Shown here: piece by piece, positions 1 to 64,000 of the stretch | How positions within the stretch are numbered: position 1 is the stretch's first letter | How the letters are laid out: every line of letters begins with the position of its first letter | Assembly (NCBI GenBank): GCA_935421135.1 | Contig: OW285194.1 | Span: forward strand, 3,095,501-3,159,500 | Length of the DNA: 64,000 nucleotides | Source of the DNA: Bugulina stolonifera | Taxonomy: Eukaryota; Bryozoa; Gymnolaemata; Cheilostomatida; Bugulidae | Direction: 5' to 3' | Translations under genes and position numbers: made by a program | Notes under the pieces: generated by a model | Told to the model about the DNA's origin: nothing | The model's input: only the letters and a program-made list of their open reading frames with translations | Database searches by the model: none

Positions 1-44
1 ACTGAATAAAATGGGAGAAATACTGTTTATAGTGGCTAATGGGT

Positions 45-1466
45 TGTAAAGAATGCCGGATGAGCTGCCACTTTTAAGGCAGCACCACCTGGATACCTTC
101 ACCGCTATATTGACTTACAAAGGTACAGTCAGCTTGCCACTTTTAAGGCAGGCTTGACTAGTCCCTTTGTACCTGCCGGCTCCCTGCCAAGTATTAGCCT
201 GCTAGCCGGCTGTGTACCGGCTAATGTCCTGCAATGTACCGGCTAATGTATTATTATGTTAACCACAAACAATCAAGTGTCAGCTTGATGCCGGTTGACT
301 TCTAATTAATCTGTGAAGTGAATGCCTGCCAAGTGTCCAAGTGTATAGTGCTGTTTATTGTGACAAAAGAGGCAGAGCAGAACATCTGCTCTGCTTAGAG
401 CAGAACATCTGCTCTGCTTATATAGCAGGGCCGTAGCGCCCTAAGAAATGTTGGTGGGGCCAAAATATTAGGCCGGGGGTCCAGGGGGCCGCCTAGGCCC
501 CCTGGCGGGGTCCGGGGCAGCGCCCCGGCCACCGGCGCCCTGAGAGTGTTTTTCATAAAAATAGAGCAAATTTGAAGCAGTTCAGGCTTATGAAATATAA
601 CTGTGTAATAACATTAAATATAACCCAGCCTCATACATATATATGCATGTACATGTATACATTGTATCTGTTCACAATTATGACTGAACATAAATCATTC
701 AACTCTAACGACATTTACAAATACTTTACTCCTTTACAATGATGAAAATCATGCAATGAAATGAAGTAGAGCTAACGAATCTACAAAAAGCAGCTGAAAG
801 CATGTTTTTTTTCTTACCATATATATATATTTCTTATTTCTCCCTATGAGATTGAATGCCTAAGTAAATATATTGAAAACAATGTAGGGCAGACAGATAG
901 CCGAATCCAAAAAAGTTTGTTCAATTGAAAACTAATATAATTGTTTAGATTTTCAAGGTTTATATTAATCTTAACACACCCAGTACATGGACTGTGTATA
1001 CGGTACCTCTTATACTGTATACTAAAATAATCTTCAAATTTAGAGTTATCTCCCCTGACAGGTTTTCAATATCTAAAATGTTACATAACTGCAGTTAAGT
1101 ACGGTAGTATTTAGAATTTTCTGATATAAAAGTGTTTAGCACACTTATTATCACCATATCCTTACATATCTTGTAAACCCCGCAAATAGGAAAGTGGAAG
1201 AAACTTTAAACACCTATCTGACCATGATAATAAATTGACTAGACTTCGACTTTGCAATGCTAAAAGTTGAGACGGCCAGGCCGCACGGCCGTATAGGGCA
1301 CTACGGCCCTGTTATATAGCATAGCAAAGACCAAAGGTCAATAGATATCGGCATGCACATGCATATACATGTAGAATATGGAGACACAGGTTATTGGCAT
1401 ACTAGGTATATGCATACAGAATTATGTGTGTAATATAATGTTATTATAGAATGTAGAATATCATAG
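45..1466 (-). mobile_element. Old solo LTR of Ty3/Gypsy family A, reversed and interrupted (main part)
   Basis: Read on the minus strand this matches the 580-bp LTR at 1467-2046, starting at its 3' end (TGTAAAG at 45) and running to its 5' end, with scattered substitutions such as CCGGATGAG for CCGGGTGAG. The last 21 bases of this LTR lie at 18073-18093, beyond the younger retrotransposon that inserted into it. GGGT at 41-44 and GGGT at 18094-18097 are the 4-bp target duplication. No internal retroelement sequence remains, so this is a solo LTR left by LTR-LTR recombination. It is also split by a hAT-type element at 426-1311. The TATA-proximal palindrome is duplicated near 374-420. Confidence 0.88.
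426..1311. mobile_element. Non-autonomous hAT-type DNA transposon (886 bp)
   Basis: The terminal inverted repeats are CAGGGCCGTAGCGCCCTA at the left and its near-perfect complement (TAGGGCACTACGGCCCTG) at the right. They are flanked by a perfect 8-bp duplication TTATATAG (418-425 and 1312-1319). Removing the insert restores the LTR sequence. An 8-bp duplication with CAG...CTG ends is typical of the hAT superfamily. No open reading frame of note is present, so it would need a transposase in trans. The left end is very GC-rich (470-540) with a foldback at about 481-505; the middle is AT-rich. Confidence 0.85.
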
Positions 1467-1696
1467 TGTGGTGGATTTTGACACTAGCTATGATATTCTA
1501 CATTTTATAATATTATATTACACACATAATTCTGTATGCATATACCTAGTATGCCAATAACCTGTGTCTCCATATTCTACATGTAAATGCATGTGCCAAT
1601 AATTTGTATCATTATGCTTTTATACTGATGCCGGCTTGGAATGTTGTATTAGTCAGCCGGTATCTACTGACCTTTGGTCTTTGCTATGCTATATAA

Positions 1697-1719
1697 GCAG
1701 AGCAGATGTTCTGCTCTGC
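1697..1719 (+). promoter_or_regulatory. Perfect palindrome between TATA box and AATAAA in the LTR
   Basis: Arms GCAGAGCAGA and TCTGCTCTGC are exact complements around the loop TGT. It starts at the last base of the TATA box, so it overlaps or closely precedes the expected transcript start. It could fold in the RNA or bind a dimeric factor in the DNA. The old solo LTR has it twice in tandem. Confidence 0.7.
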
Positions 1720-1938
1720 CTCTTTTGTCACAATAAACAGCACTATACACTTGGACACTTGGCAGGCATTCACTTCACAGATTAATTAGCAGTCAACCGG
1801 CATCAAGCTGACACTTGATTGTTTGTGGTTAACATAATACTACATTAGCCGGTACATTGCAGGGCATTAGCCGGTACACAACCGGCTAGCAGGCTAATAC
1901 TTGGCAGGGAGCCGGCAGGTACAAAGGGACTAGTCAAG

Positions 1939-2027
1939 CCTGCCTTAAAAGTGGCAAGCTGACTGTACCTTTGTAAGTCGGTATAGCGGTGAAGGTATCC
2001 AGGTGGTGCTGCCTTAAAAGTGGCAGC
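1939..2027 (+). repeat. Two TTAAAAGT-loop hairpins in the 5' LTR
   Basis: 1939-1958 has stem TGCC/GGCA and 2008-2027 has stem GCTGCC/GGCAGC, both around the 8-nt loop TTAAAAGT. The same pair occurs in the 3' LTR and, reversed, in the old solo LTR (64-83 and 133-153). Confidence 0.85.
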
Positions 2028-2046
2028 TCACCCGGCATCCTTTACA

Positions 2047-2066
2047 TTGGTGGCAGCAGTGGGATA
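2047..2066 (+). promoter_or_regulatory. Primer-binding site of element A
   Basis: Starts directly at the LTR end. TGGTGGCAGCAGTGGGAT is the complement of a tRNA 3' end including CCA. From memory, animal tRNA-Leu (AAG type) ends with AATCCCACCGCTGCCA, which fits with one mismatch here and exactly in the second retroelement at 47244-47263. Leu as the primer is therefore likely. Confidence 0.75.
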
Positions 2067-2120
2067 CAGAGAATCCCAATTGCTATACCGACTCAAGGCA
2101 CACTGAATGGCACAACGCAG

Positions 2121-2241
2121 GCTGTCTTAAAAGTGACAGCAACGCGGTGTGGCACCTAGCGTAGTCCCCGGACACTACTTGGGCTGTCTTAAAAGTGACA
2201 GCTGGGTAGGAGGCTCGTATAAGCTGTCTTAAAAGTGACAG
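2121..2241 (+). repeat. Three TTAAAAGT-loop hairpins in the untranslated leader
   Basis: Copies at 2121-2140, 2183-2202 and 2224-2241 have stems GCTGTC/GACAGC (the last CTGTC/GACAG). Relative to other copies a C-G pair is replaced by a T-A pair on both arms at once, while the loop is unchanged. They lie between the primer-binding site and the gag start, where packaging and dimerisation signals of retroelements usually sit. Confidence 0.88.
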
Positions 2242-2330
2242 TCAAGCGGGTTTAGAACCGAGGACTGGCTCTGTAGATACAGTGGGCCTATTCAAGGAAG
2301 TAATAATCAGGTTACAGCCATAGACAATAA

Positions 2331-3215
2331 ATGGCTAATCGGAGAGCGAGGAGTGCTGACAGAGGAGGTGACCGGCTGGCAGATGTCTTAGAAAGAATAT
2401 TAGCCGAGCCCAGGCACCCAGCACCAGTCCACCAGTTCAAGGCTCCCCAGTTTGAAGGGAAAGGGGATGTGGAATACTTCGTCACTAGGTTTGATGAGGT
2501 TACCGAGGCTAATGAATGGGGACCTGCTGCTGCACTGTTACATCTCAGAGAGGCCCTGAAGGAAAATGCCCAGGACTGTGGGAGAGCCGCAAATGTGCAA
2601 GCTGTATACACCGCTCTACGAGCTCAGTTTGGGCTTTCTCCTAGGGAAGCCAGAACGCGGCTGAGCACTCTCCGTAAAGACTATAGAACACCCTTACAGG
2701 AGCATGCCATGGAAGTGGAGCGGCTGGTTAGTGTAGCATACGAGGAGCTGCCAGATGGGCATCAAGCTGGTTTAGCACTAGACACCTTTTGCAGCACTCT
2801 GGGTCATGCCGCTCTACAGAGACACCTGTTGGCTGTTCCTACACCTACTCTGGGAGATGCTGTTAGGGCTGGAAATGAGTTCCTACAAGTACGAACAAGC
2901 TATGAGAAAGGGTCTGGCGCAGTTGTCCGAAGGGTGGATGACGAGGAACTTGGAGAAGAGGGGGTATCCGGTGCCACAGGAAAGGTGCTAACCACTCTAA
3001 TGGAAACCATGCAGAAGCTGGTGGAGAAAGTAGAGCTACTGCAAGCCAGGCCCGCAGCCCAAGCACCCAGGAGACGAAAAGAGGTTCCGGTTCAGAAGGC
3101 AGGTTGTTGGGGATGTGGCAAGGAAGGCCACCTCAGAAGGGACTGCCCCACCAATACTTGGTCCAAGCCCCAAGAAGCTTCTGCTCAGGGAAACGGGCGG
3201 AGCCCGCAACAGTAG
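2331..3215 (+). CDS. gag: Gag protein of element A
   Basis: A 294-aa capsid/nucleocapsid protein that would assemble the cytoplasmic particle and bind the element's RNA. The capsid-like part (about residues 40-190) is clearly homologous to the Gag of the second retroelement at 46013-46873, sharing motifs such as LHLREALK, EARxxL, LQEHA and LQRHLLA. A single CCHC zinc knuckle is visible: C259-x2-C262-x4-H267-x4-C272. The start at 2331 is the first ATG after the hairpin-rich leader. The pol frame opens at 3104 and overlaps the gag end by 112 nt in the -1 frame, so pol is probably made by -1 frameshifting. No stop interrupts gag, consistent with a young copy. Confidence 0.92.
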   Translation: MANRRARSADRGGDRLADVLERILAEPRHPAPVHQFKAPQFEGKGDVEYFVTRFDEVTEANEWGPAAALLHLREALKENAQDCGRAANVQAVYTALRAQFGLSPREARTRLSTLRKDYRTPLQEHAMEVERLVSVAYEELPDGHQAGLALDTFCSTLGHAALQRHLLAVPTPTLGDAVRAGNEFLQVRTSYEKGSGAVVRRVDDEELGEEGVSGATGKVLTTLMETMQKLVEKVELLQARPAAQAPRRRKEVPVQKAGCWGCGKEGHLRRDCPTNTWSKPQEASAQGNGRSPQQ

Positions 3216-3725
3216 TGCCTTCTACTGGTTGCATTAGGGCACCTAGACACCAAAAACATAAAGGCAAGACCAAACTAAGCTGGCAGGGAGAGTCGGCTAC
3301 CCAGACAGTGGAGGGTTGGAGGCATTCTCGACGGACTAGCCCACCACCGGAAGTGGAGACCCCCTCAGGTGCACTGACGAGCAACTACTTCCAACCTCTT
3401 ATGGTAGAGGATGAAGAACATTATCACCAAGTGCCACACACCCAGGAGCTTCCTGAAAAATGGAGGCCAGCGGTGGGCACACATGGCGGAAGGTCACCAT
3501 CAAAACAGGCTGTGGTGCCTGCCTTAAAAGTGGCAGGGCACAGTGAGGGGTGTAGAAGGCCGACACCTGCCTTAAAAGCGGCAGGACGGCCTCAAGACGT
3601 ACTAGGCCACTCCTGTATAGACGAACCGACTTACCTCGGAGACGGGCAACCGTTGGCAGCTAACAGAGTGCCAACTAGGAGTCCCACAGTAGAGGAGTCA
3701 GAGGAGACAACAGTACAGGTTTTAA
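3104..3725 (+). CDS. pol: Pol N-terminal linker of element A (5' part, before the insertion)
   Basis: An open frame that overlaps the end of gag and leads toward protease. It carries no recognised domain and is rich in Pro, Thr and charged residues. It contains two ALK(V/A)A peptides encoded by TTAAAAGT hairpins (3518-3537 and 3566-3585). The frame is cut at TTAA 3722-3725 by the Kolobok-like insert. Across the two TTAA copies the frame is in register with the protease frame at 10962, so pol was uninterrupted before insertion. The apparent continuation of this frame to 3850 is transposon sequence. Confidence 0.8.
3518..3585 (+). repeat. Two TTAAAAG(T/C)-loop hairpins in the gag-pol linker
   Basis: 3518-3537 (stem CCTGCC/GGCAGG) and 3566-3585 (same stem, loop TTAAAAGC). 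Both are read in frame as PALKVAG or PALKAAG. Confidence 0.85.
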
Positions 3726-4131
3726 AGGGGTCAGGAAATGATATTTTTTTATTTTGTATACCTAAATATTATCTCCTTGAGAACCTATTACTGCCTGACA
3801 AAAAAAAATTTAAAAAATGTGCAGTGATTTGGAAGAAACAAGAAAGATAATAAAATGTGCGTGGTTTCACTTTCACTTTCAAACGGAAATAGAAATTTAG
3901 AGGGGCGGTGTCTGCCACCGGTCTGACGTAACGAGGCCGAGCCAATGAAATGCGGTGTGTAGCCCAGGATCTCGGCTTTATTCAAATGAAGGGACTCATT
4001 ACCAGCTTTCAAACCAAGCTTTCAAAAAAAATCTTTCATCCCGCAGCTATGAGTTTCCTGTTGCAGCCATCAAACATAAAAATGGCAAAGAGATTGTTAG
4101 CAATTATTGTAATGTTGGATCTCACGACAGC

Positions 4132-5134
4132 ATGTCTTGCCAGATGGGGCATTCACCTTCATCAGACTCATCCAGTGATACTACTAGTGAAGTCTACAGT
4201 ACAACTAGAGATTGGGACAAACAGCCAAGGGTGAAAAGGGTTAGACAGCAAAATCCCGTGACTGACCATGAACAAGACAGAGACGGTGGTAGACATGTAA
4301 GACTTATTAAAATTGATCATATTATTTGTGTGGTAAAATAAATATAATATAGTTCTCAGCATGCTTGCGTTCAAACTCAGCTAAAAATTAGCATACAAAC
4401 ATTTATTTTCTTTGTCAAAATATGTACATGTATAATGAAATATCAATATTAAAACAAGAATTGTATTAATGTAAATATAATATTCAATTATAAGTTGTAC
4501 CAAATATTATATTACACCCATTTATTCAGGACAACCAAGGTTATATACCGCCACTAGTAGAAGATTGGTGTACTTGTGGCAAATGTCACGCCTGGCCACA
4601 GGAAGACATGAACACCTGCTGTAAAGATCACTCAATATGGGACACAAGGGTAGATGGTGAAGATATTAGTTGCATTACTCTTTCAAACGACATAGCTGAT
4701 CTCCTACAACCTGCTCCTCTAAGAGTGATGTACAGGAACTACTGTTCTCAACACCGTAAGTGGGAGTTAAAATTGAAAAAACTTTTTATAGCTATGACAT
4801 ACTTTTGCATCACATTATATTACTTTTTCGTTGCAACTAAATTATATTTTTTTGTGTTACAGCTCAACGATATCCTGATGCCGACACATTGCAGCCATCA
4901 TTCAGGTGGACAGAGGCAGCTATAAAAGAGTTGAAAAGTAAACAAATGAGACTAGCTGCCTATAGAATGTTGATATTCTATGCATATCCTAATATTAAAC
5001 GTAGGGAAAGAAAGGCTTTGCCTTCCTGCATTTACGCTATGATTAGAGCTACCTATATGCCTACAGAAACAGAAGAAGAGTTTGCTGACCATGATTTTTC
5101 TGTATACATTCCTGAATGCGATGACGACAATTAA
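4132..5134 (+). CDS. P2X7-type intracellular (ballast) domain protein encoded by the Kolobok-like element
   Basis: Three exons: 4132-4296, 4530-4755 and 4863-5134, joined at GTAAG donors and (T)CAG/ACAG acceptors, giving 220 aa with all phases consistent. Residues 1-55 are Ser/Asp/Thr-rich and probably disordered. From residue 68 a cysteine cluster follows (W68, C69, C71, C74, C85, C86, C103). The last exon holds RLAAYRMLIFYAY and the ALPSCIYAMIRATYMP segment, which resemble the zinc-binding C-terminal domain of the P2X7 receptor. No channel segments are present, so it is not an ion channel. Stand-alone copies of this domain are common in invertebrates; its role in a transposon is unknown, possibly zinc-dependent DNA, RNA or protein binding. 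The start at 4132 is the first in-frame ATG; an upstream noncoding or coding exon cannot be excluded. Confidence 0.8.
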
Positions 5135-5276
5135 TCAATTCACATTCATAATTTTTATCGGTATAACAGTATGTATATTGATTGTACTATGTGGTTGACA
5201 ATATAATATAGTTGCATTAGCAGTCATGAAATTGTTGTCTGCATTTTAATTGTGAAATTAACAGTTTCTCGAGACA

Positions 5277-8200
5277 TTATTGTTTCCTATCGCCACCACT
5301 ATTCCTTCTACCACGCCTACCACCACTATTCCTTCTACCACGTCCACCACCACTTGTAGCATCGTCCTGTTGATTTACATAGTGTGGCTTTCTCACCAAG
5401 CCTCTCCTCCTGGTTTCCATCTCTTTCTCAAGTTCATCTAGGCTGTGATATGGTTTTGCTGTTGATGCCATTGTCTGTGGTTGATGGTCAGGACAAGCTG
5501 GCTGTACTCCATCATTCACACATTTAGTCAAGTATTGGAAGAGCTCATCTATATATTCTGTAATAATTTAGCATCAAGTTAAAATACATGGATAGAATAG
5601 AATAGGATTAAAATTGCAGCAGTGGCAAACATGCTCAATAAAGTAACATTCAGGGCAAACTGAAAGGAATGCCAATATATATATATGTACTGTGTATATT
5701 CATGTAAACAAATCCAGATACACAATAATAGCACTTACTATATGTGGGGTCAGCTCGAACATATTGCACTGTAGGGATCAGCTTGGTGGCCTTGGATCTC
5801 CTCACCCTTCGCCATGGTTTACCTTCTGCAGTCAGCTTGATGGAACGCTGGCAGTTTTCGTTGTGGTGCATGATAGTAAGCTGTATTCTGAAACAAACAA
5901 CACCCAGATAGTTTAAATAATACTGTAATGAACAGAAAAATCTTACACAACATATACATGCAAGCATGCAGCATGTGATAAAGAATAACAAAATAATACT
6001 GAATGATGTTTTACCTGGATAATATTCCAGAATAAGAAAAGCTCTCCATTTTTGGGGCGTTTCGATTAATGGCACTGTGGAACCCTTCTAACTCTGAGGT
6101 AGATGTAGCGCTAGCCATCCCGATAGCATCTAGCAATCTCTGGTTTAATAGTATCTTTCGTACTTCCACATCTAACATAGACTCTAAACAGATATAAATT
6201 TTCAAATTAAATTTTTTGAGCATCTGAAGTTTGACCTGCAGGGAACTGGGGAAATGCATATTACAGGTAAATGCATGTTACTACTATACCTGGTTTAATG
6301 TAGTCCACGAACCAGACTTCCCCATCTTCATCAGTAAATTCCCCTTCCCCATCTGCATGAATACAACGTGGGAATGCTACCAACTCATGCTGGTGGATGT
6401 CGCAGATGTGGTTAGCTGCGGACATCCACCAGTCTCGTCTTAGCTCACCAGGAGCTGTGTTTCCTACCACATGGTACAAGTGGTTGACCAGTGCAGGGAT
6501 CCATTTTAAGATTGGCCTGTAGCCAACCTTCTGATTTCCCAGTTTAGCTAGTTTTTTTTGTAACCCTGAAAATTTAGGCATAAATGATCAATTTATTTGT
6601 CAGCACTTGGAAACTTGATGCTCATTCACCATGACAACAACATACATTGTGCATGTAGTTAATAAAGTATAACACAGAAGGACCCAAAATAGACACGATA
6701 TGATCATTTATGTAAACATTTGTAAGGCAAATTTTCATATTTACATGTATACACATGCTGAAGAAAAGCAATAAATCATTTGGATTAAACTCAAATACCT
6801 TTTGCTATATGCCAGGTATCAAATTGATGCTTGACTGCTGGCCAGTGGTCCCTCATGTAAGCCTTGATGCTAATGTGCTGATCCGTTGTGAGAGTAGCAA
6901 CTTCCAGGCTTAGTTTGGTTGTTTCCTCTCTACACCTCTTCAACCCTTCAAGCTCCATCGCAGCAGAAGAAGTGGCTTCTGTACACTATGATTACAATAG
7001 AAATCACTAATATATCTTGAACATACATGTACATGTACACTGCAAGACTGTGTGTAATTATAATTCTTAGACTTCATCTTACCTTTATGAGACAAGATGA
7101 AACTATTTTGCTAGTTTCAGCATCCATGAGACTGTACACAGCATACATGGCTGAATGACCAGGAGAGTCATAGCGCCCATCTCCGTTCAGGGTCAATGGC
7201 CGAGCTATAGAGGAAACTAGTTCACTTTGCTGGTTATTGTAGATGTGCCTAATTGCCTGTTAAAAACAAACAGGTATAAATACCCATCCCTAAATGTGCT
7301 CAATGTCTAATGAACATCTATTGCATACAACCGTACCGTGCTATTGTATATTTAAAGGCAGTAAGTATAGTATGTATGCACAATCATGTAGTTGCCACAC
7401 TAGGTACATTATACATATAGCTTACATGCACATACCTATACAATCTACAGGCGTGTATAGAAAATATTATATCTATAAGTTAGAATTTTTAATACATACA
7501 CCGTTCAAATATCCTTTTTGATAATTGAAGAAGGTTCGATCACTGAAGACTTTGAGATTAATAAACCTCAAAGCACGAAGGAACTTCCTAGGTAGCAGAC
7601 CAGCAAACAATATGGAACTTGCGATAGACATGTTGATCAATGGCAACCTTTCACGCACATCCGAATTCTGCCAGATTCTAGTATTGCCACAAGCAACACA
7701 CGTTGAGTTGAATGCAATCATGGCACCCATCTCATGGTGCTGAGTTGTATCGCAATTGCCAGCACACTTTGCGCAAACTTGAAGAAGCTCCATTAGCCGA
7801 TCATGGGTCACAATGTATTTAGCCTCTTTAAAGAAACATTGCCTACAACAATGATCATACATGTAACTAAATATATACATGTATATGTAGTTGACATTAA
7901 TATCAGAGATATCCTGTTGCATATAAACAAAGCAGACATAGCAGACACACATAGGGTTTACAGTAGTATGTTTCTACATGTAGATAAAAATACACTTACT
8001 GGTTGCCTCAGAAACAGATGAATGGTAAAGATAGAATTGTTCACAATACCAGAGGCTTACCTCACTTTATAAACTTCAGAGTTCTCAACCTGCTCTTCAT
8101 CAAACTTTATGGCATCATCTTCATCGGCTGCCCACTCTTCCTCAGAATCTGAATCCTGGAAGACAGCAATAAAAAGGTTACATGAAATATTTGGAACTAC

Positions 8201-10464
8201 TGTTGTCTTGTGAACTAGGCTTTTTGCCCTTATTTGTACAGGCTAGCATCATGATATTTACTGAAAACTACTATCTTCAGCACCTCACCTGCATTTACAC
8301 ATAGAATTTAGTACATTGTAATTATTACATAAGTGTATCCATGAAAGTAATTAGTACCTTTATGTACACAAAGAATTTAGTACATAGTGTAAGCCTACAT
8401 TGTCATTGTTACATAAGTGTACCCATGAAAGTAATTAGTACCTTTATGTACACAAAGAATTTGGTAAATTTGTGTTAACTTAGTAACTATTACATAAGTG
8501 TAGGCCAACAGAAAGTAATTATTACATAAGTGTACACATAGTAATTAGTACTTTACCGTTGATGGACTGGAGCTGCTCAATTTGGAAGGAGATTTCTGAA
8601 TTGTTTTAGAGCTGGTCAATATAGAAGCAGTGACAGCACTAGAAGTAGTTGAAGTACATGTCGTTGTAGTCATAGCAACATTAGTGACATTAGTGGTAGT
8701 GATCGTAGTGGTAGTGCTAGTCAGGGTAGTAGTGAAGGTAAGAGCTCTAGTAGCAGCAGTTGTACTGGGGATTGGAGTTTCCATGGGTTTGGACATAATT
8801 TGCAAGCTTTTAGAAGTGCACCTAAGCCCATCTATGCCAGTGCTAAAAATATACAATCATAGAATAGTAAACAATAATATAATATGAAAAATTCCAAACT
8901 TCAAACACTATAATACAATGTATAGTAACTATAAAGATTTTACATACATTTTACTCTCAGTCTGAGTTGCTTCAGATCGGAACCGTGGCTTGTCTTGGTT
9001 TATAAAGCTGTGCTCCATATGTGTACCTAAAAGTGATATGCACCATTATCTTAAGACAAAAGCATTTTGATATGATGTTTCCAAATGATCTTTCAAAATA
9101 TTGAACTTTTGCCAAAATCTACGTAGGCCCTATATACACGTATATAATGTTTACTAAAGCTATATGTTGGTACTGAAGATTCTAGACTGACATGTGCAGG
9201 ACAATTCACAATTCACAATATGGCATTGCCAATAAAAGCATAAACTACAACTTACTCGAGTTCGCCATGACGACTGGTCTTCCAGTGGCTATAGATATTC
9301 GGCCTGGCCTAATGTTTGCTAGTGAGTTGCTAGTTGGTTTAACTCTGGCAACATCCTCGCCACTATCCACACTACTAATTCTAGCATCACCACCTAAAGG
9401 GGATGCTAAGTCATCTAATCTCTCCTCATCCACATTTCGTTGACGTGATGTCCCAGCTGTCGATTGCTTCACCTTTTTGCCAGTTGGTCTGCAATGATTT
9501 GCAACTATATTAGATAAACATGTTGCGAGGGCTGGAATAAGATGACAGAACAAGCGAAATGTGTGCCCATACAGATTTTCCATGCCAGCAATTTAATTTT
9601 TATCAATTCGAATTAAAGTCCAGTATCAGCTCTAATTTTCAAAATTCACTAGGAGTAAGTACGTACTCATCGCTATCATCGTTGTCATTATTATCATTCA
9701 AGAGCTGACGTATAATGCTCTTTCGTTGTCTTTTAGAAGGAGTCGGCGTGAAGTTCTTCTGGCGTGGTGTTTTATCCTCTTGTGTAGCCCGAGCATTTGA
9801 TGGAATTGAACCTGGTATCAATCTCAGCCTAAAATAAATAACCAGTAGTTCGATAAATGAAAAAGAACAATTACCTTTGAATCTGCAAAACAGCCAAAAA
9901 TATTTGGCAGTGTGTTGCAGGGAACTGCACAAAACACTTGAATTTTTATGTAGCAGTATTATAAACAGATAGCCAGGCATATGAAAAATCTTTTAGCATA
10001 GCAGAACAGCAGACTACAATTCCCATCATAGATTTCTATCGCATGAACAAATAAATCATAACATTATCCTAACCTCTACACTCATGCTGAATGTTCCAAT
10101 GAAAAATATTGCAGTAGTCACTTGTAATAAAAATCGAGGAGATATCTGCAAATGAGATAGATGATTCTGACTTAGTTCTATTTTAATTTTCATTCTGATT
10201 TTCATTTTGTGGTATCAGAAAAACAACCTACCTTATTTTGTCATCCTTCATCAGTCTGTATTGGTGATAGTTACTAAAGTCGTCAGGTTTGAAATGTCTG
10301 AAACATAGCCTAGAATCTGCACTGAGATTAACCTCTTTTTGGTGAATCTTGAGGAATCTCACCCACTTTTCCCTCAAATATGGGTCTGTAGGAAATCTTT
10401 GTAGGTGTTCAGCACCATCGCAAAATGCAGCAGAACAGTACCTGGTTTTACCGTGACTAGCCAT
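5277..10464 (-). CDS. THAP-domain DDE transposase, Kolobok-like (13 exons)
   Basis: Exons (minus strand): 10464-10232, 9828-9667, 9488-9256, 9026-8948, 8842-8557, 8155-8061, 7842-7500, 7256-7083, 6985-6799, 6565-6290, 6183-6015, 5887-5739, 5557-5277. All splice phases agree and give 888 aa with no internal stop, so the gene looks intact. Exon 1 is a THAP zinc finger: C10, C15, C54, H57 with W34 and F24-P25; it would bind the transposon ends. Exons 2-6 encode a Thr/Ser/Asp-rich linker. Exon 7 has a CxxC-type cysteine cluster. The catalytic region has GDGRYDSPGH (exon 8), TDQH with DTWHIAKG (exon 9) and SELEGFHSAINRNAPK (exon 11), the expected acidic triad neighbourhoods of this family. The C-terminus is a Gly/Arg-rich tail. 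Exon boundaries are from splice consensus only. Confidence 0.85.
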
Positions 10465-10961
10465 CGAGAAGTGTTAATAAAAATGCTCCTTGCTTCAAGC
10501 TAGGCTATCGCTATAATGAGCTTTGCTTTGGAAAGCTGAATTCACAAAATTAAAATTAATTTCAATCTGAGAAATTGCAACAAGCATCCAGCTGTAAACT
10601 GAAAGCTTTTATTAGTCTTGACTTAGTTGTTGACATTATGAGTATTGGGTACTGCTGGTATTGGCTACCACCCGCAATCCAAGCTAGGATTTCAGCTAAT
10701 TCAAACGCGGCACTTCATTGGCTGATTGCCGCCAATACCTTTATACGCAGTAGTTTCCACTCTGTATCCACAGTAACAGAGTAAACAAGATCCACATCCG
10801 TTTTAATTCAATATGGCCGATTATGGATTGATAATGTTTTTTTATCTGCTGGTAATAAGCATGCCTGTCAATATTATGTTTATTTTGTTGAATAATATAA
10901 AAATTAACTACATAATACATAGAATGCTGCATTTAAACCTGTGGTTTCAGTAGTACTTTAA

Positions 10962-13900
10962 ACAAGCCCTATGCAACCAGTTACTTCCTCCCAGGAAGAC
11001 TGGAGGGTAAGCCAGTGCAGTTTCTGGTGGACACAGGCTGCACGACCAACTTATTATCCAAACAAGTGTTTGACAAGCTTCCAGGTCGGGTGAAAGACAG
11101 TCTGGAAGAAAGTGACTCTCACGGTATAATGGCCGATGGTACACAGCTGCCGTTCTATGGTGTGTTGAGGCTGCCACTCAGGATTCGGGACATAAAGACA
11201 GAGGAGGTCTTTGCAGTGAGTCGCATCAATGAGGATGCCATATTGGGCATGCCTTTTCTGATGGCGCACAATTGTTCCATGGAGTTCAACCAGCCCATAG
11301 TGCAAGTAGACGGAAGAAAGCTGAAGTGTACTGACCGACATGGCCGGCTGCTAATGAGCAGCATCCAAGTCACAAGAGAGACGGTGATTCCACCCCAGGC
11401 TGAGATGGCAGTGCAATGCCGGCTCACCACCAGGAACTATTGTCCGGTTGGACTGATAGAAGGGCAGGCAGGTAGACTGCCCATCGCTACTAGCTTGAAC
11501 AAGCCCGGGGACCATGGCAAAGTAGTAGCTAGATGTCTGAACTTCACTAGTCAACCTATGATGCTGAAAGCAGGATCGGCGATTGGTACCTTCACAGGAG
11601 TGGAGGAGGAGCAAGTAGATGACTCCCAGCCATTAAGTGACAGTAGTGTGACAGACTTCAAGAACATCCCAGCTGTGGATGGAAAGGTGCCAGAGCACCT
11701 TGAGTCGCTGTATGAAACAGCAAAAGGAAACTGCAGTGGACCAGGGCAAGCCTGGAAGTTAGCACGGCTGCTAACTGACTACGGTGCTGTGTTCAGTACC
11801 GGGGATGGAGACGTCGGACGGACCACATTGGTGGAGCATAGCATACCGGTGGAGACCGGTACCCGACCCATCCGTCAGCCTCCTCATCGGCTTGGGCCAG
11901 AAAAGGAAGCGGAGGCTGAAAGACAAGTACAAGATTTACTTGAGAAGGGATTGATCGAACCTGCTGGAGGTGCCTGGAGCGCCCCGGTTGTCCTAGTGAG
12001 GAAGAAAGATGGAAACTGGCGTTTCTGCGTTGACTATAGGAGGCTGAATGCCGTTACTGAACAGGATGCCTATCCACTTCCACGGATTGATGACAGCCTG
12101 GATGCGCTGTCGGGAAGCAGATATTTCAGCACCCTTGACCTAGTTAGTGGTTATTGGCAAGTCCCGCTAGATGCCGATGCCCAAGAGAAGTCTGCCTTTG
12201 CCACTCGCTCTGGACTGTGGAAGTGGAAGGTGTTGCCATTTGGGTTGACCTCAGCCCCAGCTACTTTTCAAAGACTCATGGAACGAGTTTTGCATGGGCT
12301 GCACTGGAAGAGCTTGTTACTATACCTGGATGATATTATAGTCATAGCTCCGGACTTTGAGACCCACCTTCAACGGCTAGAAGAAGTGTTCAAGCGCCTA
12401 CAGCAAGCTGGACTGAAGCTGAAGCCATCCAAGTGTGAGCTACTGCAACCAGAAGTACGATATTTGGGTCACATAGTCAGTGAGAATGGGGTTGCAACCG
12501 ATCCCGAGAAGGTAGCTGCCGTCCGGGACTGGCCTAGGCCAACCGGAGTCAAAGAATTGCAAGCCTTCCTTGGAACAGTGGGCTATTACAGACAGTATCT
12601 CCCCGACTTTGCCACTACAGCTCAACCACTTCACAGACTCACCAGCAAAGGGGTGGACTGGACTTGGACTGAACAGGAGCAGATGTCTTTCGAGAAGTTG
12701 AAACAGAGGTTGACTTCAGCACCAGTCCTAGGATATCCAGATCCTACTCAGACCTACATCCTGGACACGGATGCCAGTGGAGTCGGAGTGGGTGCTGTCC
12801 TGTCCCAGGTACAAAATGGATTGGAGAGGGTCATAGCCTACTATAGCAAAACCCTGGCTCCGCCGGAAAGAAACTACTGTGTAACCAGAAGAGAATTGCT
12901 GGCGATTGTGAAGGCAATCAAACACTTTCGCCCATATCTCTATGGTCAGAAGTTCCGGCTACGAACTGATCACGCTTCTCTGCGATGGCTATGTAGACGC
13001 AGAGAACCTTCCAACCAGGTTGCCCGCTGGTTGGAAATTCTGGCAGAGTTCCAGTACACTTTAGAGCACAGAGCTGGACCCAAACATGGTAACGCTGATG
13101 GACTCAGCAGGCAGATTTGTGAGAACTGTAGACAATGTGAGCTGATCGAGAGCAGAGATGGTGGACCCACTCGAGAGGAACTCGACAGGGAGCACCTGGA
13201 ACCTGCCTTAAAAGCGGCAGGGTCCCAACAATCTGTCATATCTGGGTTGGCCTCTGCCTTAAAAGTGGCAGAGGAGGATCCTGACCAGCCAATGTCAAGG
13301 TGGGGTTCCACATCATCTTTTGGAGAGATGAAGCACACTGACCATGGGTGTCTACCTGCCTTAGAAGTGGCAGGGGAAGTCACTAACCTGTCAGTGAATG
13401 CAGACCACTCACCTGATGCCGCTGCTAAGATTGTCACCAGGAGTACCCAGTTAGATGCTGAGTTGGTCAAAGAACAGACTACTGGGTCAGGAGCTGTAGC
13501 GACTATGTACAGAGCTCTACAAGACAGGTCTGAATTGACAGATGAGCAATTAGAACTTGGAGATGCTGAACTAAAAAGACTACACAGCCAACGAGATTCT
13601 TTGAGGATTCGACCTGATGGTGTGTTAGAAGCTAGAGTGGCTCCACAAGGCAAGCCCCGGTGGTGTGCCGTTTGCCCACCAGCGCTCAGGAACAGTGTGA
13701 TATGGAAGACTCATGCAATGACTCATTCTGGAGTGAACAAGACTCTGTGGCGGCTCCAATTGACATGGTATTGGCCAGGGATGACTACCCACGTCAGAGG
13801 CATAGTCAGGAGCTGTGAGGTCTGCCAAGCATCCAAGCATGGTGGACATAAGGCTCCTGGAGGAAGACGGAGGTTGTATGCTGGCCGCCCATGGCAAAAA

Positions 13901-16042
13901 GTGGCAGTAGACCTGGTCGGCCCCCTGCCAGAGACATCAAGAGGAAACCGGTGGATCCTTGTTCTGGTTGACCACTTCACAAGGTGGCAGGATGCATTGG
14001 CCATCCCTGATGCTACTGCCCCAGTGGTGGCTTCCACACTGGATGAGAGAGTTTTCTGCTATATGGGCTTGCCTGAACAGATCCACACAGACCAAGGGGC
14101 TCAGTTTGAGTCTCAGCTAATGACCGAGCTCTGTCAACTTTGGGGGGTGGACAAGACACGTACCACACCATACCACCCAGAAGCCAATGGTGTGGTAGAA
14201 CGCAACAACAGAGGTCTGGGAGACTCACTAAGAGCATTATTGTTGAGGAGAGGACAGGATGAATGGGACATGCTCCTGCCCCAGTTGATGAGAGCCTACC
14301 GGGGAACTCCCCACTCCGTCACTGGTGAGACAGCAAATATGTTGATGTTGGGTAGAGAACTACGCTTGCCCGACCAGTTGCAGCACCAACCACCCCCAGA
14401 AGACTTCTGCCCTCAGCATGAGTTTGTGGTGTCAATGAGAGAGAGACTGGAACAGGCCCATGAGGCATTAAGGCAGCAACAAACACAAACTCGACAGGGT
14501 GATCAGGAAGAGCCTCCGCTGTTTGCACCAGGGGATTTGGTATGGCTGCAGAACAAAAGAAGACGGCGGGGAGACAACAGCAAATTGCAACAGAAGTTTG
14601 TGGGACCCTACGAGGTGGTGGAAGCCTATAACAACCATACATATAAGATTGAGAGACAAGGGCAATTATCCATACAGAATGAATCTAGACTTAAACTCCA
14701 CTACCCCTGTCTGGAAGAACTTGGAAAAGCTCCTGCTACTCTGGAGCCACGAAGAAGGCCTAACATGAGAGGCACCCTCCGGCCAAGAAGGGAGGAAGCC
14801 GGACCAAATGGCTCGGAATTACTTGCACTCCCAGATATGATACAAAACAGGGAGCCACATGAGGTTGTTCCCCCTGCTCCCAATCAGCAGCCAGTAGAAA
14901 GAGCTCCACTCACCGAAGTTTTACCTGCACCAGGAACCAAGTTAGGGCCACCCCAACTGACAGAGATGCCTGAGGAACCCTCTTTGGAGAAACCAGTAGG
15001 ACCGAGACGGTCAACCCGTCTAGCCGCCAGATGGCCAACTAGATACCAGCCAGAGGAACCATATTTAAAGCCCAAAGTACCCAAAGGGTGGAAACCTGAG
15101 TTCCAACAGACCCCTTGCAAAAAACAGCTAGCTTCTAGGATCCATAGTCTAGGAGATATAAGGGTTATAACACAAACACCCAAGGAGCTGTTTTGTGAGG
15201 ATGCTATACTGCCATCTAGATACCTGCCAGAGGAACAACAGTTAGAGCCCATGGCATCCAGAGGAAGAAAGACTGTGTTCCAGCAAACACCCTGCAAAAA
15301 ACAGCTAGTTTCTAAAGCTAATAGTCTGGGAGATATGAAGGTTGTAAATGAAAGAACAAAGGAACTATTTTCTAAGGAGGGGGAATGCTGCCAGGAAGTT
15401 GGTGATTGGTCTCATTTCCTGCAGCCATCTTGGGAAGGTTCACATAGTGAGTTGACAAGAGAAAGACTTGTATTACTTAAATCCAAGCCATCTGTGATCC
15501 AAGTTCACTACACATCACCTGAAATGGACCCAAACCAACCTTCAGACCTTACTACTGCAGGAGGTGAGTCTGATGATTCTCTGACACAGATTCTAGAAGA
15601 CTTACCAAAATATTTAGATAGCCCTTTTATTATTGAGAGTCAACAGCAATTGTTGGAGGAGAGTGACAATGACTGTCTGCTAGAGTCAGAGGAAGAGGTT
15701 GACACTGCCTTAAAAGTGGCAGTACAACTTAGCCAACCACCTCAGGGGGAGTCTTGGCCTATAGAACATGGGCCCCAGAATACCAAAACACCAAGAAGGG
15801 GGGGTCAGTCACCCAGTGCTGCCCTAAAAGTGGTAGCTGGTGAAACTGTCCATCCTGCCTTAAAAGTGGCAGAGAAAGCAGTTGTAGTGAGCTCAAGTCA
15901 GGTCAAACAAACCAACAGTCTTGCTTCTAGGGTGCCGTACAAGGAGGACTATGTACACAGCCCCCCCCCCCGAGTCCTCAGCCCAGCTTCAGGGACTGAG
16001 GGTGTTGGACCCAAGCCGGGGGATGGAACCCAGGGAAGATAA
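10962..16042 (+). CDS. pol: Pol polyprotein of element A: protease, reverse transcriptase, RNase H, integrase
   Basis: The open frame after the insertion; residue numbers here count from codon 11015. Protease: FLVDTGCTTNLLS (residues 3-15) with ILGMPFL near 77-83. Reverse transcriptase: D375 in STLDLVSGYW and YLDDII with D439/D440. RNase H: ILDTDAS with D584. Integrase: an HHCC zinc-binding region (THAMTHSG ... SCEVCQ), then catalytic D966, D1026 and E1062 with 35 residues between the last two, then a GPY/F module (KFVGPYEVVEAYNNHTYKI). No stop interrupts these domains. After about residue 1230 comes a roughly 400-aa Pro/Glu/Lys-rich tail with an internal duplication (15100-15190 against 15275-15365) and several ALKVA peptides. 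It ends beyond an 11-C run that separates it from ORF3 by one reading frame. Catalytically it looks competent, but the Kolobok insertion separates it from gag. Confidence 0.93.
13202..13374 (+). repeat. Three TTAAAAGT-loop hairpins between RNase H and integrase
   Basis: 13202-13221 (CCTGCC/GGCAGG, loop TTAAAAGC), 13251-13274 (8-bp stem CCTCTGCC/GGCAGAGG) and 13355-13374 (loop TTAGAAGT). They encode PALKAAG, SALKVAEE and PALEVAG. Confidence 0.85.
15100..15369 (+). repeat. Internal tandem duplication in the pol tail
   Basis: Two diverged copies about 175 bp apart (15100-15194 and 15275-15369) encode FQQTPCKKQLASR and FQQTPCKKQLVSK followed by NSLGD/HSLGD and KELF motifs. The duplicated unit lies C-terminal to integrase and has no known function. 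Confidence 0.75.
15704..15872 (+). repeat. Three TTAAAAGT-loop hairpins in the pol tail
   Basis: 15704-15723 (ACTGCC/GGCAGT, outer pair changed on both arms), 15818-15837 (GCTGCC/GGTAGC, one G-T wobble, loop CTAAAAGT) and 15855-15872 (CTGCC/GGCAG). All are read as ALKV. Confidence 0.85.
15961..15971 (+). repeat. C11 homopolymer where the pol frame and ORF3 frame meet
   Basis: Eleven C residues. Pol continues past it for 24 codons to a stop at 16042, whereas the ORF3 frame (one base further on) is open through it. Loss of a single C would fuse pol to ORF3, so this is a candidate slippage site or a one-base mutation. Confidence 0.6.
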
Positions 16043-17159
16043 CATGGAATCATTGGTTTTGATCGAGAATCAAGATTGGTTTAAGGACCTGTGTTTAAGT
16101 GATTCCAGTGATAGTGAGACAAAGGGTGCTGTACCCCCAGGACATGACCTCGAGTGTATTGGGCCGGCTAGGAGCCGAACCGAAGCCCTAGGCCCACCTG
16201 CCTTAAAAGTGGCAGGTGGGTACTCAACCAGGAGAGCAGAACCTCCAGTCACTGAGGCTAGTAGCCAGAGATCCATCCTGCGAGACATTGAGCCAGCCGT
16301 TGTCAACAGAGTCTGCACTGACCATCTTTTTGCAGGTAGACGTATGGATGGGGACCAAGAACGGCTGGTTTCCTCACCAGGGAAGAGGATGGCAGCTATC
16401 TCCCCCATTAGGCCCCCCGTAGTCAAGCAGCTGAGAGTGGCGCTCACCCGGTTAAATGTTTCCCAACTAGACCTGCCATCTCCAGTACAACCCAGAGACA
16501 GAGAGAAGCCTTCTAAGAAGTCTAAACGTACACCCACTATCGAGTGGGTGGATAGGAGTACTAAGGATGAGGTGGAGAGGGCTCTTATGGGAGAGAACGC
16601 CTGTAAACTCTGTAGGTTCAGTACCAGTAAGAGGAGGATCAGGATCCACATCAGACAACACCTGTGTATGCACTACTGCAGCTGTGGATATCAACATCTC
16701 AGTCGAGATCAGATAGCTGAGCATCTCAAGGCTGGCAGACAAGCTGGGAGTCACACAGAGGAGGATCTGATCTACATGGTGGATGCACACCAGTTTCCGA
16801 GCTTCCTTAAGCATATGGGCTGGCCAGAGAGCAGGGAATTTGGGCCATGTGCCCCCTCGGAGCCTGCCGAATCGGACCAGGTCACTACCCGCCAGGCAAT
16901 GGAGGCATCGCCACTGACCAAGCAGCGGACCTCACAGACAGTTACTATTCAGCACAGGGAGAATTTGAGGCCGCTGACTGATGGTCCACCAACCCCCTGG
17001 AAGCTACCTCTTGGTTTTAAGATCCCGCGGAGGACGATCAGGAATGGACCGGAGCAAGAGAAGGTACCGAAAGAATATGGGCCTATACTAACCTCAGACT
17101 GGACGGATATGGCAGTCTCTGCAACCCGGCCCAGGACGCCAGAAGGTAAAAGAAAATGA
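16023..17159 (+). CDS. ORF3 of element A: zinc-finger protein in the env position
   Basis: Counted from the ATG at 16023 it is 378 aa; the frame is open upstream to 15921 and through the C11 run, so a pol fusion is possible. It overlaps the pol end by 20 nt. A C2H2 finger is visible (C194-x2-C197-x11-H209-x3-H213), followed by C219-x-C221 and H234, then a conserved VDAHQFPSFLKHM block. The same arrangement, with the same C2H2 spacing, occurs in the second retroelement's ORF (43206-44921), so it is a conserved component, not random sequence. There is no signal peptide or membrane segment, so it is not an envelope protein. It could bind the element's RNA or DNA or chromatin. An in-frame TGA (17157-17159) separates it from the coiled-coil ORF downstream. 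Confidence 0.78.
   Translation: MEPREDNMESLVLIENQDWFKDLCLSDSSDSETKGAVPPGHDLECIGPARSRTEALGPPALKVAGGYSTRRAEPPVTEASSQRSILRDIEPAVVNRVCTDHLFAGRRMDGDQERLVSSPGKRMAAISPIRPPVVKQLRVALTRLNVSQLDLPSPVQPRDREKPSKKSKRTPTIEWVDRSTKDEVERALMGENACKLCRFSTSKRRIRIHIRQHLCMHYCSCGYQHLSRDQIAEHLKAGRQAGSHTEEDLIYMVDAHQFPSFLKHMGWPESREFGPCAPSEPAESDQVTTRQAMEASPLTKQRTSQTVTIQHRENLRPLTDGPPTPWKLPLGFKIPRRTIRNGPEQEKVPKEYGPILTSDWTDMAVSATRPRTPEGKRK
16193..16220 (+). repeat. TTAAAAGT hairpin with a perfect 10-bp stem in ORF3
   Basis: CCCACCTGCC and GGCAGGTGGG are exact complements around TTAAAAGT. It is the longest stem of the set, and is read in frame as PPALKVAGG. Confidence 0.85.
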
Positions 17160-17210
17160 CACACCACTACCCAGCCTAGCCTGCTAGTCGTTGAGACAGG
17201 GAACAGAAGT

Positions 17211-17450
17211 ATGGTATTGAGACGGCTCTTGGGATGTCAGCCCCCCAGTGAAGGGATCCTGAAGAGACGACTGAGGAGGAAGGCGTTACTGGTTAGGGAC
17301 GCGGACGAGCTGGAGGAGAAGGCATGCCAGATAGATAGCACCAGGCGACAGAGGAACGTAGCAGCCAGCGAAGATGTAGAGTTGAAGGCAGAGGCTGAGC
17401 ATCTGCGGACTGAGTCAGCCCGGCTCAAGGCCCTGGCACAACAAGAATAG
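17211..17450 (+). CDS. Coiled-coil ORF at the 3' end of element A
   Basis: A 79-aa frame rich in Arg, Glu, Leu and Ala with a heptad-like pattern (LEEKACQID ... LKAEAEHLRTESARLKALA). It is in the same frame as ORF3, and the 51 bp between the ORF3 TGA and this ATG contain no other stop. In the second retroelement the zinc finger and a comparable coiled-coil tail are one uninterrupted protein, so this is probably the C-terminal part of ORF3, cut off by a stop or read through. It ends 38 bp before the 3' LTR. Confidence 0.6.
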   Translation: MVLRRLLGCQPPSEGILKRRLRRKALLVRDADELEEKACQIDSTRRQRNVAASEDVELKAEAEHLRTESARLKALAQQE

Positions 17451-17477
17451 TATTAGTGAGACCCCTGGCCCACTAAT

Positions 17478-17486
17478 GGGAGGGAG
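17478..17486 (+). promoter_or_regulatory. Polypurine tract of element A
   Basis: GGGAGGGAG lies two bases before the 3' LTR, the position where plus-strand DNA synthesis is primed in LTR retrotransposons. Confidence 0.7.
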
Positions 17487-17488
17487 TG

Positions 17489-18068
17489 TGTGGTGGATTT
17501 TGACACTAGCTATGATATTCTACATTTTATAATATTATATTACACACATAATTCTGTATGCATATACCTAGTATGCCAATAACCTGTGTCTCCATATTCT
17601 ACATGTAAATGCATGTGCCAATAATTTGTATCATTATGCTTTTATACTGATGCCGGCTTGGAATGTTGTATTAGTCAGCCGGTATCTACTGACCTTTGGT
17701 CTTTGCTATGCTATATAAGCAGAGCAGATGTTCTGCTCTGCCTCTTTTGTCACAATAAACAGCACTATACACTTGGACACTTGGCAGGCATTCACTTCAC
17801 AGATTAATTAGCAGTCAACCGGCATCAAGCTGACACTTGATTGTTTGTGGTTAACATAATACTACATTAGCCGGTACATTGCAGGGCATTAGCCGGTACA
17901 CAACCGGCTAGCAGGCTAATACTTGGCAGGGAGCCGGCAGGTACAAAGGGACTAGTCAAGCCTGCCTTAAAAGTGGCAAGCTGACTGTACCTTTGTAAGT
18001 CGGTATAGCGGTGAAGGTATCCAGGTGGTGCTGCCTTAAAAGTGGCAGCTCACCCGGCATCCTTTACA
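17489..18068 (+). repeat. 3' LTR of element A
   Basis: The 580-bp direct repeat of 1467-2046; no mismatch was seen. TATA box at 17711-17719, AATAAA at 17754-17759, and TTAAAAGT hairpins at 17961-17980 and 18030-18049. It is preceded by the purine tract GGGAGGGAG. Confidence 0.93.
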
Positions 18069-18072
18069 ATAG

Positions 18073-18093
18073 CTAGTGTCAAAATCCACCACA
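18073..18093 (-). mobile_element. Terminal 21 bp of the old solo LTR
   Basis: The sequence CTAGTGTCAAAATCCACCACA is the reverse complement of the first 21 bases of the LTR at 1467. It completes the solo LTR that begins at 45. It is followed by GGGT, the duplicate of 41-44. Confidence 0.88.
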
Positions 18094-18830
18094 GGGTAAT
18101 GGCACACTCCAGTTTATATACACATGAATAATAGCATACAAGGTGACTCTGTTATATCTATACTATACTATCATGTGTTGATACCTAAATAAACATCAGA
18201 TAGAAATTACATCTATTATAGGCTATAACTACTGACAGAGTAGTATAGAATATACAATATACCTAGTGTGTGTATGTCTAGTATTACATGATACAAGCTC
18301 CAATCCAGGAATACAAACTCATATTTGTTCGAGAATCACCTCCTGCCTTGGTTCTGTGGCTGAGTACAGTCTATGAGTGTGATGTAGGGGGAGGGGAGGG
18401 AGGTACCCGACTTCACCCTGCAATCATATAAGTGCAAGTAGGCAATATACAGCATATTTTTGTTCAAAGTGATTGTTGTTGTGGACAGGTTTACTGTGAT
18501 ATTAACTAATTTACAAACATTTCCCAACTAAATATCCTATAATTCACTAGAAATATCATTATCATTACACAATACTTTAACATGTATCATAATTATAATA
18601 TAATATAGTCTATATCTTCTTGAATGAAGCCTTATTGCTACAGATTGGAGTTATCACCCCTCCAATTATGCAACAATATGGGAAGACGACTACCCAACAA
18701 CAGAAAGTACCCATGAAGCCCATACTAAGTACATGTAGCTGTATTGTATACATTATGGTTACAGACTTGCCAATCCTCTATTAAGCAAGAACTATCACTT
18801 ATACCAATATACATGTACATTGTAATTTGA

Positions 18831-18917
18831 TAAATAAGAACAATGTACAGTATAGGTGAGGTACATTGTTATAATATAACAATGTACCTCACATGTACCG
18901 TACATTGTGCTTATTTA
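18831..18917. repeat. Long near-perfect palindrome
   Basis: The core GTGAGGTACATTGTTAT (18856-18872) is exactly complementary to 18876-18892 around AAT. Complementarity continues outward with a few mismatches through ACAATGTAC and AATAAG to about 18831 and 18917, giving arms of about 40 bp. It may be a foldback MITE. Confidence 0.8.
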
Positions 18918-19721
18918 TTATATGGTTCTGTGATGTAATACTATACTACAACGTATTACACACGTACACAAGAGTGCTTTGTGACATCATGATAAGCAGA
19001 TGAAAACATCATAATGGAACAATATCCTAGAACTTACAGCTTACTCATTACCTGGTTGTATCATAGTATAATCTGTTTAGTGACATTGTTCCCATGGAGA
19101 GCTTTGTTTACTTGGTTTCCATGGTGAGCTGTTGACTTGTTTCCATGGTGACCTCTGGTACTAATCACTTTCAACAAGGAACAATGAAATACAAGATAAA
19201 ACATTGTAATGAGTGAAAAATTGTTGCTACACTATTTCTGGTGAGATGAATAATTGAATGGTTCTACATTATGTATTGCTAACAATAAGTAAACACCAGG
19301 AAGTGGATGTATTAAACATCTTTCATTCACTACAAAGTGTATCACTTATGTAGAATTACTCTATCTGTCTTTCTGTCTGTCTGTCTGTCTTGACAAGCAT
19401 GGTACAGAGAAAGAAACTAATTGATTACGTAATGGTTGTGTAAGATGCACCCTATCAACTGCGATCTCCACTAACTAAATCGCGAGGGTACTGAGCTGTA
19501 CTGGTTTTAATACTAAACTACATGCTGTGTTTCAAACAACAATACAATATAGTAAAGGTATTTCTAGTGAATTATATGATCTATTTATTTGGGTAATTGT
19601 CATTAGTCAGGTATAAAAATAGCAATGAATTATAAAAAAAGAAAAATTGGTTAATTAATAATTATGTTTGTAATTGCAATATCAGTTGTGTGGAGGTGAC
19701 TGTAAATCTGATACATTGCTA

Positions 19722-19791
19722 TACATGTATGATACATTGCTATACATGTATGATACATTGCTATAATACATATATGATACGTTGCTATACA
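19722..19791. repeat. 21-bp tandem repeat, about 3-4 copies
   Basis: The unit GATACATTGCTATACATGTAT recurs with small changes. It is ordinary minisatellite sequence. Confidence 0.7.
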
Positions 19792-21429
19792 TAGGCCTAT
19801 GAGTTATTACCGGGTTTTAATAATATTAAAGGAAATGATACACAAATGACAGCAAATGAAAAAATCATGTGTCTGGGTCGGGTTGGCTATGGCTATGCTG
19901 AGGACAGGCTCACATGCTCAACCAATAGGAAGTGTTGTCCCCAACACTTAGAAAACTGACCGGGTCCAGGGTAGCGCTGGCCGAGGTAGGCACAACTTTG
20001 TGCTTTTTGGCCATAGCCAGGGTTCCATCCGAAATCCATAATGGAGAAGTTGCCTTCTCCATTATATACGATGTCACCCCCAACCCAATTGCCCCAACCA
20101 CAAACTAAGACATAAGAGTACACTAAATTGTGCAAGATTGCGCCTAATTGCGCTGGCCAGGCATGGGCACCGAGGGGCGAAACACTGAGTAAAGGGCCAG
20201 TAAGGGGTAGGAGATCGCTGAGCGGGATACGGTGGTGGCATGTGGGTGGGGGCTCATGCGGCAGCAGTTGACAGGCTGGAAACTCCTCTGTCGGCAGCAC
20301 CTTCAAGCTCATCAGGCATTTAATCTTCTTCCCTTAGCGGCAAGTGTCACTACAGGGGCAGGAACAGAGGCGGCAGGGGCAGCGGCAAGTGTGACTGTTG
20401 GGGCAGAACCAGGACGAGAGGTAGCAACGGTAGCGGCAAGTGTGGCCGAAGTAGGGGTGGCACAAGTATCCATAGGTGTCTCAGACACCTCCTGATGTAG
20501 TGGTGGCTCCTCCTTAACTACAGTTGAAACAGTGTGAGGGTGCACCAGCTGCAGTACGGGGTCAGTGTTGGTGGACTGGGTTTGGGCATAGCTATGGCGA
20601 TCTGGGGCTCCGTCTTCACATGGAGGCGTGGCCATTCCATAATGCTCAGCTCTTCCAGCAGATCATTTAAACTCACAAAGGAGAAGGGCAGATATCAGCG
20701 GATTTCAACTACATTATATCATCACCATATCAGTATACACCAGAAACTTGAAATACCAGAAAGTCACTCAAACAATGAGGAAATGGCTAGTAGCAGAAAC
20801 GCATACCAACAAGAAAACAAATTATTTCGTGCATCATGAAAATAAACAAGCAGAGTGGATAACTAAACCAATCAATCTAACAAGTCAATCCAGCAGATCC
20901 ATGACATAATCAACTTGGTATACCCTACATGCAAAACATCCACGGAAATATAACTACCCTACTGTATAGCCCAATAAGTAGTATATTTGCAATTTGGAGT
21001 TATCTACCTTTTTATCTACCTTCTGGTATATTGGTGTGCAATTTAGATATTACATGTATATAAAATATATGCAATAATGCACAGTAAATAGCTAAACAGA
21101 TTGATGTTATATATTATTGAATGAAGCAAGATAAATGTGTGTGAAGAGTGTCCAATCGAACAGCAGTAGCAGCCATGTCAATCTGTAAACTACGTGTATA
21201 TGCAAGTAACAGAGAACACAACAAAGTAGTGGTTTAGTGGGGCTGGGAACAATCATGGTCTAAGGATGGTCTTCATTGCTTACGGGGGCGGGCAAAGGTT
21301 GGGGCTTGTACTCAGTAGAGGAAGCTGGGGCATCGCCAGAGGCATCAACCAGGCTTGTGCGGTCTAAGTGAATCCAGGAGCATTTACTCGTCTTACTAGG
21401 CCATGCAGGGCCATACCCATACCTCATAC

Positions 21430-21747
21430 CAGTGTTCGAAGTGTGGATATACGGGAGTAGGTACCCAGTGTGTACCCACCTCAGTTTTACTGGTTATACG
21501 GCCAGCAGGCGTGTAGGCCTACCCTCATTTTAATAGCTAGTTTTCCCCATGCAGTCACTGCGGACCTGATAGTGTAGTGGTAGAGCAAACAAGGGTCTTG
21601 AGTTCGAATCTAACCAGAGCATAGTTTTTAACTTTAGTAATTCACCAATTTCTTAGCTACTATAAAATTGAGTGAATAGCTATACAAAACAAATCTGTAA
21701 GATTAGATTGGATGCACCGTCCGTGTAGCCTACCCACCTCATTTTTT
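21430..21747 (+). repeat. Dispersed repeat with CAGTGTTCGAAGTG end and tRNA-like boxes (copy 1)
   Basis: Related to copies at 40954-41200 (reversed) and 54072-54401. It opens with CAGTGTTCGAAGTG and shares CGGCCAGCAGGCGTGTA and ATAGCTAGTTTTCCCCATG with the others. A tRNA-like stretch has TAGTGTAGTGGTAGAGC (A-box-like) and GAGTTCGAATCT (B-box-like), suggesting a tRNA-derived SINE component. This copy lacks the right inverted terminus but is flanked by CCTCATAC on both sides (21422-21429 and 21748-21755), which may be a target duplication. Confidence 0.6.
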
Positions 21748-22631
21748 CCTCATACCAAACCATACCATTGATTGCCTACTATAACTATTTATTTTAATTT
21801 ATCATGTGACAATTTTTACCTAAATAATATAACTAATAATTGGTTGAAAATAGTCTATAGTATTAGGTGACATAAACTTTAAGATTAGCAATTTAAAGAA
21901 AAATTAAAATGAAAATCAAAGAAAAAGAAAATGAAATCAACTTAAAGTACCCAAGATTCGAAGATAAAGATCGGTAAATAAAATTTGAATTTTGTATTTT
22001 GTTTCGAATTTAAATTTAGTGATTTACATTTACTTCGATCACCTTACATGTAGACTATCCATTAGGCTTTCAACTATACTTGTGACTCAATGACTACCAC
22101 TATCAAGTATCAACCACTCAGTTCAGAGTTACAATAACAATGCAGCGTGCGCCATGCAGGTGCAGAATGAATGAAATTACTCCATTCCCATTGTGATTAA
22201 TTTTGCCTTTGCTTTTACTGAAGGAAACAGAAATGATCATCTCTTCGTGGCAATACTGGCTTCCACTCTGTAGTATTTTATAACGACTGGTCTGAAGGCG
22301 CATGGTTAGTGCGCTCTTAGTCAACAAAACAAAAAGCACGTGGCGTTAGCATATAATCTTAGTAAGTATTTTCATTATGGGTGCCTTTTAGAGCCCCGTT
22401 AATATCATCCTTCTTGTTCTAATGGTCACAAGCTTCACTTTTCTAAAATTGAACTTCCTCTTCGTAAAGATGGCAATGTCTACCAATAATTCATAATTAT
22501 TATTATGAGTATCTTATCATTGTGACTTCTTTACATTTTCTTCTTTTCAAACTGTTGGGTTTAGCTCAGTTTTAGAAGATGCACTTTTTGGGGTTTACTT
22601 CATGAGCAAAGCCACTATCTCATTTTAGGTG
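21748..22631. other. AT-rich sequence without a recognisable gene
   Basis: Only short frames and A/T runs; nothing supportable was seen. Confidence 0.5.
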
Positions 22632-22639
22632 CATACAAC

Positions 22640-23705
22640 CAGAGTTGGGTCCAAGTCGACTTGCAAGTCAACAAGTCAAGTCATTTCTAAAATTTTGGAG
22701 GCAAGTCAAGTCGAAGTCAAGTCAGTGCTGCCTCAAGTCAAGTCAAGTAACTTCGAAAATTTTGAAGGCAAATCAAGTCGAAGTCAAGTCAGTGATGCCT
22801 CAAGTCAAGTCAGCTGTCATGCAAGTCACAAGTCAAGTCAAGTCAAAGTCAAGTCAAGTCGAAATGCAAGTCAAGTGGAAGACAACTTCAAAAAATCTTA
22901 CATTTTCCAAAGCATCATTTTTTACGTTTAGTAGGCATTCCAATCCATGAAAAACCTATGCCAAGGTGTAGCAGGGCATGTACATGTATGTTATGCAATC
23001 ATGGTAAAGAACTAGTCTATATAAGTAGTATTATTGGCACTACGGTCGAGACTGGTCATATAGTATTATATACTGTATATTGTAATGGTGATGCAGTGTT
23101 ACATAAAATGTAAACAGCACATGGTATAGCACAGAGTGTCCACTGGCCAGTCCTGCAATTTAACTCTAGTAATTATTGCACTGTGCATTGTATTCACTAC
23201 TTACACCACATCTATTAATACTACACTTACACTACTTGCACTGTGTGTACTTGTGACTATGCATTGTCGTTGCGTAGTCTCACGTACACACAACCTAGAT
23301 ATTGCCTGAATTGTGTATCCTCATAGCTAACCTTGATATACTCTGAGTGCTGCTAGTAGCACTGACCTAGTACAAATGATAAATAGGTAGACAATTGAGA
23401 CCTTTTTTCCATGTTGGCTAAACACTGTACAAATTTTTTATGGTCCAGATTGACTTGGCAGAACCCAAGTCAAAATCACAAGTCATTCATGTGTCCAAGT
23501 CAAGTCAAGTCAAGTCACATTGATGTGCAAGTCAAAGTCAAGTCGAAATCACAAGTCATTCATGTGTCCAAGTCAAGTCAAGTCACATTGATGCGCAAGT
23601 CAAAGTCAAGTCAAGTCAGCAGGTTGGCAAGTCCAAGTCAAGTCGACTTGTGACTTGACTTGACTTGGCAAGTCAAGTCAAATCTATGACTTGGACCCAG
23701 CTCTG
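22640..23705. mobile_element. hAT-type transposon with CAAGTC arrays at both ends (1066 bp)
   Basis: Terminal inverted repeats CAGAGTTGGGTCCAAGTC and GACTTGGACCCAGCTCTG (one mismatch) are flanked by the perfect 8-bp duplication CATACAAC (22632-22639 and 23706-23713). Next to each end are dense arrays of CAAGT/CAAGTC (about 22660-22880 and 23440-23690), probably clustered transposase-binding sites. The centre (22900-23430) is unrelated AT-rich sequence. Apparent reading frames are artefacts of the repeats. No transposase is present. Confidence 0.9.
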
Positions 23706-23713
23706 CATACAAC

Positions 23714-25590
23714 TGAGATATTCCTTGATCTTGCATCTCAGACTGAGACTCCTAAAAGAAAGTCTAAGCGACATGTCGTTTATGATTGATGTAGGATAAT
23801 GATGATGTTCATGATTACCATTATGATTGATTTCAATATTTCTTTTATCAAGATAGTCTACCTATCACTTAATTTGTTTTGGGGTCAAAAAGAACAATCA
23901 CAATGAACTATCATCAATTTGAAATAATGTAATCATAATCATAATGATTACTTTACTCTTAAAAAATACTTATTATTTTATAATTTATTTGTGAATATTT
24001 ATATCTAATTATTTATAACTATGATTACCCTTTTGTATTGTCATAACAATTTATATCATTTTATTGATTACAAATGGAATCTGCCACCCAAACAGGACAA
24101 CGGCCGCTTAGGTGCGAAAGGTGCGAAAACGGAATTTAAAAGTAAAATAAGAAAATTAATATTATTTGTAATTAGTCTATGAAAGATAAGGTCTCTGAAT
24201 GTAACTCTTTAAACCACTACTATTTGGCAGTTGGCGCTAGTGAAATTGTCCAAAAATATAGGGAACTCCATGTAACCTCCCCAATAGGTTGAGCTCTATT
24301 GTTTTAAATTTCTTTTGAACGGCGCATTTTCATTATGTGCACTTATTCTAGTACACGTAGGCTGATGTTACTTAGGTCTCCTTTCTAGATGTTCCTGCTT
24401 GATATATAACCTACAGTATATAATTTGAATAGTTTAATTGATTTGTCACCCGTCTCTGTCTTTCCCTAGTATAGCCTAGCCCTATAATATGCTTATACTT
24501 GCCCAAAGAACGTTTGCATCAACCTTTTTTATGCGTGTAGACTTCTCAATTTCATTCCAGTTTGCACTATCAAGTATAACCAAAGTTTCTAGATGCCAAC
24601 TTCCTTGAGTAAATGATGTGTATAGTAATTTGCTGTGGTTCTCTTAACAAAATTGCGAAAACATTGCTCGTTGGCGCCCATACTATGGTGAGCACTTGGG
24701 CTATAGGCCTACAAATATTGGTCAACGTTGTGAGTCAAATGTAGTTTACCGTCTGTATGAGGCATAAATATGTACTAAACACGTGACAAGAGACTCCGTA
24801 TATGCTATAATGTAGCGAAAACTTTGCGAATCTTCACAAAATAAGAGTTGTCTTCTCTTTCTTCTGTTAGCTCAGCTAGATCATTTGCTCCATAGAATGT
24901 CTCAAACTTTTTGGGCCTTTTCCGTACTTAAGTTTCTCTAAATGGTTGGCTCTCCTATTGATACTATCGGTACCAACATCATGTATGCTGAGTGCAATGG
25001 GCAAGCATGACAGGTACTGGTCTTCTAGCCAATTTGAGGAGAAATTTTCATCGCTCTTGAAAAATCTCCATCGTTTTATCGATGTATTTTCGTTTTCTAC
25101 TCAATAGCTTTGCACTAGGCCGTTTATTAGGTCAAATTTAGAGCGATCCTATTAGAGCGGAACACCCGTCAGATTAACTTTGGTATAACGCCAAATGGTT
25201 CGAATAGAGCATTGTGGCTCTTTGCTTGGTAAACATGTGGATGCAATGGTGCTCTATGCATAGCTATGGCGTGTTAACATTTCAGCTAAGTGCATCGGAA
25301 ATTTTTTACGCATACATGTGCATTAGAATTAATTGATACCTCTATAAGCATATCTAAACTGCTTGAAGAGTAGCTGATAATATAGGACTATGCAGCGAGT
25401 ATTTAGTAAGTCAGATATTGACAAACATAGGCTGCATGCCACTGGTCCAACACTCCAGGCTCTTTGTATCTTGTTTGTTTGTATCAAGTGGAAAAGAGTG
25501 TATTAATGTTTTGCTTAAGATTAGCGATACTGTAGGCCATGTTGTTTTCTAATTCATCTGCTTATATTTTGTTGCCCAACTATATTTACA
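23714..25590. other. Region upstream of the PLEKHD1-like gene, no coding exon seen
   Basis: No frame of note. Because the first coding exon at 25591 begins at a splice acceptor (TTACAG), at least one noncoding exon and the promoter must lie upstream, probably here, but I cannot place them. Confidence 0.5.
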
Positions 25591-28500
25591 GGCACCATGC
25601 CTACTGCTGATGAGGAGCTAGCTAAAGTGCAGTTGACGGGTCTACTGAGTAAGCGTCCCGTAAATCTAGCTAGTCATTCTACTGGTCTACTGGCTAGTAA
25701 GTGGTATAAGAGGTAAGTCTTCCTCCGTCATGAGACAAAACAGAAGTATTCATTCTGGCAATCCCATTTTTTAGAGCTTCAAAGACGTTAACAAACTAAA
25801 TTTTCCCATCCAAATTAATATGTAAGACAGAGCAGTTTTAAATGAAAATTTCTTATATACTGAAACATGTAAGTCAAGGTTGCCAATATTTAGGTTTGAG
25901 TGGAGAGTTAGGCTGTCCTCTGGACTCCACATTGTGGATGCATTAACATTCTAGACTGGTAATAAGTCCCTTTACATAGTCTAATAAACGGTGTTTTGTA
26001 GCGTCTTGTTAACCCCGAGTCATCTTCTTATCTGTAACTATAGGGAAAATGATTTCAGTCTAAGTGTGCAAATGTACAGTAAGTCCTACAGGGCTAAACA
26101 ACAAACCAGTATTGCTAAAATGTAAGTACACAGTCTACTGTTCTGTATTTGTTCAGATTCTTTGTGATCAAAGATGGCTTCCTCATGTATTATGATGCTT
26201 CGGAGAAAAAGGAATTTGAAAAGAAGAAATGCGCTAACTATCACCCTAAAGGAGTTATCCCTCTTGGAGACTGCACAATTACTAGACTACAGGAGAGTGA
26301 CAGTCCACATATCATATCTATAGTCAATGATCTCTCACAGGTATAGTCAACGATCTCTCACAGGTATAGTCAATGATCTCTCACAGGTACAGTCAATGAT
26401 CTCTCACAGGTACAGTCAATGATTTCTCCGTACCACAATTGGTTGTGCCCATCATATATTCATGTATATCAAGACAATCAAATGGCTAAATTACTAATAT
26501 TATCAATGTACAATGTAATAATTAAATACATGTATGATTGTGGAACAAATACAGGATATTTTGGAGTTGTTCTCTCATTTTAATTAAAATGTAAGGAAGG
26601 ACAACTCTCAAACAGTAATAGTTGATTGTTTACAAATGTTGTGTGCACTATACAATGTATAGTATAGAAAATGGATGTTAATTATATAGAGGAACAATTT
26701 TATAAACTTAGTTTCTTACCTCTGGTGTATACTGACTTCCATTAGTCACACAAGCATTTCATTATTCTTCATGTTAGTTCCTGTAGAGCTCAGGCTAACA
26801 TCACCTTACACTCTTACACATTCATTCTTGTTTTAAGGGCAATGCTGTCTGCTTTTGCTGTAGGAACGTCTGCTGGTGCAGTGTGAAAGTGGCTGGGAAC
26901 AAGAGAAATGGGTGGAAGCTCTAGAGAAAGCATCAAGAATGTAAGTCATTGGTCTGTACAAAACTTGTGCGTAATCGTCGCTCATAGCAGTGTGTAATGA
27001 TACACGTAGATGTCGTATAATTGACCTCTATATCTATATATTAGTCAACTGCAGTCCAAGTGCATCATCATGACCAAGTTTATATGTTTGTTTACTCTGG
27101 TATCAGTTAGTGCAGACGTACTCCGGGACCCACCGTCTACTATATAGCTCCTCTATTAACCATATAATATGACTAGAACACTACAGCATATGCTGTAGTG
27201 TGCTAGTCAATACTAATGACTCCATTGACTAGATAAATCCTGATGTAACTTCCTGTTTGATAGATGCTATCTGAACGCACAGCTTGGTGATACGTTGATA
27301 CAGCAGCTACAGGTTCAGGGAGCTGAGCTTGCAGAGCAGAGACAAGATGCATACGGTTAGTATCTATTTAGGTGTGTCTATCTCCTCGGGTATAAGCATA
27401 CGGGCTAGATATGCCCTGATCAAACACTTAAATATCATTAAATAGAACTTAGTGTCAGTCAATCATCTTCTCTCCGTACGTTATGTCACATGATCATCTT
27501 CTCTCCGTACGTTATGTCACATGATCATCTTCTCTCCGTACGTTATGTCACATGATCATCTTCTCTCTGTACGTTATGTCACATGATTATGTTGTTTGAT
27601 CGTACACTTTGACCAATCATATTCGATTGCGTAGCGTAGCGCATTGTCTGAACTTGATGAGCTGTGTGGAGTCTGGCCACCGTTTCAAGCTGACATTTTC
27701 ATATGTCTCCAGTCGTGCTGTTGGTGTTTAGAGTGAGCTGGCTAACATCTACCCATCGATATTCAGGTCTTCCTCACTTGTCTTCATCCGATTATTGTTT
27801 TGGACACTTTCTAGATGAGCCGATTTCCTTCATAGAGATGGACATATTTCTTTCTGTTTACACCTTTGACTAGCGTCCCTACCTTAGTTATACATGTATG
27901 TGTAGGTGGCATATTCTATAGTAATCAACTGTCTCTCCCTGCGTTTTAGTAAGACTGCACGAGGAAGCCAAGGCACTATCGGAAGAAAAGTCAAAGACTG
28001 AGGTAACTATCTGTAGGCCTGTAGATCTTGTTGCTAATAAGAGGGATGTTGCTAATAAGAGGGATATTTTATCACACTTGATAGCTCTATTATATAACTT
28101 TCACTAGTTAGTAGCTACAAAAGCAAAAGCGCTGCTGATATAAACACTGTATCAATAAATATGTAATTCACCCAGCTGCTAACTCTCTTTTTTCCCTCAG
28201 CCTGCTGGGAAAGTAGAAATAGGCCCAATCATATCTCTGGATATGGTGTCCTTTTGTATGAAATTTGAATTGCGGGTTATTATAATGATTCTGATGTCGT
28301 GTTACCTTTACATAAGGTGCAAGTTGTCTGTGTTTGCCACATAGTCAGTCATTACATTGTATGTACATATAAAGGGCTACTTTGTGTACAATAAAATAAT
28401 TTAATTACTTTAACCATGTGAAGACAACTTCACAACTATTAGATATGACTGTGTTTCATTGTAATAAATTACTGTAATATGCAACAACACGGCTACATAT

Positions 28501-31500
28501 CTACATTTTATGTAAATATTATTTACCTAATTGTATAGATATACTACTACCCTGACTGTGACATACATAGGCCTACATAACATAGTTAGACTATTGCCCG
28601 TCTGTGACATATAGACAAAGGTATAACAGAATCTCATCTCATGCAGGATTTGGAGAAACTCATGTCGGAGCTGGAGGAGGAGAAACGGAGGGTTGAGACG
28701 GTGTCTGAGGACCTACAAAGGGAGTTTGAACAAGTGAGGGGGGAGTTAGAAGCCACCGTGACCGCTATGAAGGAAGTTGAGGAGGAAAGAGAAAAACTGG
28801 CTAAACAGCAAGAAGCCCTTTCTTCTCAGCTCAGCGTAAGTGGCAGGGGTGGATGCATGGGGTTCACTACACGAGTGTATGCATGGGGTCATTGCAGGGT
28901 TGATACATGGAGTGCATCACAGGAATGAAAACATGGGGTGCATGAGTGGATATATGAGTTGCAGTGCAAGGGTTAATACATGGAGTAAACCACAGGGGTG
29001 GATACATTTGGGTGCATGAGTGGATACAAAGGATGCATCGGAGGGGTGCATACATAAGGGCCATTGCAGGGTGGATGCATAAGATGCATAACAGGGGTAG
29101 ATATATGGGGTGCATCACCGGGTGTATACACAGAGTCAATACAGGGGTGGATACATGGAGTATATCACAGGTGTATATATTGTGTGGCCTTACATTTCTC
29201 TCACTTCTATTAGCTCATCTAAAACACATTACGCTGTAGTTGTTTGTTATGCATTCAGTTCCAGTAAAACTTTACTGTTTTAGAGATAAGCTCATTTAAA
29301 AGGTAACTTTATCACTGCTCATACTCTCATTCTGCTTTCTATTCCAACCAACCAACAGCAACAAGTAAACCAGTAACACTTGTACATATCATGTAGTCTT
29401 ATTCTGTCTGGAATCGTCTACTCTATACCTTCTATACCTTCATAGAGAGGATAACTCCTGTGTATATACTGCATAATATAATTAATTATATGCGTTGCTT
29501 TACTCGCTAGCTTTCCAATATAATATCTACTACTACAACAATGCATGCATTACATCTTCCTTTTATAAGTTCAATCATGTTACATACATTTTAATTTGAA
29601 TCTTTTAAAATGTTGATGTGAAGTAAAGTTTGATCATGTAAAGCAATACTAGACGTATTTAAATTTTATTCATTATATTTTGATACTAGTATTTAGTATC
29701 ATCGTCAGGAGGATGTAAATTAAACTGATTAATTAAATTAATTGAGTTTGATTGAATATCCTCTAACGATGAGAATAGGACTAGTATCGAAATGATATAA
29801 GAACATCAAAACGCATCTAGTTCTACTTTATATCATAATTTAAATCACTCTAATTATTAGAAGCTTGTTAGCCTGCAAAACTAGATGCGTTGAATCTTAT
29901 GAGTAATTTTGGGGAGCATAGGAGGTCCACAATCGAATTCTATTCTATTCGAGGTCATGATCTTTATAGCATTACCAAAGCCACATGTACACGAATACAG
30001 GAGATGACCTCCTAATTATATCTACATTATTATTCTTAGCGCTAGTATCTCTGTACGATTACTATAGCATAGTTATAATATAAATAGCATCTGTATATAG
30101 ACATACTGTAGCATAGTTATGATATAAATAGCATCTGTGCTTCTGTTTATAGAACCTCACACAACAAAAGCAGCAAACAGAAGAGCAGCTCTCCGAAACG
30201 CAGCATAAAACAGTCCAATTAGAAGAACTAAACGTTCAGTTGAGGTTAGTAAAGGTCATATGAAGGTCGTTGTCGGTAATGTGTCACCTTTATTATGTTT
30301 TTATCTACTTGGACATGATAAGTTGTAACTCAGGTCAACATTTGAATTCTTATGGTATTTATTGGCAGTATAGTAGGATATAGGATTGGTTACGCATTGA
30401 CCGATGGCGGCAGGGAATGACCTCCAAGCTGTAAAGGTCACAGCCTAAGCTGCCATTCATTTCAACCTATTTGTGTTGTATTGGTCTAAAAGAATACAGA
30501 TAAACAACAGTGGATGATCAAATTTTTCTTTTTACTCTTGCTGGCACGACTTTATGATTATAATCATCTGTGGGTGTTTCCTATTGTCGGTTATTTCATG
30601 TACCGGAAGTTTTACATCCAACGTAGAGATTACACTCTCACTAGACAGATTTTATGAAACTATCAGTTAGCATAGGTATTCACTTATAGCTTGAGCCCCC
30701 ACCATCCACATAAACCCCATCAATAACATCACACCCGCCCCCTACTATTTGTTACAGCAGTGAGAGTGAGCAGACTAAGAGTGAGCTAGCTGAACAGATC
30801 AAAGCAGAGCAGTCACTTAAGTTACGTCTGCAGAAGGACTTACAGCTCATTGAGTCAGAGATGCGTAAAGTCATTGAGGACAAGGATACGGCTGAGAAAA
30901 AGTAAGTGCAGGCGGTGGCATGTGTTCCTAGCAATAAAGGAGCATCGACTAAATGCCACCTTAGGAACCTGTACTAAGGCCATAAAGTTCATTTAAATAC
31001 TCGCATTCCATGTAAAGACTGATAATTCGCTCTGCTACCAAACATTTTATGTGGTAGAATTGTGGAGCTTTTTAGGCCAGGAATTTATTTTTTGAGCAGT
31101 CAGAGACTTGTTTCAAATTCATGAAAATACCAGTCCCTGACTGTGGTTTGGGCCCGAGGCCTTTACGGCACCTAGTCGCCTAGCACCGTGAACAGAACAT
31201 GCTACCACAACACCAGCTCAGCAACCTTGTGAAGCGAGTCTCTGACTGCTCAAAAAATAATTTACTTGCTAATAAAACATCATATATAAGAAAGTGGCTA
31301 AATCACCCAATAACTACGAAAATTGTGTTATTCTTTCCTACTAACATGTGTTGATACTTTGGAGTTATCTTCCCTTCATCTCAGCCTATTTATCTACACT
31401 GCAGTAAAGCTGGTCATCATATGTCACTCTATTGTGGCTGTTAGTTTGGCAGCAAAGGGTTAGCTATATAATACGGCATACCAGAATAACTGTTGTTCAC

Positions 31501-34500
31501 GCTGCCAGGTAGAAGGAAAGACAACTCCAAAATGTGTTTGAGAATGGAGAGTTATGAGCTAAAATCCACAAAACTTGAGAATCTGTAGTGTCCTCAGTAG
31601 GCATAGTTAGTTGTAAGAATTACAGTGTGTGTGAATAATTAGTAGCGTTAATAGGCGACTGACATCATACGCATATACATGTATGCTTATCGTATTATGC
31701 GCTTTAGAGCACACGATCAAGTAGAATTGGCTCAACTTTTGCACGATGAGAAACTTCTGTACCACCAGGAGGCCAGAGAGCTGGAGAAAAGTCTCAATGA
31801 TATTAAACACCAGAAGGTCAGTCAACCACCTAGCAGTACTCATTATACAGTCAGTTTATTACCTAGCAGTACTAGTTATACAGTCAGTTGACCACCTTGC
31901 AGTACTAGTTATAGAGTCAGTTTATTACCTAGCAGTACTAGTTATACAGTCAATCACCTAGTAGTACTAGTTATACAGTCAGTTGACCACCTTGCAGTAC
32001 TAGTTATAGAATCAGTTTATTACCTAGCAGTACTAGTTATACAGTCAGTGAATCACCTTGCAGTACTAGTTATACAGTCAGTTAATTACCTAGCAGTACT
32101 AGTTATAGAGTCAATCACCTAGCAGTACTAGTTATACAGTCAATTACCTAGCAGTACTAGTTATACAGTCAGTTAATTACCTACATGTCGCAGTACTAGT
32201 CATACTAGTTGTGCTGTACTTCTATTATTCCATGTGTTTTCATGACTGAAAAATATGAATTCTGTGCAGGAGATGACAGAAGCTGAGCTTAAGGAAGAGA
32301 TCAAGGCTCGGCTGAATGCAGAAAGGAGGCTAAAGGAGGCGGAGCTTGCCTTGCAGGTAGTTATGTTATCTCATTTGATGTTGGTACATCTGGTTACACT
32401 GTTCGGAGACCTATAAAGACTTCCAGTCGAGTCGATTACATACATGAAAAGGTTGCTCGCTTACTAATTAGACAATAAGACTGTTACTGCTATCACTGCT
32501 AAGGATAAGGCAGTGTCTAGGATATGACAGACGCCTATTATCGGTATACAATAGAATTCATGAAATATTATTAGCAGATGCCACAGCACTGTTCCTAACA
32601 TTTAGGAAAGGGACCATGGCCTCCCACAGTGTCACAACGTATAGGAATCGGAATTGGTGAGGAGACAATTAGCCTACCTGTCGAACAACGTATGTGGGTT
32701 GTTTAGGATTTCATGCCTATGTGTTGGATATAGGGCTATTTTACATTGACACCTTCTCTTTTTTTAGCAAGTTGCTGAGACCATGCCCACATCCACAACT
32801 GGCAGTGATAATCATGTACATGTACTATACACAAATGCATCCTATGCTCTTGTAGAACATCGAAAACAGACTGAAAGAGAACGAAACCATGGTTACAGAG
32901 GAGCAACGAAGTCAGCTCTTGCTCAATGTTAAGGCATTGAAAAGTAAGTATTTGACTATGATAACAGTCAATGGTAGTGGCAGCAGCAGTAGTAGTAGCA
33001 GTAGTAGTAGTAGTAGTAGTAGTGCTAGTAGTAGTAGTAGTAGTGGTAGTGGTAGTGGTGGTGGTGGTGGCGGCGGCAGCAGTAGTAGTAGCAATAGTAG
33101 TAGTAGTAGTGCTGGTAGTGGCAGTCTTGTAGTATCAGTAATAAGTAGTTGTGGCAGTCTTGTAGTATCAGTAATAAGTAGTAGTGGCAGTATTGTAGTA
33201 TCAGTAATAAGTAGTAGTGGCAGTATTGTAGTATCAGTAATAAGTAGTAGTGGCAGTCTTGTAGTATCAGTAATAAGTAGTAGTGGCAGTATTGTAGTAT
33301 CAGTAATAAGTAGTTGTGGCAGTCTTGTAGTATCAGTAATAAGTAGTTGTGGCAGTCTTGTAGTATCAGTAATAAGTAGTTGTGGCAGTATTGTAGTATC
33401 AGTAATAAGTAGTAGTGGCAGTATTGTAGTATCAGTAATAAGTAGTTGTGGCAGTCTTGTAGTATCAGTAATAAGTAGTTGTGGCAGTATTGTAGTATCA
33501 GTAATAAGTAGTTGTGGCAGTGGGTGTAGTTATTAGAGCAGTAGCAGGGGTAAAATAGTAGTAGTCATGGTAGTGTAGTAGTACTAGGTATAAAGTATAA
33601 CTTGGTAAACTAGAAATATTATTTAGACAGTCATGTATTTTACAAAACTGTTTAGGCTGTTTTTGTATATTATAGTATTACATGTATACATTGTTTTTGT
33701 ATATAGTATTACATGTATACATTGTTTTTTGTATATTATAGTATTACATGTATACATGGTTATTGTATATAGTATTACATGTATACATGGTTATTGTTTA
33801 TAGTATTACATGTATACATGGTTATTGTATATAGTATTACATGTATACATGGTTATTGAATATAGTATTACATGTATACATGGTTATTGTTTATAGTATT
33901 ACATGTATACATGGTTATTGTATATAGTATTACATATACACATGGTTATTGTATATAGTATTACATGTATACATGGTTATTGTATATAGTATTACTTGTA
34001 TACATGGTTATTGTTGGTTCCCAGACTACTTTGAACACAAAGCTATCGAGGAGAAGATAGAAGCAGACAAACCTGTGATAATGAAGAGAGCAGTGTATAA
34101 CAAACGACGTAACCTTAGAGCTCAAAGTGTCCTCTTCATCAGACAGTCAGGTGCTTTATCCATCTTACGCCACAATGTTATTACGCGACGTCGTATGCAA
34201 GGCATCGTATGCGTGTACATATGCAGTTGTAGTATTGAGTTGCATCATTTCTATAGAACTATGTTACTGTTTCATTGCAGTGTGTTGAATATATACACGG
34301 CTGTATTACTCAGCAGTTTAGTCTGCACATGGTTTCCCTCTAATAGACACACTAAAGCTGACTCTAAGTATGTGACTCCTGCTCATACAGAGATTATATC
34401 ATCATGTTACCCTCTCTATTAGACACTTCTGTATGTAGGATGTAGCCTATTTAAGAGAGGATAACTATGTATACAAAAGGACCCTCCTGTTCCAAAAGGG

Positions 34501-34754
34501 CATGTTATAGAATAATTCCCTATCTTCTGGTTTATGTTAGTTGTCGTCAGCGAGACAATATACATGTGTATAATAACAGTACAGGTTGTGTATATTTAGA
34601 CCAGAATCTAAAGCAAGTGGAGGGGTCAGAAACTGCTGGTGGGGACGGTAGTCAGACACCCTCAGGTGTGAAGATGAGGAACTCAGCCTGTAATGTACTT
34701 AAAGATAAGCAACTCCGAGCTCTTATCGCTCAGTCAGTCCATGGCCAGTTTTAA
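25591..34754 (+). CDS. PLEKHD1: PLEKHD1-like protein: PH domain plus long coiled coil (13 coding exons)
   Basis: The coding start is ATG 25597. Exons: 25591-25712, 26157-26340, 26864-26940, 27264-27355, 27950-28002, 28647-28835, 30153-30244, 30758-30901, 31708-31816, 32270-32356, 32856-32943, 34025-34150, 34600-34754. All have AG/GT borders and compatible phases, giving 503 aa; human PLEKHD1 is, from memory, about 506 aa. Residues about 10-125 form a PH domain, with FFVIKDGFLMYY and HPKGVIPLGDCTI closely matching the vertebrate family and a C-terminal-helix Trp in WEQEKWVEAL. Residues about 130-430 are a Glu/Lys/Gln-rich coiled coil. The C-terminus is short and basic, then Gly/Ser-rich. It probably binds membrane phosphoinositides and self-associates; the family's function is poorly known. 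Introns are short to medium and contain several minisatellites. The 5' untranslated exon is not located. Confidence 0.9.
26318..26432 (+). repeat. 23-bp tandem repeat that copies the exon 2 splice donor
   Basis: The end of exon 2 (TAGTCAATGATCTCTCACAG) with its following GTA is repeated at 23-bp spacing: units end at 26340, 26363, 26386 and 26409, with a decayed fifth. Each unit presents CACAG followed by GTATAG or GTACAG, so there are four possible donors. Because 23 is not a multiple of 3, only the first keeps the PH frame. Confidence 0.85.
27462..27585. repeat. 31-bp minisatellite, four copies, in an intron
   Basis: The unit begins ATCATCTTCTCTCCGTACG and ends TTATGTCACATG. Copies start at 27462, 27493, 27524 and 27555. 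It lies in intron 4 of the PLEKHD1-like gene. Confidence 0.85.
28840..29165. repeat. Degenerate minisatellite in an intron
   Basis: Variants of GTGGATACATGGGGTGCAT and CACAGGGGT recur about every 25-35 bp after exon 6. The open frames on both strands here are repeat artefacts. Confidence 0.7.
31820..32190. repeat. 29-34-bp minisatellite (about 12 copies) directly after exon 9
   Basis: The unit core is AGCAGTACTAGTTATACAGT followed by CAGTTxATTACCT variants. It begins within a few bases of the exon 9 donor at 31816. Confidence 0.85.
32975..33120. repeat. AGT/GGT triplet microsatellite in intron 11
   Basis: Nearly pure AGT with GGT and GGC interruptions. It produces a Ser/Gly run on the plus strand that is not coding, because the GTAAGT donor of exon 11 precedes it. 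Confidence 0.85.
33121..33516. repeat. 33-bp minisatellite, 12 copies, in intron 11
   Basis: The unit reads CTTGTAGTATCAGTAATAAG then TAGTTGTGGCAGT with C/A and T/A variants. The length is a multiple of three, so a false open frame with 11-residue periodicity results. Confidence 0.88.
33655..34012. repeat. About 31-bp AT-rich minisatellite ending next to exon 12
   Basis: Repeats of TATAGTATTACATGTATACA followed by TGGTTATTGTA, about 12 copies, ending about 12 bp before the exon at 34025. The last unit leads into the TTCCCAG acceptor. Confidence 0.85.
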
Positions 34755-35908
34755 CAAGTAGGCCATTTTACACTCAACCCATTTTACATTGACATCTCCA
34801 CATGAGAACAATATACCACATAGATAACATTGCGCAATAGGGTCCTTCTCTAGAGGTCAAGTGTATTCACATCTCTTACTGTTAGAGAACATAAGCTGTC
34901 ATAGCCATTGTAGATTTTCATGGTGTCATTTATCCAATATTTTTTTTAAACGATTGAAATATTATGATTCAAGAACGTGTTGCAGGGTATTTCTCCACCA
35001 AACGTGTATTACCATAGTATAAGTGCATTATGTACTGTACATGTAAATTAATTGGTGGTCAAACTTGGCATTTCAGCTACGTGTTAGTCACTACAAATTT
35101 TAAATCTGAAATGGCAGATTTTTACCTCCGCAATGGGAGATTATTGAACATTCCGTCAGCCCTCCGGTTACTTTATTTATACATATTTTATTTTACTGAC
35201 AATCAAACTTTTCTATGAGTCTGTTATTTCATAACCTTCCTATGTATTTATTGCTTAACACTTCAGTATTTTAAATCACAGATTTACTAACGCATTCAGG
35301 AAATTGAAACAAATAGTCGATTAAAAGACAACAATAAATTCCACATTAGTCTCTAGTGATACCATGTTGTTATAAATATGGCAGAATGATAGTGAATGTA
35401 AATGTACAGATGTGGTTTGGCATGTGTTAGCTGTCGGTCATTGGTAATTTGTAAGGGCAGATTTTCACTGGTATGTTTCTATTGCATTATTTTAGATCAA
35501 ACTAGAATGACATTGGAACAAATGTACATGATATTATAATAACTATAATCAGCCTGCATAATCATTGCGGTTAATGTTACATGTACATAATATTTTCTAG
35601 TATTACCGACATCTAATGAATTTGCATGAACACTTGTGCATTCAAAATAAATTTGAAAAATGAGATATACGAATATAAAAGTATATACATGTAGAATATA
35701 GAATAGAAGAGTACATAGAATATAAAAGTGTACATTTACATACCTCGCTAATATAATTGTGTACATACATGTAAGTTAAATATACTTTATAACCTACAGC
35801 TAATCAAACATGAAATTTGGGTACTATGTGCGTGAATGGCAATGCCTTGCGAACTATTTTAGTACAATTATTAGTACAGGTGAAGCGTTTTGAAACATAG
35901 TCAATCAT
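34755..35908. other. Intergenic sequence between two convergent genes
   Basis: AT-rich with no supported gene. It should hold the 3' untranslated regions of the PLEKHD1-like gene and of the minus-strand TPR gene. Confidence 0.5.
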
Positions 35909-38900
35909 TTACCTTTTTCCAAATACTATCATATAGCAATTTAGAGATTCTTCGAATAGACCCCTTTCACAATATGCTCTAGCTACGTCTCTGTATTTAG
36001 ATTCCAAATTATGGTGTTTCACATATTGGCCGTACGCAGCCTTTTGCATGTCCAGTGATTTAATATAGTACTCCAGAAACTGTGAGCTGTCAAAGTTCAT
36101 CTCGCTGTGTAGTTGTCCAAGTACCCAATATGTCAATGCAATATCTGGATGATTCGCTCCCTCACCATAGGCATATTTGAGTATATTTAATGCTTTTAAA
36201 ATACTCTCTTCAGCCTTTGCATATTCCTTTGCCTTCGTTTGCACAATACCAGTATTCCTGTAATTGACTGCAAGGTTTGGGTGTTTGCACTCGCTGCCAT
36301 ACATTTGCACCATTTCTTGCATGGAGAGTTCAAATGATTCTTGAGCCCTTTCTAGTTCGCCCATATTAGTTAGTATAGTACCTATGTTTGTGTGCATAGC
36401 GGCTATGACATGGCGATTAATGTCCGGTGTCATTTCTAGAGATTTCTGACAACATTCCAAGGCCTGAGCAAACTGTTTTTCTTTTCTGTAGATTTCACCA
36501 AAGTTCTGATAAATGGTGGAAATATCTGAATGATTATCACTTTGACCATGCAACGACTCGAGCATGTGTAAAGCTTTATTTAGAAGTTCACGTGCTTTAT
36601 TAAACTCGCCTTTCTCACAGTGAATCATTCCAATGAATGAACAACATTTTGCTATATTAGCATGATTGGTTTGCTGGCCATGTATGGTTTCTAGCAGTGA
36701 CAAAGACTTCAATCCGTTCTCCAGTGCTAAATTCCAATCACCATTGACCATATACACATCAGCTACATTCCAATACCCATGTGCTATGTCTACATGAGTC
36801 AGGGACTTCACATGTACAAGCTTCAGCATTGAAAAGGATTTTTGACAGTACTTTTTAAACTCTGCATAGTCTCCTCGCTCTTTGTATACATTGCTAAGTG
36901 CACGGTAGCCGAGAGCAATATCTCTGTGGTTTGCATTGTGGCCATGGATGTCTTTCCACATATCTAATGATCTGTTATGATCCTGTAGTGCCAGAACATA
37001 ATCGGCTGTTGCATTATGCATATTGGCAATATTGGTATAACATTTGGCTATGTCTGCGTGTGTTGCATCCTCTCCATGAAGATTCATCAACAATTCTAAC
37101 TCCTTTTTGAATTGGGCTAATGCCTCTGTGTACTGGCCAGCAGTGTGGTGGAGGTAACCAATTCCTCTATAGGCCTGAGCAATATCGCGATGACCATCAT
37201 TTTCTCCGTGTATGCTTTTCAGCATGGTAAGTGATTTTGTGTAGTAATCTAAAGATTTTCCATAATCACAATTGTATCTGTAAGCATCGCCACACGATCT
37301 ATACACCTTTGCAATCCGAATATGATCGCATGTCTGTCCAAACATAGCCTTGTGCATGGCTTCTGACTTTGTGCAAAATTCGATAGACTTAGCGCTATTT
37401 CCCATGGTTCCATACAGTTCACCAACATTTTGGTAAAGTGCTGCTAACTCCGGATGATCAAAGTTACCAAGAGCAGCTTCCATCATTTTTAATGATGTCA
37501 TAAAACAAGCAAGACAGTTTTTGTAGTCAGATTTTGCTGCATGTACTGCACCGATATTGATGTGGTTGCGTGCAATGTCCATATGGTTTGCTGTTTCACC
37601 ATAAAAGTTCTTCAGCATGGTTAAAGAACGGTTGGCATTTTCTAAAGCTTTGGAGAAGTCGCTTTTTATTAAATACGCAGCACCAATTTGTGTATAAATT
37701 GAAGCTATGACAGGGTTATTATTGCGCTTTCCATAAACAGCTTGTAATACGGCCAGTGCCTTTCCGTAAACACGAATACATTCAGTGTGATTGCCCAAAC
37801 CAAGATGGGCAAGACCCATTTTTTCATACCCTACAGCCAAGCTCTGATCTGTACCAGTTTTACCGTAAATGGTCTCTAGCAGACGCACAGACTGGAAGTA
37901 GTATTGAAGAGCCTCGGTATTGTTTCCCATGTCAAAGTGCACATCTCCAATTGTCAAATAACCAACAGCTACATCTGGATGGTTGTTATCTTCTCCTACG
38001 GAGAATTTTGCTAGATTAAATAAATTCGTAGATACTTCTAGTCTGACTGCCATTTGACCCATCAATTGGTGCAATCCAACAGCCTCTCGGTACATAGACT
38101 GTATCATTGGCTGCATCTTATTGTAACCACTGGTCATTACTTCAAATGACTTAAACGCAAATCCTAAAGATACCTGGTAATTTCCTTTTTCTGCATGCAT
38201 TTCTGACATAGACTTCAATATATCTGCAACTAAAGGATGATCCGCAACTAAAGGATGATCCGCAACTAAAGGATGATCTGCAACTAAAGGATGATGCGCA
38301 ACTGAAGGATGATCTGCAACTAAAGGGTGATCTATCTTTTTCATCATGGTCAAAGCTTGGTCAAAGTATTGTAAAGCGTTATTCCAAAGTCTTGTTTTTT
38401 GGTACAGTTGGCCAACGAGATACAAGCTGTGAGCTATTCGTGGATCATTCGTATTCTTACCAAGAACAATTGTTCTAATAATTTGTGCTTTTCTGTGGAA
38501 GGTTAGTGCCTCAGACAAGTTGCCATTCTGCAGATGAATGTGACCACGGTCTTCAAAGCACTGAGCTAGTTCTAGATTGTGATGCAAGTCAACACTGTAG
38601 AAATTTTCTAAAATCTTTTGAGATCTGCTACTGTAATCGAACGACTCTGTAAATCTACCGGATTTGCAGAGGATTTTTGCCATCATGCTGTACCCCCTGG
38701 ATATATCAGGATGGTGTGCATATTCACCGTGCCTAGCCTTCAATTTCCTTAAGCAGTCATTCTGATATTCAGTAGCTTTGATATAGTCACCCCGCTCAAA
38801 GTAAATAGCTGCCAACGACTCATTCAGGCTGAGTACCATATCATTGCCATCACTTAATGAACTCGATAAAAACTCTATGATTTGCAAAGAAACTCGAATC

Positions 38901-41775
38901 AAGTCTTCTGATTGTGCGTAAAACTTCAGACCACGACTTGTTTCGGCCATTGCTTTATAAGCATGGGCTGTGGCTATCAAGGCTCGTTGACGGTTGTCCG
39001 TTGACAACTTAGATCCTCCACATATTTCTTCCATCAAATTAGCGTGCAAGGTTTCAGATTCTTTAGTATTCAGTTCACCTTTCAAGAGTCCAAATGCACC
39101 ATTCAAATACTCTATGGCAGGTTTATAAGTAAAAGTTTTATTGAGACAGTCTGCAGCTAAAATTTTCCACTGAACTTTCTCAAGCGCTGTAGCACTTTGT
39201 TTTTCCAGCCATACTAGGTAGCTAATTGCGCGTCCATGCATGCCATTGGCCAACAGTAAATAGCAGCAGATCATGACACACCTTTTGCCATGTTCTAGGT
39301 TCCAAAGTTCTTTCATTTGTTGGTTACTGGACTCTAAGAAAACGTCACAACCTGTGTGCGTATCTTCTTTGCCAACAGTGTTGTATACTTGGTTCAATGC
39401 CAAATTATGATTCCCACTGAAAAATAAAACCTCAATTTTTATCCAAGCATTTGGGCTTTTTACATCTTTTAAACCTTGCAATGTCAGTTGAAGAAAGTTT
39501 TCAATGTTCTTCTCTACACTTGGCTTTTCTGTATCTCTGTTGGCATAGAGCTCTAATGCGCTTTTTCGGAGTGCAGTTTTGATTGGAATAAGCAAGCATC
39601 CAAGTATCATGAAGATGCCCTGTGGTACATGATATCGATCGCTCTTCTCAGGGTTTTGACACTTATAAAGTGAAACTAAATCAGATTTTGACTTTGAGTG
39701 AAGGTAGGCACAGATCCTAATATATATAGATAACCCTAACAGAATGTTCATGTGCTCACAAAAGTCTTGTGAAATCTTTCCCAATTTTGCCATTTCGCAA
39801 TACTTTTCCCATGGCAATTGCGAAGAAAGTCGCAGACAATTTCCAATATCGGTTGCAAGCAATGTTGGAAACCTGAATATATCAGTTTTCACTTTGATAT
39901 CAAAGTTGTCTGGTGGGCCGAATGAACTGAATTGTGGCACAAAGTTGTATTTCTCAATGTCTTTACACAAAGTGTGCAAACGTTTATGAGATACAGTCTC
40001 AATATCAGAAGCCTCTTCAAACTCGAATCTCTCGCGCCTCGTTATAAAATCATAGTGTAAAGCTTTGTCTCCATAACTGTAGATGACAGTAGTAGATGAA
40101 AACAAATCAGACTTATCACCAACTAACTCACCTGCTGGTGATAAAGCCGCTGACTTGTACAGTACCATTAATTCATCTACTGGCAAAGTTAGACTTTGTC
40201 CACCAGGGTGCCCTGTAGGAATATTTCCTGCATCTGGACTGATACCATCAATTCTAAAGCCGACTATCATTTTTTTAAGTAGTTTATGAATTTCACCTGT
40301 TTTCAGTGACTCGTCCGATATATTAACTGACTTTAAAGGCGTCTCTCCACAATTACCTATGCGGAAGTATGTGTCCACAGCAAGATGCGCAAAATAGTCT
40401 GGGTTTTGTGTGTTCTCAACAAGAAAAGCGTACTCTACATCAGAGTATGGGGTGGCTTCACCTCTTGCTAGAGAACCCAAGCCTACCACTTCAAAGGGGC
40501 ATGGTGGATCTTTGCCAGTTTTTTCTAGAATTTCCATGCTCGATTCCACAACTGCTCTTGCTATCTGAACAAGCTCCTCACTGCAAAATCTACTGACTTC
40601 AAAGACACTTGTGGAAAATTTTTTAACATCAGCAAGGTTTTCCTCATCAAAAATGTTGTCCACATCTAGTTTCTTCTCCGGAATACCCAGGTTTTTCAGC
40701 TTGTCTTTAGTCTCCTGACGATAATCTGTTAACAATTGCCTGTGTTTTCTAGTCAGTTCCTGGTGTTGGGGAAATGTAAGGGGATGAACGCCACCATACC
40801 AGCTGGCCTCAATTGAATGCACTCTTTCTGCCCTTTCCTTGTACAATTTACCTTCCAGTTTGGACAGTGCCAGACAAACGTTCGCCAGACCATGTGCCTG
40901 CAAATTTTAGCATCTGTACATTTTTCAATATTTCCTTTCATTTGGGTTCAGCCCAGTGTTCGAAGTGGAACAAATGAGGTGGGTACATGGTGCATGCAAT
41001 CTTACAGATTAGTATTGTATAGCTAAGAAATTAGTGAATTACTAAAATGAAAAAAGTTAAGCACTCTATCACTACCTTATCAGGTCCACAGTGACTGTAT
41101 GGGGGAAAACTAGCTATTAGAATGAGGGTACACGCCTGCTGGCCGTATAACCACTAGAATTGGGGTGGGTACACACCGTATAACTACACTTCGAACACTG
41201 GTACTCTACTACACGTGTCTATTTTTAGGACCAAAATGAAGGCTGTTGAATAGTGCATGTCACTGTATATGGTATTCTAACCTGCCATCAGGCCTACCAG
41301 TCTAGACCAATCAGAAAACAGTTTGGTTCAGTGTAGTGTTGGGGAATTTCCCTGGAAAAACTGGATGCACAGATGCACTATTCAAATAATTTGTCATTGG
41401 TGAATTACCCTTTAATCATAAGTAGACCAGAATAATACCACTAATACAACATATTAATGAATCGGCAATATTCCAACATCAAATAAAATATTATTGCCTA
41501 TATGATGAAGGATGGAACATGAATGATACCATTATGCCTTGACATTTTCATCAGGGGTACACTAAACTGTGTTCTGATTTGGACTAGTAGACCTGAAGCC
41601 AGGGCTAATGCTGTTCTTGGCAGAAAGTTAGTAATTACTAGAGTAGCCTGCTATGTGATTCGTGCAGCTAGAAATACCTGAAGGTATAGTGACCAGTCAT
41701 GGTTTGACTTCTTAGCTTGCTCATGATATCTTTTTGTCACCCCATCTAACTGTTCTAACATCTCTGATTCTGTAG
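35909..41775 (-). CDS. Nucleotidyltransferase-TPR protein (5' end not found)
   Basis: One giant exon (about 40898-35909, roughly 1,660 aa) preceded by a 98-bp exon (41775-41678). The phases join cleanly (phase 0) at a GCAG acceptor just before 40898; more 5' exons must lie upstream. Near the N-terminus of the large exon a nucleotidyltransferase-like motif reads GSLARGEATPYSDVEY (residues about 143-158), with the GS and acidic pair D155/E157 of the GlnD/DUF294-type fold. A central helical region follows, then from about residue 650 to the end more than 20 TPR units of 42-44 aa. They carry consensus pieces such as YxKSLxMLKxIHG, HxDIAxxYxNIG and GxYxxAL, kinesin-light-chain-like. It is probably a cytoplasmic scaffold or sensor; similar large TPR proteins are, as I recall, abundant in sponges. 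Substrate and partners are unknown. A six-residue repeat interrupts the TPR array. Confidence 0.85.
38216..38330 (-). repeat. 18-bp coding minisatellite in the TPR gene
   Basis: Units of GATGATCCGCAACTAAAG (plus strand) encode about six HPLVAD repeats between two TPR units. The period is a multiple of three, so the frame is kept. Confidence 0.88.
40954..41200 (-). repeat. Dispersed repeat with perfect 14-bp inverted ends (copy 2)
   Basis: CAGTGTTCGAAGTG at the left and CACTTCGAACACTG at the right, 247 bp, in the intron between the two mapped exons of the TPR gene. The minus strand matches copies 1 and 3 (CGGCCAGCAGGCGTGTACCC). The 8-bp flanks do not match, so insertion mode is unproven. Confidence 0.7.
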
Positions 41776-41995
41776 CTATAACACCAACAAAAATTAGTTT
41801 GTACATTAGTTTGTACTGTATGTTATCTCTCTGCATTACACAACGCTGTTTACTGTGTATCTTGTTCATATCGATGTCATTGCTAGGCAATAGGCATATA
41901 TATGTACATGTCTACAAGTACTGTATAGTGATACATAGTGATACATGTAGGTATATCAGTAACTATAATATTGCAGCTGCTATAGGTATAAGTAC
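41201..41995. other. Host intron, small exon, and upstream sequence of the TPR gene
   Basis: Apart from the exon 41775-41678 no coding sequence is supported. The exon is followed on the minus strand by the donor GTATTTC and preceded by a TTATAG acceptor. Confidence 0.5.
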
Positions 41996-42402
41996 CAGTG
42001 CTTTTTTGTAGGGGGCTCTCTGGGCTCCCGGGAGCCCCCTCAACAAATTGCCATTTTAAAAGTAAGAGTTTAAAAAGTAGCCATAGCCAGGCATCATGCA
42101 CGGTGCATCCTATTAGAAACATACATTTTATCGGGTACATGTATATCAGTATGCTATGGTGAACCCATACTTGCCAAGTGTCCCGGGTTTCTCGGGACAC
42201 CCCCGGGATTTGAAAGTTGTCCCTACACTGTCCCAATGTCCTGATTTATACCCCGGGAATTAGGAAATTGCTGCTCCAAAAAATTTTATTTATTATTTCC
42301 TTTGGATTTTCCAAAACATTGACTGAAAAAGGGTTGAGCGTCGCAAATCCTGGGGAATTTGGCTAAATATAATATGCTACACACCGTTTATTTTTAAAGT
42401 AG

Positions 42403-43210
42403 TGTAATGGTTTCTGTGATTTGGTGCGGTCGTCCTCGGACGACTATCGACCCAGAAATGAAGTGCCTATGAGTGGTAATAGGACTTCGCATTACATGAA
42501 AGATCGAGCGGTCTCAGTAGCCCAAATACTACCAAAGACGACCCATCTGATCTCAAGTCCGACCTTCAGACTATACAATGAAAGAGAGTAATTCAACCTA
42601 GTAGGCGGTTCGCAAAGCGAATGACCTAGTAAAAGGAAGAGAAAGTCCCTGTATCAAGTATAGATGTGTCTTTATTGAAAGCCAAGTGTAGACTGAGACA
42701 ATGAACAGTAAAACAGTGCCCTTTATATAGTATAAGGACTTCCGGCCGACGTGACGTCGGGAAAAGACGACGTGTGGTCGTCCGGAAGTTGCGCAACAAG
42801 ATGGCCGCCGGAAGCCCGACGGCCGACCCAAAATAGGTCGGGTTCTACAAAAGTTGCTTATAATGGTCCAATTCATGTACAAAATGAATATCAATGGATT
42901 CTGAGAGGTCGGGCCTCTGTACATGGGTATAAAAGGCATAAAAAAGGACTTAGTAACATTCATGTGACTATGTACAACAACATATAGTAAGATACATGAA
43001 TAAGAAATGAGCATAAACACATGGAGACATGTATATAGACGGTAATTAAGTACTTTGAACATGCAATGCAGTTAAAGGTAAGTATACGAGCACTAATTGT
43101 GAGAATGTTAGTGTCAGGTGAGTAGCGCTGTGACAACTACTAGGCACTTAGAGTGCGGTGGAGCTTCGTCCGGGAGTTGGGGTCGTATACAAATGTCCTG
43201 TACCATCACA
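42403..43210 (-). repeat. 3' LTR of element B
   Basis: 808 bp. TATA box complement at 42721-42729 and AATAAA complement at 42671-42676. Adjacent to the purine tract complement TAGCCCCCCG. Confidence 0.9.
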
Positions 43211-44921
43211 TAGCCCCCCGATCCTTGGCACTATCTCTTCGAGTATGTCTAAGGATCTGCTCCGTGAGCCGTTGGTGGAGGGATATTTCGTCCTGTACGG
43301 CTTCCGTCTGCTGGACTATAGTAAGCCGGTCTCTAACATGTGAGTGAAGAAGTCTCTGCTGGAGTATGTGCAATTGGTGCCTGAGGCGTCCGAGACGATT
43401 GTTTAAAGTGGCACACAATCGTTCTCTCTCCTTCTGGAATTCTGCTGTAGGGGTGCGGGACTCAAGAGATTTCTTTGTGTTTTTAGTATCTGGAGGGCTG
43501 GTCGACAATGGGACGGCCTTGTCTGATCCGGTTCTAGCCTTAGGCGGCCGGGGCCGACGTTTGGGTATGTCGTAAGTATCAGTCCCTCTGTGGTCCAAGG
43601 CTGGAGGGTCCATACGAGTCTGTGGTCGCTTTGGACTGCCTAGTCGCTCCCAGGGCGACTTTCTTTTACTTGTTTTCTTTGGAGCAGGAGGAGGTGTCAG
43701 TCGCACCACTGCTGCTCTGGCTTCAGCTTCTGGAGGAGCTGGTATAGTGAAAGGTTTTGGTCCTACGTCTGCTGGGATACACGAGGGGTAAGCGACCCTC
43801 TTGTCGAGCTTCATCGCCTTGAGGAAAAGCTGGAACATGTGGGAATCCACTTCATACTGGATGGCTCCGTGGCCTGTCTGGCTTTGGTGCCGATAGACAG
43901 TCTCTGCATTACGGGCGCTGACTCCACAGGAACAGAAGAACTGGGTAAAGTGTTGGCGTGTGTGAGCCTTGATGGTGTTCTCCGTCCCTTCTAGCTTACA
44001 TAGTCGACAATAGGAGTTCCTTCCTTTACATCGGGCTGTCCGACGTATATCACTACTGGTCCGTGGAGAGATCCAGCAAAGTTGAGACTGCGGCATAGGC
44101 GTCTCTGGGGAGGTCTCTATAAGAGAAAGTGTAGATACAAGAGGTTGATCATTTAGATTATCAATGTTTGCGTAGGCCGAGTCGTCTTCGTCACCCGACT
44201 CAGTCACATGGTGTACAATGTCATTAGAGTACATATGCATGTCCGAGGTCGTCCCGGAGGGGAGGCAGTACATGTCCGAGTCGGTTAGGACGGTATCGTC
44301 CCGAAGTACCGAAGATACTTCAGTATGACCCGACCCGACTGGCACGACCTCATCCCTCGAGGAGTTCCCGAGATCAGCATATAAGTCGTCGTCGTCCAAA
44401 AGCAACAGTACCTCGTCCAAGTCTATTGGCTCACCTGGCAAGTCCATGAGTAGGCCGACCAGGGAGGGCACCGTCCTTGTTGAGAAGTCTCGAATAGAGT
44501 GCTCTGTTGTCCGACTAGGTGTTGACTGAGTGGTGGTGGTGAAGGTACTGGGGGATCCATCTGGATCCTGGCCTTTTATAGGTGTGGGGGCTGCCCTGGT
44601 TCTCCTTCTAGTGTGCGACGTTATGTCTGCAACAGCTGGCTTCTCACCATGTAGTAAGGCTACGTTGCGGCGGAAGTGCACTTGTCTGACCCCGGTTGTT
44701 AGATCTATTTTGATCTCAAGGTTGTCTGGGTCACCGGATCTGTCTGTTGAATTGGGGAGTAAACACGGGCCTGGCCGTGTCGGCCTACGACAGGTAGTCG
44801 TCTGGGCAGCCCATTTGTGATGAATTCTTTCTAGTATAACCTCTGGGGGTCGGCCTCGCTTCCACCGGGCCTTCCTCCTGTATGATAGGGGTCTGTGTTC
44901 CCTAGTGTAGGGCGTAAGCAT
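43206..44921 (-). CDS. ORF3 of element B: zinc-finger and coiled-coil protein
   Basis: A 571-aa frame, extending into the LTR boundary. The N-terminal part is basic with no recognised domain. The middle is acidic and Ser/Thr-rich. It is followed by a C2H2 finger with C-x2-C-x11-H-x3-H spacing (YCRLCKLEG ... HTRQH), then FFCSCG, a second His pair and a VDSHMFQLFLKAM block. These match element A ORF3 in order and spacing. After a Pro/Lys-rich stretch the C-terminus is a Leu/Gln/Arg-rich coiled coil. Retention of this ORF in an element that has lost its enzymes suggests it acts in cis or is required for mobility, for example with Gag. No signal peptide or membrane segment, so it is not an envelope. 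Confidence 0.82.
   Translation of the reverse strand: MLTPYTREHRPLSYRRKARWKRGRPPEVILERIHHKWAAQTTTCRRPTRPGPCLLPNSTDRSGDPDNLEIKIDLTTGVRQVHFRRNVALLHGEKPAVADITSHTRRRTRAAPTPIKGQDPDGSPSTFTTTTQSTPSRTTEHSIRDFSTRTVPSLVGLLMDLPGEPIDLDEVLLLLDDDDLYADLGNSSRDEVVPVGSGHTEVSSVLRDDTVLTDSDMYCLPSGTTSDMHMYSNDIVHHVTESGDEDDSAYANIDNLNDQPLVSTLSLIETSPETPMPQSQLCWISPRTSSDIRRTARCKGRNSYCRLCKLEGTENTIKAHTRQHFTQFFCSCGVSARNAETVYRHQSQTGHGAIQYEVDSHMFQLFLKAMKLDKRVAYPSCIPADVGPKPFTIPAPPEAEARAAVVRLTPPPAPKKTSKRKSPWERLGSPKRPQTRMDPPALDHRGTDTYDIPKRRPRPPKARTGSDKAVPLSTSPPDTKNTKKSLESRTPTAEFQKERERLCATLNNRLGRLRHQLHILQQRLLHSHVRDRLTIVQQTEAVQDEISLHQRLTEQILRHTRRDSAKDRGAM
43211..43220 (-). promoter_or_regulatory. Polypurine tract of element B
   Basis: The minus strand reads CGGGGGGCTA immediately before the 3' LTR. 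Confidence 0.65.
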
Positions 44922-45062
44922 CCGGACGTAGGAGGGTCTACCTTTTGAACCTCTGCCCCAGTCGGGCGGCGGGAATATCGGGTGCTGGAAATAGTCGACA
45001 GCACCTTCCTCGAGGCGGTTTGTGCCTTGTCTACGCTCCTGGATGCGCGGCTTTTTAGCCTG

Positions 45063-45908
45063 TCAGCCCTGGTCCTCTACTTGCCTCTTTTTCTTCGCTG
45101 TTCCTCCCTCGGCTTCTAGCCCCCCTATCGGGTGGCCAGGACGTCGGCATTGTACATCGACGCCATGCGGAGTTGTACTGGGCGGTAATGATCCTTTTCC
45201 TCCCTCGGCCCTGGATCCTCTGTGGGGGTGTCCTTGACGTCGGCATTGATCATCAACGTCGGGCGCAGGTGTACTAAGTGATGAGCTTCCCGTTCCTCCC
45301 TCGGCCCTGGATCCTCTGTGGGGGTGTCCTTGACGTCGGCATTGATCATCAACGTCGGGCGCAGGTGTACTAGGTACTGAATTATCCGTTCCTCCCTCGG
45401 CCCTGGATCCTCTGGTGGGGTGTCCTTGACGTCGGCATGAGTCATCGACGTCGGGCGGAGGCGTACTAGGCTTCATCTCAGGCATCGTCCTCAATGTATA
45501 AGGGCTTCCCGTTCTATTGACACACGGCCATTGATCTCGGCTGGTGTATACCTTAGCGGTATGGCAGTTTACAGAGCACTTGTGTTTAGTCAGGTAGGGC
45601 ATCCCTAGGACGCCATCTTCTGGTATGGAGCCGATGAGGAACAGTTCTTGGCTAAAGGTACGACCGACTACCATAGGTAGCCTTACCATTCCCTCGAACC
45701 TGAGAGTCGAGCCGTCGGCCATCTTGCCATATGGCTGACTTACTGGTAGGACCTCTAGGTCGGGTCTCTGCAGCTTCTTCAGGATGCGGGGTGATATTAG
45801 GTTGGTCGTACAGCCCGTGTCCAAGAGTAGGGTTACATCTTGGCTACATAGTCGTCCTTGTATGTACAGGCTAGGTACATGCGGCTTTACATACGTCACT
45901 TGAGTCAC
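45063..45908 (-). CDS. Aspartic protease plus 32-aa repeat domain of element B
   Basis: A 281-aa frame, open upstream to the gag end. The protease has LLLDTGCTTNLIS and GVLGMPYL, the active-site and C-terminal signatures of retroelement aspartic proteases. It is followed not by reverse transcriptase but by four tandem 32-aa repeats (period 96 bp, about 45100-45480) with the core PDVDDQCRRQGHPHRGSRAEGG variant. The frame stops at a TGA (45065-45063). Beyond it the same frame stays open for 47 codons into the ORF3 ATG at 44921. Protease and ORF3 are therefore separated by a single stop, and the polymerase and integrase part has been lost. Confidence 0.85.
   Translation of the reverse strand: MTQVTYVKPHVPSLYIQGRLCSQDVTLLLDTGCTTNLISPRILKKLQRPDLEVLPVSQPYGKMADGSTLRFEGMVRLPMVVGRTFSQELFLIGSIPEDGVLGMPYLTKHKCSVNCHTAKVYTSRDQWPCVNRTGSPYTLRTMPEMKPSTPPPDVDDSCRRQGHPTRGSRAEGGTDNSVPSTPAPDVDDQCRRQGHPHRGSRAEGGTGSSSLSTPAPDVDDQCRRQGHPHRGSRAEGGKGSLPPSTTPHGVDVQCRRPGHPIGGLEAEGGTAKKKRQVEDQG
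45100..45480 (-). repeat. 96-bp coding tandem repeat, four copies
   Basis: Copies share TCCTCCCTCGGCCCTGGATC and GACGTCGGCAT(T) blocks; two central copies are nearly identical. Period 96 bp (32 codons). Confidence 0.85.
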
Positions 45909-46012
45909 TGTTTTAGAAGGGGGGTCGGCCTTGCCGACCGGATACTTGGGACGGTCTTCCGAGATGGGAATGTGAGAGGTGCGAGGAACTTGTAGGGCCC
46001 GAGTGCCAGCCT

Positions 46013-46873
46013 CTACTGTGTCGGGCCGGAGCCTTTTCCCGACTCGGGTACTGGCGGCTCAGGATATGTGGGGGGAGTGTTCCCATTGGTCCGTTGAGGA
46101 GGGGGACCAGGCTTTTTGCTGGTCTGCCAGGAGGGTCTGTTCCGAGGTCCTGGTGCTCTGGGGGCGTCTAGTAGTCCTCGAAGTCGTCTGACTTCTTGGC
46201 TGAGTGTCTGGATGGCCTCTTTCAGGTCGTTGATCCAGGTCAGGTCGGAGTCCACTGTGTTTATTTGGGGTGTCTCCGGCTCGGGTTCTGTGACTGCCCT
46301 GATTTGGTGTGCTTTACTTCCACGGGAAGGTCCCTTGACGAGCAGGAAGTCGTTTCCGGCTCGGACGGCCGAGTCCACATCTCTGGGGTTTATTGCCAAG
46401 AGGTGTCTCTGTAGGTGTCCGTCCTCAAGAGAGTTACTGAAGTTTTCCACAGCCAATACCCGGCGGTGCGCTTCGGGTAGTTCCTGGAAAGCCACATGTA
46501 CAAGTTTCTTGACTAAGGTGGCATGTTCTTGTAATGACATGCCGGGATCTTTCCGCAGCTGTATGAGCTGGAGTCTAGCTTCTTTATCAGTTAACCCGTA
46601 TCGGGCGCGTAGAGCCTCGAAGATCCCTTCTGAGGTGCCGGGTCGGCCACATTCTTGTGCCGGTCCCTTGAGGGCCTCTCTTAGGTGAAGGTACATGGCT
46701 GCCGGGCTCCAGTCGTTTGCCTCGGCTATGGTCAGGAACTGTTCTATAAAGAACTCGACGTCTCCTTGTCCGTCGAACTGTGGTGTCTTGAAAGAGGGTT
46801 GAGGCGGCTGAGGTCGAGCTACTTCTATGTACTGTCCGATTACCTCTACTAGCCTGTCTATATCGCTAGCCAT
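46013..46873 (-). CDS. gag: Gag protein of element B
   Basis: A 286-aa capsid protein homologous to element A Gag over residues about 25-170: shared GDVE(Y/F)F, LHLREALK, LQEHA, LQRHLLA and VRAGN(E/D)FL. Unlike element A it ends in a Pro/Lys/Arg-rich tail with no CCHC zinc knuckle, so RNA binding may depend on the basic tail or on another protein such as ORF3. The ATG is 390 bp inside the 5' LTR. The protease frame that follows is in a different frame, so frameshifting is again implied. The frame is intact. Confidence 0.9.
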   Translation of the reverse strand: MASDIDRLVEVIGQYIEVARPQPPQPSFKTPQFDGQGDVEFFIEQFLTIAEANDWSPAAMYLHLREALKGPAQECGRPGTSEGIFEALRARYGLTDKEARLQLIQLRKDPGMSLQEHATLVKKLVHVAFQELPEAHRRVLAVENFSNSLEDGHLQRHLLAINPRDVDSAVRAGNDFLLVKGPSRGSKAHQIRAVTEPEPETPQINTVDSDLTWINDLKEAIQTLSQEVRRLRGLLDAPRAPGPRNRPSWQTSKKPGPPPQRTNGNTPPTYPEPPVPESGKGSGPTQ

Positions 46874-47243
46874 TGCTGAGTATAGATGGAGCCTCTTTGG
46901 TGAAGGGGACGTGTCGTCCTCGGTTTGATGTCTGTAGGGTGTCGGGTAGTTAGTTTAACTACTGTGGTTTGTCAGGCCGGGTCGGCCTGATGGTCGTACT
47001 GAGTACCGTCGATCTATTCTGGATCCGAGGTCGGTCTTTGATTGAAGATCCGGCGTAGGTCGGGCTACATCCAGCGGAACCACGAGAATTATGGGTGCAC
47101 TTTAGCGTTTGTCACCTTCTCGTATCCAAGGTTCCCGGGTCCGAGTCCTAAATCGCCGTAGAAGTATTGAAGAATGAGGTCGGTCGGTCACCCGAGGCCG
47201 AGGTCACCTTCCTTCTCTTCGTATCGTAAGAGTACGACCTTAG

Positions 47244-47263
47244 AATCCCACCGCTGCCACCAA
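47244..47263 (-). promoter_or_regulatory. Primer-binding site of element B
   Basis: On the minus strand TTGGTGGCAGCGGTGGGATT follows the LTR directly. It is complementary to AATCCCACCGCTGCCA plus CCA, the 3' end I recall for tRNA-Leu (AAG). Confidence 0.8.
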
Positions 47264-48071
47264 TGTAATGGTTTCTGTGATTTGGTGCGGTCGTCCTCGG
47301 ACGACTATCGACCCAGAAATGAAGTGCCTATGAGTGGTAATAGGACTTCGCATTACATGAAAGATCGAGCGGTCTCAGTAGCCCAAATACTACCAAAGAC
47401 GACCCATCTGATCTCAAGTCCGACCTTCAGACTATACAATGAAAGAGAGTAATTCAACCTAGTAGGCGGTTCGCAAAGCGAATGACCTAGTAAAAGGAAG
47501 AGAAAGTCCCTGTATCAAGTATAGATGTGTCTTTATTGAAAGCCAAGTGTAGACTGAGACAATGAACAGTAAAACAGTGCCCTTTATATAGTATAAGGAC
47601 TTCCGGCCGACGTGACGTCGGGAAAAGACGACGTGTGGTCGTCCGGAAGTTGCGCAACAAGATGGCCGCCGGAAGCCCGACGGCCGACCCAAAATAGGTC
47701 GGGTTCTACAAAAGTTGCTTATAATGGTCCAATTCATGTACAAAATGAATATCAATGGATTCTGAGAGGTCGGGCCTCTGTACATGGGTATAAAAGGCAT
47801 AAAAAAGGACTTAGTAACATTCATGTGACTATGTACAACAACATATAGTAAGATACATGAATAAGAAATGAGCATAAACACATGGAGACATGTATATAGA
47901 CGGTAATTAAGTACTTTGAACATGCAATGCAGTTAAAGGTAAGTATACGAGCACTAATTGTGAGAATGTTAGTGTCAGGTGAGTAGCGCTGTGACAACTA
48001 CTAGGCACTTAGAGTGCGGTGGAGCTTCGTCCGGGAGTTGGGGTCGTATACAAATGTCCTGTACCATCACA
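47264..48071 (-). repeat. 5' LTR of element B
   Basis: 808 bp, the direct repeat of 42403-43210. On the minus strand it has a TATA box (TATATAAAG, complement of 47582-47590) and AATAAA (complement of 47532-47537) about 50 bp downstream. Confidence 0.9.
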
Positions 48072-49649
48072 GTAGTTCGATGTCTACTGGCTGTCGTGTC
48101 TATGCCAATTGCCACTAGTGATAGCCCAAACTCTGACTAATTCCTGAGCTATATTGGCAGTGTACCAAAGCCTCCCCAACAGTGGATAGCTATTTTATAT
48201 AAACGCTCTAATGTCAATGACAACCACCGCGCAAATGAAAATTCACTCATTGATATTATAATTATTATTATTTGCTTGTACAAATAATGTTTCCATTATT
48301 TGTCTATTGGATGTTAATTTAGCTGTTAAGCCAAACAATTCTCACAGTACAGACAAGCAAAAGACTCGGCAATTTTCAAATTTAAAATCAATGGGTCAAA
48401 TTTATTTATTTTATTTCTAAAAGTAAATTGGGTTTTTAATATCAATATTATAATTATTTATGCCTTCTGCACCCTCTAGTATTACTGATGGTGGTACCAA
48501 TGACATAGCCAGGCACACCCTGACCCAGAAGCATATCAAAGCTGTTGTCTGAAAGCTGTCACGTCATCTAAAAGCTTAGAAGATTTGTTTATTCTCAATG
48601 ATTCTGAAGTTCAAAAGACAGGCTTACATTATGATTATAATTTTTAATATAATAATTATAAACTTAACTTATGAAAATACTGAATTATTATTATTATTAT
48701 TATAATTCAGTGTTTTCATAAATAAAGCTATTTATATGTTTATAATTTAATAAAATGAAACAAAAATTTGGTTTCTAATAAATTTTTATGTTGTAGCAAG
48801 TTTTATAGGTCTTCTTTAGATAATCCAACCTGAAGCACTCTTTGCAATTTCATTCCTATTCTAATTCTTCCCACCATTTTAAAACCATTCCAATATGCAC
48901 GTAATATGAACATATTTTTGACCACTAGAGTAACATACAAATACAAGTGAAATTGTCTTAACTACTGTCATTTTAGTGGCTCACAAAAAATATTTTGAAT
49001 GCGGGAGGGTGCTCCTCTTCCCCTCCCGCACCCTTTCTGGCAGCCCACTACGCAGGCTGGCATGGCCTGCGGCCATGTCATCCGTCCTCCCTCTGGTACG
49101 CGCATGTGTCCAGATTTTTTACCCAGGTTACTTGGCAAGTATGGGTGAACCCCAATGTTGGCTCATGATTCCAGACTATATAACATAGATGTATGTGTTG
49201 TAGTGAGCAGCCAGCTAAGGAGAATAGCTAACCTTGCATGTGTTACTAAACTGACCCAATGTATTAGTGAATGATATATATAACTACAGGTATATGTTTT
49301 TACCATTCCCTCTTCCCTCTCGACTTGTCACTTAGGACCGACCGCTGTACCTCGGCTCTGAGGTGTCTACAGTTATGTCCTAGTCGTCCTTCCTGCCACT
49401 CCGTCAAACTATGATTGACAGCTATTTTACTTAATTAAAGTATAACAACATTTATATTATTTCTCCTTGAGCTAATATCATTTATTACGGTTTTTAATAA
49501 TATTGATTTGAGCATCCATGATTATGTATAATTTGGTATGAGACCGACCCCTGGTCCCCCCTCCCCTGTGAAGGTGAGAGCGGGGAGGGAACCTGAAATA
49601 TGTAGGGAGCCCCCTCAACTGATCTTACAAAAAAAGCACTGATAAGTAC

Positions 49650-50410
49650 CCATATATACATGCTAAAAATATAAGTATATACAGTAAGGTATTCATATAC
49701 AAGTGCTATAGGTATAATAAGTGCATGTATAAGGGCTGATAACAAGACATTTCAAAAATTTCAGTTAGAAACAGGACGTTCCAAAAACATTCGTGTGTGG
49801 TTTGGGCGTTTTTGGTACGTCCTGTGTCTAGCTGATTTTTTCCAACAGCCGCCAATTTATAAGTGCTAATAGGCAAATATGCAGCTCATTTCTAAAAAAT
49901 AAAATTTCACCACATGTGAACACTCTGTGGGAGACAGAGTCATGCCGGTGGGCACCAGGTGATCCTAGTGAAACTATATCACATGTCTTAACTTACTGTA
50001 AGTCATGCTAGCTGGTAGTTCAGTTCACTGTCAACTCTTATTTGTAAGTTAGGTCGTCTACACTGAACAGTGGAAGTGTCCAAAATGGCTGGTCAGCTTT
50101 TACTTGAAACTGCAACAAGAGAAGTGGGTGTTGTATGGAATGTTAATGTTAAAAAATAAGATCAGTCATTTAAATGCAATACTTTATATCACATGTATAT
50201 CACATGCTTATTATGAAAGACATTATTATATAGCCTAGCCTTTCCCAATGTTGTCAGCTCTTGTACACACAGTCTACCCTCCTGAATGACTTCGGCAAGT
50301 CGATATAAATAATAGACAACTATATTGAGCATCATAGTGCAATATATTAGATAAAGTGCAGCATTACTCTGATGTATAATACTATGCATTAGTATGGTAA
50401 AGGCAATTTC
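49650..50410. other. Host sequence with one small foldback, no gene
   Basis: Only short frames. It contains the foldback at 49761-49835. Confidence 0.5.
49761..49835. repeat. 75-bp imperfect foldback element
   Basis: TCAGTTAGAAACAGGACGT on the left pairs with ACGTCCTGTGTCTAGCTGA on the right, continuing through CCAAAAAC/GTTTTTGG. The arms resemble the termini of the MITE at 50411, so it may be an internally deleted relative. Confidence 0.7.
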
Positions 50411-50685
50411 GAGAATGTCAGTTCGAAGCAGGACGTTCCGAAAACGGTCGTTTGGAAAGCAACTAGTTCGAAACTGTGCAGATTACATTTAGAAGAACAC
50501 AACTCCCAGGTGATTAGTTATTTTTAGTGTTCTACAAGTTACTAGTAGTAAAACAAATTATAGAATATTAAAAATAAAACTACATGTATTTGAAATCTGG
50601 TGGTTGTGGTTTGGGGCTTAGAGTTTCCAAATGGTTGTTTTCCAAACAACCGGTTTCGGAACATCCTGATTTGAACTGACATCTC
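50411..50685. mobile_element. MITE with long inverted ends (about 275 bp)
   Basis: TGTCAGTTCGAAGCAGGA at the left matches the complement of the right end (TGTCAGTTCAAATCAGGA), and complementarity continues for about 45 bp (GTTCCGAAA, GTTTGGAAA). No clear target duplication was found. A partial relative lies at 52021-52170. Confidence 0.75.
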
Positions 50686-51003
50686 AGAACAGTGGCAAAT
50701 TCTATTAGTACATGCTCAACATAGCCAGCAATATACGGCAAGTTGTATTTATATATTTCAATAACTAGGATTTATCTACTGTTAGCTCCATGGGCTCACA
50801 ATAGGACAACAACAACTAAATACATGTAGTGCAATGTAAACACTGGTACTGTGGAGGTAGGGACTTTACCCTATGATGAAGGGGAGTTCCCCCTTTTTAT
50901 CAACTTAGAATAATGCATAAGTCACAAACTAGGTCAGTCCAAGTAAAGGTACTTTGTTATCCATGTTATAAATATTGTTGAGGCGTAACACATTAGTTTC
51001 ACA

Positions 51004-51235
51004 ATGGTACAATGGCTGGTACAATGGCTGGTACAGCGGCTGGTACAGCGACTGGTACAGCGGCTGGTACAGCGGCTGGTACAGAGGCTGGTACAGCGGC
51101 TGGTACAGCGGCTGGTACAGCGGCTGATACAGCGGCTGGTACAGCGGCTGGTACAGCGGCTGGTACAGCGGCTGGTACAGCGGCTGGTACAGCGGCTGGT
51201 ACAGCGGCTGGTACAGCGGCTGGTACAATGGTACC
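51004..51235. repeat. 12-bp satellite (GGTACAGCGGCT), about 19 copies
   Basis: Near-perfect 12-bp units with A/G and C/T variants. Since the unit contains no stop in several frames, overlapping open frames appear on both strands; none looks like a gene. Confidence 0.92.
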
Positions 51236-52020
51236 AACGATGTGGCATAATGTCATGCTCCAGTATTATCCACAGCATGGGCCCAATACTGGCACAGCAG
51301 TTAGAGGTTGTATCATATCTCAATATCAGTGACATGACGCTAGAAGTTGGGTCAATATTGGTTGTTTACGCTGCTGAAGATGGGAGTAAGTGGCAAGGAA
51401 AGTGGTTATGTTAACCAGAGGTAGTGAATAGCGCAGGTTGTAAGTAAGTATCACCCTTCAGTTCATGTTGCACAATTCATACTGATGTCTGATGTTTAGA
51501 ATCATTCAACCCACAATGCCAAACACTCCGCAAAATTGGTGCCTGTTTGAAAATGACAAATAGAAAGAATTTTGGTAAGAAAAACATTGCACATGCTATT
51601 CCAGTAACCAGTCTTGAATATACATACATGTATGTATGGCAATGTTTAAGTGCTGGTTAGTGGACTGACTCAAATATAATTAATATTATTATGAGTGACT
51701 GGTGAAGAAGCATGAGCTAGGTATGATGTTCTTCTATGATATTCTTCTTATGATATTCAATATCTCAGGTGAATTTTAACACCTCAATCACTGGTGATGC
51801 ATGTACTATTGATTCAATTCATTTACTCGACAATAGCATCATTGTGTAAATATTATAATGAGGGAAACAAACCTGGATCATAGGACTGCACAGTCAGTAT
51901 CTGGTCAGGTGAATGTGTCTGCATCTACATGTACATCTATAATGTATGTATGCACTGGTTAGGAGGGAGGGAGTGCGCACATGTACGTACATGAATGTCT
52001 GCTTGTGTATATGCAGGTGA

Positions 52021-52170
52021 AGGAAGATTTCGAAAAAAGACAGTTCGAAACCGGATGGTTCGAGACTGTAGATTACATTTAGATTAGATGTGTGATTTTA
52101 ATCAATTCATTAATTCAAAGAATACAATTATAAATAAAAATTAGTTGAAATCTGGGGTTGGGGGTCGCAA
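52021..52170. repeat. Partial relative of the 50411 MITE
   Basis: Shares ACAGTTCGAAAC, GTTCGA(A/G)ACTGT, AGATTACATTTAGA and TTGAAATCTGG with 50411-50620 but lacks the right end. Confidence 0.6.
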
Positions 52171-52267
52171 ATTTGTGTATGCATGTGTATATTTATTATA
52201 TACATCATTATACATATTGTGTACTGTAAATGTATGTGCATATTATACATTTGTATCTGCACATACA

Positions 52268-52384
52268 CAGGCTACCAAGTCTCCCTGATTCCGCAGGAGA
52301 TTCCCTGATTTTCAACTTAAATTTGGGTACCCCACCCAAATGCTGAATCTCCCTGACTTTCATCAGTCTAACTTGGCAAGCCTG
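52268..52384. mobile_element. Short hAT-type MITE (117 bp)
   Basis: Ends CAGGCTACCAAGTCTC and ACTTGGCAAGCCTG are inverted and flanked by the perfect 8-bp duplication CACATACA (52260-52267 and 52385-52392). Internally it is also partly palindromic (CTCCCTGA(T/C)TTTCA repeats). Confidence 0.85.
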
Positions 52385-52392
52385 CACATACA

Positions 52393-54071
52393 TTTACTGA
52401 TTTACAAAACACAATACTATGCTAATGCATATCTAGTAATAATATACACTACATGTACATGTACAATGTGCATATCCATAATATACATTTGTAGCATACA
52501 TTGCACCTACATGTGCATTACCTACATCATCTATGCAAGAGACAGATTGTTCATTTTCAGCCGATGGTTAATACTAGGCACAATGACTCAAGTTATATAA
52601 GTTACATGTATTAGAACTTACAACTCTTGTGGAGCCAATCTTGTAGTCCAAGGGCAGGAGACGGGAATAAGATGAATTGAATTGTTATATTATATCCGCT
52701 GCAGTATATCCTCAGTGTTGCTAGTTAGTATATACATATAATCTCTCAGTAGGGTAGGAGCTGCTACTAATAGTTGAATAACCCTGTGTACGTGTATCCT
52801 GTGTATAACATTCCTAGCTTTACCTGCCAGTACCTGCGGAGTACCTGCTGAGGTGCTCTCAATGCAGCTGTGCCCTTATCAAATAACCAGTACAGTACAT
52901 GACTAGTGTACTAATAGGCATATTGATATTGATGGTGACTCTGAATGGATAACAATTGAGCAGTGCTTACCCTTGAATACACTACTATTCACCACAATAT
53001 ATAATATACTTGTCTGTTACTAGTATGTTGGCTTACATTTACACTAATGCATTATAACCAGTGATTGTTAATCAATTAATAATGATTAATTCCTTCACAC
53101 ATGCCTTTACATTATACAAACTATACAATATAATATAATATTATCACGTACTTTCACAAACAAGTGGTTAGGATGAGATCCATGTTTGTTGTCTAAAAGA
53201 CTAAAAGTTATATAAAATCTCTTCCATCCATTAAAGATAATAGGCAACACCTGAGCATTTCTTTTAGTCTAACCCATAGAGCAAACAGCAAACTGTGCAA
53301 CACGGCACAGTATATTACATGTATATCCACTCACTATTAATTATTATACTAACAGCACAGAACACTGTGGTCAGTGATCTTATGACACTCCTAAGATATT
53401 GATTGTAATTGGAAGTTGTCCTCTATCTTTGATCCTAAACATAAAGTGAGAGAGATAACAACTTCTAATTTTCTGCGATGCCCAAAGTACCCACTGTTAT
53501 ATTATTATGTACTCCTGCACTTGTATATTATATGATAGAACATGTACCTCACCATGGTCAGTAGATTTGATGTTACAATGTAGGTACTAATCGAATATCA
53601 CATACATGTGGGTAAAGGCAGATAGAGTGATTCAATTAAAACATTGAATCCATAAAAACTTGTCTTGTCATTATTTGTAAGCAGAAGAGTTACGTGAAAG
53701 ATTAAGCCCTCTGGTAAGAATGTTGTACACAAGTCATTGCTCCAGTTTTTTTTAACTTGAATGTTTATAACTCATTCATCAATTTGGTAATGAGTTAAAT
53801 GAGTTGCTGCCTAGAGTTTTGGGGAAACATTTAAAAAACAAATTCACTTCTTGCAAAAAGGAATACATATTATACAATATGTAGTTAGAATAATTTATGG
53901 GAAATCTGCAATATTACTCACATATAACCTCTTTTTCATAACTCTTCAATTTTGTCTGCTCAATTACCCCACAAATACTTACTACTTTTACTTGCATATA
54001 TTATGACATTGTTCTCTACTCAAACTCACTCTAAGTATCTAATGTTTGTCACAGCAAAATTTGCTATTAAT
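52393..54071. other. Intergenic AT-rich sequence, no gene seen
   Basis: No supported coding frame, RNA gene or complete repeat in about 1.7 kb. Confidence 0.5.
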
Positions 54072-54401
54072 CAGTGTTCGACGTGACGTGGTTATACGGG
54101 AGTATACGGTGTGTACCCACTTCAATTTTAGTGGTGATACGGCCAGCAGGCGTGTACCCTCAATTAAATAGCTAGTTTTCTCCATGCAGTCACTGTGGGC
54201 CTGATAGTGCAGTTGTACAGTGCTTGACTACCATGATGATACATAGGGTCTTGGGTTGAATCTCACCAGAGCATAATTTTTTCATTTTAGTAATTCACCA
54301 ATTTCTTAGCCACTATAAGATTAAGTGGATAGCTATACAGTACTAATCTGTAAGGTTGCATGCACAGTGTACCCACCTCATTTTTTCCACTTTAAACACT
54401 G
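54072..54401 (+). repeat. Dispersed repeat with inverted ends and tRNA-like boxes (copy 3)
   Basis: Starts CAGTGTTCGACGTG and ends CACTTTAAACACTG. It shares the interior of copy 1 including the tRNA-like stretch with GGGTTGAATCTCACCAGAGC. The 8-bp flanks do not match. Confidence 0.68.
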
Positions 54402-56516
54402 CTGAATTACTGAAATGATGCTGCCGCAGGAAATTTTGGTGTGAGTTACCAATGTGCTTCAATGTGGAACGGGATGCTAAATTTGACTCATGAGGTCGAG
54501 TTGGATTGGTGCAGTAGGTGGCTTCTGCGGCTTTTGCGTGTTTGACTGCTAACAAGGCAAGGCCTAGCACCATGACTTGCTGTAATACTATTGGGCTGAT
54601 AGGACGATCAACTTCTCCTTTTCTGTATTACATTTCATGTGTTGAAATAAAACTAAACTACACAAGATTTCAAACAAGTCGATCATTGTTAGAAAAATTG
54701 AAGTTTAGCTTTAGGGGATGAGACTAGAATTAAGAACAGAAACCTAGAATGGACAACCTCTACAATATGTAATCATATGAACAATGACTGGTGTGGAGTT
54801 GTCGACTCTCATTCGGAAGGCAATAATAAATTTATTATCATTGCCCAAAGACTCAACACAGGAGAATTCATCATGGAGTTGTCTTCTTAAGAGAAGATAA
54901 CTCCATGAGGTTATGGGTTGAGTTGATCATGTCATTATTATGCTTGCATAACCTACGCATTTTGACTCATTGAAAGAGACCTCATTGGTAGCAGGTTTCT
55001 CTTGGTATAATTATACTGCAGACATGCGTAATAATATATAAAACAGTGAACTGGAGCAATTTTGCATGATGTTAATGCTGGAACAGAGGCTAACTTCATT
55101 TTGTAACCGCGGGCACCTGTAATTTTCCACGTGAAAATCCAGTTTTTACCCAGTCAGTCCTAGAGCCAGCCCAATACGGGCAAAGTGGTAATGTAACCTG
55201 TTAAATATTGAATATTCAGAAAGGATTGCTGGGGGAACATGAAGATAAGCCTAAATTTCGAGATACCGTATGTCATTACGACCCAGCCATTACAAAAACT
55301 CTCTCTTTGACCATTAGATTATTATAATTACCAATCATCATTATCTTGTGTGAAAAAGATGAGAACCCCTCTAGACTAGTGAATCGAAATTTAAATCCAA
55401 TTTCGAATTTGAATTTGAAAATGGCAATCATCTCATGAATCATATCATAGTAGAAATAGCTTTACTTACTCTCACTATGACTAGTAAGTGACTATCTAAT
55501 ATAATAATCTATCCTATGAGTGTTAATTATTTTAATTTTTTTTATTTTATTTTGTTTTAATTTCACTGGGTTACATCAAGACTAGATTAACTGAATGAAA
55601 AGAGACTGGCCTAATACTTGTACTTTGCTATAAAATGACTATAATGTAATCACTATTAGCTCAATACTGCCTGGCTATACTAGGCATGGGCAGGCAGTTC
55701 AAACTGACTGATGACAAAAATAATGATCAATCAACTCATGTCCGAAGTCCAATACATAAATTAAAATTGGAATTAAGAAAAGATAATAGTGTTGTCATTA
55801 CACTAGTTATAGGCCTACAATAAGGAATATAAAATTAAAGTCTAAGTTAGTGAAGGGCCCAATGGTCGCTAACGCCACCACCATGATAGGACTATGAACG
55901 TTGATAAGTGTTTTAGTAGGCTAATAGTCGCACAAGGATTACCCGCAATTGACTAGTTAGCCCTAGTCTCACACTGGACAAACATGAGCCCAATGGCTTC
56001 TACACATAGTAGGCCTAATTGCTCAAAATAGTTGGCTAGAATACTACCGCCAAGTCACTATTTACTTGCGATCACCAAACGATACAACAGAGCTGAACAA
56101 AGTTCTCAACGATTGCATTTTCTCATTGAGATTGTGTTGGCATGTCTTATAGGAGTAGTTAGCCAGAAACTTTTTAGTCATCCATTGTTTTTTGTGCCAG
56201 GTTTAGACATTGTGACATTACATACAGTCAGTTCTTTGTCTGCTGACCTACTTCTAATATTCACCTAGCCATCTAATATTTATCCTTTATCCTATTACGC
56301 TACTGCTGCTATAGACCAGGGTTCTGTTACAAGGCGAGCTGGCAGTTTCTTTGATTCCACTACTGATTGACCGCTATGATGAAATCCTTTCCCTACTAAA
56401 CCAGTTGAATCTGTTGCCAGTAATGGATCATGGGCATTGTGAGAAGGGCAATAAAGTCATTTTTTAAAAACTCATCCAAATAGGCCTATGTATCAGTTAC
56501 AAGTTTTTTTGTCTTT
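54402..56516. other. Intergenic sequence, no gene seen
   Basis: Short frames only. It would include the 3' untranslated region of the minus-strand gene that ends at 56517. Confidence 0.5.
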
Positions 56517-58088
56517 TCATCGATTCCTCTGTTTGGCAAGGAACTCGTATCTCGCTGAAACTAAGCAGAGAGATACACACATGATTAGTGTGGCTATATT
56601 GTATCCTGCATAACAGTAGTTGGATATAAGTGGACAAACCACTCCGAACCCTAAAACAATGCAAACACATGGTATAATCAGATAAAGTGATACAAGCTGG
56701 CGCATTGAGGTGTGACAAATATTCCCTCTGGTCTGACGTGCTTGAGGAAGTTGACGCATTTGGATACTTTCAACAGAAGACTCGTAGCCTGAAAGGTCCT
56801 CATTAATACTGACATTAGGCAATCTGGCAGGAAGTGATTGTAGAGATGCAGCACTTGGCATTGATGTGTCATCATCCAGGATTCTACTCATAACAGATTG
56901 GGTCCTATGCATATTTCTACTAGCGCTGTTGTGCCCCAACTCTACCAATGTACCTGAAGAACATTGCTGACATTACATTTTCACAAATTCATGGTGCGGT
57001 AAATATCGCTTTTAGTAGGCTAGTCTACTGGCAGATAAATTTGCACAAATAATGTCAAATATTGGATCTTTGGAACTCTTATGATCCAGTGCATTGACGA
57101 AGATCTACTCATGCCATCAAAGTAGAGTCTGTTGACTCCGTACTTAGTCTCTTACCTGTGTTGGCGATCTCCAATACTGTATTCATGGAAAAGTTGCTCT
57201 GTGCCCGTCGAATAAAATACAAACTAGTCGAACTTTCGGATGACAGAGAAAAGTGAGCATCGGGTGTATCCTCTTCTATATCCTCTTCTGCTGGAGGCAT
57301 TTCCTCTTCCCATAATTCTCTAGATTGTGCAGACGTAGACGTAGTTATTGTCCCCTCATTTGTCAAGAGCTGATTTTGGGCTGTCCTCTCAAGCAGATCA
57401 CTGTATGAAAATGACAACTCATATCCTGATCCATCCTCGAGGCAGAGATGTCTAGAAGAAGGTGTTTGCATATTTTCAGTATTCGTATTTTGAGCGCTTG
57501 GATTTATGTGTCCACTGTCTGGTGCAGTCCTCGGTTCATTATAGGTTTCTAAAAGATTGAACCGCATACTGATTGTTGGACTTTTTAGATATTAAACAGT
57601 TGAACAAGCGTTTTTAGCTGCAATATACTGAATCCATGCTCACCTGGTCAACATATGTGACACATTAGGGTTGTTTCTAATGAAGGGTTGTCTAGTAGGT
57701 GTACAAAAATTGTGAGACATCGCTGTTGGTCCTAAAATATACCTATTCAATTTATAACGTTGCTAGCATCTTTCTTACCTGTACTTGTGTTATTGAAAGC
57801 AGTCATTGTGCTAGTCATGTTTGCCAACGTAGTAAAGTCAACATCCTCATGTTCTCTTCCAATTGGTGGTCCTATTTCTCCAGGATATGTAGCTATAGGA
57901 TTCATAATGGCATCCTCGCTAATAGCTGATTCTCCATCAGTTGACGATGCAGTAGTTGTAGAGTCATCTTGAGGCTGTTCAGCCCCCAACTGGGTGCTGG
58001 TGGATGAGTCTGTGTCACTGTTGGAATCCTCACCCACTTCTGGAAGGGCTAATTGAGATGAGTCTTCACCCTCACAGTTATTAGCCAT
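56517..58088 (-). CDS. Ser/Thr-rich protein with two C-terminal membrane segments (four exons, unrecognised)
   Basis: Exons 58088-57779, 57731-57644, 57568-57156 and 56953-56517 have GT/AG borders and consistent phases, giving 415 aa. The ATG at 58088 is the first in frame after a stop. Residues 1-350 are rich in Ser, Thr, Asn, Glu and Asp and probably disordered; acidic clusters are prominent (EEEMPPAEEDIEEDTPD). The end has two hydrophobic segments, about residues 357-380 and 388-404, separated by a short Cys/Tyr loop (SNYCYAG), with a basic tail AKQRNR. It is likely a tail-anchored or hairpin membrane protein with a long cytoplasmic N-terminus and no signal peptide. I do not recognise the family. 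Confidence 0.72.
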
Positions 58089-58969
58089 AGCTAGGAATAT
58101 TCCTTTATCTTCCGGTACAGTTGATTGGTATCTCTTAATCTAGATATATAGGCTCCTTATCAGATGCTATCAGTGTAGCACACACAATCACCTACCAATT
58201 TATCACCATTATCTGGTTGAATGGTAATTGTTCTAACTTATCACAATATTCTCAATTGTTGACGCAGATTATCAGTGTAGTTGATGAATCACATTATAAC
58301 TTGATGGAATATGCAGCAGGCATATATACCTTAGATTTGCAGTCTCCCGTGTATAACATTTCTTGATCTAACACACTGAAATATAGATAAAAAATAAATT
58401 CTTACACTAGTCAAGACAAGCGTGCAGTTTCTAAACTTAAGGTTGACACTGAAAATTAAATTCTAAATTATGTTGACGTGGCTCAATCTAGCCATTAACA
58501 GAATTGCTGTTTTAGTATACTGGGATGAGATGAGGTATTCTTAAATTAGTCCTGAATGTTACTTTTTTGACTTTTTATGTTTTTATGTTGTCTTCCAGTC
58601 CTACTGGATGTAGGCTATAGAAGTTTTCTATAGTTTCACTGGATTGAATTGTTTTCCATACTTGACTTAAGATTCCTTTCTGGCTTTTAGGAATGTGTGT
58701 ATTACATGTATAGTTAGCAAACAACTTCCCTATGCTACCCAAGCATTCTTCAGGTTGTTTATCCAATAAAAGTACATAAATTTGTGTATTTATATTCAAA
58801 TTATCTACCAATGATATTTTGAAAAGGCGCTATTTATTATGTGAAAGAAAACTCTGGACATAATTATATTAAATGATGCTTGAACGATATTGGCAATCAA
58901 GATGAAGTTCCAATTCATGTTTCCATTTCATTTAGACTTTTTATGAGTCGCTACTTGAGACTCATAAAT
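58089..58969. other. Upstream region of the 415-aa gene, no further gene supported
   Basis: One 78-codon minus-strand frame (58575-58811) has no recognised feature and no support. Confidence 0.45.
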
Positions 58970-59480
58970 ATTAAAGCTATGAGAAAAGCTTACTGTTGGG
59001 AGTCATGTGACAAGTGATTATTCCCAGATAAGATAGGTAGCTGTTAGCCTGTTCTGTGGTTTCGCCTCCATGTCACCTTATTTCAATGGTTTTAAATGCA
59101 TCAGTTTATTATAATTACGAAACAGTAGCCATGCGATCTGTAGATAAAATGCCAATGTAAGTTTGGAGCTTAGCCTAAAAATAAACAATAGACTAGGCAA
59201 TCCAATGCAGTTCAAGGTGCAAAATGCTATCTAAAGTGCAGTTAATTGGAAAATCTCAGGACACAGCCATTCGGTTGGTCCTCCCAATTGCAAAGAATAT
59301 CACATTGCTGCAGAGTCATGCGAAAGCTGTTCACGTTCACTTTTTCTTGGGAGCAATACACAAGTAAAAAATATTATACAACAGATGAGACAATATTTTT
59401 AACACAATTTAAAAACTCTTAACATCTGTTGGAACCTTCTTTATAGAACATTTGGTGTCTTGAGAATTGAATTGTTTTCA
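58970..59480 (+). repeat. Dispersed 0.5-kb repeat, copy 1
   Basis: About 85-90% similar by eye to 62345-62885 in the same orientation, including TAGCTGTTAGCCTGTTCTGT, ATCACATTGCTGCAGAGTCA and GGTGTCTTGAGAATTGAATT. It lacks a 36-bp block present in copy 2. No inverted ends or target duplication found. Confidence 0.75.
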
Positions 59481-60410
59481 TGAATCTGAACATGTACTTA
59501 AACAGCTCTAGTGTGATGCAAAGCCCGGTAATATTTTTTAGATCTGGGCTATTACAAGCCCATTAATATTAAGTATTGATGGACAGCTTGCTGCCACTAT
59601 TGGCAGCAGTTGTCAAAAACAAGGGTTGGCACACAAAATATTAGACAAATAGAGGACATTATGACTTATTTATCTTTGCTATTGTTCAATTAGAAAAGTT
59701 CATTAATGTTGATATTGTTTAATTAAAATAGAATCTAAAGTAAAGTAAGATTACTGATTCTGCCATTTTTCGAGTTTGGTCCTAAACTTTTGGTAATCAT
59801 TGTATGTGATTGCCAACAACATTCATGTAATAACAACATACATGGTAAGCTACGCCTTGGCATGGTTTTTCACCCATTGGAATGCCTACTAAATAAAAAA
59901 AATTGTAATATCTTTGAAGTTGTCTCCCACTTGACTTGCATTTCGACTTGAAAGTAGACAATTGGTGTCTTCTCTCTGTGCTATTATTAATAACACAGAG
60001 AGAAGACAACACTGGAAACTTTATGAAGCAAAATCATTACACAGATAATTACACGTACAGAATATTTGTGATGTGAATTTTTTATTATAATATTATAATT
60101 ATACAGTTTATACTGAGGGTACAGAAGGTTATTCAATGAACTTACACGTATTTGTAGCAAACACTCAAGGCTGCAGCACTAGTTTTCTCAAATTGGCACA
60201 AAAGGCTACACTAAGTCTTGCTCACTCATTTTAAGAATCAAGAACCTTTCTATTAATAAATTCACAGCTTAAATGCAGCATATTATAGCATAGATTCAAA
60301 CAATAGTGCAAATTGTGGGTTGCAGACAGCGATGGTTGTCAGTTGAAAAAGAAAAAACAGCAGAGAGCACTATGAACTCTGAAAAAAGCTATAAGTGAAT
60401 TTGCAGAGTG
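59481..60410. other. Intergenic sequence, no gene seen
   Basis: Contains a short foldback near 59970-60007 (GTGTCTTCTCTCTGTG and CACAGAGAGAAGACAAC). No coding frame supported. Confidence 0.5.
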
Positions 60411-63032
60411 TCACTGTATTAATACATTGCATTTATCCAAACTACCAATCGTTACATCTTCATCACAGTCATCATCTGTGATTCCACCAACATCACCATC
60501 TACCTCTTCTTTAAAGCCAAACTCTTTCTGCAACATTTAGATATTACATGCATGGGATTATGGACAACATTCATGTAATTGCAAGTGGGGAAGGAGGAAG
60601 AGAGAGAACATCATAATTTAAACCAGGCCAACAGAGAAACCAACCTGCAATATAGAAAACTCTTCTGAAAACAAGACATTACAGAATCCCAGTTGCCTTT
60701 TGACGGAAGACATCATCATGCTCTTTAGCGTACTATCTGGCCTATCTGCACATTTTCTCTAATTAGTCACTAAAACTAAAAATGTGTAGTTACTTGATTA
60801 CAGTGAATAGAGCCATAAAACCATAATTATTTCGAGGAACTTTGCTAAAAATTAAGAAATATATACATGTATAAGATATCAAGAACATGCACTGTGGGGA
60901 ATAATACAACATACAAAACTATCAAAATATTTCACTAATTGTACTTTTGTGGCATAGAAAAATCTAAAACAGTTGCATTGCGTTCATGACAAGGTACTTA
61001 AGAAGCATCAAAATCTGTTTAGTTTGAGACCTTAGCTTAGGGTTGAACGTCATCAGTTGCCAGTCATTAATTTATGAATGTATAAACTTCAATCATTTGC
61101 TCAAAACTGGACCCATCTAGTGTTGACATTGCATTAGCATGCACACTCACACCAGAACTCAAGCAGCTTCTGTTTTTCTGTTTCCAAAATCTTTGCGTCC
61201 TCTTTAGTTCGCTCAGCTAAGTGGTATGCATCCACTAGTTCTAATAAATCTGGTGTTATCCGGGTGCCTACCAATGAATGGTATGTAGTAATCACATGTA
61301 AATGAAACCCTGAAGCATACATAAAGCAAGTGTCTTAAACTTATAATACTATTTCCTCAAAACACCGTCTTCTGATTGAGAATATGCCAAACTTAAGAAT
61401 GGTGGCAGAGTTGATTCTTCATGCTTCTTCATGAGTTATCAGATTTGCACACAAAATAATATGTAAGATATATAAAATTTATTGGTATTGGAACAAAAAG
61501 CTTAATTTTGCAAAAGAAACTGCATAACTAGGGATTTTATCACATTTAGTCACTACTATTATTTGGTTCATGAGAATGCGCCTACTTTTCAACAACAGCT
61601 TGACCCCATTCTCCATAGCAATGAATATTATTTACACCAAGTGTAAATCTCACCGGTACTGCTATTTGTAGACCATGGAAATAGCATAGACTTCACAGAG
61701 TCCTTAAAATCATCTAAACTGAGCATCTGGCTAAATCTTTCTCTAGTCTGAAATATTCCCATCTTGCACTAAAATGATATCAATAAATAGAATTACAGGA
61801 CAGGATACCAGGAGATATAACTGAGAGAGGTAGCATGGTTCAATTCAAGAGATTGTATGGAAGAAACAAAGGGAGCGAACAATTGCAGGTAGAAATCTCA
61901 TGAAGGAAATTAGGTATTTTGGCTAACAAATAGCAGTAGCACAAAAACTAATATTTTACCTTGTCTATAGCCTTGTGAATATCAATTGGCATTTTCATCA
62001 GTTTTCTCAAATTCCAGAAAGTACCCCCTTGCTCAATCCGACACCGTCTATGTACATTCACATTCAGTCAAAATTTTATGTTGAATCTGTGTATTGAACT
62101 TCATCAACTAATTACTTAATGGCTCTTCAAAACATATATGACTGGCCCAAATCAATTTGTGAGGAATCCAATCACAACTACATCTTTTTCAGAAAGTTTT
62201 GCTGCCAAAAGATGAGCACTTATATTGAAACACAGAAATTAAGCTGTATCTGAGGTTAAAAATAATTTTTCTGTTAACCTGCAACAATAGCATGGTGAGA
62301 TATAACAAACCGAAATCATTCACATATGTCAGGAAAAGAGCCTTAAATATGAAAAGTATGAGGGAAGCTGGCTATTGGGAGTCATTTGCCGAGTGACTTT
62401 TCCCAGACGAGATAAGTAGCTGTTAGCCTGTTCTGTGGTTTCGCCACTACTAAGACCAACACATTCCTTACATCGGCCACTCCATGTCACCTTATTTCAA
62501 TAATTTTAAATGCTTCAATTTATTATAATTACTAAACAGTAGGCATGCGATTTGTAGATAAACTGCCAATGTAAGTTTAGAGCTTCGTCTAAGAATAAAC
62601 AATAGACGAGGCAATCCAATGCAGTTCAGGGTGCAACATGCTATCTAGAGTGCAGTTAATTGGAAAATCTCACGACACAGAGCCATTCGGTTGGTCCTCC
62701 CAATTGTGAAGAATATCACATTGCTGCAGAGTCATGCGAAAGCTGTTCACGCTCACTTTTTCTTGAGAGCAATACACAAGTAAAGAATATTATACAACAG
62801 ATAAGACACTATTTTGAACACAATTTAAAAACTTCACATCTGTTGGAACCTTTATAGAGAATTTGGTGTCTTGAGAATTGAATTTATTTGTACTTAGGAC
62901 AAGCACTTTTATGCTTGGTTTTCCTGCATAGTGGTGATTTTTATATGGTCAATAACCTAAAATGAGTTACATGGCACTTACTTAATATGTGCTTTGGCAT
63001 ACATGACGCTAAGGAAGTGAACTTGCAACTGG
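60411..63032 (-). CDS. 3' part of an unrecognised multi-exon gene
   Basis: Putative exons: 63032-62982, 62047-61960, 61747-61654, 61309-61153, 60741-60645 and 60527-60411 (stop). All five junctions are AG/GT with matching phases, which is unlikely by chance. The product (about 200 aa, N-terminus missing) includes EQGGTFWNLRKLMKMP, MLFPWSTNSS, HVITTYHSLVGTRITPDLL, AYHLAERTKEDAK and SSVKRQLGFCNVLFSEEF, and ends in an Asp/Glu-rich tail (DDDCDEDV). I do not recognise the family; it may be host or transposon-borne. The first listed exon is in the same frame as a mariner remnant just upstream, so that exon is the least certain. A dispersed repeat lies in the first intron. Confidence 0.55.
62345..62885 (+). 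repeat. Dispersed 0.5-kb repeat, copy 2
   Basis: The second copy, with the extra block near 62444-62480. It lies inside a putative intron of the minus-strand gene 63032-60411. A 65-codon frame here (62660-62857) is broken in copy 1 and is not supported as a gene. Confidence 0.75.
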
Positions 63033-63064
63033 CTGAAATGAAGGTCTGCTCTCTGTATCCATGG

Positions 63065-63653
63065 GAGATACTTGGGTCTACAACGCCTAAGTCTGTTTTT
63101 AGTTTTTTTTAGGGTCTCAATGTAGGGTTATGTTGGGCATGAATTCCACCCTGATTGTTTCAAAACACTGTCCCCATTAACTTGCCTGCGGACGGCTGTG
63201 ACTTGAATTTCCTCTTTCTTGGTGAATCAAAATGTCGCCATTCCATTAACCCTTTTCTTTCTGGCTCGTAGTGTTGAACCCAGGTTTCATTCCCTGTGAC
63301 AAACCCTGTCAAAAATGTCTTAACATTATGCAGACGTAAAGGCTCAGTTGGTGCCTCTACCTGTTGCTCTTCCACAGTAACAGTTAGCTGGCATGGAGCC
63401 CACTTTGCACAGACCTTGTTGTAGCCCAAATTACTGATCATATTGCCAGCACTACCTCTATGATATCTAAAGCTTCACACATCTCAGTGATTGTGATACA
63501 CAAGCTGGATAGCTTTGAGGAAGTGTTGGAACATCTGGGAGCTGGTATGTTGGGATCATTCTTCAATGCCTCTAGCTGCTGTGTTAGCTCTGCTGTGAGC
63601 TTGCTAATTAGATGACGAGGCATTTGGCTTTTTTCAACTTGTTTAATAAGCAC
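63065..63653 (-). pseudogene. Decayed mariner transposase fragment
   Basis: On the minus strand, LGYNKVCAKW, GFVTGNETWVQHYEPE, MEWRHFDSPRKRKFK and QPSAGKLMGTVF follow the mariner (Tc1/mariner superfamily) transposase order, with YIETLKK further on. The residue that should be the first catalytic Asp in the usual TGDETW motif is Asn. At least two frameshifts (near 63440 and between 63165 and 63110) break the frame. The N-terminal DNA-binding half and the last catalytic residues are missing, so it is inactive. Confidence 0.85.
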
Positions 63654-63659
63654 AGTAGT

Positions 63660-64000
63660 TACAACACATTATGGTGCGGACCAGTTGAAACACAAAAAGT
63701 ACTACTGCTCTCATGATGTGCCTTCCCACTGTTAAAGAGAAAACAATCATTAGCAGAGAATAGAGCCCCCTGCGAGGGCAGAAAAGAATGGCTGTATGGA
63801 GAAGTTTTTCAACTTTGCGTTTTTTGTTAATACATTAAACGCCAGTGCTGATGTTAAAAAATCACGAAAAAGGGGGCTCTAGAGCTCAAGTACATGTACT
63901 TGGGGCCAGGGAAAAAACAATAGTCGACTTGTTCCAAAAATCAGAGCAGTACAAACCGTACTGTAACACTCTTAAGAGAAATGATGACAGATTCTCTCAA
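63660..64000. other. Terminal sequence without a recognisable gene
   Basis: A short repeat-like stretch containing AGAGCCCCCTGCGAGGG and, inverted, AAAAAGGGGGCTCTAGAGC (about 63762-63882) could be the ends of a small foldback element. Confidence 0.4.

Follow-up and report, generated by a model that had tools for sequence, protein, structure and literature searches.

Why should a single retrotransposon carry the same small hairpin over and over, in untranslated and coding sequence alike, and what could keep it there? This question is raised by element A, which lies in the window analysed here, a stretch of 64,000 nucleotides from Bugulina stolonifera. Element A was assigned to the Ty3/Gypsy LTR retrotransposons by its order of protease, reverse transcriptase (RT), RNase H and integrase, a gag zinc knuckle, TG...CA LTRs and a primer-binding site (PBS) adjoining the 5' LTR; in this assignment the protease lies below the Pfam cut-off, pol is interrupted by an insert of ~7 kb, and the PBS was judged by eye. 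The final 247 nt of the 5' LTR are identical in the 3' LTR. Both 5' LTR hairpins lie 3' of a TATA-like motif (~1690) and an AATAAA motif (1732), each recognized by eye, and are therefore located in R/U5. Homologues of ORF3 were located by BLAST among the pol homologues.

Table 1. Parts of element A and hairpins of the UUAAAAGU-loop family in the window.
Feature	Position	Strand	Description or basis
5' LTR	1467..2046	+	TG...CA; read; borders by eye
PBS (TGG...)	2048..2065	+	by position and by eye
gag	2331..3215	+	294 aa, one CCHC zinc knuckle; open reading frame and Pfam
pol open frame	11015..16042	+	protease (below Pfam cut-off), RT, RNase H, integrase, long tail
ORF3	15921..17159	+	homologous to C-terminal part of pol of P0004 and P0006
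3' LTR	17489..18068	+	borders by eye; repeat pair
Hairpin LTR1	1939..1958	+	TGCC/GGCA core, C-A mismatch, then AGC/GCT
Hairpin LTR2	2008..2027	+	GCTGCC/GGCAGC and lower helix
Hairpin leader 1	2121..2140	+	GCTGTC/GACAGC
Hairpin leader 2	2183..2202	+	GCTGTC/GACAGC
Hairpin leader 3	2223..2242	+	GCTGTC/GACAGT, outer G-T
Hairpin gag-pol linker 1	3518..3537	+	PALKVAG
Hairpin gag-pol linker 2	3566..3585	+	PALKAAG, loop TTAAAAGC, GC-rich lower helix
Hairpin RNase H-IN linker 1	13202..13221	+	PALKAAG, loop TTAAAAGC
Hairpin RNase H-IN linker 2	13251..13274	+	SALKVAE, 8 bp
Hairpin RNase H-IN linker 3	13355..13374	+	PALEVAG, loop TTAGAAGT
Hairpin pol tail 1	15704..15723	+	TALKVAV, ACTGCC/GGCAGT
Hairpin pol tail 2	15818..15837	+	AALKVVA, G-T wobble, loop CTAAAAGT
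Hairpin pol tail 3	15854..15873	+	PALKVAE, 5 bp then C-A
Hairpin in ORF3	16193..16220	+	PALKVAG, perfect 10 bp
Hairpin LTR1, 3' LTR copy	17961..17980	+	
Hairpin LTR2, 3' LTR copy	18030..18049	+	
Hairpin LTR1, old solo LTR	133..152	-	old solo LTR of element A's family
Hairpin LTR2, old solo LTR	64..83	-	old solo LTR of element A's family

A preliminary description had reported 16 hairpins in element A and two more in an old solo LTR, and all of them were found where it had placed them. The 16 represent 14 distinct sites, since the LTR pair is counted twice, and five of the 14 are untranslated. They occupy U5, the leader, and coding linkers and tails of low conservation; no member of the family was found within gag. 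Each consists of a 4-10 bp stem around a near-invariant UUAAAAGU loop, which is exact in 12 of the 16 copies; the variants are TTAAAAGC (3572, 13208), TTAGAAGT (13361) and CTAAAAGT (15824), and position 13364 in RNase H-IN linker 3 is A in the other copies compared. Where a single G-T wobble had been claimed, the core pairs hold two (2229, outermost; 15824, inner) together with two C-A mismatches (1945/17967 and 15860). The motif is most likely an RNA stem-loop in which an 8-nt loop YUARAAGN caps a 6-bp upper stem; below this there is usually a bulge, a mismatch or an internal loop, followed by a lower helix unrelated in sequence.

The stems had also been described as covarying, and this was borne out by shuffles, by exchange of flanks between copies and by the pol homologues. 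The outermost core pair is a standard one in 13 of 14 copies, with five types represented, and its covariation score was 0.344 versus 0.122 ± 0.029 (0 of 500 shuffles). Over the 14 copies, neither doubly changed pairs (2 vs 1.5; 277 of 500 shuffles) nor further pair types (6 vs 4.7; 118 of 500) were above chance. When flanks were swapped between copies the outer stems were lost: matched flanks folded at a mean of -17.1 kcal/mol compared with -12.6 ± 0.7, and none of 20,000 swaps folded as well. When the 6-bp core was kept constant, 45, 0 and 3 of 20,000 did so for flanks of 6, 10 and 16, so that the count was zero in four of the six settings and 3 and 45 in the other two. Variable sites were also rarer in the core (4/160) than outside it (86/976; Fisher p 0.004).

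Relatives outside the B. stolonifera genome were available as pol proteins only, so compensatory change was read at the protein level, and at that level it was found. The pol homologues, encoded on other contigs, show ALK(V/A)A, VLK(V/A)T and TLK(V/A)V, which are the combinations compatible with a paired stem. At 25 sites, 111 of 125 pairs were possible compared with 86.0 ± 3.7 in shuffles that ignore kinship (0 of 20,000); thinning by hand to 18 sites left 79 of 90 versus 61.2 (again 0 of 20,000). At 9 of 23 matched sites in relatives at least one of the five scored pairs was impossible, and fragment homologues gave four unmatched combinations (P0129, P0161, P0209, P0236) versus five matched. 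Such concerted change of paired bases among relatives suggests selection on the fold itself. Taken with the tests above, the maintenance of base pairing by selection is well supported, and the targets of selection are most likely pairing and loop sequence rather than the peptide or a fixed stem sequence.

We put at about an even chance the reading that the hairpins form a recognition element, present in many copies on the genomic RNA, through which Gag or a host partner packages that RNA selectively. The acting molecule would be the sense RNA, the binder Gag and the step packaging; the candidate reader Gag carries a zinc knuckle. One Ty3/Gypsy lineage would keep many stem-loop copies along its sense RNA as equivalent sites for one RNA-binding protein, the number of copies would provide avidity, and Gag (or a host partner) would select the genomic RNA that the element itself produces and condense it for packaging. 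The tag may also set this RNA apart from the transcripts that closely related sister elements produce in the same cell. In this genome, four sister elements with 71-79% RT identity all lack the hairpin; the covariance model described below gave no match on them up to E 1, and no loop of at least 6 nt recurs in them more than twice. The 15-mer core of the PBS occurs 251 times in the genome and is present in two of the four. A lineage-specific, dispersed RNA identity tag, read by the element's own Gag for self-specific packaging against sisters that partly share the PBS, is a tentative proposal whose chance we judge to fall somewhat short of even.

Three other uses of the motif were considered and rejected. 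GTGGCAGC occurs both in the PBS and in the 3' arm of hairpin LTR2, as if for primer-tRNA capture; the three leader copies read GACAG in all family copies read, which breaks the match. Long-range loop pairing was discarded since the full complement of the loop, ACTTTTAA, is absent from element A, its two minus-strand matches lying in the old LTR. Kissing loops would have only a 4-nt A-U palindrome (UUAA) to pair with, which we think too weak.

Dispersed RNA packaging signals are reportedly present in MS2 and parechovirus. In the part of PMC6281560 drawn on here, multiple dispersed signals are described for single-stranded RNA viruses; like element A, these genomes hold many stem-loops with a common recognition motif, whereas here the carrier is an LTR retrotransposon, the 8-nt loop is almost invariant and recognition by a capsid protein is only putative. 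Ty1 and Ty3 are LTR retrotransposons, Ty3 of the same superfamily, and according to the portion of a yeast review used here their packaging structures are not clearly defined, multiple scattered RNA sites being likely to contribute (PMC4974528). Localization and packaging of Ty3 are said to require UTRs and POL sequence (PMC11381356, in part). In contrast to element A, the parts of both sources used describe no repeated hairpin family and place the main cis region at the 5' end (PMC4974528, PMC11381356). One point counts against the packaging reading: in the same part of the review, nt 429 to 4979 of Ty3 are dispensable for retrotransposition with proteins supplied in trans (PMC4974528), which means that internal signals are not generally required.

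RNA self-selection by LTR retroelements is described there as poorly defined, even for Ty1 and Ty3 (PMC4974528, in part); a compact, repeated and conserved hairpin offers concrete candidate sites, and sister elements of the same genome are natural negative controls. A limited literature search found no account of an LTR retrotransposon with such hairpins. If the packaging tag is real, the idea of dispersed packaging signals would extend from RNA viruses to retrotransposons. A Gag-read tag would be, to our knowledge, the first such system in an LTR retroelement, and its coevolution would be readable from protein sequences alone.

Alternatively, the hairpins may be sites for a host or element protein acting before packaging, in export of unspliced genomic RNA, stability, localization or translational control, which we consider possible but rather unlikely. 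The anatomy expected is identical to that of a packaging signal, and copies within coding sequence fit export or localization equally well. Known export elements of retroviruses and IAPs are one or a few local structures; 10-14 spread copies would be unusual. They would share with element A a retroelement RNA handled by a dedicated protein, as would the CERV-dependent export of C. elegans Cer1, which has a retrotransposon-encoded export protein (PMC10309623, in the part used); no CERV-like gene was seen here. ORF3, the sole accessory gene seen and one of the readers first suggested, is an unlikely one: a 6.5-kb subfamily that lacks the ORF3 tail retains 10 hairpins, and relatives with no sign of the hairpin in their pol can carry ORF3-like domains.

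The hairpin could instead be a functionless, self-propagating cassette, copied from place to place in the element when reverse transcriptase switches templates. The copies probably did arise by copying, and in favour of the cassette a near-identical 16-nt core stands in unrelated contexts, all nine coding copies share one frame, the +1-frame peptide occurs in 0 of 122 proteins, and whole linker blocks were gained and lost among pol homologues. As a complete explanation the cassette, which had been offered earlier, is disfavoured by the paired divergence of the stems, and we regard it as improbable. Outer helices are co-adapted, V/T and T/V are swapped in relatives, and the cores hold fewer variable sites; functionless copies should decay unpaired, as they do in relics L136 (leader 1) and C3:589280 (first linker copy).

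The distribution of the motif also speaks against free spread. A covariance model of the 14 distinct copies recovered all 18 window hairpins (E 2.7e-9 to 5.6e-7), 14 of these matches being its own training sequences, and the next window match had E 0.19. Exact TTAAAAGT occurs 16 times in the window versus 4.2 ± 2.2 in shuffles (none of 100 reached 16); with one mismatch allowed, the loop alone was not in excess there (106 vs 99.9; 30 of 100 shuffles had as many). Fourteen of the exact loops lie inside element A or the old LTR, with stems of 4-10 bp, and the other two (24136, 42056) have stems below 3 bp. Four one-mismatch loops elsewhere with 5-6 bp stems (23955, 48640, 51772, 62905) look like chance, and the twelve most frequent hairpin loops of the remaining window sequence, including element B, are all 3-4 nt. 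Genome-wide, TGYCTTAAAAGTGRCA gave 140 strict matches versus one for the reversed pattern; neither this comparison nor the covariation tests refuted the earlier reading. For 91 of the 100 matches listed, an LTR match of the family lies no more than 7.5 kb away; of the remaining nine, five were inspected and are family relics, and four form two pairs at the LTR spacing of 69 nt. Thus 96 of the 100 are in or near family sequence, and spread to unrelated genes was not seen among them. Rfam, searched over 1467-18068 up to E 1, gave one match, inside the insert and below the gathering score, and none at the hairpins. Single matches in each of 10 bacterial and 43 IMG/VR contigs look like background. 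Rickettsia palindromic elements also lie in frame inside genes, as the nine coding copies do here; they are longer and spread over unrelated genes, whereas the hairpins belong to one element family as far as checked and keep their pairing.

That the repeats act as DNA palindromes, bound by a dimeric protein or folding in single-stranded cDNA, appears very improbable. Two copies lie in the LTR, G-T and C-A departures are equally common in the core, and single-stranded DNA hairpins would covary identically. A DNA reader needs fixed half-sites, while these stems vary in sequence and stay paired; U3, where regulatory DNA sites are expected, showed no hairpin. The preliminary description had left RNA or DNA open: the single orientation of all copies (sense in 14 of 14) favours sense RNA, and the wobble counts and mean fold energies (sense -18.8, antisense -17.2; antisense better in 5 of 14 copies) are indecisive. 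The Su(Hw) array of Drosophila gypsy likewise repeats a short motif in a Gypsy leader; its sites are clustered DNA sites of fixed sequence, whereas those of element A are dispersed and covary, and some of them are coding.

It is scarcely credible that ALKVA is a repeated functional peptide and that codon choice produced the palindrome as a by-product, and as sole explanation this is refuted by the leader and LTR copies: the frame is common to all coding copies and the peptide recurs in relatives, but the five untranslated copies have the same loop, the end residues are A-A, V-T or T-V as base pairing demands, and the product of codon-choice probabilities is ~10^-27 if copies are taken as independent. 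That the peptide alone is insufficient had been recognized before, and codon choice together with the untranslated copies rules out a purely peptide function. The earlier reading of every coding copy as ALK(V/A) holds for eight of nine, the exception being ALEVA at 13361. In 45 codons there are one synonymous and four nonsynonymous departures, and the domains matched by Pfam contain none of the nine copies. The residue rule A-A, V-T or T-V around LK[VA] offers a way to spot conserved RNA hairpins in protein databases without recourse to DNA.

All hairpin copies that the preliminary description had reported in element A, a Ty3/Gypsy LTR retrotransposon, and in the old solo LTR around it were found. 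The window corresponds to C8:3095501-3159500 in a genome that its size and its LTR elements indicate to be eukaryotic. Element A has 14 different hairpin sites, to which the second LTR adds one more pair, and all are in sense orientation. The core consists of 6 bp (TGYC...GRCA and two outer pairs) enclosing YUARAAGN. When 44-nt windows were folded, extra pairs below the core were predicted in all 14 copies. In 13 of them the lower helix is separated from the core by a bulge, mismatch or internal loop, and in the ORF3 copy it is continuous. Both LTR hairpins lie downstream of TATA-like and AATAAA motifs (located by eye), which positions them in the transcribed R/U5.

The exact loop TTAAAAGT is nearly fourfold more frequent in the window than in shuffles; with one mismatch allowed, this excess was gone. 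Two exact loops outside the family in the window have stems of less than 3 bp. Genome-wide (235 Mb, 27 contigs), the strict hairpin pattern occurred 140 times, compared to once for the reversed control. This result and the paired stems are stronger tests than the loop count in the window. In the window, a covariance model recovered all 18 known copies, 14 of which had been used to train it, and the next match had an E value of 0.19.

Stem pairing was analyzed among the 14 copies of A. The outermost core pair is CG in six copies, GC in four, AU, GU and UA in one each, and mismatched in one, and another core pair is CG in 11 and UA in three; two of the six core pairs are invariant and therefore uninformative on covariation. 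Neither the number of doubly changed pairs (2 vs 1.5 in shuffles) nor that of further pair types (6 vs 4.7) exceeded the shuffles. However, the doubly changed cells (10 vs 3.1), the proportion of paired cells (97.6% vs 86.3%) and the covariation score were all above shuffles, with 0 of 500 as high in each case. Shifting the partner by 1-3 columns left at most 69% paired. In swaps of 3' flanks of 6, 10 and 16 nt between copies, none of 20,000 did as well when 4 bp were kept unchanged (z -4.4, -6.2 and -6.0). When 6 bp were kept, the numbers were 45, 0 and 3 of 20,000 (z -3.0, -4.9 and -3.9), indicating that the outer helices are fitted to their own partners.

Nine family copies, A included, share 96-100% RT identity. 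Wherever the retrieved sequence extends over the sites, the hairpins mostly occupy the same places; a few are disrupted or absent, e.g. the leader copies at 11.2 Mb of contig C1 and LTR2 at C2:25257580. In the leader and two linkers, segregating sites were rarer in cores (4/160) than outside (86/976), a count that omits matches below 93% and the decayed copy C3:589280, in which differences affect 10/60 core and 44/231 outside positions. Among 29 LTR copies, 3/40 core and 45/267 outside sites of U5 were variable. No hairpin was seen on reading four sister elements from this genome (RT 71-79%, LTR stretches 99-100% identical), and the covariance model found nothing in them up to E 1.

To look beyond this genome, pol homologues were listed from the protein database (best 120 of 700 and best 120 of 560 matches). 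In 122 proteins, including the window's own P0001 and P0003 but not ORF3, the sense-frame peptide [AVT]L[KE][VA][AVT] occurred 34 times. Thirty of these had the end residues A-A, V-T or T-V, the combinations that preserve two stem pairs, and 23 of the 30 belong to the six full-length carriers among the matches listed (P0004-P0008 and P0023, on ENA contigs of 6-12 kb). Of the four unmatched sites, one is A's own ALKVV, which gives a G-T wobble, and the others are isolated (P0102, P0117, P0121). In the same linker, ALKVS is also found in P0005 and ALKGA in P0006. The +1-frame peptide was absent from the 122 proteins, and the antisense peptide occurred twice, as VTFKV (P0075, P0080). Nine occurrences were counted in 120 fragment proteins. 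Five are matched, namely ALKAA in the same linker of P0140, P0143, P0144 and P0148 and ALEAA in P0175; those in P0129, P0161, P0209 and P0236 are not.

In a test of five pairs, with the best codons chosen, in the six full-length carriers and P0140, 125/155 pairs were possible at 31 sites (95.7 ± 4.2 in shuffles), 111/125 at the 25 sites with A, V, T or S as fifth residue (86.0 ± 3.7) and 79/90 at 18 less related sites thinned by hand (61.2). Each value was reached by 0 of 20,000 shuffles; these are no formal probabilities, as the relatives were chosen for the motif and the shuffles ignore kinship. For the residues outside the five, considered by themselves, the counts were 7 of 20,000 with 25 sites and 26 of 20,000 with 18 sites. 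Seemingly orthologous sites, assigned by eye from context, changed on both sides of the hairpin: TALKVAV of A corresponds to AALKVAA (P0004) and AALEVAA (P0006), AALKVVA (G-T) to STLKVVD (P0004), PALKVAE to SVLKVTE (P0004 and P0006), and PALKVAG of ORF3 to PVLKVTG (P0006). BLAST pairs the latter hairpin of A with a different one of P0004, LALKVAS.

The peptide alone was already considered an insufficient explanation in the preliminary description, and codon choice and five untranslated copies bear this out. The nine coding copies follow GCC TTA AAA GTG GCA; of the departures among their 45 codons, one is synonymous and four are nonsynonymous. Multiplying the background probabilities of codon choice gives about 10^-27, assuming independent copies. 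The covariation points to intrastrand pairing. Sense RNA is favoured as the acting molecule by the shared orientation of the copies and their location in transcribed sequence. Fold energies were better in sense for 9/14 copies and in antisense for 5/14; energies and wobbles do not decide between the two.

Equivalent, position-insensitive, multi-copy and loop-specific hairpins suggest that one protein might bind them by avidity, and Gag would be the simplest candidate. ORF3, proposed earlier as a possible reader, fits poorly, since the short subfamily does without it in cis and its domain is found in peptide-free proteins, e.g. P0013, P0014, P0021, P0030 and P0037 (judged on their pol proteins). 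The exact PBS core is present in two of the four sister elements and at 251 places genome-wide; as A shares it with these two, a tag of its own could aid self-recognition. For Ty1 and Ty3, a review states that the structures used in packaging lack a clear definition and that scattered sites probably contribute (PMC4974528).

A groups with P0005, P0006 and P0007 in one clade (99/95) of a tree built from the RT-RNase H region of 60 proteins. P0008 and P0023 fall outside this clade, and P0004 is absent from the tree because of its short RT match. Given this split, either the trait is ancient and has been lost many times, or it was gained more than once. The single site of P0023 may be due to chance.

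Features of the window
Feature	Position	Remarks
Element A	1467-18068	LTRs 580 bp; borders by eye, repeat pair computed
Old solo LTR	1-1466, 18069-18100	A's own family, reverse orientation; A inserted near one end (by eye)
Insert in old solo LTR	~430-1310	seemingly extra
LTR2 hairpin	2008-2027	3' side has GTGGCAGC in common with PBS
PBS	2048-2065
Insert in pol of A	3727 to before 11015	low GC; family homology ends near 3726
ORF3	15921-17159	zinc-finger-like stretch (by eye)
Tandem repeats	31784-34044, 50957-51268	units of 33, 31 and 12 nt
Open frame	32889-33536	overlapped by one 33-nt array
Second LTR-like element	42403-47563 (minus strand)	two identical 300-nt repeats; 96-nt tandem repeat inside protease frame

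The gag of A encodes one CCHC knuckle. Its pol frame comprises RT, RNase H and integrase along with a protease that scores below the Pfam cut-off, and A also contains ORF3. An insert of about 7 kb parts the start of pol from the remainder. ORF3 is an overlapping frame of its own in A and continuous with pol in P0004 (36% identity) and P0006 (34%). With an E limit of 0.01, it matches 22 of the 240 homologues; a Pfam search of ORF3 gave no match. Genome-wide, the pol tail and ORF3 (15300-17450) are unique apart from a pair of neighbouring fragments at C2:6127391-6127841 (85-88%) and, in seven other copies, a short segment preceding the 3' LTR. Six LTR pairs are spaced 6.47 kb; these copies lack a match to the tail and ORF3 apart from that short segment, and two of them, read throughout, have 10 hairpin sites each vs 14 in A. 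Despite the near-unique tail of A, U5 parts are identical in many LTRs. Judged from these sequences, A could have arisen by recent recombination or could itself have given rise to deletion derivatives. ATAG on both sides of A (by eye) is a likely target duplication.

In the sister element L134 (C4:16602900-16612600), the 9-mer CCGAC(T/A)CGG occurs seven times on the sense strand, seemingly in more than one reading frame, and is absent from the opposite strand, with at most two occurrences in Markov simulations; it is possibly another dispersed motif.
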